A DNA stretch of 64,000 nucleotides, taken from the NCBI GenBank assembly GCA_036971615.1, contig JAYKKR010000051.1, positions 1 through 64,000 of the forward strand. The letters run 5' to 3'. The stretch is from Amyloporia xantha (taxonomy: Eukaryota > Basidiomycota > Agaricomycetes > Polyporales > Adustoporiaceae). This document shows positions 1 to 64,000 of this stretch, one piece after another. A program made the translations under genes and the position numbers. A model generated the notes under the pieces. The model was not told the DNA's origin, made no database searches, and saw nothing but the letters and a program-made list of their open reading frames with translations. Every line of letters starts with the position of its first letter. The first letter of the stretch is position 1.

Positions 1-1926
1 GGACGAAAAATAGGAGTAAAGTGGCTCACATATTATTACATGTACCTGCCTAATTTTATCTTCAATTTTAGCGAGTCTAGCTTTTTATGAAGTAGGTATC
101 TGTGCCTCACCTCTCTCAATTCATTTAAATACTTGGATTGATTCAGAGTTTCTTTCTATATCTTGGGAATTTTTATTTGATCAATTAACTGTCGCAATGT
201 TTATACCTGTCCTATATATTTCTTCTTTAATTCATATATTTTCTACAGATTATATGTCTGAAGATCCACATAATCAAAGATTTTTCTCATATCTATCTTT
301 ATTCACTTTCTTTATGTTATTATTAGTATCAGGTGCTAATTATTTTGTAATGTTTGTAGGTTGGGAAGGTATAGGAGTAGTCTCATACTTACTAATTAAT
401 TTCTGGTTTACTAGATTACAAGCAAATAAAGCAGCAATATTAGCTTTAACTATGAATAGAGTAGGAGATATGGGTCTAAGTATAGGATTCTTTGCAGTAT
501 TTGCTTTATTTGGAAGTATAGACTATGCGACTGTATTTAGTTTAGCACCTTTTATGAATGAAACAGCTATTACTATAATAGGTTTATTACTTCTTAGTGG
601 AGCTATGGCTAAATCAGCTCAAATACCATTACACTCTTGGCTTCCTGGTTCTATGGAAGGTCCTACACCTGTCTCAGCTTTAATTCATGCGGCTACACTA
701 GTAACAGCTGGATTATACTTATTAGTAAGATCCTCACCATTATTAGAGTATAGTAGTACAGCACTATTAGTAATAACATTAGTAGGTGCTTCTACAGCCT
801 TTTCGCAGCAACTTGTGGTCTAGTACAAAATGATTTAAAACGAATAATTGCGTTCTCCACAATAAGCCAATTAGGATATATGGTTATGGCTGTAGGTCTA
901 AGTCAATATAATGTTGCTTTAATGCATGTAGTTAACCACGCTTTCTTTAAAGCATTATTATTCTTAGGTGCTGGTGCAGTAATTCATAGTTTTGCCGATC
1001 AACAAGATGTTAGAAGATTTGGAGGTTTAATAAAATTCTTACCATTTACTTATACTTGTATGTTAGTCGGTTCATTATCATTACTAGCCACACCGTGGCT
1101 AACTGGATTCTATAGTAAAGATTTAATAATAGAATTAGCTTATGCACAATATAGCTTTAGTGGTACTTTCGCCTTTATATTAGGAAGTATTACTGCAGGT
1201 TTAACTGCCTTTTATTCATTTAGATTAATATCATTGGTATTTTTAACTGTACCAAATGGCTCACGAAATGCTTACTTAAATTCTCATGAAGCAAATTTAG
1301 CAGTAATAATTCCATTGTTTATACTAGCTTTATTTAGTATTTTCTTTGGTTTTGTATTTTCTGATTTGTTTGTAGGAGTAGGTACAGATTTCTTTGCTAA
1401 CTCTTTATTTATTCATCCTAATAATATTTCTATTATTGAAGCTGAATTTAGTTTACCTATTTTTATTAAACTTTTACCTGCTATTTTATCTTTATTAGGA
1501 GCTAGTCTGGCTATATTCTTATACCATTATACTCCTAATTTTGTAATAGAACTTACAGATACTTCACTAGGTAGAAAAATTTATACATTTTTAAATGGTA
1601 AATATCTATTTGATGTAGTTTATAATTATTATATAATTGCAGGAGGTTTACAACTAGGTTACACCATTTCTAAAGTTTTAGATAGAGGGGTAATTGAACT
1701 AGTTGGACCATACGGCTTAAGTAATACAGTAAGTAATACTGGTATTAATATTGGTAAATTAGATACTGGAGTAATTACTACTTATTCTCTGTATATCACT
1801 TTAGGTTTACTTTCTTTATTATTCTTAGTTTTTGCTCCTATTTTAATTGATACTTCTTTATTTAGTGAAATTAGATTAGTTATTATTTATATGGCAGCTT
1901 TAGTATTAGTTCTTTCTTCAGAATAG
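1..1926 (+). pseudogene. nad5: nad5, copy 1: 5'-truncated by the window and frameshifted
   Basis: NADH dehydrogenase subunit 5 (complex I proton-pumping membrane subunit). Compared with the intact copies at 13484-15466 and 46113-48095 it has one extra A near base 18 and one missing T in the T run near base 801, so it reads as two open stretches (197-823 and 880-1926). The quinone-antiporter core, including GWEGIG, is present. Both lesions lie in homopolymers and are absent from the other copies, so sequencing error is more likely than a true pseudogene. Confidence 0.93.
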
Positions 1927-2229
1927 GACAAACTTTTACATCTTACATCTCTCTTGTCCCTCTCTCCCATCCTGCATCCCTCGACCATGGTCGCAGGATG
2001 AGGGATGAGTGCCCCGGCGACCCTCATCTAGATGGTCCGAAGGATGGGATGCAGGACACAGCCTATCTACATCTTTTTTTAAGATGGGAAGGATGTTAAA
2101 GACGATGACGATGATATAATAACCCCCTACGTATAAAAGAATGAATAGTTTACCAATAAAAACTATTTTTGTAGATATCTTGCCCTCAACCCTCTCGACC
2201 ATGGTCGAGAGGGTCGAGAGATGGAGATA
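1927..2229. repeat. GC-hairpin spacer after nad5
   Basis: No gene seen. Holds nested hairpins with tips CCATGG (near 1984 and 2200) and CTAGATGG (near 2029), separated by an AT-rich stretch at 2085-2190. Equivalent to 13184-13483 and 48096-48394. Confidence 0.85.
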
Positions 2230-2345
2230 TCTGATTAATTTTTTTCAATTTTTTAATATAAAAATTTGAATTACAATCGTAATCCTATCACCAATATTCG
2301 GCTTCGCCGTATTTAATAAAACAACAACCCGTCTACGTTAATTTA
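2230..2345 (+). promoter_or_regulatory. Duplicated leader A, upstream of orf340
   Basis: 116 bases nearly identical (one substitution seen) to the leader of nad4 at 3873-3988; it ends on the A of the orf340 start codon. Contains a small hairpin with CGGCTTCGCCG. Probably the 5' untranslated region or promoter of nad4 copied in front of orf340. Confidence 0.85.
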
Positions 2346-3367
2346 TGGAAATCAACTTAATGATATTAAATCTCTTATTATATACCTCAGTATTATCATT
2401 AGTAATTATGTATACTTCTAAATTAGGTCTTTTAGGGTTAAAAGCTAAAAACCTATGTCAGACTAGTACTATAATTGAAATATTAATATTAATCCTCTTA
2501 ATTTTTACTGGTATCATGTTTATTCTTAGTTTAATCCAGCTATTATTTCTTCATTCTAATATTAAACCTGAATGGTTATATGTCAATGATAGTAATAATA
2601 ATCAGGACCCTGTTAGATGGTGGCCTTCTGGTACTCCTCCCTCCTTCTCAACCATGGTTGCAGGAGGGGGTATTATAGGAGGTGCTATAGGTGTATATAG
2701 ATTAGTACCTGGAACACCCAAAATTAAAGCAATAGCTGCTTTAACTTCGTTAGCGTGCAAAGCACGACCTTCTGCTGTATGGTTTCATGCTGTAAATCCA
2801 AATGGCTTTAACAGATTCGTGCGGAGCACGTCAATGATGGAGTACAAAATAACTGGTTCATGGCCAGCTATTGTATCTGCTGTTATACATGATAATCGAT
2901 TAAACCCAGTATTTGACAGACTTAGCGATGAGGCTACTAGAACAGGCGACGGTTACTACTTTCAAGACTTATCTTTAGATGGTATTTTCAATTTCTTTAT
3001 TCAATTCTTTAAACCAGTACACGTACACGGATATTTGGATGATTTAATAGGTCAACAAATATTTATCTACTCACTTATGTTATTAATAGTAGTTAGTTTA
3101 ATCATTTTATTTAGTTTATATACGCTTATAAATATAATGCTACATAATAAAGAATTCATTATAAACAAATTTAATACTAATAATAAATTTATTGCGTTTT
3201 TTATTAACTACCAAATTACCCTAAGTAAAATTAGTCTTTTTCTATTACCATTAATAATAGTGTTTGGCCTAATAGAGCTTTTTGTAGGTTTACATTATCT
3301 TATCACCCATCCTCTACCATTAGAAGAGTTACCAATTGATTTGCATACATACTTCCCTAAGAAATAA
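2345..3367 (+). CDS. orf340, hydrophobic protein of the two-helix family, copy 1
   Basis: Not assigned to a known function. The 340-residue product has membrane segments near residues 5-25 and 43-67. A soluble middle follows, with a glycine-rich hydrophobic stretch (GGGIIGGAIGVYR, near 105-117). Two C-terminal membrane helices (near 240-266 and 292-316) flank a loop rich in Lys and Asn. The C-terminal pair resembles orf327, orf120, orf227, orf198 and orf106. A GC hairpin near 2638-2668 and two short palindromes (2753-2766, 2818-2831) are read through in frame. It lies between nad5 and nad4, behind a copy of the nad4 leader. The start directly abuts that leader. Confidence 0.8.
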   Translation: MEINLMILNLLLYTSVLSLVIMYTSKLGLLGLKAKNLCQTSTIIEILILILLIFTGIMFILSLIQLLFLHSNIKPEWLYVNDSNNNQDPVRWWPSGTPPSFSTMVAGGGIIGGAIGVYRLVPGTPKIKAIAALTSLACKARPSAVWFHAVNPNGFNRFVRSTSMMEYKITGSWPAIVSAVIHDNRLNPVFDRLSDEATRTGDGYYFQDLSLDGIFNFFIQFFKPVHVHGYLDDLIGQQIFIYSLMLLIVVSLIILFSLYTLINIMLHNKEFIINKFNTNNKFIAFFINYQITLSKISLFLLPLIIVFGLIELFVGLHYLITHPLPLEELPIDLHTYFPKK

Positions 3368-3872
3368 AGAATAATACCAATCACCCCCTCGCATCCCTCT
3401 CAACCCTATCTCGACCCTCATGCGAAGCATGGCATTATTTAGATGAGAGCAGGAGGGTCGAGGGAGTGCCGGTCGCAAAGGGGAATTAAAATATCTAAAA
3501 AAAAGGATTTAAAGGATCGATGGGCTTACACGACCTTACTCCTTTATTAGATAAAAGGCTTATCCTTAGCCTCTCGCTCTCTCTCCGGCACCCTCAACCC
3601 TCTCTCATCCCTCTCATCCCATCCTTCGGCATCCGAAGGATGGGATGGGTTGCCGGATGCCCCGGCACTCATTGATTGAGTGAGGGATGCACCGGCGCGC
3701 GAGGGTTCCCGGTTGCCGGTCGACTCTTCTTTATATTTACTTACGTGCTTCGCACGCTTTATTTTAAATAAAAAAACCGTCCTCCGAACGCTATAAAAGA
3801 ATCGTTTACTAAGCTAAATTATTTTGTAGAATATACAGTCAAGCCTCTCTGGTCATATGACCGATCTACCAA
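3368..3872. repeat. GC-hairpin spacer between orf340 and nad4
   Basis: No gene seen. Contains hairpins tipped by CATGCGAAGCATGG (3420), a nested CATCCTTCGG/CCGAAGGATG element (3627-3655), a palindrome around CATTGATTGAG (3668) and the short palindrome GTGCTTCGCAC (3746). Confidence 0.8.
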
Positions 3873-3988
3873 TCTGATTAATTTTTTTCAATTTTTTAAT
3901 ATAAAAATTTGAATTACAATCGTAATCCTATCATCAATATTCGGCTTCGCCGTATTTAATAAAACAACAACCCGTCTACGTTAATTTA
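3873..3988 (+). promoter_or_regulatory. Leader B, upstream of nad4
   Basis: Sequence directly before the nad4 ATG (3991), shared with leader A. Since nad4 is the conserved gene, this is probably the original copy. Confidence 0.8.
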
Positions 3989-3990
3989 AA

Positions 3991-5437
3991 ATGATTCAAT
4001 TACTTCTAATAGTTCCAATTATAGGTTCTTTATTAATATTACCTATACAAGACACAATAAAAAATGAAAATAAAATGAAAAATATAGCTCTTTCAACGTC
4101 TCTAATTAATTTACTAATCTCTATCTTATTATGGGTTGAATTTGATTCAAGTACTAGTGATTATCAATTTATATATGAATTCAATAAATTAAGTTTTTGT
4201 CACTTTAATATAGGTATAGATGGGATTTCACTATACTATGTCTTACTAACAACATTTATAACACCAATAGCAATACTTTCTAATTATAAAAATATATATA
4301 AAAATATAAAATATTTCCTTATCTCCTTTTTAATCCTAGAAACACTACAAATAGCAGTTTTTGTAGTTTTAGATTTATTTCTTTTCTATATTTTTTTCGA
4401 AAGTGTATTACCCGTATTATTTATAATTATAGTAGTCTACGGTTCAGGAGAAAATAGAATTAGATCAGCTTTATTATTTTTTATATACTTTAGCTGGATC
4501 TTTATTTATGCTTTTAGCTATTCTGCATATTTATAGTAATGTAGGTTCTACAGACTTTCAATTAATCTCTTTATCTGATATAAGCTTAGATACTCAAAAA
4601 ATATTATGGTTAGCATTCTTCTTAGCTTTTGCAGTAAAAACTCCGCTATGGCCTTTAACTGGTTGGCTTTATAGAGCTCATGCTGATAGTCCATTAGCTG
4701 GTTCAATTCTACTAGCTGGAACTATTCTAAAATTTGCTACTTATGGTTATATTAGAGTATTGATTAACTTTTTACCTGATGCTTCTAATTATTTTGGTCC
4801 ATTAATACAAACTATTGCAATTATAACTTTAATTTATTCATCATTAGCAACTGTAATACAACAAGATACTAAATCTCTTATTGCTTATTCAAGTATTGCA
4901 CACATGAGTGTAGTTATATTAGGTCTATTTTCTAATACAATACAAGGGATAGAAGGAGCTATTCTACTTTCTTTAGGTCATGGTTTTGTATCACCTGCCT
5001 TATTTATTTGTGTGGGTGGTGTTATATATGAAAGAACTGGTACTAGAATTATTCAATATATTAGAGGTTTAGTTACTTATATGCCTGTATTTACTGTCTT
5101 ATTCTTTATATTTACTTTATGTAATACCGGTATACCTTTAAGTTTAAATTTCCTAGGTGAACAATTATCTTTAATTGGTATATGGGAAAAAAGTCCAATT
5201 ATATCTGCTCTAGGTGCTACTGGTATTGTTTTATCTGCATGTTATTCTATTTATTTATATAATAGAATTTCTTATGGGGTATATTCTCCTCACCTTAAAC
5301 CTTATATAGATATAACTAGACAAGAATTTAACCTTTTAATCACTTTACTTATACCTACTATAGTCTTAGGTATTTTACCTAATGTTATATTATATACTAT
5401 TCACTTACCGGTTTCTACTTTATTATATTCTGCGTAA
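3991..5437 (+). pseudogene. nad4: nad4, copy 1, frameshifted in a T run
   Basis: NADH dehydrogenase subunit 4, complex I inner-membrane subunit. Open from 3991 to 4536 and again from 4508 to 5437. The T run near 4477-4482 has 6 bases here and 8 in the intact copy (9975-11423), so the frame shifts. All conserved parts are present (DGISLYYVLLTTF, VKTPLWPLTGWLYRAHADSP). Copy 3 has the same 6-base run. Sequencing or assembly error is the likely cause. Confidence 0.93.
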
Positions 5438-5528
5438 CATCCTCTCATCCCTCATCAGGCAACCATGGTTGAGGGTCGCAGGATGCCGGATGGCCCCTTA
5501 TAGAATAAAAGAGTTTGAAGGAATGATA

Positions 5529-5599
5529 GGGGATATCTGATAATGGTAATCAGTTGTATTTGCACTACAAATATGATAGTTCGAATCTATCTATCTCCA
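5529..5599 (+). tRNA. trnA: tRNA-Ala(UGC), copy 1
   Basis: Cloverleaf with a 7-bp acceptor stem (one G-U), anticodon stem TTGTA/TACAA, loop TTTGCAC and T-loop TTCGAAT. First of eight clustered tRNA genes after nad4. Confidence 0.92.
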
Positions 5600-5636
5600 A
5601 CACGATATTTAAAAGAGTTATTATAATATATGAGAA

Positions 5637-5708
5637 ACCTCGGTTGCTTAGTGGTCAAAGCGCTAACTTGAAGACTTAGAGATGTGAGTTCAATTCTCTC
5701 CCGGGGTA
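5637..5708 (+). tRNA. trnF: tRNA-Phe(GAA), copy 1
   Basis: Acceptor ACCTCGG pairs with CCGGGGT. The anticodon loop reads TTGAAGA; the closing base pair of the anticodon stem is a C-C mismatch. Confidence 0.82.
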
Positions 5709-5737
5709 AGCTTGTGGCCGGCGAAGCCGCTATAATA

Positions 5738-5809
5738 GCCGAAATAGTTTAAATGGTAAAACGAATTCCTTGTAAGACTTAAATATTGGTTCAATCCCAG
5801 TTTTCGGCA
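5738..5809 (+). tRNA. trnT: tRNA-Thr(UGU), copy 1
   Basis: Acceptor GCCGAAA pairs with TTTCGGC; anticodon loop CTTGTAA. One mismatch in the anticodon stem. Confidence 0.88.
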
Positions 5810-5815
5810 AGTATA

Positions 5816-5889
5816 TGAGTTGTAGTTTAATTTGGAAGAACACCATTTTTTGGAAGTGGCTAATATCAGTTCGAGTCTGGTCAACTCAG
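5816..5889 (+). tRNA. trnQ: tRNA-Gln(UUG), copy 1
   Basis: Acceptor TGAGTTG/CAACTCA is perfectly paired; anticodon arm CCATT/AGTGG with loop TTTTGGA. Confidence 0.9.
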
Positions 5890-5901
5890 ATATAAACAAA
5901 A

Positions 5902-5973
5902 GGAAGCAGAACTCGAGTGGTTGAGTATCTTCCTTTTAAGAAGATAGTCCTGGTTCAAGTCCAGGTGCTTTCA
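5902..5973 (+). tRNA. trnK: tRNA-Lys(UUU), copy 1
   Basis: Acceptor GGAAGCA/TGCTTTC; anticodon arm TCTTC/GAAGA with loop CTTTTAA. Confidence 0.93.
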
Positions 5974-5990
5974 ACACTAAAAATTAAAAA

Positions 5991-6074
5991 GGGCAGGTGA
6001 TCCGATTGGTAATGGTGGTTCTCTGTAAAAGAATTGGTGTATAACTGTAAAAGGTTCGATTCCTTTACTGCTCA
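5991..6074 (+). tRNA. trnY: tRNA-Tyr(GUA), copy 1
   Basis: Acceptor GGGCAG/CTGCTC, anticodon loop CTGTAAA and a long variable arm, as usual for fungal mitochondrial tRNA-Tyr. Confidence 0.9.
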
Positions 6075-6096
6075 TACGTATCTTTTTAGTATAGTT

Positions 6097-6172
6097 TAAG
6101 ACTGTAGCATAATAGGTTAATGCAATTCGCTCATAATGGATCTTATAAGGGTTCAATTCCCTTCGGTCTTAG
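6097..6172 (+). tRNA. trnM: tRNA-Met(CAU), copy 1
   Basis: Acceptor TAAGACT/GGTCTTA; anticodon loop CTCATAA. A second CAU tRNA lies at 26178. Which is the initiator, and whether one reads AUA, cannot be told here. Confidence 0.88.
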
Positions 6173-6322
6173 TAGAGTGTCATCCTCATCTCTCTCATCC
6201 TCAACCTCAAGCCGTCCCCCATCCACCATCCCTCTCACCCTGCCATCCTTCGGATGGCACCATCTAGATGAGGCCATGCTTCGCATGAGGGGCTAGAGAG
6301 GGGATGAGAGAGGGATGCAAGA

Positions 6323-6408
6323 GGGTATTTGGTCGAGTCTGGTTTATGGCGCTCGTCTTGAAAACGAGTACTTCAAAAAAGTCGTGAGTTCAAATCTCAC
6401 AGTGCCCG
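6323..6408 (+). tRNA. trnS: tRNA-Ser(UGA), copy 1
   Basis: Class II tRNA of 86 nt: acceptor GGGTATT/AGTGCCC, anticodon arm CTCGT/ACGAG with loop CTTGAAA, long variable arm. Confidence 0.92.
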
Positions 6409-6929
6409 AGGTTGCGTCGACGAAGTTTCGGCGGAGTCGACGTAATAACCCCTTACATTTACCCGTGCATCAACTCCGTGCTGAGCTCGGCAGAGGGGCT
6501 CGCTTCCGGCCCTCGGCAACCCTCGACCGGCATCCCATCCTTCGGACCATCTAGATGAGGGATGAGGCTCGCAGCGCGCAGGGGCGACCCTCAACCATGG
6601 TTGCCGGTCGAGAGAGGGAGGGATGAGGAAAGTAGTAGATAGCGGGGTAGATTTTACTTAACCAAAGAGAATTCAGCTTAGGCCAAAAATAGACACCCTC
6701 TCGACCATGGTCGCAGATAGCTAAAATCCAAGAAACATGATTTTCGCATACACTGGGTAAATAATACGGGGATATGTTTATAGGCCAACAATCATTGGAT
6801 GACCGCGAATAATAATAATAATAATAGGCTGCCCCCCCATGTTCACAACGAGCCGGATGAGGGTTGAGAGAAGTGTGCTATGCATGGAGCATCTAGATGC
6901 TCCATGCATGAAAACCGTGATGCGGCATC
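6409..6929. repeat. GC-hairpin and palindrome spacer, copy 1
   Basis: No gene seen. Contains GC hairpins (6420-6625), an AT-rich part (6630-6800), an (AAT)n microsatellite (about 6808-6828), a C7 run and a 28-bp perfect palindrome centred on CTAGATG at about 6880-6907, next to the 3' end of orf327, where it could act as a terminator or processing hairpin. Confidence 0.75.
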
Positions 6930-7748
6930 TTATGACGATAATATTAGATGAAGTGAATATTTAATTGTAAAATTTATTACAAATAAGCAGACCCATGAAA
7001 CACTAAATACAAAAATATTAGATTTATACCATATATCGATGTATCTATTAATTAGATACTCAATTTTAGGTTTAAATTTGTTATTAGGAATGTATTTACT
7101 ATAATTAAATCCTGAATGTCTAATTAAGGTTGATATGAAACAATTTAAAATTAAAATTAAACATGCTAACTCTAATTGATTTATTGTAAATAGCTCACTT
7201 AAGAGATTAAAGGGATAATGCTGTAATATTAATTGATTATCGGACGTGCTTTGCACGATTGAGTCTTCTACAGCTGCAGGTTCCATAACATAGTTTGAAC
7301 CTTCACCTGGTTTACCACCACCTTTACCTTTACCTTTATCAATAATATCGGAGATTTTAGATAAACTAAGAGCTACGCCACCACCTACACCAACAGCCAC
7401 TAATTTACCAGCTGCGGGTAGGCTTTTAGCAGCTTCCAGACCTATTTTCATGCCCATAGCAGTTAAAGCGGTATCCTTTGCAGAATTTGGAACATTTATA
7501 TTTAAAATATTATTAACAGTAGTAGAACTTGTTGCACTATGCGTGCTATCATTTGTAACCGTGGTTGATGTTGATGATGCAGCAGGAGTATCCGTGTTTG
7601 GCACGTCAGTATTGTTAGGTTCATTTAAATATAAAATATGATCGTTAAGCATTGATGGATGCAGTAGGCCTAATATGAATGAAACTAATAATATTAAATA
7701 AACTAAGATGCGAAACCACTTATGATTTATTATAAAATTACAGTACAT
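6930..7748 (-). CDS. orf327, copy 1 (5'-truncated, 272 residues left)
   Basis: Same protein as the complete copy at 53090-54073 but missing the first 55 residues, because the sequence folds back at about 7750. The remaining ATG at 7748 is internal. See the complete copy for domains. Confidence 0.8.
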   Translation of the reverse strand: MYCNFIINHKWFRILVYLILLVSFILGLLHPSMLNDHILYLNEPNNTDVPNTDTPAASSTSTTVTNDSTHSATSSTTVNNILNINVPNSAKDTALTAMGMKIGLEAAKSLPAAGKLVAVGVGGGVALSLSKISDIIDKGKGKGGGKPGEGSNYVMEPAAVEDSIVQSTSDNQLILQHYPFNLLSELFTINQLELACLILILNCFISTLIRHSGFNYSKYIPNNKFKPKIEYLINRYIDIWYKSNIFVFSVSWVCLFVINFTIKYSLHLILSS

Positions 7749-7753
7749 TTATT
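7671..7753. other. Fold-back point 1 (loop of a giant palindrome)
   Basis: Bases up to 7750 agree with copy 3 (53801-53910). The next bases begin the reverse complement of 7670 and upstream (GGCCTACTGCATCC at 7755 against GGATGCAGTAGGCC ending at 7669). The unpaired loop is about 75-85 nt. This is either a hairpin end or dimer junction of a linear molecule, or a fold-back read artefact. Confidence 0.85.
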
Positions 7754-8481
7754 CTAGGCCTACTGCATCCATCAATGCTTAACGATCATATTTTATATTT
7801 AAATGAACCTAACAATACTGACGTGCCAAACACGGATACTTGCTGCATCATCAACATCAACCACGGTTACAAATGATAGCACGCATAGTGCAACAAGTTC
7901 TACTACTGTTAATAATATTTTAAATATAAATGTTCCAAATTCTGCAAAGGATACCGCTTTAACTGCTATGGGCATAATAGGTCTGGAAGCTGCTAAAAGC
8001 CTACCGCAGCTGGTAAATTAGTGGCTGTTGGTGTAGGTGGTGGCGTAGCTCTTAGTTTATCTAAAATCTCCGATATTATTGATAAGGTAAAGGTAAAGGT
8101 GGTGGTAAACCAGGTGAAGTTCAAACGATATGGAACCTGCAGCTGTAGAAGACTCAATCGTGCACGTCCGATAATCAATTAATATTACAGCATTATCCCT
8201 TTAATCTCTTAAGTGAGCTATTTACAATAAATCAATTAGAGTTAGCATGTTTAATTTTAATTTTAAATTGTTTCATATCAACCTTAATTAGACATTCAGG
8301 ATTTAATTATAGTAAATACATTCCTAATAACAAATTTAAACCTAAAATTGAGTATCTAATTAATAGATACATCGATATATGGTATAAATCTAATATTTTT
8401 GTATTTAGTGTTTCATGGGTCTGCTTATTTGTAATAAATTTTACAATTAAATATTCACTTCATCTAATATTATCGTCATAA
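7754..8481 (+). pseudogene. orf327, copy 2, degraded next to the fold-back
   Basis: Reverse complement of 6930-7670 with many small deletions (around 7840, 7975, 8088, 8120, 8160), so no long frame remains. From about 8170 to the stop at 8481 it is intact again. The lesions are confined to the first 400 bases after the fold-back, which argues for poor read quality rather than decay. Confidence 0.85.
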
Positions 8482-9003
8482 GATGCCGCATCACGGCTCT
8501 CATGCATGGAGCATCTAGATGCTCCATGCATAGCACACTTCTCTCAACCCTCATCCGGCTCGTTGTGAACATGGGGGGGCAGCCTATTATTATTATTATT
8601 ATTCGCGGTCATCCAATGATTGTTGGCCTATAAACATATCCCCGTATTATTTACCCAGTGTATGCGAAAATCATGTTTCTTGGATTTTAGCTATCTGCGA
8701 CCATGGTCGAGAGGGTGTCTATTTTTGGCCTAAGCTGAATTCTCTTTGGTTAAGTAAAATCTACCCCGCTATCTACTACTTTCCTCATCCCTCCCTCTCT
8801 CGACCGGCAACCATGGTTGAGGGTCGCCCCTGCGCGCTGCGAGCCTCATCCCTCATCTAGATGGTCCGAAGGATGGGATGCCGGTCGAGGGTTGCCGAGG
8901 GCCGGAAGCGAGCCCCCTCTGCCGAGCTCAGCACGGAGTTGATGCACGGGTAAATGTAAGGGGTTATTACGTCGACTCCGCCGAAACTTCGTCGACGCAA
9001 CCT
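8482..9003. repeat. GC-hairpin and palindrome spacer, copy 2
   Basis: Reverse complement of the spacer at 6409-6929, including the 28-bp palindrome (near 8508-8535) and the (ATT)n run. No gene seen. Confidence 0.75.
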
Positions 9004-9089
9004 CGGGCACTGTGAGATTTGAACTCACGACTTTTTTGAAGTACTCGTTTTCAAGACGAGCGCCATAAACCAGACTCGACCAAATACCC
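9004..9089 (-). tRNA. trnS: tRNA-Ser(UGA), copy 2
   Basis: Reverse complement of the gene at 6323-6408; same anticodon loop CTTGAAA. Confidence 0.92.
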
Positions 9090-9238
9090 TCTTGCATCCC
9101 TCTCTCATCCCCTCTCTAGCCCCTCATGCGAAGCATGGCCTCATCTAGATGGTGCCATCCGAAGGATGGCAGGGTGAAGGGATGGTGGATGGGGGACGGC
9201 TTGAGGTTGAGGATGAGAGAGATGAGGATGACACTCTA

Positions 9239-9314
9239 CTAAGACCGAAGGGAATTGAACCCTTATAAGATCCATTATGAGCGAATTGCATTAACCTATT
9301 ATGCTACAGTCTTA
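9239..9314 (-). tRNA. trnM: tRNA-Met(CAU), copy 2
   Basis: Reverse complement of 6097-6172. Confidence 0.88.
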
Positions 9315-9336
9315 AACTATACTAAAAAGATACGTA

Positions 9337-9420
9337 TGAGCAGTAAAGGAATCGAACCTTTTACAGTTATACACCAATTCTTTTACAGAGAACCACCATT
9401 ACCAATCGGATCACCTGCCC
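9337..9420 (-). tRNA. trnY: tRNA-Tyr(GUA), copy 2
   Basis: Reverse complement of 5991-6074, long variable arm kept. Confidence 0.9.
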
Positions 9421-9437
9421 TTTTTAATTTTTAGTGT

Positions 9438-9509
9438 TGAAAGCACCTGGACTTGAACCAGGACTATCTTCTTAAAAGGAAGATACTCAACCACTCGAGT
9501 TCTGCTTCC
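9438..9509 (-). tRNA. trnK: tRNA-Lys(UUU), copy 2
   Basis: Reverse complement of 5902-5973. Confidence 0.93.
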
Positions 9510-9521
9510 TTTTGTTTATAT

Positions 9522-9595
9522 CTGAGTTGACCAGACTCGAACTGATATTAGCCACTTCCAAAAAATGGTGTTCTTCCAAATTAAACTACAACTCA
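9522..9595 (-). tRNA. trnQ: tRNA-Gln(UUG), copy 2
   Basis: Reverse complement of 5816-5889. Confidence 0.9.
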
Positions 9596-9601
9596 TATAC
9601 T

Positions 9602-9673
9602 TGCCGAAAACTGGGATTGAACCAATATTTAAGTCTTACAAGGAATTCGTTTTACCATTTAAACTATTTCGGC
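9602..9673 (-). tRNA. trnT: tRNA-Thr(UGU), copy 2
   Basis: Reverse complement of 5738-5809. Confidence 0.88.
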
Positions 9674-9703
9674 TATTATAGCCGGCTTCGCCGGCCACAA
9701 GCT

Positions 9704-9775
9704 TACCCCGGGAGAGAATTGAACTCACATCTCTAAGTCTTCAAGTTAGCGCTTTGACCACTAAGCAACCGAGGT
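9704..9775 (-). tRNA. trnF: tRNA-Phe(GAA), copy 2
   Basis: Reverse complement of 5637-5708. The spacer to tRNA-Thr is a CCGGCGAAGCCGG palindrome, complete here and one base short in copies 1 and 3. Confidence 0.82.
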
Positions 9776-9812
9776 TTCTCATATATTATAATAACTCTTT
9801 TAAATATCGTGT

Positions 9813-9883
9813 TGGAGATAGATAGATTCGAACTATCATATTTGTAGTGCAAATACAACTGATTACCATTATCAGATATCCCC
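9813..9883 (-). tRNA. trnA: tRNA-Ala(UGC), copy 2
   Basis: Reverse complement of 5529-5599. Confidence 0.92.
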
Positions 9884-9974
9884 TATCATTCCTTCAAACT
9901 CTTTTATTCTATAAGGGGCCATCCGGCATCCTGCGACCCTCAACCATGGTTGCCTGATGAGGGATGAGAGGATG

Positions 9975-11423
9975 TTACGCAGAATATAATAAAGTAGAAA
10001 CCGGTAAGTGAATAGTATATAATATAACATTAGGTAAAATACCTAAGACTATAGTAGGTATAAGTAAAGTGATTAAAAGGTTAAATTCTTGTCTAGTTAT
10101 ATCTATATAAGGTTTAAGGTGAGGAGAATATACCCCATAAGAAATTCTATTATATAAATAAATAGAATAACATGCAGATAAAACAATACCAGTAGCACCT
10201 AGAGCAGATATAATTGGACTTTTTTCCCATATACCAATTAAAGATAATTGTTCACCTAGGAAATTTAAACTTAAAGGTATACCGGTATTACATAAAGTAA
10301 ATATAAAGAATAAGACAGTAAATACAGGCATATAAGTAACTAAACCTCTAATATATTGAATAATTCTAGTACCAGTTCTTTCATATATAACACCACCCAC
10401 ACAAATAAATAAGGCAGGTGATACAAAACCATGACCTAAAGAAAGTAGAATAGCTCCTTCTATCCCTTGTATTGTATTAGAAAATAGACCTAATATAACT
10501 ACACTCATGTGTGCAATACTTGAATAAGCAATAAGAGATTTAGTATCTTGTTGTATTACAGTTGCTAATGATGAATAAATTAAAGTTATAATTGCAATAG
10601 TTTGTATTAATGGACCAAAATAATTAGAAGCATCAGGTAAAAAGTTAATCAATACTCTAATATAACCATAAGTAGCAAATTTTAGAATAGTTCCAGCTAG
10701 TAGAATTGAACCAGCTAATGGACTATCAGCATGAGCTCTATAAAGCCAACCAGTTAAAGGCCATAGCGGAGTTTTTACTGCAAAAGCTAAGAAGAATGCT
10801 AACCATAATATTTTTTGAGTATCTAAGCTTATATCAGATAAAGAGATTAATTGAAAGTCTGTAGAACCTACATTACTATAAATATGCAGAATAGCTAAAA
10901 GCATAAATAAAGATCCAGCTAAAGTATATAAAAAAAATAATAAAGCTGATCTAATTCTATTTTCTCCTGAACCGTAGACTACTATAATTATAAATAATAC
11001 GGGTAATACACTTTCGAAAAAAATATAGAAAAGAAATAAATCTAAAACTACAAAAACTGCTATTTGTAGTGTTTCTAGGATTAAAAAGGAGATAAGGAAA
11101 TATTTTATATTTTTATATATATTTTTATAATTAGAAAGTATTGCTATTGGTGTTATAAATGTTGTTAGTAAGACATAGTATAGTGAAATCCCATCTATAC
11201 CTATATTAAAGTGACAAAAACTTAATTTATTGAATTCATATATAAATTGATAATCACTAGTACTTGAATCAAATTCAACCCATAATAAGATAGAGATTAG
11301 TAAATTAATTAGAGACGTTGAAAGAGCTATATTTTTCATTTTATTTTCATTTTTTATTGTGTCTTGTATAGGTAATATTAATAAAGAACCTATAATTGGA
11401 ACTATTAGAAGTAATTGAATCAT
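9975..11423 (-). CDS. nad4: nad4, NADH dehydrogenase subunit 4 (intact copy)
   Basis: Complex I proton-pumping subunit in the inner membrane. 482 residues, the usual fungal length, open throughout. Conserved features are DGISLYYVLLTTF (about 77-89), VKTPLWPLTGWLYRAHADSP and a glycine-rich helix around SLGHGFVSPALF. The T run that breaks the frame in copies 1 and 3 has 8 bases here. Start at the ATG two bases after leader B; stop TAA. Followed on the same strand by the eight-tRNA cluster, so probably co-transcribed and released by tRNA processing. Confidence 0.97.
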   Translation of the reverse strand: MIQLLLIVPIIGSLLILPIQDTIKNENKMKNIALSTSLINLLISILLWVEFDSSTSDYQFIYEFNKLSFCHFNIGIDGISLYYVLLTTFITPIAILSNYKNIYKNIKYFLISFLILETLQIAVFVVLDLFLFYIFFESVLPVLFIIIVVYGSGENRIRSALLFFLYTLAGSLFMLLAILHIYSNVGSTDFQLISLSDISLDTQKILWLAFFLAFAVKTPLWPLTGWLYRAHADSPLAGSILLAGTILKFATYGYIRVLINFLPDASNYFGPLIQTIAIITLIYSSLATVIQQDTKSLIAYSSIAHMSVVILGLFSNTIQGIEGAILLSLGHGFVSPALFICVGGVIYERTGTRIIQYIRGLVTYMPVFTVLFFIFTLCNTGIPLSLNFLGEQLSLIGIWEKSPIISALGATGIVLSACYSIYLYNRISYGVYSPHLKPYIDITRQEFNLLITLLIPTIVLGILPNVILYTIHLPVSTLLYSA

Positions 11424-11425
11424 TT

Positions 11426-11541
11426 TAAATTAACGTAGACGGGTTGTTGTTTTATTAAATACGGCGAAGCCGAATATTGATGATAGGATTACGATTGTAA
11501 TTCAAATTTTTATATTAAAAAATTGAAAAAAATTAATCAGA
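11426..11541 (-). promoter_or_regulatory. Leader B of nad4, copy 2
   Basis: Reverse complement of 3873-3988; ends directly before the nad4 start. Confidence 0.8.
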
Positions 11542-12045
11542 TTGGTAGATCGGTCATATGACCAGAGAGGCTTGACTGTATATTCTACAAAATAATTTAG
11601 CTTAGTAAACGATTCTTTTATAGCGTTCGGAGGACGGTTTTTTATTTAAAATAAAGCGTGCGAAGCACGTAAGTAAATATAAAGAAGAGTCGACCGGCAA
11701 CCGGGAACCCTCGCGCGCCGGTGCATCCCTCACTCAATCAATGAGTGCCGGGGCATCCGGCAACCCATCCCATCCTTCGGATGCCGAAGGATGGGATGAG
11801 AAGGATGAGAGAGGGTTGAGGGTGCCGGAGAGAGAGCGAGAGGCTAAGGATAAGCCTTTTATCTAATAAAGGAGTAAGGTCGTGTAAGCCCATCGATCCT
11901 TTAAATCCTTTTTTTTAGATATTTTAATTCCCCTTTGCGACCGGCACTCCCTCGACCCTCCTGCTCTCATCTAAATAATGCCATGCTTCGCATGAGGGTC
12001 GAGATAGGGTTGAGAGGGATGCGAGGGGGTGATTGGTATTATTCT
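11542..12045. repeat. GC-hairpin spacer, copy 2
   Basis: Reverse complement of 3368-3872 with small base changes inside the hairpins. No gene seen. Confidence 0.8.
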
Positions 12046-13068
12046 TTATTTCTTAGGGAAGTATGTATGCAAATCAATTGGTAACTCTTCTAATGGTAGA
12101 GGATGGGTGATAAGATAATGTAAACCTACAAAAAGCTCTATTAGGCCAAACACTATTATTAATGGTAATAGAAAAAGACTAATTTTACTTAGGGTAATTT
12201 GGTAGTTAATAAAAAACGCAATAAATTTATTATTAGTATTAAATTTGTTTATAATGAATTCTTTATTATGTAGCATTATATTTATAAGCGTATATAAACT
12301 AAATAAAATGATTAAACTAACTACTATTAATAACATAAGTGAGTAGATAAATATTTGTTGACCTATTAAATCATCCAAATATCCGTGTACGTGTACTGGT
12401 TTAAAGAATTGAATAAAGAAATTGAAAATACCATCTAAAGATAAGTCTTGAAAGTAGTAACCGTCGCCTGTTCTAGTAGCCTCATCGCTAAGTCTGTCAA
12501 ATACTGGGTTTAATCGATTATCATGTATAACAGCAGATACAATAGCTGGCCATGAACCAGTTATTTTGTACTCCATCATTGACGTGCTCCGCACGAATCT
12601 GTTAAAGCCATTTGGATTTACAGCATGAAACCATACAGCAGAAGGTCGTGCTTTGCACGCTAACGAAGTTAAAGCAGCTATTGCTTTAATTTTGGGTGTT
12701 CCAGGTACTAATCTATATACACCTATAGCACCTCCTATAATACCCCCTCCTGCAACCATGGTTGAGAAGGAGGGAGGAGTACCAGAAGGCCACCATCTAA
12801 CAGGGTCCTGATTATTATTACTATCATTGACATATAACCATTCAGGTTTAATATTAGAATGAAGAAATAATAGCTGGATTAAACTAAGAATAAACATGAT
12901 ACCAGTAAAAATTAAGAGGATTAATATTAATATTTCAATTATAGTACTAGTCTGACATAGGTTTTTAGCTTTTAACCCTAAAAGACCTAATTTAGAAGTA
13001 TACATAATTACTAATGATAATACTGAGGTATATAATAAGAGATTTAATATCATTAAGTTGATTTCCAT
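12046..13068 (-). CDS. orf340, copy 2 (intact)
   Basis: Same 340-residue product as at 2345-3367, function unknown. Four predicted membrane segments, a glycine-rich middle and the C-terminal two-helix module shared with the other unknown ORFs. The in-frame GC hairpin (about 12744-12774) encodes the residues SFSTMVAGGG. Confidence 0.8.
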   Translation of the reverse strand: MEINLMILNLLLYTSVLSLVIMYTSKLGLLGLKAKNLCQTSTIIEILILILLIFTGIMFILSLIQLLFLHSNIKPEWLYVNDSNNNQDPVRWWPSGTPPSFSTMVAGGGIIGGAIGVYRLVPGTPKIKAIAALTSLACKARPSAVWFHAVNPNGFNRFVRSTSMMEYKITGSWPAIVSAVIHDNRLNPVFDRLSDEATRTGDGYYFQDLSLDGIFNFFIQFFKPVHVHGYLDDLIGQQIFIYSLMLLIVVSLIILFSLYTLINIMLHNKEFIINKFNTNNKFIAFFINYQITLSKISLFLLPLIIVFGLIELFVGLHYLITHPLPLEELPIDLHTYFPKK

Positions 13069-13183
13069 AAATTAACGTAGACGGGTTGTTGTTTTATTAA
13101 ATACGGCGAAGCCGAATATTAGTGATAGGATTACGATTGTAATTCAAATTTTTATATTAAAAAATTGAAAAAAATTAATCAGA
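13068..13183 (-). promoter_or_regulatory. Duplicated leader A before orf340, copy 2
   Basis: Reverse complement of 2230-2345; near-identical to the nad4 leader at 11426-11541. Confidence 0.85.
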
Positions 13184-13483
13184 TATCTCCATCTCTCGAC
13201 CCTCTCGACCATGGTCGAGAGGGTTGAGGGCAAGATATCTACAAAAATAGTTTTTATTGGTAAACTATTCATTCTTTTATACGTAGGGGTTATTATATCA
13301 TCGTCATCGTCTTTAACATCCTTCCCATCTTAAAAAGATGTAGATAGGCTGTGTCCTGCATCCCATCCTTCGGACCATCTAGATGAGGGTCGCCGGGGCA
13401 CTCATCCCTCATCCTGCGACCATGGTCGAGGGATGCAGGATGGGAGAGAGGGACAAGAGAGATGTAAGATGTAAAAGTTTGTC
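13184..13483. repeat. GC-hairpin spacer after nad5, copy 2
   Basis: Reverse complement of 1927-2229. No gene seen. Confidence 0.8.
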
Positions 13484-15466
13484 CTATTCTGAAGAAAGAA
13501 CTAATACTAAAGCTGCCATATAAATAATAACTAATCTAATTTCACTAAATAAAGAAGTATCAATTAAAATAGGAGCAAAAACTAAGAATAATAAAGAAAG
13601 TAAACCTAAAGTGATATACAGAGAATAAGTAGTAATTACTCCAGTATCTAATTTACCAATATTAATACCAGTATTACTTACTGTATTACTTAAGCCGTAT
13701 GGTCCAACTAGTTCAATTACCCCTCTATCTAAAACTTTAGAAATGGTGTAACCTAGTTGTAAACCTCCTGCAATTATATAATAATTATAAACTACATCAA
13801 ATAGATATTTACCATTTAAAAATGTATAAATTTTTCTACCTAGTGAAGTATCTGTAAGTTCTATTACAAAATTAGGAGTATAATGGTATAAGAATATAGC
13901 CAGACTAGCTCCTAATAAAGATAAAATAGCAGGTAAAAGTTTAATAAAAATAGGTAAACTAAATTCAGCTTCAATAATAGAAATATTATTAGGATGAATA
14001 AATAAAGAGTTAACAAAGAAATCTGTACCTACTCCTACAAACAAATCAGAAAATACAAAACCAAAGAAAATACTAAATAAAGCTAGTATAAACAATGGAA
14101 TTATTACTGCTAAATTTGCTTCATGAGAATTTAAGTAAGCATTTCGTGAGCCATTTGGTACAGTTAAAAATACCAATGATATTAATCTAAATGAATAAAA
14201 GGCAGTTAAACCTGCAGTAATACTTCCTAATATAAAGGCGAAAGTACCACTAAAGCTATATTGTGCATAAGCTAATTCTATTATTAAATCTTTACTATAG
14301 AATCCAGTTAGCCACGGTGTGGCTAGTAATGATAATGAACCGACTAACATACAAGTATAAGTAAATGGTAAGAATTTTATTAAACCTCCAAATCTTCTAA
14401 CATCTTGTTGATCGGCAAAACTATGAATTACTGCACCAGCACCTAAGAATAATAATGCTTTAAAGAAAGCGTGGTTAACTACATGCATTAAAGCAACATT
14501 ATATTGACTTAGACCTACAGCCATAACCATATATCCTAATTGGCTTATTGTGGAGAACGCAATTATTCGTTTTAAATCATTTTGTACTAGACCACAAGTT
14601 GCTGCGAAAAAGGCTGTAGAAGCACCTACTAATGTTATTACTAATAGTGCTGTACTACTATACTCTAATAATGGTGAGGATCTTACTAATAAGTATAATC
14701 CAGCTGTTACTAGTGTAGCCGCATGAATTAAAGCTGAGACAGGTGTAGGACCTTCCATAGAACCAGGAAGCCAAGAGTGTAATGGTATTTGAGCTGATTT
14801 AGCCATAGCTCCACTAAGAAGTAATAAACCTATTATAGTAATAGCTGTTTCATTCATAAAAGGTGCTAAACTAAATACAGTCGCATAGTCTATACTTCCA
14901 AATAAAGCAAATACTGCAAAGAATCCTATACTTAGACCCATATCTCCTACTCTATTCATAGTTAAAGCTAATATTGCTGCTTTATTTGCTTGTAATCTAG
15001 TAAACCAGAAATTAATTAGTAAGTATGAGACTACTCCTATACCTTCCCAACCTACAAACATTACAAAATAATTAGCACCTGATACTAATAATAACATAAA
15101 GAAAGTGAATAAAGATAGATATGAGAAAAATCTTTGATTATGTGGATCTTCAGACATATAATCTGTAGAAAATATATGAATTAAAGAAGAAATATATAGG
15201 ACAGGTATAAACATTGCGACAGTTAATTGATCAAATAAAAATTCCCAAGATATAGAAAGAAACTCTGAATCAATCCAAGTATTTAAATGAATTGAGAGAG
15301 GTGAGGCACAGATACCTACTTCATAAAAAGCTAGACTCGCTAAAATTGAAGATAAAATTAGGCAGGTACATGTAATAATATGTGAGCCACTTACTCCTAT
15401 TTTTCGTCCCATTAAACCTGAGACAATTGAACCTAATAAAGGTAATATTAATATAGAAAGATACAT
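13484..15466 (-). CDS. nad5: nad5, NADH dehydrogenase subunit 5 (intact)
   Basis: Complex I antiporter-like proton-pumping subunit. 660 residues, full fungal length, many membrane helices. GWEGIG near residues 139-144, the [20 protein letters not shown] stretch of the proton-translocating core, and a C-terminal extension with the long lateral helix region. Its ATG shares one base with the nad4L stop (TAATG), the usual fungal nad4L-nad5 arrangement, so the two are made from one transcript. One residue differs from copies 1 and 3 (Val for Ala in FFVNSLFI). Stop TAG. Confidence 0.98.
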   Translation of the reverse strand: MYLSILILPLLGSIVSGLMGRKIGVSGSHIITCTCLILSSILASLAFYEVGICASPLSIHLNTWIDSEFLSISWEFLFDQLTVAMFIPVLYISSLIHIFSTDYMSEDPHNQRFFSYLSLFTFFMLLLVSGANYFVMFVGWEGIGVVSYLLINFWFTRLQANKAAILALTMNRVGDMGLSIGFFAVFALFGSIDYATVFSLAPFMNETAITIIGLLLLSGAMAKSAQIPLHSWLPGSMEGPTPVSALIHAATLVTAGLYLLVRSSPLLEYSSTALLVITLVGASTAFFAATCGLVQNDLKRIIAFSTISQLGYMVMAVGLSQYNVALMHVVNHAFFKALLFLGAGAVIHSFADQQDVRRFGGLIKFLPFTYTCMLVGSLSLLATPWLTGFYSKDLIIELAYAQYSFSGTFAFILGSITAGLTAFYSFRLISLVFLTVPNGSRNAYLNSHEANLAVIIPLFILALFSIFFGFVFSDLFVGVGTDFFVNSLFIHPNNISIIEAEFSLPIFIKLLPAILSLLGASLAIFLYHYTPNFVIELTDTSLGRKIYTFLNGKYLFDVVYNYYIIAGGLQLGYTISKVLDRGVIELVGPYGLSNTVSNTGINIGKLDTGVITTYSLYITLGLLSLLFLVFAPILIDTSLFSEIRLVIIYMAALVLVLSSE

Positions 15467-15732
15467 TAGTTTCTTAATGAAATGTTTCCTCTTAAACGAT
15501 AAAAAGCTACAAGAATACTTAAACCTATTACTGATTCTGCTCCAGCTATTGAAATTATAAAGATACTAAAAGTTTGTCCTATTCCATCATCAAAAGTGAA
15601 TGAACTAATTAAAACTAATAGTGTTACAGCTAATAGCATTATTTCTATCGCAATAATCATTAGGATTATATTTTTTCGATTTAAAATAAATCCTAAAATA
15701 CCTATTAAAAATAAGAATAATGACAGATTCAT
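15466..15732 (-). CDS. nad4L: nad4L, NADH dehydrogenase subunit 4L
   Basis: Complex I membrane subunit (NuoK family), 88 residues, three membrane helices, with the conserved acidic residues in IIAIEIMLL and AGAESVIGL. The frame is open upstream to 15834, but that part is GC-hairpin sequence; the ATG at 15732 gives the family's normal length and was chosen. Its stop overlaps the nad5 start by one base. Confidence 0.96.
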   Translation of the reverse strand: MNLSLFLFLIGILGFILNRKNIILMIIAIEIMLLAVTLLVLISSFTFDDGIGQTFSIFIISIAGAESVIGLSILVAFYRLRGNISLRN

Positions 15733-16062
15733 AGTTATGTATTTGTACGTCCTTTGGGAACCGGTAATAAATGTTGGCTCCGTGCCCCCCTCTCTCTCCC
15801 TGCCATCCTTAGGATGGGCTAGAGGATGGTCCATCTAGATGAGGCAGGGGGAGGGCCGGAGAGAGATAGAGAAGAAAAGGGGTTATGTATAACTCCGCCT
15901 GCATCCCTCTCAACCTGCGACCCATCCGAAGGATGCCGGTCGAGGTTGGCCCATCATGCGAAGCATGGCCTCATCGTCGATGGTGCAGGACCGACCTGCA
16001 TCCTGCATCCCTCGACCATGGTCGCAGGATGAGGGATGAGGCTCGAGAGAGGCGAGGACGGA
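15733..16062. repeat. GC-hairpin spacer between nad4L and cox3
   Basis: No gene seen. The 40 bases next to nad4L (15733-15770) are its leader, part of which (ACGTCCTTTGGGAACCGG) recurs upstream of dpo at 60393. The rest is hairpins with tips CTAGATGG, CATGCGAAGCATGG, TCGTCGATGG and CCATGG. Confidence 0.8.
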
Positions 16063-16872
16063 CTAGTTTCCACCCCAGTAATATACAGCAATAAATAAGA
16101 ATAACCATACAACATCAACAAAATGCCAATAAAGTATAGCAGATTCAAATCCTTGGTGATGTGAGGTTGTAAGATGATAATTAACTAGTCGGAAGAATGC
16201 TACTGCAATGAAAATTGTTCCAATAATTACGTGAAATCCATGTAAACCAGTTGACGCATAAAATGCGGATCCGTATACTGAATCTGCGAATGTGAATGCT
16301 GCTTCTGAATATTCGTAATATTGTAAGCAAGTGAAAATTACAGCTAATACAATTGTAAGAAGTGTACCTATTATTGCACCTTCTCTTGATCCTTGGATTA
16401 AGGCATGGTGTCCATATGTTACAAATGCTCCACTACTTAATAATAAAATTGTATTAAGTAATGGTATAGCAAAAGGATCTAGTGCTGTTATACCTTGTGG
16501 TGGCCATACTCCTCCAATTTCAATTGCTGGACTTAAACTAGAATGGAAAAAAGCCCAGAATACACTTAAGAAAGCAAAAACTTCACTAACAATGAATAAA
16601 ACTACACCTATTGTTAATCCTTTTTGTACTTGAGTTGTATGACATCCTAAGTAAGTACCTTCTGTTATTACATCTCTAAACCATAGTGTCATACCATAAG
16701 CTGTAAGTACAAAACCTAAACTTAAGATAGTTCCACCATAAGGATATCCGTGCATATACATTACTCCACCTATAGCCATATTTAATAGAGTAAAACTAAC
16801 TAATAAAGGCCATGGACTTATTTCTACCAAATGAAAGGGAAAATTTTGAATTTGGTTTCTATTTATAATCAT
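16063..16872 (-). CDS. cox3: cox3, cytochrome c oxidase subunit 3 (intact)
   Basis: Complex IV subunit 3, inner membrane, seven helices. 269 residues from the ATG at 16872 (MIINRNQIQNFPFHLVE), the standard fungal length. Conserved GVMYMHGYPYGG, GCHTTQVQKG, GLHGFHVIIGTIF and WHFVDVVWLFLF are seen. An upstream in-frame ATG at 16929 would add 19 residues coded by hairpin sequence and was rejected. The leader (16887-17068) is shared with orf120 and orf327. Confidence 0.97.
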   Translation of the reverse strand: MIINRNQIQNFPFHLVEISPWPLLVSFTLLNMAIGGVMYMHGYPYGGTILSLGFVLTAYGMTLWFRDVITEGTYLGCHTTQVQKGLTIGVVLFIVSEVFAFLSVFWAFFHSSLSPAIEIGGVWPPQGITALDPFAIPLLNTILLLSSGAFVTYGHHALIQGSREGAIIGTLLTIVLAVIFTCLQYYEYSEAAFTFADSVYGSAFYASTGLHGFHVIIGTIFIAVAFFRLVNYHLTTSHHQGFESAILYWHFVDVVWLFLFIAVYYWGGN

Positions 16873-16886
16873 TTTTTGTATTCGTA

Positions 16887-17068
16887 TTTTTCGTGCTGTG
16901 CGCTCATCCGCATCCTTTGCATCCCTCATCTAGATGAGGGATGCGCTGCACGTGAGCATGGGCACGTTATGTATCACCAAAGTTATTACGAAGCGAGCTG
17001 TGCGCAACTCGTTTTGGCTGCTTAAATGGTGGCTCTCATAAAAAAGAGACCGTGATGCTATTCTTTTA
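16887..17068 (-). promoter_or_regulatory. Shared leader E1, upstream of cox3
   Basis: About 180 bases found again before orf120 (17885-18070) and, in part, before orf327 (54162-54266), in the same orientation to each gene. It holds a stem-loop CGAGTTGCGCACAGCTCG within a longer CCAAAA/CTTTGG pairing and ends 14 bases before the cox3 start. Likely the cox3 promoter plus 5' untranslated region. Confidence 0.8.
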
Positions 17069-17335
17069 GTCTTATTCTGTTATTACGTTGGCTCTCCTCC
17101 TTATCTAATCTTTTTTTTCCTTATTAATACACTTCTCTCATCCGTGCTTCGCACGCCTCTCTAGCAACGTGGCCCCATCCCATCCTTCGGATGCCGAAGG
17201 ATGGGATGCAGACTGGTTGAGGCCGGCCGGAGAGCATCCCTCATCCAAAGGATGGCTTCGCACGAGCATGAGCACGTTGCTAGAGAGGGATGCAGTAGGG
17301 GGTGGACGATCGGATTATGACGATACGACTTCGTC
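17069..17335. repeat. GC-hairpin spacer
   Basis: No gene seen; nested CATCCTTCGG hairpin at 17170-17210 and a longer stem flanked by GCAACGTG copies at 17165 and 17276. Confidence 0.7.
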
Positions 17336-17450
17336 GATAGTGAATACTTAATTGTAAAGTTTATTACAAATAAACAGAGCCATGAAACAGTAAATACAAA
17401 AAGATAATTGATTATCGGACGTGCTTTGCACGATTGAGTCTTCTACACTA
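17336..17450 (-). pseudogene. Remnant of an orf327-like gene
   Basis: 17342-17405 matches the orf327 3' coding end (6951-7020) with several substitutions, and 17406-17448 matches an internal part (7231-7273) almost exactly, including the palindrome GTGCTTTGCAC. The roughly 210 bases between are deleted. Lies between orf120 and cox3. Confidence 0.75.
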
Positions 17451-17518
17451 CTCGACCCTCAACCCTCATCTAGATGGTCCGAAGGATGGGTTGAGGGTCG
17501 AGGAGAAGGAAACACGAA

Positions 17519-17881
17519 TTAACTAAAATGAATTATAATTTTTATACTAGCCTTTAACATATATCCTATGCTACTAAATAGAAATATAAGTTCTAATATA
17601 ATAAAACTTACTCTAGTTCTATTATAAAATTTAACTAATTTAGTCATATACGCGCGAAGCACGCTATTAGATATTTTATCAATAATTTTATTATTATTTA
17701 CTATATATAATGATAGTAGATATATGGAGATATTTATTACACTAAATAAAATAATACAATTAAAAATTAAACAACCTATAGCCAAAAAAACTATAGGCGG
17801 CAGAGCCGTATCATTTATATTTACATTTAGTCCAATAAAATTTAAAAAGTCATTAATATTATTTTGCATGAGAAATTTCAT
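17519..17881 (-). CDS. orf120, small two-helix membrane protein
   Basis: Function unknown. 120 residues from the ATG at 17881 (MKFLMQNNIND); a start 15 codons upstream lies in hairpin sequence identical to that before cox3 and was rejected. Two hydrophobic helices (about 28-57 and 92-115) flank a Lys/Asn-rich loop (NNNKIIDKIS), the layout of the C-terminal modules of orf340, orf327, orf227, orf198 and orf106. The copy at 43698 lacks one residue (a T run of 4 against 7). Sits directly upstream of cox3 behind a copy of the cox3 leader. Confidence 0.72.
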   Translation of the reverse strand: MKFLMQNNINDFLNFIGLNVNINDTALPPIVFLAIGCLIFNCIILFSVINISIYLLSLYIVNNNKIIDKISNSVLRAYMTKLVKFYNRTRVSFIILELIFLFSSIGYMLKASIKIIIHFS

Positions 17882-17884
17882 TAT

Positions 17885-18070
17885 TTTCCGTGCTGTGCGC
17901 TCATCCGCATCCTTTGCATCCCTCATCTAGATGAGGGATGCGCTGCAAAGTGAGCATGGGCACGTTATGTATCACCAAAGTTATTACGAAGCGAGCTGTG
18001 CGCAACTCGTTTTGGCTGCTTAAATGGTTGGTCATGGGCTCAATGAGCAGACCGTGATGCTATTCTTTTA
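17885..18070 (-). promoter_or_regulatory. Shared leader E2, upstream of orf120
   Basis: Copy of the cox3 leader (16887-17068); ends four bases before the orf120 ATG. The hairpin tip differs: here a palindrome around TCATGGGCTCAATGAG replaces the GAGACC...GGTCTC stem of E1. Confidence 0.8.
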
Positions 18071-18163
18071 TATCGACGATGTCGAATGGCAACCGGCCAT
18101 CCTTCGGATGGCACCATCTAGATGAGAGCAGGATGGTTGAGCGCCGGATGCTATGGGAGATGA

Positions 18164-18235
18164 TATGAGTAATCAGATTCGAACTGATGATCTCTACTTG
18201 GAAGGTAGATGTTATACCAGCTTAACTATACTCAT
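18164..18235 (-). tRNA. trnG: tRNA-Gly(UCC), copy 2
   Basis: Acceptor ATGAGTA/TACTCAT perfectly paired; anticodon arm TCTAC/GTAGA with loop CTTCCAA. Confidence 0.92.
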
Positions 18236-18730
18236 TCGTGCAATGAACAATCCTTAACATCAAGTCTATTTAATAAATTAGTAATGATAAACTAAATACC
18301 TCACAGTAATTTCATTTTCATCCTATCTAGAAATGTTCTATTTCTTACAAAATTAGATTCTAGAAGAATCTAATGATAGTATCTAGGGGATAGCTTCCTG
18401 CTTCATATTCATTCAGCGCTTATCTATCATGTTTGTGGCTACCCAACTATGCTTACGCGTGCCCATCCTTTGGATGATCGCTCATCCCCTGCACCATCGA
18501 CGATGAGAGCAGGAGGGATGCCGGGCACGCTTCAACAATTGGTACACTAGAGAAACACAGCCTATTGATCCTTTCGTACTAGAAGGTCTGCCCCTTTTTA
18601 CTATTTTTCCCTCCAGAAGATAGGGACCATACTGACTCACGTCGTATTAAACCCAACTCGCGTAACCTTTTAATCGGCGAACAGCCGAACCCTTCAAGCT
18701 TCTTCCCCGGAGGATAGGTTGAGTCGACAT

Positions 18731-19099
18731 CGCAAATATTAGTATATCAAATATACCCCCTCTCTCATCCTCGACCGGCAACCCATCCTTCGGATGGGTC
18801 GCAGGATGGCTGAGGGCTTAATCTTTCGATTAAGATTAGACTATATCTTCATCCTGCATAAGAATACATTTATGTAGCTCCAGGATGTTGGCGTGTAGTC
18901 GTTGAGGGGTTACAAATTTTACAGTTGCTATAACCTAAATAGGTAACTTCCCTGCTGATTGCCCAATCTTTAAGATTTTTACAATTTATAAAAATAAATG
19001 AGTACTTAAAGCTTAAGGGTGTTCCAGCATATAGCCAATTTCTATATAAATATTTCTATTTATAGTCCCCGATGTAATTTTGCAATATTATTATATATT
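18731..19099 (-). other. Group I intron in rnl, no ORF, copy 2
   Basis: Reverse complement of 42482-42849 (one base longer here). See that copy for core motifs. Confidence 0.85.
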
Positions 19100-21035
19100 C
19101 AAGGTGCCAAACAGCCGGGACAATGTGTACTCTCACCAGCTATCAGCCTGTTATCCCTAGCGTAACTTTTATCGATTGATCCCCGTCTATTCCATAATAT
19201 AGCGAAGGGTCACTATGCCCTACTTACGTATCTGTGCGACTTCTAGGTCTTACAGTTAGGCATGCTTTCCGCCATTACGCCGATTACTACCTTTCTCACT
19301 GGTAGATTGTTCCCCATACAATAATCTAGCTCTACCTTTTTTTAAAAATTTATTATATAAATAAAAATACGAGGTATTTCATCTATAAACTTTAAGTTAG
19401 TATATCTTTCTCTCTCATCCCTCATCCCTCATCCAGGGGATGCGGGATGCGGGATGGAGGAAGGATATTTATTAATAAAAAAATCTTTGGATGTACTTTG
19501 CTACTTTATCAAAGACGACCGCCCCAGTCAAACTGCCAATTAGTCAACTCTCCCTCTAATTTTACAAATTATAAGGTAAACATTGACCCAACCTTAGTTA
19601 GGAGGTATTCCATCTTTCGTCTATCGACTTCCCTAATCACTATTAACCGAGGTTGTTGTAGATCAACATGATAACTAACTACAGTAAAGCTGCATAGGGT
19701 CTTCCCGTCCACCTGGAGGCAACCCGCATCTGCACGGGTAATTCAATTTCACTGAGCAAGTTGTAGAGACAGTGAGACCATCGTTACACTATTGATACCA
19801 GACCACATTTAATGGCCAACTGATTTTGCTACCTTTGGATCCTCATAGTTAAGACCGCTATTAACCAGACTTTCGATTAGTAACTTTCGTCATTACCTCT
19901 CTTATATTAATGGCATTGGGCAAATTTCATTCAGAATACTATTATCTTAATCATTGCTCTGAATTGTGTTTTTAGTAAACAGTCGGGGCCTCCGATTTTG
20001 TGCCACCACCTTAATAAATAAATTATTCCTAATTTAAATTTCAGGCGGTTCCTCTTGTCGTCAAACTTATGAGGAGAACTTGCCGAGTTCCTTAACAACT
20101 TTTAGCTCTACGCCTTAGTATTCTCTACCTACGAACCTGTGTCGGTTTAGGGTACGGTAGCGTTAACTTATTTTCCTGGTCCATTAATTTACATATGGAC
20201 TTTCAGTTAGCTACTCATCAGCCAAAACTTTGGTTTTGGTCCTTAGAGCCGCATTAACATAAGGCGGTTTAACCTTTCCTTATAACCCTTTCGTATTCGG
20301 CGAGAAGTATTATAACTTCTTTTTACGTTACTCATGTCAGCATTATCTCTTCAGTTACCTAAAAACAATGAAACACTGTTTTATTAAAAGTTATACTGAA
20401 TGTTCTACTACCTGTATTCGGAATACGCGGCTTCGCCGGTATTCAGAATAAACACGATATCGGTTGATTATTTAGACCCGTTAAATTTTAGGTACAACAT
20501 TCTAAGGGCTGCTACGTTGTTACATTACGGTCATTAAAAGATAGCTACTTCCAAGCTCACTTTACAACTGCATTCAATATGTTATTTCCTTAATTTCACT
20601 TAATAATCATTTGGGACCTTGTATTCGTGTTCTCGGCTGTTTCCGTCTTGACTACTCAACTTGCTCATGAGCAGTCTGAATATCTATCATCAATTTATGT
20701 CATTTCGAGTTTCTCTTCCATTGGTAAGATTTTCGAGGTCCCCTCAACCTAAACATTATATTAGCTCGAAGGCTAATCTTTGTTGGGAATTCAGTGCTGT
20801 ACCACCATAAATTTTGAATAGATGTCATACTTACATATGTTTCGTAGAAAACCAGCTAGCACTAGGTCAGATTGGCATTTCACCGCTTCCCAAAACTCTT
20901 CGGAGAATTATGCAACATTCACCCGTTCGATCCATTATAATCTGGTCTTGGGAAGATCACCTAGCTTCGGGTCTAATAGAAGTAACTTATCCACCACTAT
21001 TCCTAGAAAATAATTAACTTTATTGATAGTTTTCT

Positions 21036-21193
21036 TGTCTCATCCCTCATCCCTCATCCAGGGGATGCGGGATGCAGGATACAGGACACAAAACTTAAAC
21101 AATAAAGGATTATCCTATTTTTACGTAGAAACAAAAAAATACACTCTCATCCCTCATCCCTCATCCAGGGGATGCGGGATGCAGGATACAGGC
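21036..21193. repeat. Pair of rnl-type GC hairpins (tip CCTGG)
   Basis: Two near-identical elements of about 48 bases (21038-21085 and 21147-21193) with stem CATCCCTCATCC/GGATGCGGGATG and tip CCAGGGG. A third is at 19411-19456. This form was seen only inside rnl. Confidence 0.75.
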
Positions 21194-21977
21194 TAGTTAG
21201 TCCAGTCGCTTTCACTAAGGCTTTTAACCTTGCTACTCCTATTAACTTGCTGACCCATTATGCAAAAGGTACGCCGTCATTTATATTTATATAAATTTCG
21301 ACTGCTTATAGAGTTACTAATTCAAGACTATTTCACTATGTCTATTAATACATACTTTTCAACTTTTCCTTTACAGTACTTTTCACTATCGCTAAATTTA
21401 TAATACTTAGCCTTAGAGGATGGTTCCCCTATATTCCGACAAGTTTTCTCTCATCGTACTTTTTACGTTATAATCTTTATACGTCTACAGGACTTCTTAA
21501 CCTTCTCTGGTTATATTTTCAACGTATAAAGTTATATAGGCTATTCCGATTTCACTCACCATTACTTTCGGAGTCTCGGTTGATTTCCTTTCCTTTCCCT
21601 ACTAAAATGATTTACTTCGGGAAGTTTAAATAATAAAGGTTTCCCTTAGGATCGCCACAATTTGTGTGTTTGTGTGGCTTTTGGTTTTTTACCTCCTTTT
21701 GTATAAATTTGCTAGTTATCCTTAATAACCCCTTTGAAATACATTTGATGTTAGATCTATATTGTCATCGATTCTTTTATTTATCTCATCCGTGCCCCAT
21801 CCTGCATCCTGCGCTCCTCTCTCATCCTGCGACCATGGTCGAGGGATGCAAACCTGCGTCCCATCCTTCGGACCATCTAGATGAGGGATGCCGGTCGAGG
21901 GATGACAAAAATAAAAGAGTTATATAATTATTGCACGAAGCATATAAAATACGACACGACAATGTCGGTCTAAATTT

Positions 21978-23613
21978 AGTAAGAATTTAATTTTGGTTCC
22001 GATTGAACGTTTTTCAGTAGTTTTAAGACATGCAAATCGTTGTTTTCGACGTAGAGTTCACCGTCTCGGCACTTGATGTTAGACGAGTAAACGAAGGATA
22101 TTAGAAAATAAGGTGTAGAGGTGAGGACAGTAAATAAGATACCCTGTAGTCTTCAGAAATAGGAGATATTTCTTTTTTTAAAGAAAAGAAAATAAATAAG
22201 CTATATTTATCATTAAAGGACGTATCTGCTACAGGATTCTATTTATTTCGATTAGGTAGTTGATAGGGTAAAAGCCTACCAAGCCAACGATCGATAGCTA
22301 AGCTTGAAAGAGCCGATGGCCACATTGGGAATGAGATCTCCCAAGTAGTATTTTTAATTAATACGCTACCAGCAGTCGAGAATATTAGTCAATGCTCGCA
22401 AGAGTGAACTAGCTAACTGAAATCATTTGTGTGACACAAGTGATGTCGTAAGGGAAAATAATGATATTACCTTACTAATAGTGTCGTCAAAAACTGGTGC
22501 CAGAAGACTCGGTAAGACCAGAGACGCAAACGTTAATCATCATAAACAGGCGTAAAGGGTTTGTAGGCTGCTTTGAAAATCTTAACTTAAATATAGCCGT
22601 ACTAGGTTAAGATCAATTAAAGCTAGAATCAAATAGAGGTTATATTGAATAATACTTAGAGGAGGGATTAAATCCATAGATCCTAAGGGGAATACTTAGG
22701 GCGAAAGCATTTTACCACTAATGATTGACGCTGAGAAACGAAGGTGAGGATAGGAAATAGGATTAGATACCCCGGTACCCCTCTCTGTCAACGATGAATG
22801 GTAGTTCCTAGTTTTTTAACTAGAGGCGATGTTAACACGTTAACCATTCCGCCTTGTGAGTACGATTGCAAAATTGAAAACAAAAAAATTAGTCGGTCTC
22901 GGAGCAAACGAAGTGAAGCATGTTATTTAATACGATAACCCGCGTAAAACCTTACCAGTTCTTGTATACAAACTTCTACGTTGTAGAAGGAGTGTTTTCA
23001 AAAACACTTAGTTACAGGTGTTGCATGGCTGTCGTCAGTCCGTATCGTGAGAAGTTTGGTTAATTCCTCTAACGGACGAAATCCCTGTTGTTAATTTATT
23101 CTTAACAATTTATGGAAGTGATAGACTCCATTTGGGGCAAAGACAAGTCGTTATGGCCCTCATGTACTGGGCTATAGACGTGCCACAAAAACTTTTACAA
23201 AGTGATGCAATACTTAATAAAATAGGTGGAGCTAATCATTAAAGAAAGTTAATTTATAAAATTATGGTCGGATTGTCATCTGCAATTCGGTGGCATGAAG
23301 AAGGAATTTCGAGTAATCGTTGATCACTAGCGCAACGGTGAAGATTGAATTCGTGATGAACTAACTGTCCGTCGCTGGGAAGAAGCTTAAACTGGGGAAA
23401 CTGGAGGTAGGTGAGCTTTTTCATAGTTGAGTTTTCATTTAACGTCCTCTCATCCGTGCCTCATCGGGCAACCATGTTGAGCGATGTTGCACGGGAGGAC
23501 GAGTCAATTAAGAAATAAAACATCTATGTTAAGTGAATTGGCTTTAGTTAACCCATTTAGGTAACATCTCAAAAGTCGTAGCAAGGTAGCTGTACTGGAA
23601 AGTGCTGCTGGAT
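21978..23613 (+). rRNA. rns: rns, small-subunit rRNA, copy 2
   Basis: Ends approximate. Seen: 5' part with GATTGAACG and ACATGCAAATCG (22000-22030), the 530 loop GTGCCAGAAGACTCGGTAA (22498-22516), GGATTAGATACCC (22762), the 1050-region GTTGCATGGCTGTCGTCAG (23020) and the 3' end AAGTCGTAGCAAGGTAGCTGTACTGG (in the 1490-1500 region, 23572 on). A GC hairpin (23444-23502) sits in the last long helix. Confidence 0.93.
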
Positions 23614-23750
23614 AATAAATTAATTTGAAACACCCCCTACCCTCTCTCGCTCATCCAGTCTGCATCCTCTCGACCGGCGACCGGCATCCGGCAACCATGG
23701 TGCATCCATGGATGAGAGGGATGAGGCTCGAGGCTCGAGAGGATGAGAGG

Positions 23751-23821
23751 GAGGAGTTAGCTGAGTGGTTTAGCAGTAATTTTACACATTATAGACAGGG
23801 GTTCGAATCCTCTACTCTTTA
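23751..23821 (+). tRNA. trnV: tRNA-Val(UAC), copy 2
   Basis: Acceptor GAGGAGT/ACTCTTT (two G-U), anticodon arm GTAAT/ATTAT with loop TTTACAC, T-loop TTCGAAT. Confidence 0.85.
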
Positions 23822-23831
23822 CTTAATCTAG

Positions 23832-23914
23832 ACGAGTGTGCCGAAATGGTAGCCGGGTGAATCTTAGGAATTCATGATTTTTGGATCGTAAGAGTTCAAG
23901 TCTCTTTGCTCGTA
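23832..23914 (+). tRNA. trnL: tRNA-Leu(UAG), copy 2
   Basis: Class II, 83 nt: acceptor ACGAGTG/TGCTCGT, anticodon arm TGAAT/ATTCA with loop CTTAGGA. Confidence 0.9.
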
Positions 23915-24027
23915 CTTAAAATTAACGTGCCTTGCGCCCATCCGCATCCCTCTCTCATCCCATCCCATCCTTCGGCATCCGAAGGATGGGTCGAAGAGGA
24001 TGCAGGATGGGGCACGAACACGATTTA

Positions 24028-24099
24028 GCATCTTATGCTGAATGGTTCAGCAGTGGCCTTCGAAGCTATGGTTTATTGGTTCGAATCCAATAGGATGTT
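24028..24099 (+). tRNA. trnR: tRNA-Arg(UCG), copy 2
   Basis: Acceptor GCATCTT/AGGATGT, T-arm ATTGG/CCAAT, anticodon loop CTTCGAA. Confidence 0.88.
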
Positions 24100-24101
24100 T
24101 T

Positions 24102-24160
24102 AAAGGAATAATCGGGCTTAAAAGTAAGCAAATGTAGAGGTTCAATTCCTTTCGTCCTTA
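24102..24160 (+). pseudogene. tRNA-like remnant
   Basis: Only 59 nt. It has a good T-arm (AGAGG-TTCAATT-CCTTT) and a partial acceptor (AAGGA/TCCTT), but only one other stem (GCTTA/TAAGC), so one arm is missing. The other repeat arm reads the same (37428-37486), so it is not a single read error. The following 24165-24215 shares GAATCTTAGGA with tRNA-Leu. Confidence 0.5.
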
Positions 24161-24413
24161 GATTTTACTACGGTAGAAGAATTGCTTAAGATGAATCTTA
24201 GGATACCCGCCCCCCCCTCGACGATGAGGGATGCGAGGGATGTAGGTCGCCAATGGCGGGCTGATGATCGATGACAGGGTATTTAGCTCTCATCCTCTCG
24301 ACCGGCGCTGCATCCTGCATCCCTCGACCATGGTCGCAGGATGAGGATGAGAGGGTCGCAGGCTAGAGGACACAGTAAACTAAGATCGAGTGTATTTTTT
24401 TCTAAATATAAAA
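24161..24413. repeat. GC-hairpin spacer before cox2
   Basis: No gene seen. C7 run at 24211, hairpin around GGTCGCCAATGGCGGGC and a long CCATGG-tipped stem (24290-24345). Confidence 0.7.
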
Positions 24414-25160
24414 ATGTTAAACACAATATTTTATACTATATTTAATGACGCTCCACAACCTTGGCAAATAGGATTTCAAGATAGTGCTGCTCCAGGTTTT
24501 ACAGGTATTGTAGAACTACACAATACTATTTTTTACTTAGTTGTTATATCTGTCGGTGTATTTTGGGTTTTAGGTTCAGTAATCTATTACTACAACTCTA
24601 AAAAATCTCCTATAGTTCATAAATATCTTAATCACGGAACATTAATTGAACTTATTTGGACTATTAGTCCAGCTTTAATCTTAATTGCTATCGCTTTCCC
24701 TTCATTCAGATTATTATACTTACTAGATGAAGTGATTTCTCCTACAATTACTATTAAAGTAGTAGGTCACCAATGGTACTGGTCTTATGAATATAGCGAT
24801 TATATTAATGAAAGTGGAGAATCTATTGAATTTGATTCATATATGATCCCAGAATCTGACTTAGAATTAGGTCAATTCAGATTATTAGACGTAGATAATA
24901 AAGTAATGATACCTACTGATACTCATGTTAGATTAATAGTGACTGGAGCTGATGTAATTCATTCATTTGCAGTACCTTCACTAGGTATTAAAATAGATTG
25001 TGTACCTGGTAGATTAAATCAAACATCTATCTTAGCTGAACGAACTGGTACTTTCTACGGTCAATGCTCTGAAATTTGTGGAGTATATCATGGTTTCATG
25101 CCAATTGCTGTAGAAGCTGTGTCTGTTCAAGATTATTTAGCATGGATAGATCAAGTTTAA
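24414..25160 (+). CDS. cox2: cox2, cytochrome c oxidase subunit 2 (intact)
   Basis: Complex IV subunit that takes electrons from cytochrome c. 248 residues from the ATG at 24414 ([17 protein letters not shown]); an in-frame ATG eight codons upstream was rejected. Two N-terminal helices, then the CuA domain: the first His in [13 protein letters not shown] and [16 protein letters not shown] with both Cys, the Glu, the second His and the Met. The aromatic stretch HQWYWSYEY is present. Confidence 0.98.
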
Positions 25161-25454
25161 TACGCTTTTCGTATTAACTTCGTCTTGCCATGCTTCGCAT
25201 GCCTCATCCCTCGACCGGCATCCCATCCTTCGGACCATCGACGATGAGGGATGAGGCTCGCAGGATGAGTTACGCTAGGATACTAATTATCACCCCCTTC
25301 CTCGTCTCTCATCCCTCTCTAGCCCCTGCTGCAACCCTCTCGACCCTCAACCCATCCTTCGGATGGGTCGCCCCTGTGTCCCATCCTTCGGATGGGTTGA
25401 GAGAAGGAGAGGAGGCGCTTCGAAAAATAAGTAAGACACGACTAGTTTAAAAGA
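25161..25454. repeat. GC-hairpin spacer after cox2
   Basis: No gene seen; starts with a possible terminator hairpin TACGCTTTTCGTATT (25161), then CATGCTTCGCATG and TTCGG-tipped stems. Confidence 0.7.
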
Positions 25455-25527
25455 GGTAATATTAGTTTAATTGGCAAAATGACGTCTTGTGGCGACGATG
25501 TTCAGAGTTCAAGTCTCTGATTTTACC
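25455..25527 (+). tRNA. trnH: tRNA-His(GUG), copy 2
   Basis: Anticodon loop TTGTGGC, T-arm CAGAG/CTCTG. Acceptor GTAATAT/ATTTTAC with one U-U mismatch. The extra 5' G facing C73 typical of tRNA-His appears to be encoded (25455). Confidence 0.85.
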
Positions 25528-26177
25528 CGAGGGTTAAGATATCTAAATCTGAGATTATACTATAGTATAATTTTGTAAGGTTAAAAGGGTCACTTATAAT
25601 ATATCTATAGCAAAAATAATTTTGTGGAGATAAAAAAATAAAGAAAATTTATACGTAATAGCGTCTCTCGCATCCCTCTAGCAGGATGACTGCAGAGCAG
25701 GTCATCATATCAAGCCCACCCCCCATCCAAAGGATGCCCCGGCAACCGGCAACCATGGTGCATCCATGGATGAGAGGGTTGAGGGTGCATCCTGCATCCC
25801 TCGACCATGGTCGCAGGATGAGGATGAGAGGGATGGGATGGCATGTTGATATTTAAGATGTAAAGACGATAAAATATCTAACACTTAAGTATGTTTCGTA
25901 TTATATTACGTTGTAAGGCTATACTCCTATATGATCTTATTAATATTTTATAGTTAATTCAGACGTATTCGTTTTTATACTTCTACTAAATTTTTCCTAT
26001 AGAAGTCTAACTCACTCCCCTTATCCCCCTGCTACATCGACGATGAGGCAGGGATGGCCGAGGACAACCCTCTCTCCCTGCCATCCTTCGGATGGCACCA
26101 TCTAGATGAGGGATGCAGGATGGTCTCGGATGAGGATGCATGCCCATGGACACGGAGGAGAGGATGGTGTCGCTCGA
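25528..26177. other. Spacer: AT-rich stretches and GC hairpins
   Basis: No gene recognised. AT-rich at 25540-25665 and 25850-26015, the first with an ATACTATAGTAT palindrome; GC hairpins at 25670-25845 and 26020-26170 (tips GGCAACC-ATGG, CCATGG, CTAGATGA). Confidence 0.6.
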
Positions 26178-26250
26178 GCTGATATAGTTTAAATGGTTAA
26201 AACATACCACTCATGACGGTAAAATAAAGGTTCAATCCCTTTTTTCGGCT
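26178..26250 (+). tRNA. trnM: Second tRNA-Met(CAU), copy 2
   Basis: Acceptor GCTGATA/TTTCGGC (one mismatch), T-arm AAAGG/CCTTT, anticodon loop CTCATGA. Different sequence from the CAU tRNA at 6097. Confidence 0.85.
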
Positions 26251-26470
26251 TTTTAAATTATAATTACACGGGCGAAATATGAGTCTTTAAGAGCTCTAAT
26301 CCCCCTCTCTCATTCTCATCCTACCCACGACCCTTACTCATCCTGTGTCCCATCCGAAGGATGATCCATGGTTGCAGCGCAGGACAAGGAATGGCCGGGG
26401 CGCGGCGCTCATCCCATCCTTCGGCATCCGAAGGATGGGATGAGGCTCGAGAGAGAGGTGGGGCTAGTAT
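26251..26470. repeat. GC-hairpin spacer
   Basis: No gene seen; TTCGG- and CCATGG-tipped stems. In the copy at 35180-35210 several CCGG/GGCC bases are changed to A. Confidence 0.65.
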
Positions 26471-26626
26471 TTATTTATTGTTAAGTTTAGTAATATACAT
26501 TCTAATTACTTGTTGAAATGTGAATAAAGGTAAAAAGTATTTAGAAATAATATAAATTAAAGCAAGTAAAGTTAAGAATGAAAAAGATAATTGATTTATA
26601 AAATAAAAAGGTATTAATTGAGGCAT
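26471..26626 (-). CDS. atp8: atp8, ATP synthase subunit 8
   Basis: 51 residues starting [12 protein letters not shown], the signature N-terminus of fungal Atp8, then one membrane helix (about 14-32) and a basic tail. Part of the Fo membrane sector of ATP synthase. Encoded opposite to its neighbours cox2 and nad1, between tRNA-Met and tRNA-Cys. Identical in length at 34971-35126. No sign of damage. Confidence 0.95.
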
Positions 26627-26888
26627 TATTTAATAAAAACATTATAAATGGTTTCTTATTCGTATTAAGAAGTATCTCTGCCCTCGACCCTCCCTCTCCG
26701 GCACATCACTCTCTCGACCATGGTTGCCGGTTGCCCGGCAACCATGGTTGAGGCTAGAGGATGGGAGGGCCGGGGCACGTTGCTAGAGGGGGGAGACGAT
26801 GAGACGGGAGAATTATGAGATAATGATCTAGTAAAAGAGTATATTGTCTAACGTCGACGCCGTGCCCTGCACGGAAGACTCTTTTAAA
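26627..26888. repeat. GC-hairpin spacer
   Basis: No gene seen; CCATGG-tipped stems at 26715-26755, GCAACGTG motif, palindrome near GTGCCCTGCAC (26871). Confidence 0.65.
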
Positions 26889-26963
26889 GGGTTAAGTTTA
26901 CAGATGGTTCTGTAGTGGACTTGCAAAGTCTATTTATTTAGGGTTCAATTCCTTCTTAACTCT
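26889..26963 (+). tRNA. trnC: tRNA-Cys(GCA), copy 2
   Basis: Acceptor GGGTTAA/TTAACTC; anticodon arm TGGAC/GTCTA with loop TTGCAAA. Confidence 0.88.
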
Positions 26964-26968
26964 ACGAC

Positions 26969-27039
26969 ATTCTCTTAGTTTAAAGGTAGAACATCATTCT
27001 TCTAAAGTGTCAATTTTGGTTCGAATCCAAAAGAGAATT
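26969..27039 (+). tRNA. trnR: tRNA-Arg(UCU), copy 2
   Basis: Acceptor ATTCTCT/AGAGAAT perfectly paired; T-arm with loop TTCGAAT; anticodon loop CTTCTAA, stem with one mismatch. Confidence 0.87.
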
Positions 27040-27773
27040 AAGTAAAAACATATACGATCGTATAAAAGTTATAACCTATCTTATTAGTTACAGTGTCTTG
27101 CGTCATAAAGGACGATAAAAAATATACGTGCCTCGCGCGCCCCTGCCATCCTTCGGCATCCGAAGGATGGGATGCCAGATGGCGGTTGCCCCTCATCCTC
27201 TCTCAACCCTCTCATCCATGGATGCACCATGGTTGCCGGTTGCCGGATGAGCGCAGCGCCCCGGCGCTCATCCATGCGTCGATGGTGCACGGATTTGATA
27301 CGAGAGATGCGTGTTTATAATTGGTTATACCGTGCTGTGATCCATGCCTCGTGCCATCCTTTCATCCTCGCCTCTCATCCTGCTAGAGGATGCCGAGCGA
27401 GGATGGTGGATGGGGCACGACTAAGAATATATATTTCTGTCAATTATCATTTAACGTCCCGTCCATACCATTACCCTCTTGCCGCATCCGTGCCGTGCCC
27501 CATCACCAACACCAACCTCGACCGGCATCCCATCCTTCGGCATCCGAAGGATGGGATGGAGGATGGGGCATGCAGATGCGGCACTCCCATCCTGCATCCC
27601 TCGACCATGGTCGCAGGATGAGGGATGAGTGCCGCGACCTGCATCCCATCCTTCGGACCATCTAGATGAGGGATGAGGGTCGAGAGGCGTGCCGATGGTA
27701 TTTGAGATGGAAGTTGGTAGACGAGTATAATATAAATGATTAAAAAAATAATAATTAAATAATTTGAAAAAAG
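27040..27773. repeat. Long GC-hairpin spacer before nad1
   Basis: No gene recognised in 730 bases. Successive hairpins: nested TTCGG (27145-27180), CCATGG (27205-27245), TCGATGG (27265), a stem around TGCTAGAGGATG (27380), nested TTCGG again (27530-27560), CCATGG (27590-27630) and CTAGATGA (27650-27690). Short open frames here are hairpin artefacts. Confidence 0.75.
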
Positions 27774-28790
27774 ATGATTAATAATAATTTAACCTTAACT
27801 ATAATAAATATATTAATAAATTTAATCGACGTATTATTAGTTTTATTACCTGTTTTACTTTCAGTCGCTTTTATGACTATTATTGAACGAAAACAATTAG
27901 CTGCACACCAGCGAAGAGTAGGTCCTAATACAACAGGATATTACGGTATACTTCAACCTTTCGCAGATGCTCTTAAATTAATTCTTAAAGAAACTGTTAT
28001 ACCCTCTCAATCTAATAAAGTATTATTTTATTTAGCACCTGTTTCTACTTTAGTGTTTAGTTTATTAGGCTGGGGTATAATACCTTTTGGTGAAGGTTTA
28101 ACTCTGTCTGATTTTTCATTAGGTATTTTATATACTTTAGCTTTATCTTCATTGGGTGTATATGGTATTCTATTTGCAGGTTGGTCCGCTAATTCTAAAT
28201 ATGCCTTTTTAGGATCACTAAGATCTACAGCAGCTATGATTAGTTATGAATTAATATTAAGTTCAGCAATTCTTATAGTAATATTATTAACAGGATCATT
28301 TAATTTTACTACAATAATTGAAAGTCAACAAGCTGTTTGGTTTGTAGTACCTTTATTACCAGTATTTATTTTTTACTTCATATCTATATTAGCTGAAACA
28401 AGTAGAACACCTTTTGACCTACAAGAAGCTGAATCAGAATTAGTTGCGGGTTTCTTTACTGAACATAGTTCAATTATTTTCGTTTTCTTCTTTCTTGCGG
28501 AATATAGTTCAATTGTTTTATTTAGTTGTATTACAGCTATCTTATTCTTTGGTGGATACAATGCACCCGAACTTTTTATTAACGAATCGTTCATCAATCT
28601 ACAATCTATTATTTTAGGTTTAAAAACATGTATGTTTTGTTTTTTATTTGTTTGGTTCCGTGCTACTCTACCTAGACTAAGATATGATCAACTAATAGAA
28701 TTCTGTTGGCTTAACTTATTGCCTGTAGCTGTAGCCTTTATTATACTAGTTCCTAGTATTTTAGTGGCTTTTGATATTGCTCCTTATTAA
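27774..28790 (+). CDS. nad1: nad1, NADH dehydrogenase subunit 1 (intact)
   Basis: Complex I membrane subunit at the quinone-binding site. 338 residues. Conserved ERKQLAAHQRRVGPN (about 39-53), the quinone-site loop RTPFDLQEAESELVAGF and a C-terminal WFRATLPRLRYDQL are all present. Eight membrane helices expected. Start ATG at 27774 (MINNNLTLTII); stop TAA. Confidence 0.98.
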   Translation: MINNNLTLTIINILINLIDVLLVLLPVLLSVAFMTIIERKQLAAHQRRVGPNTTGYYGILQPFADALKLILKETVIPSQSNKVLFYLAPVSTLVFSLLGWGIIPFGEGLTLSDFSLGILYTLALSSLGVYGILFAGWSANSKYAFLGSLRSTAAMISYELILSSAILIVILLTGSFNFTTIIESQQAVWFVVPLLPVFIFYFISILAETSRTPFDLQEAESELVAGFFTEHSSIIFVFFFLAEYSSIVLFSCITAILFFGGYNAPELFINESFINLQSIILGLKTCMFCFLFVWFRATLPRLRYDQLIEFCWLNLLPVAVAFIILVPSILVAFDIAPY

Positions 28791-28958
28791 TTTAGCGCAA
28801 CCCCCTACCCTACATCCCTCTCAACCCTCATCCCTCATCTAGATGGTCCGAAGGATGGGATGAGAGGGTCGAAGAGGGATGGGAGGGATGAGGCGAGCTC
28901 TACTCGTTTTAAAAGAAGTATAGTATAAAATACGAAGGCAGCCGTAGGCGCTTCACAA

Positions 28959-29029
28959 AAGCCTATGATTTAAGGGTAGAATAATTTCTTGATAAGGAAT
29001 CTGTAGAAGTTCAAATCTTCTTGGGCTTA
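28959..29029 (+). tRNA. trnI: tRNA-Ile(GAU), copy 2
   Basis: Acceptor AAGCCTA/TGGGCTT; anticodon arm ATTTC/GGAAT with loop TTGATAA. Confidence 0.9.
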
Positions 29030-29440
29030 TACTAGTATACGTAAATTAATAGTTACAGTGTTAGACTTAGCGTGCTTCGCTCATCCTACTTCCCTTTGTG
29101 TCGATGCCTCTCAACCTGCGACCGGCAACCGGCATCCCTTGTCCATGGACAAGGGATGCCGGTTGAAGAGTTGCCCGGCAACCGGCATCCGGCAACCATG
29201 GTGCATCCATGGATGAGAGGGTTGAGGCTTGAGGCTAGAGGAAGGGCCGGTGGCCGATGGCGCACAGCATGAAGACGTAGACGAAAAATAAAAAAAATAA
29301 ATAAACCTAATTAAATATAGTGCCCCATCCTTCATCCTCTAGCAGATGGTGATGCAGATGGATCACGGCACGAACTAATTAATGATTAAAAATAGAATAA
29401 TGACGAAAAAATAAAATAAAAATAAATATAATTAAATAAA
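29030..29440. repeat. GC-hairpin spacer before cob
   Basis: No gene seen. Holds the perfect stem CATCCCTTGTCC/GGACAAGGGATG (29133-29160), CCATGGTG stems (29190-29220), then an AT-rich leader (29380-29440) that starts with ATGATTAAAAATAGAATA, also found before orf106. Confidence 0.7.
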
Positions 29441-30592
29441 ATGAGAATATTAAAAAAACATGTCTTACTTAGACTATTAAATTCCTATATAGTTGATTCG
29501 CCACAACCGGCAAATATTTCATATTTATGGAATTTTGGTTCTTTATTAGGAACTTGTTTAGTTTTACAAATATTAACTGGAATATTTCTTGCAATGCATT
29601 ATCAACCTCATGTAGATTTTGCTTTCAATTCAGTTGAACATATTATGAGAGATGTTAATAATGGATGGGCAGTAAGATATACACACGCTAATGTTGCTTC
29701 ATTCTTTTTTATCTTTGTATATGCTCACATCGCTAGAGGATTATACTACGGCTCATATAAATCACCTAGAGTTTTAGTATGGACTATTGGAGTTATTATT
29801 TTAATTCTTATGATGGGTACAGCTTTCTTAGGTTATGTATTACCTTATGGACAAATGAGTTTATGGGGTGCTACAGTTATTACTAATTTATTATCTGCTG
29901 TACCTGTATTTGGACAAGATTTAGTGGAATTAATCTGGGGTGGTTTTAGTGTAAGTAATGCCACTCTTAACAGATTCTTTTCATTACACTATTTATTACC
30001 ATTTTTATTAGCAGCCTTAGCAGTAGGTCACTTATTAGCTCTTCATACACATGGTTCAAATAATCCAAATGGTGTAGGATCTAATTCCGATAGATATGCA
30101 ATGCATCCTTATTTCACATTTAAAGATCTTGTAACTATATTTTTCTTTTTCTTAGTATTATCAATAATAGTTTTCTACTATCCAAACTTATTAGGTCATA
30201 GTGATAACTATATTCCAGCCAATCCAATGCAAACTCCTGCTTCTATAGTACCTGAATGGTATCTTCTACCTTTCTATGCTATTTTAAGATCTATCCCTAA
30301 TAAATTATTAGGAGTTATAGCTATGTTTGGATCTTTATTAATTTTATTAATACTTCCTTATGCAGATTTATCTAGAATAAGAGGAAATCAATTTAGACCT
30401 GCTATGAAATTATTTTTCTGGTTCTTTGTTGTAAATTTTGTAATATTAATGTGGATCGGTTCTCAACACCCTAATTCTCCTTATGTTGAAATAGGGCAAG
30501 TAGCTACTGCATTTTACTTTGTTTGGTTTATAGTTATAGTTCCTTTTTTAGGTTTATCTGAAAATTCGTTAATGGATATAGCTACAAAATAA
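29441..30592 (+). CDS. cob: cob, apocytochrome b (intact)
   Basis: Complex III subunit carrying both b-type hemes and the quinol sites. 383 residues. Heme-ligand histidines lie in [22 protein letters not shown] and in [21 protein letters not shown]; the Qo-site PEWY is at [19 protein letters not shown]. No intron. The inverted copy at 31113-32163 is badly damaged, so this is the only usable reading. Confidence 0.98.
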
Positions 30593-30881
30593 AAAATATA
30601 CAATATATCTCCCCGTACTACACTCCATAACTCGAAAAATACTTACATTTGCATCCGCTTCGGTGCTTTCGCCTCCATCATCCTACACACCATGCGAAGC
30701 ATGGCCTCATCGAGCATCCCTCGCATCCCTCATCCCTCCGCGCATCCTCTCTCAACCCTCATCCCATCCTTCGGCATCCGAAGGATGAGTTGAAGAACCA
30801 CGAGAGAGAGAAGGGATGCGGATTAGAAAGGGCGGTGGTGATACAGGAGAGACGAAGATAGAAGAGACTATTATAAAAGAG
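30593..30881. repeat. Spacer at the end of arm L
   Basis: No gene seen. Identity with the inverted copy stops at about 30608. The rest is single copy: GC hairpins with tips CATGCGAAGCATGG and TTCGG. Confidence 0.65.
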
Positions 30882-30968
30882 TTATATAACCGGAGGGTAG
30901 TTGATTAATTGGTCAATCGCTCCATTTGGGATGGAGATATAATGCGTGTTCGAATCGCGTCATATAAG
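30882..30968 (+). tRNA. trnP: tRNA-Pro(UGG), unusual 5' side
   Basis: Anticodon arm CTCCA/TGGAG with loop TTTGGGA, D-arm TTGA/TCAA and T-arm GCGTG/CGCGT are sound. The 3' acceptor strand CATATAA cannot pair with the GGAGGGT where a 5' strand should be, but pairs 6 of 7 with TTATATA at 30882, leaving about nine GC-rich bases inserted between acceptor and D-arm. Either a hairpin fragment inserted in the gene, or errors near the fold-back. Only copy in the window. Confidence 0.7.
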
Positions 30969-31104
30969 AAGCTATTAATCTAATAAAGATAAACAATTAA
31001 ACACAATATGATACAATCGATGAGAACATAAAAAATACATGAAAGGTAAAGAAAATATAATAAATGCAAGTATAGAAAAATCTGAATAATACATTATGGA
31101 AGTA
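30969..31104. other. Fold-back point 2, single-copy AT-rich bridge
   Basis: AT-rich, no gene recognised. Everything right of about 31105 is the reverse complement of sequence left of about 30608, so 30609-31104 is the unpaired centre of a 46-kb palindrome. Confidence 0.8.
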
Positions 31105-31112
31105 ATATATTG

Positions 31113-32163
31113 TTTTTGTAGCTATATCCATTAACGAATTTTCAGATAAACTAAAAAAACTATAACTATAAACCAAACAAAGTAAAATGCAGTACTCTAT
31201 TTCAACATAAGGAAATTAGTTGAGAACCGATCCACATTAATATTACAAAATTTACAACAAAGAAATAATTTCATAGCAGCTAAATTGACCTTATTCTAGA
31301 TAAATCTGCATAAAAAAATAAAATTAATAGATCAAACATAAATAACTCTAATAATTATTAGGGATAGATCTTAAAATAGCATAGAAAAGAAGATACCATT
31401 CAGGTACTATAGAACAGGAGTTTGCATTGGATTGGCTGGAATATAGTTATCACTATGATAATAAATTTGGATAGTAGAAAACTATTATTGATAATACTAA
31501 GAAAGAAAATATAGTTACAAGATCTTTAAATGTGAAATAAGGATGCATTACATAATCTATCGGAATTAGATCCTACACCATTTGGATTATTTGAACCATA
31601 TGAAACTAATAATGACCTACTGCTAAGGCTGCTAATAAAAATGGTAATAAATAGTGTAATGAAAAGAATCTGTTAAAGCATTACTTACTAAAACCGATTA
31701 ATTCCACTAAATCTTGTCAAATACAGGTACAGATAATAAATTAGTAATAACTGTAGCACCCCATAAACTCATTTGTCCATTATACATAACCTAAACTGTA
31801 CCCATCATAGAATTAAAATAATAACTCAATAGTCCATACTAAAACTCTAGGTATTTATATGTATAATCCTCTAGCGATGTGAGCATATACAAAGATAAAA
31901 AGAATGAAAGCAACATTAGCGTGTGTATATCTTACTGCCCATCCATTATTAACATCTCTCATAATATGTTCAACTGAATTGAAAGCAAAATCTACATGAG
32001 GTTGATAATGCATTGCAGAATATTCCAGTTAATATTTGTAAAACTAAACAAGTTCCTAATAAAGAACCAAAATTCCATAAATATGAAATATTTGCCGGTT
32101 GTGGCGAATCAACTATATAGGAATTTAATAGTCTAAGTAAGACATGTTTTTTAATATTCTCAT
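31113..32163 (-). pseudogene. cob: cob, copy 3, heavily degraded
   Basis: Reverse complement of cob (29441-30592), about 100 bases shorter through many scattered small deletions and some substitutions. The stop region is lost; no frame of any length remains. Damage is worst near the fold-back and gone by about 32100. The pattern is that of uncorrected raw reads, not of selection-free drift. Confidence 0.88.
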
Positions 32164-32575
32164 TTTATTTAATTATATTTATTTTTATTTTATTTTTTCG
32201 TCATTATTCTATTTTTAATCATTAATTAGTTCGTGCCGTGATCCATCTGCATCACCATCTGCTAGAGGATGAAGGATGGGGCACTATATTTAATTAGGTT
32301 TATTTATTTTTTATTTTTCGTCTACGTCTTCATGCTGTGCGCCATCGGCCACCGGCCCTTCCTCTAGCCTCAAGCCTCAACCCTCTCATCCATGGATGCA
32401 CCATGGTTGCCGGATGCCGGTTGCCGGGCAACCCTCTCTCAACCGGCATCCCTTGTCCATGGACAAGGGATGCCGGTTGCCGGTCGCAGGTTGAGAGGCA
32501 TCGACACAAAGGGAAGTAGGATGAGCGAAGCACGCTAAGTCTAACACTGTAACTATTAATTTACGTATACTAGTA
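32164..32575. repeat. GC-hairpin spacer, copy 3
   Basis: Inverted copy of 29030-29440. No gene seen. Confidence 0.7.
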
Positions 32576-32646
32576 TAAGCCCAAGAAGATTTGAACTTCT
32601 ACAGATTCCTTATCAAGAAATTATTCTACCCTTAAATCATAGGCTT
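32576..32646 (-). tRNA. trnI: tRNA-Ile(GAU), copy 3
   Basis: Reverse complement of 28959-29029. Confidence 0.9.
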
Positions 32647-32814
32647 TTGTGAAGCGCCTACGGCTGCCTTCGTATTTTATACTATACTTCTTTTAAAACG
32701 AGTAGAGCTCGCCTCATCCCTCCCATCCCTCTCTCGACCCTCTCATCCCATCCTTCGGACCATCTAGATGAGGATGAGGGTTGAGAGGGATGTAGGAGTA
32801 GGGGTTGCGCTAAA

Positions 32815-33830
32815 TTAATAAGGAGCAATATCAAAAGCCACTAAAATACTAGGAACTAGTATAATAAAGGCTACAGCTACAGGCAATAAGTTAAGCCAAC
32901 AGAATTCTATTAGTTGATCATATCTTAGTCTAGGTAGAGTAGCACGGAACCAAACAAATAAAAAACAAAACATACATGTTTTTAAACCTAAAATAATAGA
33001 TTGTAGATTGATGAACGATTCGTTAATAAAAAGTTCGGGTGCATTGTATCCACCAAAGAATAAGATAGCTGTAATACAACTAAATAAAACAATTGAACTA
33101 TATTCCGCAAGAAGAAGAAAACGAAAATAATTGAACTATGTTCAGTAAAGAAACCCGCAACTAATTCTGATTCAGCTTCTTGTAGGTCAAAAGGTGTTCT
33201 ACTTGTTTCAGCTAATATAGATATGAAGTAAAAAATAAATACTGGTAATAAAGGTACTACAAACCAAACAGCTTGTTGACTTTCAATTATTGTAGTAAAA
33301 TTAAATGATCCTGTTAATAATATTACTATAAGAATTGCTGAACTTAATATTAATTCATAACTAATCATAGCTGCTGTAGATCTTAGTGATCCTAAAAAGG
33401 CATATTTAGAATTAGCGGACCAACCTGCAAATAGAATACCATATACACCCAATGAAGATAAAGCTAAAGTATATAAAATACCTAATGAAAAATCAGACAG
33501 AGTTAAACCTTCACCAAAAGGTATTATACCCCAGCCTAATAAACTAAACACTAAAGTAGAAACAGGTGCTAAATAAAATAATACTTTATTAGATTGAGAG
33601 GGTATAACAGTTTCTTTAAGAATTAATTTAAGAGCATCTGCGAAAGGTTGAAGTATACCGTAATATCCTGTTGTATTAGGACCTACTCTTCGCTGGTGTG
33701 CAGCTAATTGTTTTCGTTCAATAATAGTCATAAAAGCGACTGAAAGTAAAACAGGTAATAAAACTAATAATACGTCGATTAAATTTATTAATATATTTAT
33801 TATAGTTAAGGTTAAATTATTATTAATCAT
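32815..33830 (-). pseudogene. nad1: nad1, copy 3, one-base frameshift
   Basis: Same gene as 27774-28790 but one A is missing near 33108-33118 (GAAGAAGAAAAC against GAAAGAAGAAAAC), which shifts the last third. Probably a sequencing error. Confidence 0.92.
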
Positions 33831-34560
33831 CTTTTTCAAATTATTTAATTATTATTTTTAATCATTTATATTATACTCGTCTACCAACTTCCATCTCAAA
33901 TACCATCGGCACGCCTCTCGACCCTCATCCCTCATCTAGATGGTCCGAAGGATGGGATGCAGGTCGCGGCACTCATCCCTCATCCTGCGACCATGGTCGA
34001 GGGATGCAGGATGGGAGTGCCGCATCTGCATGCCCCATCCTCCATCCCATCCTTCGGATGCCGAAGGATGGGATGCCGGTCGAGGTTGGTGTTGGTGATG
34101 GGGCACGGCACGGATGCGGCAAGAGGGTAATGGTATGGACGGGACGTTAAATGATAATTGACAGAAATATATATTCTTAGTCGTGCCCCATCCACCATCC
34201 TCGCTCGGCATCCTCTAGCAGGATGAGAGGCGAGGATGAAAGGATGGCACGAGGCATGGATCACAGCACGGTATAACCAATTATAAACACGCATCTCTCG
34301 TATCAAATCCGTGCACCATCGACGCATGGATGAGCGCCGGGGCGCTGCGCTCATCCGGCAACCGGCAACCATGGTGCATCCATGGATGAGAGGGTTGAGA
34401 GAGGATGAGGGGCAACCGCCATCCGGCATCCCATCCTTCGGATGCCGAAGGATGGCAGGGGCGCGCGAGGCACGTATATTTTTATCGTCCTTTATGACGC
34501 AAGACACTGTAACTAATAAGATAGGTTATAACTTTTATACGATCGTATATGTTTTTACTT
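33831..34560. repeat. Long GC-hairpin spacer, copy 3
   Basis: Inverted copy of 27040-27773. No gene seen. Confidence 0.75.
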
Positions 34561-34631
34561 AATTCTCTTTTGGATTCGAACCAAAATTGACACTTTAGAA
34601 GAATGATGTTCTACCTTTAAACTAAGAGAAT
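34561..34631 (-). tRNA. trnR: tRNA-Arg(UCU), copy 3
   Basis: Reverse complement of 26969-27039. Confidence 0.87.
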
Positions 34632-34636
34632 GTCGT

Positions 34637-34711
34637 AGAGTTAAGAAGGAATTGAACCCTAAATAAATAGACTTTGCAAGTCCACTACAGAACCATCTGT
34701 AAACTTAACCC
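34637..34711 (-). tRNA. trnC: tRNA-Cys(GCA), copy 3
   Basis: Reverse complement of 26889-26963. Confidence 0.88.
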
Positions 34712-34970
34712 TTTAAAAGAGTCTTCCGTGCAGGGCACGGCGTCGACGTTAGACAATATACTCTTTTACTAGATCATTATCTCATAATTCTCCCGTCTCA
34801 TCGTCTCCCCCCTCTAGCAACGTGCCCCGGCCCTCCCATCCTCTAGCCTCAACCATGGTTGCCGGGCAACCGGCAACCATGGTCGAGAGTGATGTGCCGG
34901 AGAGGAGGGTCGAGGGCAGAGATACTTCTTAATACGAATAAGAAACCATTTATAATGTTTTTATTAAATA

Positions 34971-35126
34971 ATGCCTCAATTAATACCTTTTTATTTTATA
35001 AATCAATTATCTTTTTCATTCTTAACTTTACTTGCTTTAATTTATATTATTTCTAAATACTTTTTACCTTTATTCACATTTCAACAAGTAATTAGAATGT
35101 ATATTACTAAACTTAACAATAAATAA
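34971..35126 (+). CDS. atp8: atp8, ATP synthase subunit 8, copy 3
   Basis: Identical 51-residue product to 26471-26626 (MPQLIPFYF... ending KLNNK). Start chosen by the conserved MPQL N-terminus. Confidence 0.95.
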
Positions 35127-35343
35127 ATACTAGCCCCACCTCTCTCTCGAGCCTCATCCCATCCTTCGGATGCCGAAGGATGGGATGAGCGCCACACCAA
35201 CCATTCCTTGTCCTGCGCTGCAACCATGGATCATCCTTCGGATGGGACACAGGATGAGTAAGGGTCGTGGGTAGGATGAGAATGAGAGAGGGGATTAGAA
35301 CTCTTAAAGACTCATATTTCGCCCGTGTAATTATAATTTAAAA

Positions 35344-35415
35344 AGCCGAAAAAGGGATTGAACCTTTATTTTACCGTCATGAGTGGTATGTTTTAACCAT
35401 TTAAACTATATCAGC
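35344..35415 (-). tRNA. trnM: Second tRNA-Met(CAU), copy 3
   Basis: Reverse complement of 26178-26250, one base shorter (A run near 35350). Confidence 0.83.
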
Positions 35416-36065
35416 TCGAGCGACACCATCCTCTCCTCCGTGTCCATGGGCATGCATCCTCATCCGAGACCATCCTGCATCCCTCATCTAGATGGTGCCA
35501 TCCGAAGGATGGCAGGGAGAAGGGTTGTCCCCGGCCATCCCTGCCTCATCGTCGATGTAGCAGGGGGATAAGGGGAGTGAGTTAGACTTCTATAGGAAAA
35601 ATTTAGTAGAAGTATAAAAACGAATACGTCTGAATTAACTATAAAATATTAATAAGATCATATAGGAGTATAGCCTTACAACGTAATATAATACGAAACA
35701 TACTTAAGTGTTAGATATTTTATCGTCTTTACATCTTAAATATCAACATGCCATCCCATCCCTCTCATCCCTCATCCTGCGACCATGGTCGAGGGATGCA
35801 GGATGCACCCTCAACCCTCTCATCCATGGATGCACCATGGTTGCCGGTTGCCGGGGCATCCTTTGGATGGGGGGTGGGCTTGATATGATGACCTGCTCTG
35901 CAGTCATCCTGCTAGAGGGATGCGAGAGACGCTATTACGTATAAATTTTCTTTATTTTTTTATCTCCACAAAATTATTTTTGCTATAGATATATTATAAG
36001 TGACCCTTTTAACCTTACAAAATTATACTATAGTATAATCTCAGATTTAGATATCTTAACCCTCG
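35416..36065. other. Spacer: GC hairpins and AT-rich stretches, copy 3
   Basis: Inverted copy of 25528-26177. No gene recognised. Confidence 0.6.
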
Positions 36066-36138
36066 GGTAAAATCAGAGACTTGAACTCTGAACATCGTCG
36101 CCACAAGACGTCATTTTGCCAATTAAACTAATATTACC
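36066..36138 (-). tRNA. trnH: tRNA-His(GUG), copy 3
   Basis: Reverse complement of 25455-25527, including the encoded extra 5' G. Confidence 0.85.
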
Positions 36139-36430
36139 TCTTTTAAACTAGTCGTGTCTTACTTATTTTTCGAAGCGCCTCCCTCTCCTCTCTCAACCCA
36201 TCCGAAGGATGGGACACAGGGGCGACCCATCCGAAGGATGGGTTGAGGGTCGAAGGGTTGCAGCAGGGAGCTAGAGAGGGATGAGAGACGAGGAAGGGGT
36301 GATAATTAGTATCCTAGCGTAACTCATCCTGCGAGCCTCATCCCTCATCGTCGATGGTCCGAAGGATGGGATGCCGGTCGAGGATGAGGCATGCGAAGCA
36401 TGGCAAGACGAGATTAATACGAAAAGCGTA

Positions 36431-37177
36431 TTAAACTTGATCTATCCATGCTAAATAATCTTGAACAGACACAGCTTCTACAGCAATTGGCATGAAACCA
36501 TGATATACTCCACAAATTTCAGAGCATTGACCGTAGAAAGTACCAGTTCGTTCAGCTAAGATAGATGTTTGATTTAATCTACCAGGTACACAATCTATTT
36601 TAATACCTAGTGAAGGTACTGCAAATGAATGAATTACATCAGCTCCAGTCACTATTAATCTAACATGAGTATCAGTAGGTATCATTACTTTATTATCTAC
36701 GTCTAATAATCTGAATTGACCTAATTCTAAGTCAGATTCTGGGATCATATATGAATCAAATTCAATAGATTCTCCACTTTCATTAATATAATCGCTATAT
36801 TCATAAGACCAGTACCATTGGTGACCTACTACTTTAATAGTAATTGTAGGAGAAATCACTTCATCTAGTAAGTATAATAATCTGAATGAAGGGAAAGCGA
36901 TAGCAATTAAGATTAAAGCTGGACTAATAGTCCAAATAAGTTCAATTAATGTTCCGTGATTAAGATATTTATGAACTATAGGAGATTTTTAGAGTTGTAG
37001 TAATAGATTACTGAACCTAAAACCCAAAATACACCGACAGATATAACAACTAAGTAAAAAAATAGTATTGTGTAGTTCTACAATACCTGTAAAACCTGGA
37101 GCAGCACTATCTTGAAATCCTATTTGCCAAGGTTGTGGAGCGTCATTAAATATAGTATAAAATATTGTGTTTAACAT
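36431..37177 (-). pseudogene. cox2: cox2, copy 3, two compensating indels
   Basis: Same length as the intact copy (24414-25160) but with one extra A near 37056-37062 and one missing T near 36986-36990, so about 25 codons in the second membrane helix are out of frame with a stop. The CuA domain is unchanged. Both lesions are in homopolymers. Confidence 0.92.
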
Positions 37178-37427
37178 TTTTATATTTAGAAAAAATACAC
37201 TCGATCTTAGTTTACTGTGTCCTCTAGCCTGCGACCCTCTCATCCCTCATCCTGCGACCATGGTCGAGGGATGCAGGATGCAACGCCAGTCGAGAGGATG
37301 AGAGCTAAATACCCTGTCATCGATCATCAGCCCGCCATTGGCGACCTACATCCCTCGCATCCCTCATCGTCGAGGGGGCGGGTATCCTAAGATTCATCTT
37401 AAGCAATTCTTCTACCGTAGTAAAATC

Positions 37428-37486
37428 TAAGGACGAAAGGAATTGAACCTCTACATTTGCTTACTTTTAAGCCCGATTATTCCTTT
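37428..37486 (-). pseudogene. tRNA-like remnant, copy 3
   Basis: Reverse complement of 24102-24160, same missing arm. Confidence 0.5.
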
Positions 37487-37488
37487 AA

Positions 37489-37560
37489 AACATCCTATTG
37501 GATTCGAACCAATAAACCATAGCTTCGAAGGCCACTGCTGAACCATTCAGCATAAGATGC
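37489..37560 (-). tRNA. trnR: tRNA-Arg(UCG), copy 3
   Basis: Reverse complement of 24028-24099. Confidence 0.88.
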
Positions 37561-37675
37561 TAAATCGTGCTCCGTGCCCCATCCTGCATCCCTCTCTCGA
37601 CCCATCCTTCGGATGCCGAAGGATGGGATGGGATGAAGAGGGATGCGGATGGGCACAAGGCACGTTAATTTTAAG

Positions 37676-37758
37676 TACGAGCAAAGAGACTTGAACTCTT
37701 ACGATCCAAAAATCATGAATTCCTAAGATTCACCCGGCTACCATTTCGGCACACTCGT
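37676..37758 (-). tRNA. trnL: tRNA-Leu(UAG), copy 3
   Basis: Reverse complement of 23832-23914. Confidence 0.9.
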
Positions 37759-37768
37759 CTAGATTAAG

Positions 37769-37839
37769 TAAAGAGTAGAGGATTCGAACCCCTGTCTATA
37801 ATGTGTAAAATTACTGCTAAACCACTCAGCTAACTCCTC
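37769..37839 (-). tRNA. trnV: tRNA-Val(UAC), copy 3
   Basis: Reverse complement of 23751-23821. Confidence 0.85.
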
Positions 37840-37972
37840 CCTCTCATCCTCTCGAGCCTCGAGCCTCATCCCTCTCATCCATGGATGCACCATGGTTGCC
37901 GGATGCCGGTCGCCGGTCGAGAGGATGCGAACTGGATGAGCGAGAGAGGGTAGGGGTGTTTCAAATTAATTT

Positions 37973-39622
37973 ATTATCCAGCAGCACTTTCCAGTACAGC
38001 TACCTTGCTACGACTTTTGAGATGTTACCTAAATGGGTTAACTAAAGCCAATTCACTTAACATAGATGTTTTATTTCTTAATTGACTCGTCCTCCCGTGC
38101 AACATCGCTCAACATGGTTGCCCGATGAGGCACGGATGAGAGGACGTTAAATGAAAACTCAACTATGAAAAAGCTCACCTACCTCCAGTTTCCCCCAGTT
38201 TAAGCTTCTTCCCAGCGACGGACAGTTAGTTCATCACGAATTCAATCTTCACCGTTGCGCTAGTGATCAACGATTACTCGAAATTCCTTCTTCATGCCAC
38301 CGAATTGCAGATGACAATCCGACCATAATTTTATAAATTAACTTTCTTTAATGATTAGCTCCACCTATTTTATTAAGTATTGCATCACTTTGTAAAAGTT
38401 TTTGTGGCACGTCTATAGCCCAGTACATGAGGGCCATAACGACTTGTCTTTGCCCCAAATGGAGTCTATCACTTCCATAAATTGTTAAGAATAAATTAAC
38501 AACAGGGATTTCGTCCGTTAGAGGAATTAACCAAACTTCTCACGATACGGACTGACGACAGCCATGCAACACCTGTAACTAAGTGTTTTTGGAAAACACT
38601 CCTTCTACAACGTAGAAGTTTGTATACAAGAACTGGTAAGGTTTTACGCGGGTTATCGTATTAAATAACATGCTTCACTTCGTTTGCTCCGAGACCGACT
38701 AATTTTTTTGTTTTCAATTTTGCAATCGTACTCACAAGGCGGAATGGTTAACGTGTTAACATCGCCTCTAGTTAAAAAAACTAGGAACTACCATTCATCG
38801 TTGACAGAGAGGGGTACCGGGGTATCTAATCCTATTTCCTATCCTCACCTTCGTTTCTCAGCGTCAATCATTAGTGGTAAAATGCTTTCGCCCTAAGTAT
38901 TCCCCTTAGGATCTATGGATTTAATCCCTCCTCTAAGTATTATTCAATATAACCTCTATTTGATTCTAGCTTTAATTGATCTTAACCTAGTACGGCTATA
39001 TTTAAGTTAAGATTTTCAAAGCAGCCTACAAACCCTTTACGCCTGTTTATGATGATTAACGTTTGCGTCTCTGGTCTTACCGAGTCTTCTGGCACCAGTT
39101 TTTGACGACACTATTAGTAAGGTAATATCATTATTTTCCCTTACGACATCACTTGTGTCACACAAATGATTTCAGTTAGCTAGTTCACTCTTGCGAGCAT
39201 TGACTAATATTCTCGACTGCTGGTAGCGTATTAATTAAAAATACTACTTGGGAGATCTCATTCCCAATGTGGCCATCGGCTCTTTCAAGCTTAGCTATCG
39301 ATCGTTGGCTTGGTAGGCTTTTACCCTATCAACTACCTAATCGAAATAAATAGAATCCTGTAGCAGATACGTCCTTTAATGATAAATATAGCTTATTTAT
39401 TTTCTTTTCTTTAAAAAAAGAAATATCTCCTATTTCTGAAGACTACAGGGTATCTTATTTACTGTCCTCACCTCTACACCTTATTTTCTAATATCCTTCG
39501 TTTACTCGTCTAACATCAAGTGCCGAGACGGTGAACTCTACGTCGAAAACAACGATTTGCATGTCTTAAAACTACTGAAAAACGTTCAATCGGAACCAAA
39601 ATTAAATTCTTACTAAATTTAG
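37973..39622 (-). rRNA. rns: rns, small-subunit rRNA, copy 3
   Basis: Inverted copy of 21978-23613, ends approximate; the conserved segments listed there are all present. Small homopolymer differences only (for example five C against four near 38192). Confidence 0.92.
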
Positions 39623-39819
39623 ACCGACATTGTCGTGTCGTATTTTATATGCTTCGTGCAATAATTATATAACTCTTTTATTTTTGTCATCCCTCGACCG
39701 GCATCCCTCATCTAGATGGTCCGAAGGATGGGACGCAGGTTTGCATCCCTCGACCATGGTCGCAGGATGAGAGGAGCGCAGGATGCAGGATGGGGCACGG
39801 ATGAGATAAATAAAAGAAT

Positions 39820-42800
39820 CGATGACAATATAGATCTAACATCAAATGTATTTCAAAGGGGTTATTAAGGATAACTAGCAAATTTATACAAAAGGAGGTA
39901 AAAAACCAAAAGCCACACAAACACACAAATTGTGGCGATCCTAAGGAAACCTTTATTATTTAAACTTCCCGAAGTAAATCATTTTAGTAGGGAAAGGAAA
40001 GGAAATCAACCGAGACTCCGAAAGTAATGGTGAGTGAAATCGGAATAGCCTATATAACTTTATACGTTGAAAATATAACCAGAGAAGGTTAAGAAGTCCT
40101 GTAGACGTATAAAGATTATAACGTAAAAAGTACGATGAGAGAAAACTTGTCGGAATATAGGGGAACCATCCTCTAAGGCTAAGTATTATAAATTTAGCGA
40201 TAGTGAAAAGTACTGTAAAGGAAAAGTTGAAAAGTATGTATTAATAGACATAGTGAAATAGTCTTGAATTAGTAACTCTATAAGCAGTCGAAATTTATAT
40301 AAATATAAATGACGGCGTACCTTTTGCATAATGGGTCAGCAAGTTAATAGGAGTAGCAAGGTTAAAAGCCTTAGTGAAAGCGACTGGACTAACTAGCCTG
40401 CATCCTGCATCCCGCATCCCCTGGATGAGGGATGAGGGATGAGTGTATTTTTTGTTTCTACGTAAAAATAGGATAATCCTTTATTGTTTAAGTTTTGTGT
40501 CCTGCATCCTGCATCCCGCATCCCCTGGATGAGGGATGAGGGATGAGACAAGAAAACTATCAATAAAGTTAATTATTTTCTAGGAATAGTGGTGGATAAG
40601 TTACTTCTATTAGACCCGAAGCTAGGTGATCTTCCCAAGACCAGATTATAATGGATCGAACGGGTGAATGTTGCATAATTCTCCGAAGAGTTTTGGGAAG
40701 CGGTGAAATGCCAATCTGACCTAGTGCTAGCTGGTTTTCTACGAAACATATGTAAGTATGACATCTATTCAAAATTTATGGTGGTACAGCACTGAATTCC
40801 CAACAAAGATTAGCCTTCGAGCTAATATAATGTTTAGGTTGAGGGGACCTCGAAAATCTTACCAATGGAAGAGAAACTCGAAATGACATAAATTGATGAT
40901 AGATATTCAGACTGCTCATGAGCAAGTTGAGTAGTCAAGACGGAAACAGCCGAGAACACGAATACAAGGTCCCAAATGATTATTAAGTGAAATTAAGGAA
41001 ATAACATATTGAATGCAGTTGTAAAGTGAGCTTGGAAGTAGCTATCTTTTAATGACCGTAATGTAACAACGTAGCAGCCCTTAGAATGTTGTACCTAAAA
41101 TTTAACGGGTCTAAATAATCAACCGATATCGTGTTTATTCTGAATACCGGCGAAGCCGCGTATTCCGAATACAGGTAGTAGAACATTCAGTATAACTTTT
41201 AATAAAACAGTGTTTCATTGTTTTTAGGTAACTGAAGAGATAATGCTGACATGAGTAACGTAAAAGAAGTTATAATACTTCTCGCCGAATACGAAAGGGT
41301 TATAAGGAAAGGTTAAACCGCCTTATGTTAATGCGGCCTCTAAGGACCAAAACCAAAGTTTTGGCTGATGAGTAGCTAACTGAAAGTCCATATGTAAATT
41401 AATGGACCAGGAAAAATAAGTTAACGCTACCGTACCCTAAACCGACACAGGTTCGTAGGTAGAGAATACTAAGGCGTAGAGCTAAAAGTTGTTAAGGAAC
41501 TCGGCAAGTTCTCCTCATAAGTTTGACGACAAGAGGAACCGCCTGAAATTTAAATTAGGAATAATTTATTTATTAAGGTGGTGGCACAAAATCGGAGGCC
41601 CCGACTGTTTACTAAAAACACAATTCAGAGCAATGATTAAGATAATAGTATTCTGAATGAAATTTGCCCAATGCCATTAATATAAGAGAGGTAATGACGA
41701 AAGTTACTAATCGAAAGTCTGGTTAATAGCGGTCTTAACTATGAGGATCCAAAGGTAGCAAAATCAGTTGGCCATTAAATGTGGTCTGGTATCAATAGTG
41801 TAACGATGGTCTCACTGTCTCTACAACTTGCTCAGTGAAATTGAATTACCCGTGCAGATGCGGGTTGCCTCCAGGTGGACGGGAAGACCCTATGCAGCTT
41901 TACTGTAGTTAGTTATCATGTTGATCTACAACAACCTCGGTTAATAGTGATTAGGGAAGTCGATAGACGAAAGATGGAATACCTCTAACTAAGGTTGGGT
42001 CAATGTTTACCTTATAATTTGTAAAATTAGAGGGAGAGTTGACTAATTGGCAGTTTGACTGGGGCGGTCGTCTTTGATAAAGTAGCAAAGTACATCCAAA
42101 GATTTTTATTAATAAATATCCTTCCTCCATCCCGCATCCCGCATCCCCTGGATGAGGGATGAGGGATGAAGAGAAAGATATACTAACTTAAAGTTTATAG
42201 ATGAAATACCTCGTATTTTTATTTATATAATAAATTTTTAAAAAAAGGTAGAGCTAGATTATTGTATGGGGAACAATCTACCAGTGAGAAAGGTAGTAAT
42301 CGGCGTAATGGCGGAAAGCATGCCTAACTGTAAGACCTAGAAGTCGCACAGATACGTAAGTAGGGCATAGTGACCCTTCGCTATATTATGGAATAGACGG
42401 GGATCAATCGATAAAAGTTACGCTAGGGATAACAGGCTGATAGCTGGTGAGTACACATTGTCCCGGCTGTTTGGCACCTTGAATATATAATAATATTGCA
42501 AAATTACATCGGGGACTATAAATAGAAATATTTATATAGAAATTGGCTATATGCTGGAACACCCTTAAGCTTTAAGTACTCATTTATTTTTATAAATTGT
42601 AAAAATCTTAAAGATTGGGCAATCAGCAGGGAAGTTACCTATTTAGGTTATAGCAACTGTAAAATTTGTAACCCCTCAACGACTACACGCCAACATCCTG
42701 GAGCTACATAAATGTATTCTTATGCAGGATGAAGATATAGTCTAATCTTAATCGAAAGATTAAGCCCTCAGCCATCCTGCGACCCATCCGAAGGATGGGT

Positions 42801-43320
42801 TGCCAGTCGAGGATGAGAGAGGGGTATATTTGATATACTAATATTTGCGATGTCGACTCAACCTATCCTCCGGGGGAAGAAGCTTGGAAGGGTTCGGCTG
42901 TTCGCCGATTAAAAGGTTACGCGAGTTGGGTTTAATACGACGTGAGTCAGTATGGTCCCTATCTTCTGGAGGAAAAATAGTAAAAAGGGGCAGACCTTCT
43001 AGTACGAAAGGATCAATAGGCTGTGTTTCTCTAGTGTACCAATTGTTGAAGCGTGCCCGGCATCCCTCCTGCTCTCATCGTCGATGGTGCAGGGGATGAG
43101 CGATCATCAAAGGATGGGCACGCGTAAGCATAGTTGGGTAGCCACAAACATGATAGATAAGCGCTGAATGAATATGAAGCAGGAAGCTATCCTAGATACT
43201 ATCATTAGATTCTTCTAGAATCTAATTTTGTAAGAAATAGAACATTTCTAGATAGGATGAAAATGAAATTACTGTGAGGTATTTAGTTTATCATTACTAA
43301 TTTATTAAATAGACTTGATG
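39820..43320 (+). rRNA. rnl: rnl, large-subunit rRNA, copy 3
   Basis: Plus-strand copy of rnl, ends approximate. Domain I GACTCCGAAAGTAATGG (40012), domain II AAATGACGGCGTACC (40305), GGACGGGAAGACCC (41877), GGGATAACAGGCTGAT (42426), sarcin-ricin loop AGTACGAAAGGATC (43001). The group I intron at 42482-42849 and five GC-hairpin insertions in variable helices are included in the span. Confidence 0.93.
42482..42849 (+). other. Group I intron in rnl, no ORF
   Basis: Inserted in domain V between GGCACCTTG and ATGTCGAC, that is next to positions 2502-2504 of E. coli 23S rRNA in the peptidyl-transferase centre. Core motifs: P/Q-like AATCAGCAGGGAAG (42621), R-like TCAACGACTACACGCC (42676), S-like AAGATATAGTC (42732). 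No reading frame inside; a GC hairpin (about 42770-42820) sits in the 3' part, presumably in P9. Ends with G as expected; the exact exon border is uncertain by one or two bases because GA/A is repeated. Confidence 0.86.
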
Positions 43321-43342
43321 TTAAGGATTGTTCATTGCACGA

Positions 43343-43414
43343 ATGAGTATAGTTAAGCTGGTATAACATCTACCTTCCAAGTAGAGATCATCAGTTCGAA
43401 TCTGATTACTCATA
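43343..43414 (+). tRNA. trnG: tRNA-Gly(UCC), copy 3
   Basis: Perfect acceptor ATGAGTA/TACTCAT; anticodon loop CTTCCAA. Directly follows rnl. Confidence 0.92.
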
Positions 43415-43502
43415 TCATCTCCCATAGCATCCGGCGCTCAACCATCCTGCTCTCATCTAGATGGTGCCATCCGAAGGATGGCCGGTTGCCATTCGACATC
43501 GT

Positions 43503-43690
43503 CGATATAAAAGAATAACATCACGGTCTGCTCATTGAGCCCATGACCAACCATTTAAGCAGCCAAAACGAGTTGCGCACAGCTCGCTTCGTAATAACTT
43601 TGGTGATACATAACGTGCCCATGCTCTCACCTGCAGCGCATCCCTCATCTAGATGAGGGATGCAAAGGATGCGGATGAGCGCACAGCACG
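43503..43690 (+). promoter_or_regulatory. Shared leader E2 before orf120, copy 3
   Basis: Inverted copy of 17885-18070; ends just before the orf120 ATG. Confidence 0.78.
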
Positions 43691-43697
43691 GAAAATA

Positions 43698-44057
43698 ATG
43701 AAATTTCTCATGCAAAATAATATTAATGACTTTTTAAATTTTATTGGACTAAATGTAAATATAAATGATACGGCTCTGCCGCCTATAGTTTTGGCTATAG
43801 GTTGTTTAATTTTTAATTGTATTATTTTATTTAGTGTAATAAATATCTCCATATATCTACTATCATTATATATAGTAAATAATAATAAAATTATTGATAA
43901 AATATCTAATAGCGTGCTTCGCGCGTATATGACTAAATTAGTTAAATTTTATAATAGAACTAGAGTAAGTTTTATTATATTAGAACTTATATTTCTATTT
44001 AGTAGCATAGGATATATGTTAAAGGCTAGTATAAAAATTATAATTCATTTTAGTTAA
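43698..44057 (+). CDS. orf120, copy 3
   Basis: Same small two-helix protein as 17519-17881, one Phe shorter (PPIVLAIG) because a T run has 4 instead of 7 bases; frame kept. Function unknown. Confidence 0.72.
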   Translation: MKFLMQNNINDFLNFIGLNVNINDTALPPIVLAIGCLIFNCIILFSVINISIYLLSLYIVNNNKIIDKISNSVLRAYMTKLVKFYNRTRVSFIILELIFLFSSIGYMLKASIKIIIHFS

Positions 44058-44128
44058 TTCGTGCTCCTCCTCCCTCGACCCTCAACCCATCCTTCGGACC
44101 ATCTAGATGAGGGTTGAGGGTCGAGTAG

Positions 44129-44245
44129 TGTAGAAGACTCAATCGTGCAAAGCACGTCCGATAATCAATTATCTTTTTGTATTTACTGTTTCATGGCTCT
44201 GTTTATTTGTAATAAACTTTACAATTAAGTATTCACTATCGACGA
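44129..44245 (+). pseudogene. orf327-like remnant, copy 3
   Basis: Inverted copy of 17336-17450: a VEDSIVQSTSDNQ-like piece joined to the orf327 C-terminus by an internal deletion. Confidence 0.75.
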
Positions 44246-44505
44246 AGTCGTATCGTCATAATCCGATCGTCCACCCCCTACTGCATCCCTCTCTAGCAAC
44301 GTGCTCATGCTCGTGCGAAGCCATCCTTTGGATGAGGGATGCTCTCCGGCCAACCTCAACCAGTCTGCATCCCATCCTTCGGCATCCGAAGGATGGGATG
44401 GGAACCACGTTGCTAGAGAGGCGTGCGAAGCACGGATGAGAGAAGTGTATTAATAAGGAAAAAAAGATTAGATAAGGAGGAGAGCCAACGTAATAACAGA
44501 ATAAG
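44246..44505. repeat. GC-hairpin spacer, copy 3
   Basis: Inverted copy of 17069-17335, with GG-to-AA changes at 44351 and 44399. No gene seen. Confidence 0.7.
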
Positions 44506-44506
44506 A

Positions 44507-44690
44507 CTAAAAGAATAGCATCACGGTCTCTTTTTTATGAGAGCCACCATTTAAGCAGCCAAAACGAGTTGCGCACAGCTCGCTTCGTAATAACTTTGGT
44601 GATACATAACGTGCCCATGCTCTCACGTGCAGCGCATCCCTCATCTAGATGAGGGATGCAAAGGATGCGGATGAGCGCACAGCACGAAAA
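44507..44690 (+). promoter_or_regulatory. Shared leader E1 before cox3, copy 3
   Basis: Inverted copy of 16887-17068. Confidence 0.78.
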
Positions 44691-44705
44691 ATACGAATAC
44701 AAAAA

Positions 44706-45514
44706 ATGATTATAAATAGAAACCAAATTCAAAATTTTCCCTTTCATTTGGTAGAAATAAGTCCATGGCCTTTATTAGTTAGTTTTACTCTATTAAATAT
44801 GGCTATAGGTGGAGTAATGTATATGCACGGATATCCTTATGGTGGAACTATCTTAAGTTTAGGTTTTGTACTTACAGCTTATGGTATGACACTATGGTTT
44901 AGAGATGTAATAACAGAAGGTACTTACTTAGGATGTCATACAACTCAAGTACAAAAAGGATTAACAATAGGTGTAGTTTTATTCATTGTTAGTGAAGTTT
45001 TTGCTTTCTTAAGTGTATTCTGGGCTTTTTCCATTCTAGTTTAAGTCCAGCAATTGAAATTGGAGGAGTATGGCCACCACAAGGTATAACAGCACTAGAT
45101 CCTTTTGCTATACCATTACTTAATACAATTTTATTATTAAGTAGTGGAGCATTTGTAACATATGGACACCATGCCTTAATCCAAGGATCAAGAGAAGGTG
45201 CAATAATAGGTACACTTCTTACAATTGTATTAGCTGTAATTTTCACTTGCTTACAATATTACGAATATTCAGAAGCAGCATTCACATTCGCAGATTCAGT
45301 ATACGGATCCGCATTTTATGCGTCAACTGGTTTACATGGATTTCACGTAATTATTGGAACAATTTTCATTGCAGTAGCATTCTTCCGACTAGTTAATTAT
45401 CATCTTACAACCTCACATCACCAAGGATTTGAATCTGCTATACTTTATTGGCATTTTGTTGATGTTGTATGGTTATTCTTATTTATTGCTGTATATTACT
45501 GGGGTGGAAACTAG
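44706..45514 (+). pseudogene. cox3: cox3, copy 3, one-base frameshift
   Basis: Same gene as 16063-16872 but the T run at 45026-45030 has 5 instead of 6 bases, closing the frame after WAF. Downstream sequence is unchanged. Probably a sequencing error. Confidence 0.93.
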
Positions 45515-45846
45515 TCCGTCCTCGCCTCTCTCGAGCCTCATCCCTCATCCTGCGACCATGGTCGAGGGATGCAGGATGCAGGTCGGTCCTGCACCATCGA
45601 CGATGAGGCCATGCTTCGCATGATGGGCCAACCTCGACCGGCATCCTTCGGATGGGTCGCAGGTTGAGAGGGATGCAGGCGGAGTTATACATAACCCCCT
45701 TTTCTTCTCTATCTCTCTCCGGCCCTCCCCTGCCTCATCTAGATGGACCATCCCTCTAGCCCATCCTAAGGATGGCAGGGAGAGAGAGAGGGGGCACGGA
45801 GCCAACATTTATTACCGGTTCCCAAAGGACGTACAAATACATAACT
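45515..45846. repeat. GC-hairpin spacer between cox3 and nad4L, copy 3
   Basis: Inverted copy of 15733-16062. No gene seen. Confidence 0.75.
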
Positions 45847-46113
45847 ATGAATCTGTCATTATTCTTATTTTTAATAGGTATTTTAGGATTTATTTTAAAT
45901 CGAAAAAATATAATCCTAATGATTATTGCGATAGAAATAATGCTATTAGCTGTAACACTATTAGTTTTAATTAGTTCATTCACTTTTGATGATGGAATAG
46001 GACAAACTTTTAGTATCTTTATAATTTCAATAGCTGGAGCAGAATCAGTAATAGGTTTAAGTATTCTTGTAGCTTTTTATCGTTTAAGAGGAAACATTTC
46101 ATTAAGAAACTAA
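45847..46113 (+). CDS. nad4L: nad4L, copy 3
   Basis: 88 residues, identical to 15466-15732; ATG at 45847 chosen over an upstream hairpin-encoded one. Stop overlaps the nad5 ATG by one base. Confidence 0.96.
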   Translation: MNLSLFLFLIGILGFILNRKNIILMIIAIEIMLLAVTLLVLISSFTFDDGIGQTFSIFIISIAGAESVIGLSILVAFYRLRGNISLRN

Positions 46114-48095
46114 TGTATCTTTCTATATTAATATTACCTTTATTAGGTTCAATTGTCTCAGGTTTAATGGGACGAAAAATAGGAGTAAGTGGCTCACATA
46201 TTATTACATGTACCTGCCTAATTTTATCTTCAATTTTAGCGAGTCTAGCTTTTTATGAAGTAGGTATCTGTGCCTCACCTCTCTCAATTCATTTAAATAC
46301 TTGGATTGATTCAGAGTTTCTTTCTATATCTTGGGAATTTTTATTTGATCAATTAACTGTCGCAATGTTTATACCTGTCCTATATATTTCTTCTTTAATT
46401 CATATATTTTCTACAGATTATATGTCTGAAGATCCACATAATCAAAGATTTTTCTCATATCTATCTTTATTCACTTTCTTTATGTTATTATTAGTATCAG
46501 GTGCTAATTATTTTGTAATGTTTGTAGGTTGGGAAGGTATAGGAGTAGTCTCATACTTACTAATTAATTTCTGGTTTACTAGATTACAAGCAAATAAAGC
46601 AGCAATATTAGCTTTAACTATGAATAGAGTAGGAGATATGGGTCTAAGTATAGGATTCTTTGCAGTATTTGCTTTATTTGGAAGTATAGACTATGCGACT
46701 GTATTTAGTTTAGCACCTTTTATGAATGAAACAGCTATTACTATAATAGGTTTATTACTTCTTAGTGGAGCTATGGCTAAATCAGCTCAAATACCATTAC
46801 ACTCTTGGCTTCCTGGTTCTATGGAAGGTCCTACACCTGTCTCAGCTTTAATTCATGCGGCTACACTAGTAACAGCTGGATTATACTTATTAGTAAGATC
46901 CTCACCATTATTAGAGTATAGTAGTACAGCACTATTAGTAATAACATTAGTAGGTGCTTCTACAGCCTTTTTCGCAGCAACTTGTGGTCTAGTACAAAAT
47001 GATTTAAAACGAATAATTGCGTTCTCCACAATAAGCCAATTAGGATATATGGTTATGGCTGTAGGTCTAAGTCAATATAATGTTGCTTTAATGCATGTAG
47101 TTAACCACGCTTTCTTTAAAGCATTATTATTCTTAGGTGCTGGTGCAGTAATTCATAGTTTTGCCGATCAACAAGATGTTAGAAGATTTGGAGGTTTAAT
47201 AAAATTCTTACCATTTACTTATACTTGTATGTTAGTCGGTTCATTATCATTACTAGCCACACCGTGGCTAACTGGATTCTATAGTAAAGATTTAATAATA
47301 GAATTAGCTTATGCACAATATAGCTTTAGTGGTACTTTCGCCTTTATATTAGGAAGTATTACTGCAGGTTTAACTGCCTTTTATTCATTTAGATTAATAT
47401 CATTGGTATTTTTAACTGTACCAAATGGCTCACGAAATGCTTACTTAAATTCTCATGAAGCAAATTTAGCAGTAATAATTCCATTGTTTATACTAGCTTT
47501 ATTTAGTATTTTCTTTGGTTTTGTATTTTCTGATTTGTTTGTAGGAGTAGGTACAGATTTCTTTGCTAACTCTTTATTTATTCATCCTAATAATATTTCT
47601 ATTATTGAAGCTGAATTTAGTTTACCTATTTTTATTAAACTTTTACCTGCTATTTTATCTTTATTAGGAGCTAGTCTGGCTATATTCTTATACCATTATA
47701 CTCCTAATTTTGTAATAGAACTTACAGATACTTCACTAGGTAGAAAAATTTATACATTTTTAAATGGTAAATATCTATTTGATGTAGTTTATAATTATTA
47801 TATAATTGCAGGAGGTTTACAACTAGGTTACACCATTTCTAAAGTTTTAGATAGAGGGGTAATTGAACTAGTTGGACCATACGGCTTAAGTAATACAGTA
47901 AGTAATACTGGTATTAATATTGGTAAATTAGATACTGGAGTAATTACTACTTATTCTCTGTATATCACTTTAGGTTTACTTTCTTTATTATTCTTAGTTT
48001 TTGCTCCTATTTTAATTGATACTTCTTTATTTAGTGAAATTAGATTAGTTATTATTTATATGGCAGCTTTAGTATTAGTTCTTTCTTCAGAATAG
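46113..48095 (+). CDS. nad5: nad5, copy 3 (intact)
   Basis: 660-residue complex I subunit as at 13484-15466, open throughout; Ala in FFANSLFI where copy 2 has Val. Agrees with copy 1 at that position, so Ala is the majority reading. Confidence 0.98.
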   Translation: MYLSILILPLLGSIVSGLMGRKIGVSGSHIITCTCLILSSILASLAFYEVGICASPLSIHLNTWIDSEFLSISWEFLFDQLTVAMFIPVLYISSLIHIFSTDYMSEDPHNQRFFSYLSLFTFFMLLLVSGANYFVMFVGWEGIGVVSYLLINFWFTRLQANKAAILALTMNRVGDMGLSIGFFAVFALFGSIDYATVFSLAPFMNETAITIIGLLLLSGAMAKSAQIPLHSWLPGSMEGPTPVSALIHAATLVTAGLYLLVRSSPLLEYSSTALLVITLVGASTAFFAATCGLVQNDLKRIIAFSTISQLGYMVMAVGLSQYNVALMHVVNHAFFKALLFLGAGAVIHSFADQQDVRRFGGLIKFLPFTYTCMLVGSLSLLATPWLTGFYSKDLIIELAYAQYSFSGTFAFILGSITAGLTAFYSFRLISLVFLTVPNGSRNAYLNSHEANLAVIIPLFILALFSIFFGFVFSDLFVGVGTDFFANSLFIHPNNISIIEAEFSLPIFIKLLPAILSLLGASLAIFLYHYTPNFVIELTDTSLGRKIYTFLNGKYLFDVVYNYYIIAGGLQLGYTISKVLDRGVIELVGPYGLSNTVSNTGINIGKLDTGVITTYSLYITLGLLSLLFLVFAPILIDTSLFSEIRLVIIYMAALVLVLSSE

Positions 48096-48394
48096 GACAA
48101 ACTTTTACATCTTACATCTCTCTTGTCCCTCTCTCCCATCCTGCATCCCTCGACCATGGTCGCAGGATGAGGATGAAGTGCTAACGACCCTCATCTAGAT
48201 GGTCCGAAGGATGGGATGCAGGACACAGCCTATCTACATCTTTTTTAAGATGGGAAGGATGTTAAAGACGATGACGATGATATAATAACCCCCTACGTAT
48301 AAAAGAATGAATAGTTTACCAATAAAAACTATTTTTGTAGATATCTTGCCCTCAACCCTCTCGACCATGGTCGAGAGGGTCGAAGATGGAGATA
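48096..48394. repeat. GC-hairpin spacer after nad5, copy 3
   Basis: Copy of 1927-2229; at 48172-48186 the segment GTGCCCCGGCGACC of the other copies reads GTGCTAACGACC. No gene seen. Confidence 0.8.
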
Positions 48395-48508
48395 TCTGAT
48401 TAATTTTTCAATTTTTTAATATAAAAATTTGAATTACAATCGTAATCCTATCACCAATATTCGGCTTCGCCGTATTTAATAAAACAACAACCCGTCTACG
48501 TTAATTTA
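48395..48508 (+). promoter_or_regulatory. Duplicated leader A before orf340, copy 3
   Basis: Copy of 2230-2345, two T shorter in one run. Confidence 0.85.
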
Positions 48509-49529
48509 TGGAAATCAACTTAATGATATTAAATCTCTTATTATATACCTCAGTATTATCATTAGTAATTATGTATACTTCTAAATTAGGTCTTTTAGGG
48601 TTAAAAGCTAAAAACCTATGTCAGACTAGTACTATAATTGAAATATTAATATTAATCCTCTTAATTTTTACTGGTATCATGTTTATTCTTAGTTTAATCC
48701 AGCTATTATTTCTTCATTCTAATATTAAACCTGAATGGTTATATGTCAATGATAGTAATAATAATCAGGACCCTGTTAGATGGTGGCCTTCTGGTACTCC
48801 TCCCTCCTTCTCAACCATGGTTGCAGGAGGGGTATTATAGGAGGTGCTATAGGTGTATATAGATTAGTACCTGGAACACCCAAAATTAAAGCAATAGCTG
48901 CTTTAACTTCGTTAGCGTGCAAAGCACGACCTTCTGCTGTATGGTTTCATGCTGTAAATCCAAATGGCTTTAACAGATTCGTGCGGAGCACGTCAATGAT
49001 GGAGTACAAAATAACTGGTTCATGGCCAGCTATTGTATCTGCTGTTATACATGATAATCGATTAAACCCAGTATTTGACAGACTTAGCGATGAGGCTACT
49101 AGAACAGGCGACGGTTACTACTTTCAAGACTTATCTTTAGATGGTATTTTCAATTTCTTTATTCAATTCTTTAAACCAGTACACGTACACGGATATTTGG
49201 ATGATTTAATAGGTCAACAAATATTTATCTACTCACTTATGTTATTAATAGTAGTTAGTTTAATCATTTTATTTAGTTTATATACGCTTATAAATATAAT
49301 GCTACATAATAAAGAATTCATTATAAACAAATTTAATACTAATAATAAATTTATTGCGTTTTTTATTAACTACCAAATTACCCTAAGTAAAATTAGTCTT
49401 TTTCTATTACCATTAATAATAGTGTTTGGCCTAATAGAGCTTTTTGTAGGTTTACATTATCTTATCACCCATCCTCTACCATTAGAAGAGTTACCAATTG
49501 ATTTGCATACATACTTCCCTAAGAAATAA
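48508..49529 (+). pseudogene. orf340, copy 3, one-base frameshift
   Basis: Same gene as 2345-3367; one G is missing from the G run of the in-frame GC hairpin near 48827-48831, closing the frame at residue 110. The other two copies are open. Confidence 0.85.
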
Positions 49530-50030
49530 AGAATAATACCAATCACCCCCTCGCATCCCTCTCAACCCTATCTCGACCCTCATGCGAAGCATGGCATTAT
49601 TTAGATGAGAGCAGGAGGGTCGAGGAGTGCCGGTCGCAAAGGGAATTAAAATATCTAAAAAAGGATTTAAAGGATCGATGGGCTTACACGACCTTACTCC
49701 TTTATTAGATAAAAGGCTTATCCTTAGCCTCTCGCTCTCTCTCCGGCACCCTCAACCCTCTCTCATCCCTCTCATCCCATCCTTCGGCATCCGAAGGATG
49801 GGATGGAATTGCCAGATGCCCCGGCACTCATTGATTGAGTGAGGGATGCACCGGCGCGCGAGGTTCCCGGTTGCCGGTCGACTCTTCTTTATATTTACTT
49901 ACGTGCTTCGCACGCTTTATTTTAAATAAAAAAACCGTCCTCCGAACGCTATAAAAGAATCGTTTACTAAGCTAAATTATTTTGTAGAATATACAGTCAA
50001 GCCTCTCTGGTCATATGACCGATCTACCAA
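49530..50030. repeat. GC-hairpin spacer, copy 3
   Basis: Copy of 3368-3872 with short deletions and G-to-A changes at 49804-49815. No gene seen. Confidence 0.8.
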
Positions 50031-50146
50031 TCTGATTAATTTTTTTCAATTTTTTAATATAAAAATTTGAATTACAATCGTAATCCTATCATCAATATTC
50101 GGCTTCGCCGTATTTAATAAAACAACAACCCGTCTACGTTAATTTA
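50031..50146 (+). promoter_or_regulatory. Leader B before nad4, copy 3
   Basis: Copy of 3873-3988. Confidence 0.8.
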
Positions 50147-50148
50147 AA

Positions 50149-51595
50149 ATGATTCAATTACTTCTAATAGTTCCAATTATAGGTTCTTTATTAATATTAC
50201 CTATACAAGACACAATAAAAAATGAAAATAAAATGAAAAATATAGCTCTTTCAACGTCTCTAATTAATTTACTAATCTCTATCTTATTATGGGTTGAATT
50301 TGATTCAAGTACTAGTGATTATCAATTTATATATGAATTCAATAAATTAAGTTTTTGTCACTTTAATATAGGTATAGATGGGATTTCACTATACTATGTC
50401 TTACTAACAACATTTATAACACCAATAGCAATACTTTCTAATTATAAAAATATATATAAAAATATAAAATATTTCCTTATCTCCTTTTTAATCCTAGAAA
50501 CACTACAAATAGCAGTTTTTGTAGTTTTAGATTTATTTCTTTTCTATATTTTTTTCGAAAGTGTATTACCCGTATTATTTATAATTATAGTAGTCTACGG
50601 TTCAGGAGAAAATAGAATTAGATCAGCTTTATTATTTTTTATATACTTTAGCTGGATCTTTATTTATGCTTTTAGCTATTCTGCATATTTATAGTAATGT
50701 AGGTTCTACAGACTTTCAATTAATCTCTTTATCTGATATAAGCTTAGATACTCAAAAAATATTATGGTTAGCATTCTTCTTAGCTTTTGCAGTAAAAACT
50801 CCGCTATGGCCTTTAACTGGTTGGCTTTATAGAGCTCATGCTGATAGTCCATTAGCTGGTTCAATTCTACTAGCTGGAACTATTCTAAAATTTGCTACTT
50901 ATGGTTATATTAGAGTATTGATTAACTTTTTACCTGATGCTTCTAATTATTTTGGTCCATTAATACAAACTATTGCAATTATAACTTTAATTTATTCATC
51001 ATTAGCAACTGTAATACAACAAGATACTAAATCTCTTATTGCTTATTCAAGTATTGCACACATGAGTGTAGTTATATTAGGTCTATTTTCTAATACAATA
51101 CAAGGGATAGAAGGAGCTATTCTACTTTCTTTAGGTCATGGTTTTGTATCACCTGCCTTATTTATTTGTGTGGGTGGTGTTATATATGAAAGAACTGGTA
51201 CTAGAATTATTCAATATATTAGAGGTTTAGTTACTTATATGCCTGTATTTACTGTCTTATTCTTTATATTTACTTTATGTAATACCGGTATACCTTTAAG
51301 TTTAAATTTCCTAGGTGAACAATTATCTTTAATTGGTATATGGGAAAAAAGTCCAATTATATCTGCTCTAGGTGCTACTGGTATTGTTTTATCTGCATGT
51401 TATTCTATTTATTTATATAATAGAATTTCTTATGGGGTATATTCTCCTCACCTTAAACCTTATATAGATATAACTAGACAAGAATTTAACCTTTTAATCA
51501 CTTTACTTATACCTACTATAGTCTTAGGTATTTTACCTAATGTTATATTATATACTATTCACTTACCGGTTTCTACTTTATTATATTCTGCGTAA
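50149..51595 (+). pseudogene. nad4: nad4, copy 3, frameshifted in a T run
   Basis: Same lesion as copy 1: T run of 6 (near 50635-50640) against 8 in the intact copy 9975-11423. Open pieces 50149-50694 and 50666-51595. Confidence 0.93.
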
Positions 51596-51686
51596 CATCC
51601 TCTCATCCCTCATCAGGCAACCATGGTTGAGGGTCGCAGGATGCCGGATGGCCCCTTATAGAATAAAAGAGTTTGAAGGAATGATA

Positions 51687-51757
51687 GGGGATATCTGATA
51701 ATGGTAATCAGTTGTATTTGCACTACAAATATGATAGTTCGAATCTATCTATCTCCA
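51687..51757 (+). tRNA. trnA: tRNA-Ala(UGC), copy 3
   Basis: Same sequence as 5529-5599. Confidence 0.92.
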
Positions 51758-51794
51758 ACACGATATTTAAAAGAGTTATTATAATATATGAGAA

Positions 51795-51866
51795 ACCTCG
51801 GTTGCTTAGTGGTCAAAGCGCTAACTTGAAGACTTAGAGATGTGAGTTCAATTCTCTCCCGGGGTA
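51795..51866 (+). tRNA. trnF: tRNA-Phe(GAA), copy 3
   Basis: Same sequence as 5637-5708. Confidence 0.82.
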
Positions 51867-51895
51867 AGCTTGTGGCCGGCGAAGCCGCTATAATA

Positions 51896-51967
51896 GCCGA
51901 AATAGTTTAAATGGTAAAACGAATTCCTTGTAAGACTTAAATATTGGTTCAATCCCAGTTTTCGGCA
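51896..51967 (+). tRNA. trnT: tRNA-Thr(UGU), copy 3
   Basis: Same sequence as 5738-5809. Confidence 0.88.
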
Positions 51968-51973
51968 AGTATA

Positions 51974-52047
51974 TGAGTTGTAGTTTAATTTGGAAGAACA
52001 CCATTTTTTGGAAGTGGCTAATATCAGTTCGAGTCTGGTCAACTCAG
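51974..52047 (+). tRNA. trnQ: tRNA-Gln(UUG), copy 3
   Basis: Same sequence as 5816-5889. Confidence 0.9.
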
Positions 52048-52059
52048 ATATAAACAAAA

Positions 52060-52131
52060 GGAAGCAGAACTCGAGTGGTTGAGTATCTTCCTTTTAAGAA
52101 GATAGTCCTGGTTCAAGTCCAGGTGCTTTCA
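52060..52131 (+). tRNA. trnK: tRNA-Lys(UUU), copy 3
   Basis: Same sequence as 5902-5973. Confidence 0.93.
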
Positions 52132-52148
52132 ACACTAAAAATTAAAAA

Positions 52149-52232
52149 GGGCAGGTGATCCGATTGGTAATGGTGGTTCTCTGTAAAAGAATTGGTGTAT
52201 AACTGTAAAAGGTTCGATTCCTTTACTGCTCA
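52149..52232 (+). tRNA. trnY: tRNA-Tyr(GUA), copy 3
   Basis: Same sequence as 5991-6074. Confidence 0.9.
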
Positions 52233-52254
52233 TACGTATCTTTTTAGTATAGTT

Positions 52255-52330
52255 TAAGACTGTAGCATAATAGGTTAATGCAATTCGCTCATAATGGATC
52301 TTATAAGGGTTCAATTCCCTTCGGTCTTAG
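52255..52330 (+). tRNA. trnM: tRNA-Met(CAU), copy 3
   Basis: Same sequence as 6097-6172. Confidence 0.88.
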
Positions 52331-52481
52331 TAGAGTGTCATCCTCATCTCTCTCATCCTCAACCTCAAGCCGTCCCCCCATCCACCATCCCTCTCACCCT
52401 GCCATCCTTCGGATGGCACCATCTAGATGAGGCCATGCTTCGCATGAGGGGCTAGAGAGGGGATGAGAGAGGGATGCAAGA

Positions 52482-52567
52482 GGGTATTTGGTCGAGTCTG
52501 GTTTATGGCGCTCGTCTTGAAAACGAGTACTTCAAAAAAGTCGTGAGTTCAAATCTCACAGTGCCCG
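52482..52567 (+). tRNA. trnS: tRNA-Ser(UGA), copy 3
   Basis: Same sequence as 6323-6408. Confidence 0.92.
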
Positions 52568-53089
52568 AGGTTGCGTCGACGAAGTTTCGGCGGAGTCGAC
52601 GTAATAACCCCTTACATTTACCCGTGCATCAACTCCGTGCTGAGCTCGGCAGAGGGGGCTCGCTTCCGGCCCTCGGCAACCCTCGACCGGCATCCCATCC
52701 TTCGGACCATCTAGATGAGGGATGAGGCTCGCAGCGCGCAGGGGCGACCCTCAACCATGGTTGCCGGTCGAGAGAGGGAGGGATGAGGAAAGTAGTAGAT
52801 AGCGGGGTAGATTTTACTTAACCAAAGAGAATTCAGCTTAGGCCAAAAATAGACACCCTCTCGACCATGGTCGCAGATAGCTAAAATCCAAGAAACATGA
52901 TTTTCGCATACACTGGGTAAATAATACGGGGATATGTTTATAGGCCAACAATCATTGGATGACCGCGAATAATAATAATAATAATAGGCTGCCCCCCCAT
53001 GTTCACAACGAGCCGGATGAGGGTTGAGAGAAGTGTGCTATGCATGGAGCATCTAGATGCTCCATGCATGAGAGCCGTGATGCGGCATC
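52568..53089. repeat. GC-hairpin and palindrome spacer, copy 3
   Basis: Copy of 6409-6929 with the (AAT)n run and the 28-bp palindrome (about 53041-53068). No gene seen. Confidence 0.75.
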
Positions 53090-54073
53090 TTATGACGATA
53101 ATATTAGATGAAGTGAATATTTAATTGTAAAATTTATTACAAATAAGCAGACCCATGAAACACTAAATACAAAAATATTAGATTTATACCATATATCGAT
53201 GTATCTATTAATTAGATACTCAATTTTAGGTTTAAATTTGTTATTAGGAATGTATTTACTATAATTAAATCCTGAATGTCTAATTAAGGTTGATATGAAA
53301 CAATTTAAAATTAAAATTAAACATGCTAACTCTAATTGATTTATTGTAAATAGCTCACTTAAGAGATTAAAGGGATAATGCTGTAATATTAATTGATTAT
53401 CGGACGTGCTTTGCACGATTGAGTCTTCTACAGCTGCAGGTTCCATAACATAGTTTGAACCTTCACCTGGTTTACCACCACCTTTACCTTTACCTTTATC
53501 AATAATATCGGAGATTTTAGATAAACTAAGAGCTACGCCACCACCTACACCAACAGCCACTAATTTACCAGCTGCGGGTAGGCTTTTAGCAGCTTCCAGA
53601 CCTATTTTCATGCCCATAGCAGTTAAAGCGGTATCCTTTGCAGAATTTGGAACATTTATATTTAAAATATTATTAACAGTAGTAGAACTTGTTGCACTAT
53701 GCGTGCTATCATTTGTAACCGTGGTTGATGTTGATGATGCAGCAGGAGTATCCGTGTTTGGCACGTCAGTATTGTTAGGTTCATTTAAATATAAAATATG
53801 ATCGTTAAGCATTGATGGATGCAGTAGGCCTAATATGAATGAAACTAATAATATTAAATAAACTAAGATGCGAAACCACTTATGATTTATTATAAAATTA
53901 CAGTACATTTTAATATTTTTCCCGAGCAAATCGCTTTCTATTAAAAAGGCTATTATAAAGGTTTTAATAAACATTGGTTGGGAGACCAAAGAAGACGTTA
54001 TTATTAATATAGGATTTAAAATTATTAACATACAAGTAAGTATGGTATCATTAAAAAGTTGAATAATTATCAT
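53090..54073 (-). CDS. orf327, complete copy, membrane protein of unknown function
   Basis: Only complete copy. 327 residues: membrane helices near 20-45 and 66-85; a Ser/Thr/Asn-rich stretch (about 105-140, TSTTVTNDSTHSATSSTTV); a Gly/Ala-rich hydrophobic segment (AAGKLVAVGVGGGVALSLS, about 167-185) followed by a Lys/Gly-rich linker (KGKGKGGGKPGEG); then two C-terminal helices flanking NNKFKPKIEYLINRYI. The C-terminal module and the glycine-rich middle parallel orf340. The palindrome GTGCTTTGCAC is read in frame (53405-53418). A partial copy of the cox3 leader lies about 90 bases upstream of its start. Not a recognised family. Confidence 0.78.
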   Translation of the reverse strand: MIIIQLFNDTILTCMLIILNPILIITSSLVSQPMFIKTFIIAFLIESDLLGKNIKMYCNFIINHKWFRILVYLILLVSFILGLLHPSMLNDHILYLNEPNNTDVPNTDTPAASSTSTTVTNDSTHSATSSTTVNNILNINVPNSAKDTALTAMGMKIGLEAAKSLPAAGKLVAVGVGGGVALSLSKISDIIDKGKGKGGGKPGEGSNYVMEPAAVEDSIVQSTSDNQLILQHYPFNLLSELFTINQLELACLILILNCFISTLIRHSGFNYSKYIPNNKFKPKIEYLINRYIDIWYKSNIFVFSVSWVCLFVINFTIKYSLHLILSS

Positions 54074-54161
54074 TATTTAGTATACATGTGTAAATATACG
54101 TGCTGCCTTCTGCATCCCATCCTTCGGCATCCGAAGGATGAGGATGACTGCAGAGCATGTA

Positions 54162-54266
54162 TGTTATATATCACCAAAGTTATTACGAAGCGAGCTGTGC
54201 GCAACTCGTTTTGGCTGCTTAAATGGCTGGTCTCATAAAAAAGAGACCGAGATGCTATTCTTTTAT
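54162..54266 (-). promoter_or_regulatory. Shared leader E3, upstream of orf327
   Basis: Copy of the cox3/orf120 leader core: ATCACCAAAGTTATTACGAA, the CGAG/CTCG stem-loop and the GAGACC region. Same orientation relative to the gene as E1 and E2. Two substitutions noted (GTTATATATC; GAGATGC). Confidence 0.8.
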
Positions 54267-54382
54267 TATATAATATTTACCCTATTTTCTTGAACATTGG
54301 GGTCACATCTCATCCTGTGTCCCATCCGAAGGATGGGACACAGGATGAGGGTTGAGGGATGAGAGGATGTTGCAGGGATGAG

Positions 54383-54868
54383 TCTATAAGCAGTCGAAGT
54401 TTAATCGACCCTCCTGCTCTCATCTAGATGGTGCCATCCGAAGGATGGCCGGTCGCAAAATGACGGCGTACCTTCTCTATCATCATTCACCAGGATGCAT
54501 ACGCCTGCAAGCAGGGATAAGCAATCCAGGTAAGCGAATAGATTTTATGACCCTTATTAGGAATTGAGCTCAACAGGAAAAACACACATCAATCAAAACC
54601 CCTATTTTAGAAAAAACACCATTTTGGGAGCATCGGGGTAGAAACAGCAAAATAAAAGGAACGATGACAATATAGATATAACATCAAATGAATTTCAAAG
54701 GATTGACATCCACGCTCGCCTGTTGCGTTATACATAGCGGCTTACGCCTAGCCATCTTCATTTGAAGGTGGATGTCAATCTATAAGCAGTCGAAGTTTAA
54801 TCGACCCTCAACCCATCCTTCGGATGCCGAAGGATGGGTTGCCGGTCGCAAAATGACGGCGTACCTTT
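54383..54868 (+). repeat. Mosaic of rnl fragments
   Basis: 54383-54474 and 54778-54868 each carry CTATAAGCAGTCGAA and AAATGACGGCGTACCTT from rnl domain II (40278-40325) with the hairpin tip between replaced by different GC hairpins. 54662-54700 matches the rnl 5' region (39821-39860, GATGACAATATAGAT). 54480-54655 shows no recognised gene. Confidence 0.78.
54702..54779. mobile_element. 78-bp element with 12-bp perfect inverted ends
   Basis: ATTGACATCCAC at 54702-54713 is the reverse complement of GTGGATGTCAAT at 54768-54779. It lies exactly between an rnl 5'-end fragment and an rnl domain II fragment. Could be a miniature transposable element, or simply a stem-loop; no second copy was seen. 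Confidence 0.5.
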
Positions 54869-54950
54869 TGAATTGTGATCCTCCATGGTCGCAGCATGCT
54901 GCAACCATGGTTGAGGGAACGCTACATGACAATTTCATAAAAAAAAAAAC

Positions 54951-55095
54951 AATAACAATAAAATATCGTCGAGAGCACGATATTTAACACGTAAAATAAA
55001 ACGTATGTATATTATTCACGTGTATTGTTAAGTTCGAATGTTATGCAAAGTAAAAAAATATATATCATAAAATTTATATAAATATAAATTTTAAA
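54951..55095 (+). promoter_or_regulatory. Duplicated rps3 leader, upstream of orf227
   Basis: Matches 60714-60845 before rps3 (shared runs include AAAACGTATGTATATTATTC and ATCATAAAATTTATATAAAT). Differs by a 15-base insert (about 54965-54980) and a few substitutions. Confidence 0.82.
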
Positions 55096-55115
55096 ATAAA
55101 ACAAAAAAAAAATAA

Positions 55116-55797
55116 ATGAAAAAAAATAATAAAACAATAAACCAAAGAATTTTCTATGGTATAAAATCTGGTTGGGATTTACCTACCTTCCCTAATCATA
55201 TAATAATGAGATATAAAAATATTTATGTAAGAATATTCAAAATGATAGGTGGATTAAGTGTATTTATTATGGTTAGTGGTATAGGGAAACAATTAAATAA
55301 TATAGACGTGCTATGCACGACTGTTTTTATATTATCTATCTTGTATATATTATATATTATCATATTTTATTCAATAAAACAATGGTTTTATAATTTATTT
55401 AAAGGTAATTTTTTAGTTAGCGTAGATCCTTCTCCAAAATTAGATGATCATGATATAAACAAAAGTAGTATCATTTCATTTGATTTTGACTTACAAACTT
55501 TTTAGATTCTTTAAGCCAAGAGGAATTATTAGCTTTAGGTAGTTTATTATTTAATAGTTTAGTATTAAGTTATGTCGTAAGTATAATTTTAGTATTATAT
55601 GGTGAATACTTAATTAAACGATTTGATTTAGAGAATAAGTACCCTAAAATTGCTAAATTTATAGAAATACGAAGAAAATTACAAAATTATTACCTAAAAC
55701 TTTGCTTTGCTTGGATATTCTTTGCTTTATTACCACAGTTTATTATTGATATATTAATATTATACCCTAAACTATTAGACGTGCTATGCTCGACTTA
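55116..55797 (+). pseudogene. orf227, two-helix family, one-base frameshift
   Basis: Function unknown. Open from 55116 to 55505, closed by TAG in a T run of 5. The paralogue orf198 has TTCTTAG at this place, and one more T restores the frame to 55797, giving about 226 residues. N-terminal basic part (MKKNNKTINQRIFYGIKSGW), two helices (about 45-65, 70-95), then a segment shared with orf198 (NKSSIISFDFDLQTF) and the C-terminal module (YGEYLIKRFDLENKYPK, then a basic RRKLQNYYLKL and a last helix). The short palindromes GTGCTATGCAC (55308) and GTGCTATGC (55781) lie in the frame. Follows a copy of the rps3 leader. Confidence 0.75.
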
Positions 55798-56032
55798 GTT
55801 ATTATTTTACTTAACCATGGTTGAGACCATGGCTACAAGCTGGGTCGGGTGGGCATAATAATAATATAGTTTAATAAATGTTACTACCCCTTAAGACCTA
55901 CCCATCCTGCATCCTCTCTAGCAACGTGTCCCTCAACCCATCCTTCGGACCATCTAGATGAGGGTCGCAGGATGCAGGATGGAGAGGGATGAGAGGCACG
56001 AAAGGTAAAAGAAGAATTAATTTTGTTGAGTA
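55798..56032. repeat. GC-hairpin spacer
   Basis: No gene seen; a CCATGG palindrome (55817) and a CTAGATGA-tipped long stem (55905-55990). Confidence 0.65.
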
Positions 56033-56629
56033 ATGATCTTTCTTAGTATCTTAATTTTAATAGTGGCAATTGCCCTACCTTCATTCAATAAAAATATTTC
56101 ATCCATATTATATCTTAGAATATTTTCTATAATTTTTATTTATGCCGGAGCATTAGCTTTTAATGCTTTTTATATTCAGTCAATTGGATCAGGCATTGGT
56201 ATTTATAGTATGGCAATGTCTTGTCTATGGACACAGCCTATATCTTATAATCATATAATTAATTATGCAGAAGAGATAAAAAATATTATAAACAAAAGTA
56301 GTATCATTTCATTTGATTTTGACTTACAAACTTTCTTAGATTCCTTAAGACAAGAGGAATTATTAGCTTTTAGTGGTTTATTATTAAATAGTTTAGTGCT
56401 AAGCTATGTCGTAAGTATAATTTTAGTGTTATATGGTGAATACTTAATTAAACGATTCGATTTAGAAAATAAATACCCTAAGTTAGCTAAGTATATACAA
56501 ATACGAAGAAAATTACAAAATTATTATTTAAAACTTTGTTTTGTTTGGATCTTTATAGGTATTCTACCGCAAATTTTTGTGTATGCACATATAATATTAC
56601 CTAAATTAATTGAACTATTTTTTAATTAA
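56033..56629 (+). CDS. orf198, chimera: Nad2-like N-terminus fused to two-helix module
   Basis: 198 residues. Residues 1 to about 63 (MIFLSILILIVAIALPSF, then YLRIFSIIFIYAGALAFNAF and SIGSGIGIYS) look like the N-terminus of fungal Nad2. From about residue 86 (NKSSIISFDFDLQTFLDSL) it is a near copy of the orf227 C-terminal half. The native nad2 5' end lies right of the window, so the first half cannot be compared directly. Possible origin: insertion of the module into a duplicated nad2 5' end. Function unknown. Confidence 0.72.
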   Translation: MIFLSILILIVAIALPSFNKNISSILYLRIFSIIFIYAGALAFNAFYIQSIGSGIGIYSMAMSCLWTQPISYNHIINYAEEIKNIINKSSIISFDFDLQTFLDSLRQEELLAFSGLLLNSLVLSYVVSIILVLYGEYLIKRFDLENKYPKLAKYIQIRRKLQNYYLKLCFVWIFIGILPQIFVYAHIILPKLIELFFN

Positions 56630-57050
56630 AATGGTTCCACCCCATACGCCCTCCTTGCATCCCTCTCCGGCACCTCACCCCTGCTCTGCAGGGATGGCGA
56701 AGGTTGAGAGCGCCGGTTGAGATGGATGAGAAGGAGGCTTCGGAGGACACAACCAGATTTTTTAAATTTTGGGGTCGCATTGCACTTATTTAAAAGAAGT
56801 ATATAGACGACTTTTTAGTTACAGTGGTATAGTCGGCTTCAACCGTCTTATTAATTAAAAAGAGTCTTACATAATTTAATATAATAATTCTTTTGCTTTG
56901 GACCCGTGGACCATCGGGCACTCATCCCTCACCCCTGCAACATCGACGATGAGGCAGGGATGGCAGGATGGGAGCGATGAGGCACGGGTCCACCTTTATG
57001 ATTAAAAATAGAATAGGGCGTTAACAAAACAACAATCAACAAACAAAACA
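56630..57050. other. Spacer: GC hairpins, AT-rich part, cob-like leader piece
   Basis: No gene recognised. GC hairpins at 56640-56755 and 56905-56990. 57000-57016 (ATGATTAAAAATAGAATA) also begins the cob leader at 29383. Confidence 0.55.
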
Positions 57051-57371
57051 ATGAAAAATTTTATAGATGGTAATAATACCTTAGATATTATAACTAATAG
57101 CATAAAGGACTTAAATCTTGAACAAATAGGAGCTATAGTTCACTTAAGTGGTTCTATTCTAATACTTCATTGTTTAATGACTATTATTGCTACATTATTT
57201 GCAGATAAAATTATAAGATATTACGGATTGGAAGAGAGATTTCCAAAATTAGCTATTTTTATTCGGGTGAGACAAAAAATACTCTATGTCAATTTGTTCA
57301 TTAATTTTTTTATTATAATCTTAGTCTTATTCGTAATCATCTATTTAAATTTATTAGTCTTATTTTCCTAA
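57051..57371 (+). CDS. orf106, minimal two-helix protein
   Basis: 106 residues, function unknown. Two hydrophobic helices (about 32-55 and 80-105) flank KIIRYYGLEERFPKLAIFIRVRQKI, close in pattern to KRFDLENKYPKLAKYIQIRRKL of orf198. It is essentially the C-terminal module on its own. Start ATG follows an AAC-rich stretch. Confidence 0.72.
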   Translation: MKNFIDGNNTLDIITNSIKDLNLEQIGAIVHLSGSILILHCLMTIIATLFADKIIRYYGLEERFPKLAIFIRVRQKILYVNLFINFFIIILVLFVIIYLNLLVLFS

Positions 57372-57547
57372 TGACGCTATAAAATAATAATAAAATAGAC
57401 ACATTCTTTGGATGGCACATCATCTATTCACTCGGGTGTGGACCGGGGCACATGAATAGTTATAAGGGAGTAGGACCAATAGACGAGCTCGACACACCAG
57501 AGACAGGACACCTGATATAAGAGTCGAAAAGTGGTATATAGCCCATA

Positions 57548-57562
57548 CCCCCCCCCCCCCCC
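57548..57562. repeat. C15 tract left of dpo
   Basis: Run of 15 C. An equal run of 15 C lies at 60611-60625, so the two bracket dpo. Confidence 0.9.
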
Positions 57563-57570
57563 ATCAAACA

Positions 57571-60264
57571 CTAAAACAGTTTTTCTGGAGTCAAGGTGTC
57601 AAGATGGTAATCCTCACGCATCTTCCTTTTTAGTGCACAGTATAAATTCTTAAACCATTTTAGATGACTTAATCATCCTTCGGATGGGTATCCTTCGCTA
57701 AAAGGGTTTTCATATCACCAACGTGCGAAGCACGAGTTTTAGGATCCTTAAATCCTTTTACTTTACAGATGTATTTATCATCTGTGGTAATACCTGCATA
57801 TATTTTAGGCCCTAGGAATACTGCTTCTTTAAAGACATGTTCAAGTTTAAATTTACCCAATTCGACATCAGAAACTAAGGAGTCGTCTAATGGCTTATCA
57901 ATATAGATACTATCTGTGTCTGTGTAATATAATTTATATTGACTGCTTGGATATTTAAATTGAGACATGTGAACTCTGGCATATGAGGTGACTGCGGATG
58001 CAATTCCAATTGATGTCTTAGATTCTTTATGTAATAAAGAAGGATCAAGATAATTAACGAATAATGAAGTATCCGTACCTTCTCGCGCGGGAGACGTATC
58101 AATTAAATCGATATATTCTAAAATTTCGAATTTTTCACTTAATCTTAAGAATTCCTCTTTATTAACAAAGGCTTGGACTGAACGAATAGGTGCCATGGCG
58201 AATCGGCCATAGCACGAATTCATAACGTGCTTTGCACGAGTGATCATGTTCATCGGATCAGATTTAGGATATGAACATCTTATTTTATAAAGATCGTTTA
58301 TAAAACTCGAAAATATGTCTTCTTTTCTGAAAATATATCCACGCGAAGTTACTATATTGTAATCCTTTAAAGAATTATAATATTCAGGTGAGTTAATTTT
58401 CATTCTGAATGCCCCATTTGGACTTATAGTACGCATTCCACCAGCAGCGCCCGTGATATTATGGTGGATTTGAAGATAAGGTGAATATAAGTTTTTCTTA
58501 GTTTGCACTTCTACATCCCCAATCCAATAATAATCATCCTGCGATAGAATAGTAGGATCACCTTCAAACTGCAGAATTTGACCTACTGGGAATTTATTGT
58601 TTGCCATTACAAATGGATATAATGAGTTAACATCATAACAATAAATGTTTCTCGACGATGAGACGGGTTTATACATTTCTGTGGCACCACCGGTGAAACT
58701 TTCTTTAATAAAGTCATACACTTCTCCTTGAGTAATAGGTATAGTATGATCCTTTAAGTAAGAACTACGATAAATAGCAAAAGCTAATGACGGTGTAGTG
58801 GGATATTTAGTTATGTCTAAACCCCACTTATCTTTAACTAAGCTTCGGAATTTAACTAAAACCTGGTGTAGGCTTATCGAGTCATGTTCACAATATTGCT
58901 GAACTTTCTGTTTCCACAGATTAAAATCTTCCACTAATTCAATGTCTTTAGAATAATGTTTAAAGTCAGACATGGCGTACTCTGGATGTTCGCAGGCTCC
59001 TTTTCCGGTTAATACTGGTTCAATGTCTTTAGATGTTTCTACATTAAATTGCAATGCTAGTTTAGATAGAGAAAATGGTAAGATTAAAAAAGAATCACGA
59101 ATGTCAATTGATATATTGTCTTTTCGGGAAGCGATATTTATATTCCATGCGAAGCATGGTATCATCTTTTTTAAGGATTGTAATTTTATAACCCTGACTA
59201 TGCAGGACCGCTAGATATCTGAAAATGAATACGATATCGAATCCAGATAGATTATGGGCATAGCAGACAAAGTTTTTATATTTACGTCTTAATAGTTGAT
59301 CGAATAAGGATTGAGGCGAATCAGTGAACCAAGAATAAGTACGTTTGCCGTCATACATTGAATAAAGATAAGGTTTATGTTGACCGTCAATAAGAAGAGT
59401 TTCAATATCGAAAGTAATAATCTTATTAGCAGAAGGAACGTTTTTACATTTTAGAGTTTTAAGGAATTTAGTTTCTAGTTCTTTAATTGATAGAAGTATA
59501 GCCCCATTGCGAATGTAATATGTCATAGAGTTAATGACTCGTTTAAAAAAGGCATCAACATCGGTCCGTGATAAAAGCACGTCTGTAAATGTAATAATCA
59601 GTTTTTTATTTTTAAAAACTTTAATTTCCGTTTCCGTTTCGGAAAGATGAGTAATAACATAAATATAATTATCACTTGCGATCACTGAAACTTTATCAGT
59701 TTCTGACATTATAACACCCCAACTAGAATAGTTATTATTTGACGGAAGTTTATATTTACCAAACGGTGTTAATGATATTGGTTTCGTATTCTGCATGTCT
59801 AGTTCTGTCCACTTATCAATATAATATTGTTCACGATCAAGATCAATCATGAAATAATTAAAGGTTACTTTCGTTATCGCTCTTGCTGTATAATCATTGG
59901 ATTTAATCGAGATTAAGTTTTTACATAGAGTAATGTACTCATTTAAAGAAGCATGTTTAACTATGAGTCCTTTATGTAGTGTTCTTATTGAATCATCATC
60001 ATAGTGTAGTCTTAGTAATATAAAGAATTTTCTGTCGCCTGCAGTGCTAATAATACGATTGAAAAAAGCTTTGATTATTAAAGATAATCCCGAATCGGGT
60101 GTGAAACTAAGTATCTCTGGAGTGTCAATATCACCAATAAATTCATTGAATCCTGATTTGTTTATTTTTATAATTGGAGTAATCATCAACCAGGATGAGG
60201 TCGAGCTTTTGCACAGTATGTTAGTATCCACAGCAGTGAATGCTACAAGAATCGCGCAGACCAT
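57571..60264 (-). pseudogene. dpo: dpo, type-B (plasmid-type) DNA polymerase, frame broken twice
   Basis: Family B protein-primed DNA polymerase as carried by linear mitochondrial plasmids. The N-terminal 386 codons (60264 down to 59104) hold exonuclease motif I (TFDIETLL) and motif II (CYAHNLSGFDIVF). The next frame (59165 down to 57669) holds polymerase motif A (YDVNSLYPFVM), motif B (KHVMNSCYG) and motif C (YYTDTDSIYI). The typical C-terminus (WFKNLYCALKRKM) is in a third frame and ends at 57571. The breaks lie beside palindromes: CCATGCGAAGCATGG (59146-59160) and CATCCTTCGGATGG (57674-57687). Either insertions inactivated the gene, or single-base errors occurred. The motif-B Lys is itself encoded in a palindrome (58228-58240). 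Opposite strand to orf106 and rps3. Confidence 0.88.
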
Positions 60265-60413
60265 GAAAAATAGGATTAAGTTTTTTCGATTTAAAACTAA
60301 CCCTATTAGACCGCTACGCGGGCGATAATAATCGCCCGAAGTGCGAAGTAGAGTATAATAATTAATTGTTTCATGTTTTTTATGTAATAAACACGTCCTT
60401 TGGGAACCGGTAA
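60265..60413 (-). pseudogene. nad4L-like 5' end joined to dpo
   Basis: On the minus strand 60413-60393 repeats the nad4L leader (ACCGGTTCCCAAAGGACGT), an ATG stands at 60374, and 60300-60265 reads in the dpo frame as LVLNRKNLILFF, resembling ILNRKNIILMI of nad4L. A GC palindrome (CGCGGGCGATAATAATCGCC, 60317-60336) interrupts between them and brings stops. The dpo frame therefore seems to have begun as a fusion to the nad4L N-terminus. Confidence 0.72.
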
Positions 60414-60477
60414 TGAATGAAATGTGTCAACCGGCGAAGCCGGCGCTGAGGTGTGTTAATGTATATAAAGGTGTGTC

Positions 60478-60549
60478 TAAGATTAGAAGGATTTGAACCT
60501 GCAACTCTAGTTTCGTAGTTCTAGTGTTATCCCCTTTAACTATAATCTA
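60478..60549 (-). tRNA. tRNA-like gene, anticodon uncertain (possibly Arg ACG)
   Basis: D-arm GTTA/TAAC, T-arm with loop TTCAAAT and acceptor TAGATTA/TAATCTT (first pair mismatched) are acceptable. The anticodon stem is only CTAG/CTAG with an enlarged loop AACTACGAAA, so the anticodon cannot be read safely; ACG after T33 is one choice. May be an altered or dead tRNA. Confidence 0.5.
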
Positions 60550-60610
60550 GGCATGGGCACGTGATTGTTGAGACGAGATAAAAGAATCAGCTATTAAAAC
60601 TCATCATAAA

Positions 60611-60625
60611 CCCCCCCCCCCCCCC
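60611..60625. repeat. C15 tract right of dpo
   Basis: Second run of 15 C in the same orientation as that at 57548. Confidence 0.9.
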
Positions 60626-60713
60626 AGCTTCGGAGCCTCAACATTGATCTAGCCAATCGGCTAGGATCGATGTTGAGAGAAAGATAGAGGGGGACGCGCC
60701 TAGCTGTTATAAC

Positions 60714-60845
60714 TTAACAATAAAATATCTATTTAACATGTAAAATAAAACGTATGTATATTATTCACGTGTATTGTTAAGTTCGGATGTTATGCAAAGT
60801 AAAATATATATATCATAAAATTTATATAAATAAATAAATAAATTT
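60714..60845 (+). promoter_or_regulatory. rps3 upstream sequence, duplicated before orf227
   Basis: AT-rich leader shared with 54951-55095. Between it and the rps3 start (61070) lies unique AT-rich DNA with one GC hairpin (60885-60910). Confidence 0.75.
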
Positions 60846-61069
60846 TATTAAAAAAAATCAAATCATGCACGTACAAAATATCCGTGCCTCATCGTCGATG
60901 TTGCACGCATCACGAGATGGTATAGAAGAACACGACAAAGATAAAAAAGTTTTATATTACGTATAAGTGAATTAACAAAATATAGTCTGCTAATCTCAAG
61001 CCTTGATAAAAAAACAATCTTACAAACGAAAAAGAAAAATCTCAAGACGCATCAATTCTCGCGCGCGGG

Positions 61070-61834
61070 ATGGCGTTGACAGATGATAATAAGAGCCAGA
61101 CGTACGTAGATATGTTACGACCACGCGGCTACGCCGATAGCGTACAAAATAAAGAAACGTACTTACGTGCTTCGCACGCTAAATTTAATGTTGACGTAGC
61201 TCGATCTCAAATTATTAATTATAACTTTAATAGCGCATCTCTCATCTCAACATCAACCGCCGCTAATATTTCTTCTATTTTAGAAAATTCATTTATGACA
61301 ATGTCAAGTTTAATTAGTAAACCTGTATATTATATTACACCTCAAAAAGTAGTTATACATTTATTTTTCTTTTTTCTTACGACGACGACTCTTAAGAGTA
61401 AACATTTAGAATTATTATGTGCTAATTTAAGTAACTATTTTAAAAAACCTGTAGAACTTAATTTAGTAAGATTACATTATCCTTTTTACGATAGTAATAT
61501 TTTAGCTAATCTTCTAGGTAGAATTTCTGATATTAATTTTAAACCTTATATATATATATTGGATAATATTTTTAATAAGGCGACTATAAAAAACCCTACA
61601 ATAATGATTCCAGAATCTAAATCTAGTGTACCTACTTTCTTAACTGGTCTAAAAATAAGACTAGCCGGTCGTTTATTAAAACAAAAAATAATACCTCGAC
61701 GTACAGTAAAAACAACTCAAAACGGAAGTTTAACTAGAAGTAGTGCAGACCTTGTAACTACATCTAGATTTACTACAAAAAACAAAAGAGGTACATTTAG
61801 TCTTACTATTACAATTGGACATAGATTTTTCTAA
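61070..61834 (+). CDS. rps3: rps3, mitochondrial ribosomal protein S3
   Basis: Small-subunit ribosomal protein, free-standing rather than in an rnl intron. 254 residues. Recognised by KPVELNLVRLHYPFYDSNIL (about 124-143), then FLTGLKIRLAGRLLKQKIIPRRTV and the C-terminus NKRGTFSLTITIGHRFF, all typical of fungal mitochondrial Rps3. The N-terminus (MALTDDNKSQTYVDMLRPRG) is less conserved and the start is the first ATG after an unusual GC-rich CGCGCGCGGG. A short palindrome (GTGCTTCGCAC, 61169) is read in frame as LRASHA. Confidence 0.93.
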   Translation: MALTDDNKSQTYVDMLRPRGYADSVQNKETYLRASHAKFNVDVARSQIINYNFNSASLISTSTAANISSILENSFMTMSSLISKPVYYITPQKVVIHLFFFFLTTTTLKSKHLELLCANLSNYFKKPVELNLVRLHYPFYDSNILANLLGRISDINFKPYIYILDNIFNKATIKNPTIMIPESKSSVPTFLTGLKIRLAGRLLKQKIIPRRTVKTTQNGSLTRSSADLVTTSRFTTKNKRGTFSLTITIGHRFF

Positions 61835-62394
61835 AACACGACGGTAACCCCATACGTCTATAAAAGACAGAGGTATATCCTCTTGGTTTAATCGCCACCC
61901 CTTCACTCATCCAGTCATCCCTCATCCTGCTAGAGGATGCAGGATGCAGGATGGTGGTTGGGAGATGCAGCGGCGATTTTATATATTTTCTTCGGCCTTA
62001 CCATCCCATCTTACATCCCTCACTCTCACGAGCAGACTGGTGGTCGAGATATGAGAAAGGTAACTTATTCTTGGTTAAACCTACTTGAGCGTGCTCTCCG
62101 TGCTCTGCACGCTACATCCTGTCTTGCCCCATCCTTTCATCCTCTCATCCTGCCATCCCTGCCTCATCGTCGATGTTGCAGGGGGCACGTGAGAGGGATG
62201 GTGTGCAGATGAGCGCAAGGCGAGGGATGCAGATGGAGCAGTCTTGTTTTCAGCCTTTTGTCTGTTTATATGTTTTATCGTTCGCGATATAATATTTTAA
62301 TCGAGCCGTGCCCCCTCTCATCCCATCCTTCGGATGCCGAAGGATGGGATGCATCAACCGGCACGACGCAGGCTAATATAAAATTATTTTACGT
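61835..62394. repeat. GC-hairpin spacer between rps3 and nad6
   Basis: No gene recognised in 560 bases. GC hairpins at 61915-61975 (TGCTAGAGGATG), 62085-62110 (GTGCTCTGCAC), 62140-62210 (TCGTCGATG tip) and 62310-62352 (nested TTCGG), with AT-rich DNA between. Confidence 0.7.
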
Positions 62395-62993
62395 ATGAAA
62401 AATTTACTTATTGATATTTTAGCTTTCGCTACTCTTTTTTCAGGTGTATTAGTTATTACTTCTAAAAATCCTGTTATAGCTGTAATTTTTTTAATCTCAG
62501 TTTTTGTTAATGCTGCAGGATACCTAATACTATTAGGAATAGGATTTATTGGTATTTCTTATATTATTGTATACGTTGGTGCAATTGCTGTATTATTTCT
62601 TTTTGTTATTATGATGATTAATATTAAATTAACTGATATATTAGAAACAGGTTCTCAGTATACAAAAACCTTCCTTTAGCTTTAGCTATAGGATCTTTAT
62701 TTATATATGAAATTTTTACTATTATTCCTTTCAGTTTTAATAATGTCTCAGCAATATCTGCTTTGTTAGAAGTATTAACTAATCTAAATGGATTAATATT
62801 AAATTCTGAAATTTATACAGTAAATGTAAATACTGCTTTTAGCCCTGTTATAGCTGATACTACATTCACTAACTTCTTACAAATTGAAGCCATTGGTCAA
62901 GGTCTTTATACTTATGGAGCTTCTTGGCTTATTATTACTAGTGTAGTATTATTACTTGCTATGGTTTCACCAATTTTCATTTCTAGAAAATAA
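62395..62993 (+). pseudogene. nad6: nad6, frameshifted in an A run
   Basis: NADH dehydrogenase subunit 6, complex I membrane subunit. The first 94 codons (62395-62679) carry the conserved GIGFIGISYIIVYVGAIAVLFLFVIMMINIK, then a stop follows an A run of 5 at 62662-62666. The remaining frame runs on to 62993 (ending ASWLIITSVVLLLAMVSPIFISRK). One more A would join them to about 199 residues, the normal length. Single copy here, so the error cannot be checked against a repeat. Confidence 0.93.
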
Positions 62994-63204
62994 ATATCCC
63001 CACCTCTCTTTGAACCCTCCATCTCTTAGATACCATCCTTCGGCCCATCCTCTAACCTCAACCCTCATCCCTCTCATCCATGGATGCACCATGGATGCAG
63101 GATGCCGGTTGCCGGGCAACCGGCAACCTGCGACCCTCATCTAGATGGTCCGAAGGATGGGTTGAGGCTAGAGGATGCAGATGGGAGATAAAGAAGATGA
63201 CAAG
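62994..63204. repeat. GC-hairpin spacer between nad6 and nad3
   Basis: No gene seen; CCATGGATG, GGCAACC and CTAGATGG tips. nad6 and nad3 converge on it. Confidence 0.7.
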
Positions 63205-63615
63205 TTAGAAAAGACGTAAGGGGTTATTACGTGACCATCCTTCGGATGGCATGTTATATTCTTTAGCTTCACTTATAGATATAGCACCTGAACCTATTTC
63301 TAGGACAAATCCTATAGTTAATACAATGAAGAAAATTAATGCGACAGAAAAACCAAAAGTACTTACTTGATATAAAGTAACAGCAATTGGGAATAATAAC
63401 AGTATTTCCAGATCAAAAACTAAGAATAACATAGCAACAATATAAAAATGTATTTGAAAAGTAGATCTAGTTTGACCTTGTATAGCGTTAAATCCACATT
63501 CATATGCAGATACTTTAGCTTCATCGGGTCTATGTGGAGCTACTAATAAATTTAATGCCAGTAATATTACAGATAAAATAGGTACAAAAATAAATAACAT
63601 TAATAAAGTATTCAT
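63205..63615 (-). CDS. nad3: nad3, NADH dehydrogenase subunit 3
   Basis: Complex I membrane subunit. 136 residues with the conserved YECGF loop (about 38-42) and FYIVAMLFLVFDLEILLLFP. Three helices. The last 15 residues or so (after EAKEYN, MPSEGWSRNNPLRLF) are encoded by a GC hairpin (CATGCCATCCGAAGGATGG, 63233-63251), which seems to have displaced the original end. The ATG directly follows the nad2 stop (TAA ATG), so nad2 and nad3 share a transcript. Confidence 0.95.
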   Translation of the reverse strand: MNTLLMLFIFVPILSVILLALNLLVAPHRPDEAKVSAYECGFNAIQGQTRSTFQIHFYIVAMLFLVFDLEILLLFPIAVTLYQVSTFGFSVALIFFIVLTIGFVLEIGSGAISISEAKEYNMPSEGWSRNNPLRLF

Positions 63616-64000
63616 TTAAAAGTTATATACAGATAAAGAAAGTAATTGTGTACTATTTAATAATATAGAAGGTTTAAGAACAAATAATAATATAGATAAA
63701 GTTAAAGTACTAATTAAAAAACTATGGAAATTACTTAGTTCAGATTCAGACGCTTGTACGTCAGTTTCTTCTGGCATCCATGCATGCCCCATCCCCTATC
63801 GACGATGAAAGGGATGCGGATGGCATAGGAGAATGAAGAACTCTAATTATTTTTAAGTAATAAGAAGCACTAATTACACTTACTACAATAGCTACAATAG
63901 CCATGAAATAGTATCCACTTTGTATAGCAGAATATAATACAAATTGTTTAGAGAAGAAACCAATTAAAGGAGGGATCCCTGCCATAGAGAATAAGCAAAT
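63616..64000 (-). pseudogene. nad2: nad2, 3' part, frame broken by a GC hairpin
   Basis: NADH dehydrogenase subunit 2; the 5' part lies beyond the window. [20 protein letters not shown] and [11 protein letters not shown] are the conserved C-terminal third. A GC hairpin insertion (about 63773-63832, TCGACGATGA tip) follows; read straight through it ends in a stop, while the true C-terminus ([17 protein letters not shown] to SVYNF) is in another frame and ends at 63616. Either the insert is out of frame or a base was lost. Confidence 0.9.

Follow-up and report, generated by a model that had tools for sequence, protein, structure and literature searches.

Copies of resident-gene 5′ ends upstream of accessory membrane-protein ORFs in the mitochondrial genome of Amyloporia xantha

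Results

Accessory ORFs and the leaders that precede them

The stretch analysed here (the window) comprises 64,000 nt of Amyloporia xantha DNA and is part of a concatemeric contig representing a circular-mapping Agaricomycete mitogenome with a unit of ~44.8 kb (44,772 nt). The concatemer is chimeric, with mismatches of ~0.1-1.2% between contig copies, and majority polishing of the unit across those copies yielded zero changes. Eleven accessory ORFs were examined, and seven of these – orf340, orf135, orf327, orf227, orf183, orf198 and orf158 – are preceded by strong, in-sense and in-register copies of the 5′ ends of standard genes, from five donors (nad4, cox3, rps3, nad2 and cob; Table 1). Weak pieces only are present at dpo (nad4L) and orf106 (cob); no leader copy was found for orf173 in the leader comparison among the 11 ORFs, and orf251 has a tRNA-like sequence upstream and an nad2 match of only 42 nt, to an internal piece.

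In three ORFs the copy ends 0, 3 or 7 nt upstream of the ATG, and the block at orf135 stops just short of the native ATG. The leader-ORF junctions of orf340, orf135, orf327, orf227 and orf198 were each found in 4-6 contig copies, and those of orf183 and orf158 – both outside the window – in one each. The frames of several accessory ORFs, orf340, orf227, orf158 and dpo among them, are broken in some contig copies, so that some may be dead or misassembled; that of orf340 is open in three of its six copies and split into 110 and 249 codons in the other three.

Table 1. Coordinates of accessory ORFs, leader copies and donor leaders within the window
Feature	Position	Strand	Evidence and remarks
nad4 leader copy before orf340	2229..2345	+	117 nt, 99% to nad4 leader; ends on first base of orf340 ATG
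orf340, membrane-protein ORF	2345..3367	+	further window copies 12046-13068 (-) and, split, 48508-49529 (+)
native nad4 leader (donor)	3872..3988	+	also 50030-50146 (+), 11426-11542 (-)
nad4	3991..5437	+	frame broken here; intact 482-aa copy 9975-11423 (-)
native cob leader (donor for orf158)	29284..29384	+	101 nt, 95%
cox3 leader copy and GC-rich repeat at orf135	43508..43697 (approximate, from offsets -145..+44)	+	190 nt, 92%; reverse copy includes 17964-18066 (-)
orf135	43653..44057	+	other copy 17519-17926 (-)
orf327-type deletion remnant, between orf135 and cox3	44129..44261	+	other copy 17315-17447 (-)
native cox3 leader (donor)	44508..44692	+	leader alignments
orf327, membrane-protein ORF	53090..54073	-	no Pfam match
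cox3 leader copy at orf327	54133..54265	-	135 nt, 87% to cox3; 108 nt, 87% to orf135 leader
rnl 5′-end copy (-43..+29)	54629..54701	+	73 nt, 81%; ~0.4 kb upstream of orf227
rps3 leader copy at orf227	54981..55109	+	129 nt, 88%; ends 7 nt before ATG
orf227	55116..55783	+	frame broken here; intact 227-aa protein (P0001) in outside collection
nad2 5′ copy	55976..56209	+	234 nt, 94%; ~33 nt leader and ~59 codons near-identical, remainder aligns less well
orf198, nad2 5′ end plus conserved C-terminal two-helix domain	56033..56629	+	family alignment
short cob-leader-like piece at orf106	56995..57015 (computed from offset)	+	21 nt, 95%, E 0.007
orf106, short orf198-family member	57051..57371	+	family comparison
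plasmid-type dpo (family B DNA polymerase) with an interrupted frame	57669..60504	-	PF03175, E 9e-64 on 57669-59162
nad4L 5′-end-like blocks at dpo start	60271..60419 (approximate)	-	27 nt 96% and 42 nt 81%, colinear
native rps3 leader (donor)	60730..60857	+	leader alignments

Leader copies at individual ORFs

A sequence-only reading of this DNA had placed copies of the nad4 leader at orf340, the cox3 leader at orf327 and at an ORF that it called orf120, the rps3 leader at orf227 and nad2-like codons in orf198, and all five hold up on alignment (Table 1). Its orf120 is our orf135, which has 135 codons as an ORF and 120 counted from the native ATG (MKFLMQNN). Its nad4L-like 5′ end at dpo and cob-like leader at orf106 are more modest: the two colinear blocks at dpo are there but short, and the orf106 piece lies in a register nearly equal to that of its donor (-56 at orf106, -61 at cob) but is a weak match. 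Outside the window, orf183 carries an rps3 leader copy of 184 nt at 91%, and orf158 a cob leader copy of 174 nt at 82%, with 101 nt at 95%.

The same reading had at least three ORFs lying upstream of their donor in the same orientation. This is directly so for orf340 and nad4 and for orf135 and cox3, which adjoin each other, but orf227 is ~5.7 kb upstream of rps3 and other genes intervene. orf327 and its cox3 leader sit far from cox3, and a remnant of orf327 (43 nt identical to it and 91 nt at 86%) sits before cox3; this leader-ORF unit appears to have moved. We also sought terminal inverted repeats around the gene cluster with dpo, and most inverted repeats in the contig reflect either the way it is concatenated or its palindromic repeats. 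Matches to orf198 and dpo elsewhere in the assembly all fall, among those listed, in the mitochondrial contig.

Self-comparison of the mitogenome

Comparison of the 44,772-nt unit with itself at E<=1e-9 gave 107 pairs, of which 93 have a GC content of at least 0.48. Each of these 93 carries a core word – GGATG, CATCC or CCATGG – typical of the dispersed GC-rich repeats; the word check covered every GC-rich pair, and the best 14 together with all those longer than 80 nt were also viewed individually. The cox3/orf135 pair falls in this GC-rich set because its block includes a dispersed GC-rich repeat, and since one leader listing was restricted to GC <=0.45, this pair is taken from other comparisons. 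A further leader comparison used an assumed cox1 start and omitted atp8; the whole-unit self-comparison is independent of both.

The 14 AT-rich pairs consist of eight leader copies (host-ORF or ORF-ORF), three ORF paralogues, two matches of the orf327 remnant, and one copy of the rnl 5′ end. Apart from the GC-rich repeats, the only copies of standard genes at E<=1e-9 are thus 5′ ends borne by ORFs and the single rnl 5′ end: there are no AT-rich internal or 3′ copies beyond the 5′ codons of nad2, no AT-rich leader common to two standard protein genes, and no strong 5′ copies of protein genes in other intergenic DNA, all seven lying in sense before ORF starts. Standard genes also match one another briefly and weakly in a few AT-rich places (nad4/rps3 over 27 nt, cob/rps3 over 40 nt and atp9/cox2 over 32 nt, with E from 3e-5 to 7e-4); these matches are counted as low-complexity chance. 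The probability that a random segment has its 3′ end within 60 nt of any of the 15 core starts (two of them approximate), in sense, is 0.0197; together with the leader copies among the AT-rich pairs, this indicates leader sharing beyond chance, as the sequence-only reading supposed.

An old body and a young 5′ end in orf198

The ~33 nt immediately upstream of the orf198 ATG are identical to the nad2 leader, and the first 59 codons of nad2 and orf198 differ by one synonymous and one nonsynonymous change, with a dS of 0.025. The C-terminal domains of orf198 and orf227 – the only pair testable – have a dS of 0.587 and a dN/dS of 0.23, consistent for this one pair with maintenance by selection. 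By these values the body shared by orf198 and orf227 is old and constrained, and the nad2 piece on orf198 is young. A 121-aa protein of Taiwanofungus camphoratus (P0005) matches the C-terminal domain of orf198 and is without nad2.

Protein families and their homologues

The ORFs had been taken for one unknown family forming one insertion system, and neither proposition is supported. orf198, orf227, orf106 and orf183 form one family, and orf340 belongs to a second with its own homologues (68 among the listed proteins at E<=1e-3, itself included); orf327, which has no Pfam match, and orf135 show no convincing relation to either. No LAGLIDADG or GIY-YIG Pfam domain was found in the accessory ORFs scanned or in the 45 and 52 members of the family alignments, and no endonuclease or integrase domain in the ORFs scanned; there is therefore no pointer to insertion machinery. 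Three listed proteins (P0081, P0096 and P0097), outside the domain rescan, carry the source label 'LAGLIDADG endonuclease' and have no precomputed Pfam domain.

Searches against Pfam, PHROG (for the orf340 family) and solved structures gave no convincing relative, only scattered weak matches such as BrkB at 1e-5 in one of 52 orf340-type proteins and PDB coiled-coil chains at E >=0.01. The AlphaFold models of orf227 and orf340 are helical (pLDDT 75 and 74), and neither has a Foldseek match in the PDB at E<=0.001. A C-terminal pair of helices is present in both large families. When folded, the leaders of orf340, nad4, rps3 and orf227 gave z values between -0.3 and -0.8, with no sign of an unusual or a conserved RNA structure, and a search with the family alignment for relatives' DNA in collections of viral contigs and genome contigs found none.

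An in-frame host N-terminus begins nine of the 201 listed homologous proteins (P0002, P0003, P0041, P0110, P0136, P0155, P0164, P0174 and P0182), with nad2 residues in seven, nad4 in one (from T. camphoratus) and nad6 in one. Both large ORF families contain such captures in other fungi, and there are fewer than nine independent events, because P0002 and P0003, and likewise P0155 and P0164, are close relatives. Family matches to nad4 residues 391-469 fail a threshold of 1e-5 and were set aside as composition-driven similarity of membrane helices.

Discussion

We consider it reasonably probable that the accessory genes of this mitogenome exchange their 5′ ends for host leaders again and again, retaining those that would give expression. 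The copies are of 5′ ends, lie in sense and in register and recur in homologous proteins. Because of the first three of these features, and because no AT-rich leader is common to the standard protein genes, the borrowing of host 5′ signals – as the sequence-only reading suggested – is the best reading, and the copied front ends are probably there so that the ORFs are expressed. The extra ORFs would be accessory genes for membrane proteins, long present in Agaricomycete mitochondria and of a kind linked in the literature to mitochondrial plasmids, and copied leaders of resident genes would have taken the place of their 5′ ends on repeated occasions. We infer that copying involves recombination – ectopic recombination, gene conversion within mtDNA, or recombination with cDNA – with the join either in the immediate region of the ORF's native ATG or a few dozen codons into the donor gene, and that leaders without codons also passed from host to ORF. 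A captured leader would supply what is needed for translation, and possibly for transcription too, and variants with a working host leader would then be retained. Yeast mitochondrial mRNAs are translated via gene-specific activators acting on the 5′ UTR (PMC3978653), and by analogy the leaders here may drive expression. Counting against capture, several ORF frames are broken in some contig copies, orf173 and orf251 are exceptions to the pattern, the four folded leaders are structurally unremarkable, the copies at orf327 and orf158 stop ~60 nt and ~50 nt short of the ATG, and the 99% identity of the nad4 and orf340 leaders could reflect a recent neutral duplication.

A bias towards 5′ ends could also be mechanistic and without function, if reverse transcription or recombination favours the 5′ ends of mRNAs and the harmless fragments persist. 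The rnl 5′ piece was copied too, with no known ORF reading from it, the cox3 copies at orf135 and orf327 have nearly the same 5′ boundary, and for the 5′ partial genes of Heterobasidion an origin as partial cDNA copies has been put forward by the authors with reference to earlier work (PMC10234125). We nonetheless regard this as unlikely: the strong protein-gene copies found at E<=1e-9 lie without exception in sense before an ORF start, four joins come no more than 7 nt from the native ATG of their ORF, and the rps3 copies begin at -186 at orf183 and -135 at orf227, which does not indicate a single fixed mRNA end. Leader sharing might instead be mainly a by-product of Campbell-type or tandem duplication, in which a leader-ORF circle or plasmid integrates by one crossover into a leader-ORF-leader-gene array and the remote cases are later rearranged. 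The tandem layouts at nad4 and cox3 are as expected from a single crossover, and the plasmid-type dpo and the orf327 remnant between orf135 and cox3 fit as well; but only two of the seven strong cases are directly tandem, the rest being remote or inverted, and the listed matches include no copies of orf198 or dpo outside the mitochondrial contig, making this origin improbable.

Mobile ORFs of the Allomyces/Glomus kind, which invade genes and supply a substitute for the gene end, offer the same general picture of an ORF beside a duplicated gene end (PMC3630166). They are nevertheless a very unlikely source of these ORFs, since the known elements duplicate C-terminal (3′) ends and encode LAGLIDADG or GIY-YIG endonucleases, whereas 5′ ends are copied here and a scan of the ORFs finds no endonuclease domain. 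Finally, the chimeric concatemer, with its diverging copies, raises the question of an annotation or assembly artefact, and nad2 of Ganoderma can hold an intron at one position (PMC9394262), such that Ganoderma-type nad2 fusions could be intron-encoded ORFs fused to upstream exons. We give such explanations hardly any weight: five of the seven strong junctions recur across contig copies, an intact orf227 (P0001) is present in an outside collection, and the donor genes of the window are separate from the ORFs and located elsewhere. The nad4 fusion of T. camphoratus is likewise not intronic, because the introns described in that mitogenome are confined to cox1, cob, nad1 and rnl (PMC7536210).

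Repeated 5′-end capture may extend further, and we propose tentatively, as a possibility short of a probability, that it is a general route by which accessory genes persist in Agaricomycete mitochondria, with at least two unrelated membrane-ORF families exchanging 5′ ends for available respiratory leaders and each ORF coming under the nuclear-encoded activator of its donor gene. If so, the captured leader would predict the nuclear factor controlling each ORF, and the ORFs would be natural counterparts of the yeast leader-swap reporter and of the ORFs of plant cytoplasmic male sterility (CMS). To our knowledge, the expression of foreign or orphan genes in mitochondria, where leaders may be gene-specific, is little understood outside yeast. 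Here one genome offers seven clear natural leader swaps onto ORFs, and because donor and recipient share the same mtDNA, the effect of a leader on expression is directly testable at both members of each pair. Capture would also offer a reason why accessory ORFs adjoin partial copies of core genes, and neither annotation as duplicated genes nor use as markers is advisable for fragments of nad2, cox3 or cob at the front of an ORF.

The chimeric CMS ORFs of plant mitochondria are membrane-protein ORFs behind, or fused to, the 5′ regions of respiratory genes, and are associated with recombination among large repeats and with a sterility phenotype. orf198 and the nine listed capture-bearing proteins are similar in joining an unrelated membrane ORF to the N-terminus or the 5′ part of an OXPHOS gene, whereas sterility and large-repeat recombination are plant features. 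The interrupted family B DNA polymerase gene (PF03175) recalls an integrated linear mitochondrial plasmid. The mobile ORFs (mORFs) of Glomus and Allomyces combine a LAGLIDADG or GIY-YIG endonuclease with a 3′/C-terminal duplication (PMC3630166); like the present ORFs they accompany a partial duplicate of a resident mitochondrial gene, but they differ in the end copied and in the endonuclease, and no mORF-type 3′-end copies of standard protein genes are among the 14 AT-rich pairs.

Closer parallels are found within the Agaricomycetes, where a study of mitogenomes reported putative plasmid genes, dpo and non-conserved ORFs, and noted that H. irregulare has an extra partial nad2 in a stretch that also contains rps3 and non-conserved ORFs (PMC4201751). 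The same class of accessory ORF lies beside dpo here, and leader copies are a feature that the study's passages on these genes do not describe. The sequence-only reading did not recognize the reuse of leaders as described, but a milder form was reported in 2023 in Heterobasidion annosum s.l., where cox2 and intergenic ORFs have 5′ ends of nad2, cox3 and atp8 upstream of them, the majority of these intergenic ORFs have transmembrane regions, and a regulatory role was proposed (PMC10234125); that a partial gene may drive expression of its ORF is thus a proposal there as here. Core-gene 5′ ends lie in sense upstream of intergenic ORFs in both systems. What sets A. xantha apart is that seven of 11 accessory ORFs strongly, and two weakly, and five donors are involved, and that the shared blocks are mostly untranslated leader, stopping at the ATG or close to it; orf198 moreover has 59 nad2 codons in frame, body and 5′ end contrast in dS in one pair, and proteins from two families show further in-frame captures.

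Mitochondrial unit and contig structure

The assembly comprises 46.8 Mb in 60 contigs, and the 180.8 kb contig that is the source of the window (C47:1-64000) consists of one mitochondrial sequence repeated in forward and inverted orientation. A complete 44,772-nt unit, the start of which is found again past its end, carries nad1-6, nad4L, cob, cox1-3, atp6, atp8, atp9, rps3, rns, rnl and tRNAs; gene names were assigned by sequence resemblance, with Pfam used for rps3 and the plasmid-type family B DNA polymerase gene (dpo) only, and Rfam for the rRNAs. Copies within the contig diverge by ~0.1-1.2%, and several reading frames are intact in some and broken in others. C47:1-180800 is a chimeric concatemer of the ~44.8 kb unit. 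Its orientation changes near positions 7.7k, 30.8k, 70k and 152.7k, a structure that may be an assembly artefact or reflect real palindromic mtDNA forms; inversions are handled here as assembly structure.

Leader copies and their joins

For 25 genes and ORFs, we compared the region from -400 to +150 all against all; the upstream regions of 11 accessory ORFs – ORFs beyond the standard gene set – were compared with the whole unit. Strong leader copies are present at seven of the 11 (orf135 from the all-against-all comparison). The duplicated host leaders proposed from sequence alone are real, and stronger than had been claimed. The same search of the unit found no leader copy for orf173 or orf251; within orf251, 42 nt correspond to nad2 codons ~45-58 (90%), and a tRNA-like sequence (35.8 bits) abuts the orf251 ATG on the 5′ side. 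tRNA-derived leaders may be another route to a processed 5′ end.

Leader copies and other sequence features of the mitochondrial unit and window
Feature	Coordinates	Donor or related sequence	Extent and identity	Remarks
Complete unit	C47:69562-114333
orf340 leader		nad4	117 nt, 99%
orf135 leader		cox3	190 nt, 92%	All-against-all upstream comparison
orf327 leader		cox3	135 nt, 87%
orf227 leader		rps3	129 nt, 88%
orf183 leader		rps3	184 nt, 91%	Same mitogenome, outside window
orf158 leader		cob	174 nt, 82%	Same mitogenome, outside window
orf198 5′ end		nad2	207 nt, 94% in compared stretch	234 nt in unit self-comparison
dpo		nad4L	27 + 42 nt	Weak; colinear
orf106		cob	21 nt, E 0.007	Weak; offset -56 vs -61
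rnl 5′ end copy	54629-54701	rnl	-43 to +29, 81%	Intergenic, upstream of orf227
tRNA-like sequence	L001:7581-7654 (-)	dpo tRNA-like region	61 nt, 74%	Directly before orf251 ATG
tRNA-like sequence	60478-60549 (-)	orf251 tRNA-like region	61 nt, 74%	Upstream of dpo
GC-rich repeats (examples)	3615-3663, 11766-11814, 13398-13437			Palindromic
orf340 repeat insertion	12734-12773			Also matching place in 2345-3367

Block ends were read from the alignments and the offsets of leader matches. In orf340 the last shared base is the A of the ATG (nad4 -3). The shared block stops at -3 in orf183 (rps3 -5) and at -7 in orf227 (rps3 -8), the rps3 offsets being counted from a start taken at unit position 34943, whose frame is open to its end in one of three copies. 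The cox3/orf135 block stops just 5′ of the native ATGs (MIINRN in cox3, MKFLMQNN in orf135) and contains a GC-rich repeat encoding MRDAKDADERTARKI, one of some such repeats translated as N-terminal extensions. The orf327 block stops 60 nt short of the annotated ATG, and the well-matched part at orf158 ~50 nt short. At orf198, ~33 nt of leader are common with nad2, and the copy extends to codon 59.

Specificity of leader sharing

A comparison of the unit with itself (E<=1e-9, no preselection) yields 107 pairs, 93 with GC >=0.48; GC-rich repeat core words occur in all 93, and two or more in 90. Dispersed GC-rich repeats, found upstream of standard genes too, are the main confounder, and cox3/orf135 is counted among these pairs because its block includes one. 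Palindromic, double-hairpin-like repeats of this sort are numerous throughout, with cores such as CCATCCTTCGG...CCGAAGGATGG. The 14 AT-rich pairs comprise eight leader copies (host-ORF or ORF-ORF), three coding similarities between ORF paralogues, two with an orf327 remnant behind orf135, and one with the 5′ end of rnl (-43 to +29). The AT-rich set contains no internal or 3′ copies of standard protein genes, the nad2 5′ codons excepted, and no leader common to two standard protein genes; the upstream comparison gives short weak matches (27-40 nt) between standard genes. Within this genome, the self-comparison speaks against chance sharing and against generic leaders in front of all genes, the outcomes that would have refuted the sequence-only reading. 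With 15 core start positions considered, a segment end placed at random has a probability of 0.0197 of lying, in sense, <=60 nt from any of them.

ORF families

orf198, orf227, orf106 and orf183 form one family: each of the six pairs matches at E<=1e-10, and a two-helix domain is conserved at the C-terminus. Many relatives are ~300 aa long, their middle part resembling a coiled coil. A second family, with 68 matches listed, includes orf340, and orf173 pairs separately with orf251 (E 2e-12). Leader capture is therefore not one family's property: the sequence-only reading appears right in kind, host leaders having been borrowed as putative expression signals, and wrong in assigning this to one two-helix family. 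Searches of Pfam, PHROG (orf340 family) and PDB gave no relative that identifies a function. The structures modelled for orf227 and orf340 consist of helices, and a fold search with each gave nothing at E<=0.001. The orf340 frame is open in three of six contig copies. Its coding region has a palindromic-repeat insertion, which appears absent from the close relative P0135 (88% identical by BLASTP).

Captures in other fungi

Three protein searches gave 201 listed proteins, including the window's own (120 of 155 listed for one search), with named homologues of the accessory ORFs in Taiwanofungus, Pappia, Ganoderma, Trametes and Lenzites among the matches listed; these place the source of the window in the Agaricomycetes, probably in the Polyporales. 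Eleven of the 201 match standard proteins at E<=1e-5, and nine of these begin at or near donor residue 1: the nad2 N-terminus in P0002, P0003, P0041 and P0110 (orf198 family) and in P0155, P0164 and P0174 (orf340 family), that of nad4 in P0136, and that of nad6 in P0182. Because P0002/P0003 and P0155/P0164 are alike, capture events number fewer than nine. The nad2 alignments end variously at ~59 (orf198), 80 to 92 (P0002, P0003, P0041, P0155, P0164, P0174) and 138 (P0110). The other two are P0201, a cox1 segment not from the donor start, and P0105, a dpo piece. In P0105, a homologue from outside the window, the DNA-polymerase-B fragment continues in frame into a C-terminal domain of the orf198 family, which ties that family to plasmid-type dpo genes.

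P0136 (Taiwanofungus camphoratus) has ~20 nad4 residues followed by a body of the orf340 type, so that its donor is the one seen at orf340 in the window. An exon-intron fusion is ruled out there, since the available portion of the mitogenome report places introns in cox1, cob, nad1 and rnl only, leaving nad4 without one (PMC7536210). For P0164 (Ganoderma calidophilum) an intronic origin of the nad2 fusion is possible, given the one known nad2 intron position in Ganoderma in the sections consulted (PMC9394262). A second T. camphoratus protein, P0005, resembles orf198 in its C-terminal domain but lacks nad2 residues and begins with MEEIKN.

Age and movement

The orf198 and orf227 C-terminal domains differ by dS 0.587 and dN 0.134, a ratio of 0.23 indicating that the protein has been constrained since duplication, while dS between nad2 and orf198 over the first 59 codons is 0.025. 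For this single pair, the orf198 5′ end is much younger than its body, or kept similar to nad2 by gene conversion. The orf135-cox3 interval holds an orf327 remnant (43 nt, 100%; 91 nt, 86%; middle absent), and full orf327, with a cox3 leader, lies ~9 kb away on the opposite strand. The simplest history would be that an orf327-type gene once stood before cox3 and gained its leader, and that the leader-ORF unit was later copied elsewhere. Copying may have been by DNA recombination or via cDNA, with neither favoured.

Discussion

orf340 and orf135 lie inside a one-strand gene run (rnl, trnG, orf135, cox3, nad4L, nad5, orf340, nad4). Since mitochondrial genes are transcribed polycistronically in other fungi studied, as far as the available text of PMC8979003 extends, these two ORFs would have little need of a promoter copy and would gain most from a translation signal. 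In yeast, the 5′ UTRs on which activators act include those of cob, cox1, cox2 and cox3 (excerpts of PMC3978653). orf327, on the opposite strand, may require a promoter as well.

In the open-licence literature, as far as accessible, we found no description of an untranslated leader joined at the ATG, of an inventory with five donors and no internal or 3′ copies, of an age contrast between 5′ end and body, or of in-frame captures across Polyporales. The kind of phenomenon is already described: in Heterobasidion annosum s.l., the accessible parts of the account report 5′ ends of nad2, cox3, atp8 and two unknown ORFs upstream of cox2 and intergenic ORFs, for which its authors suggest promoter or translation signal roles and an origin by reverse transcription (PMC10234125). 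The leader copies of the accessory ORFs are a form of this little-studied phenomenon, with 5′ ends of core genes standing before intergenic ORFs in both systems.
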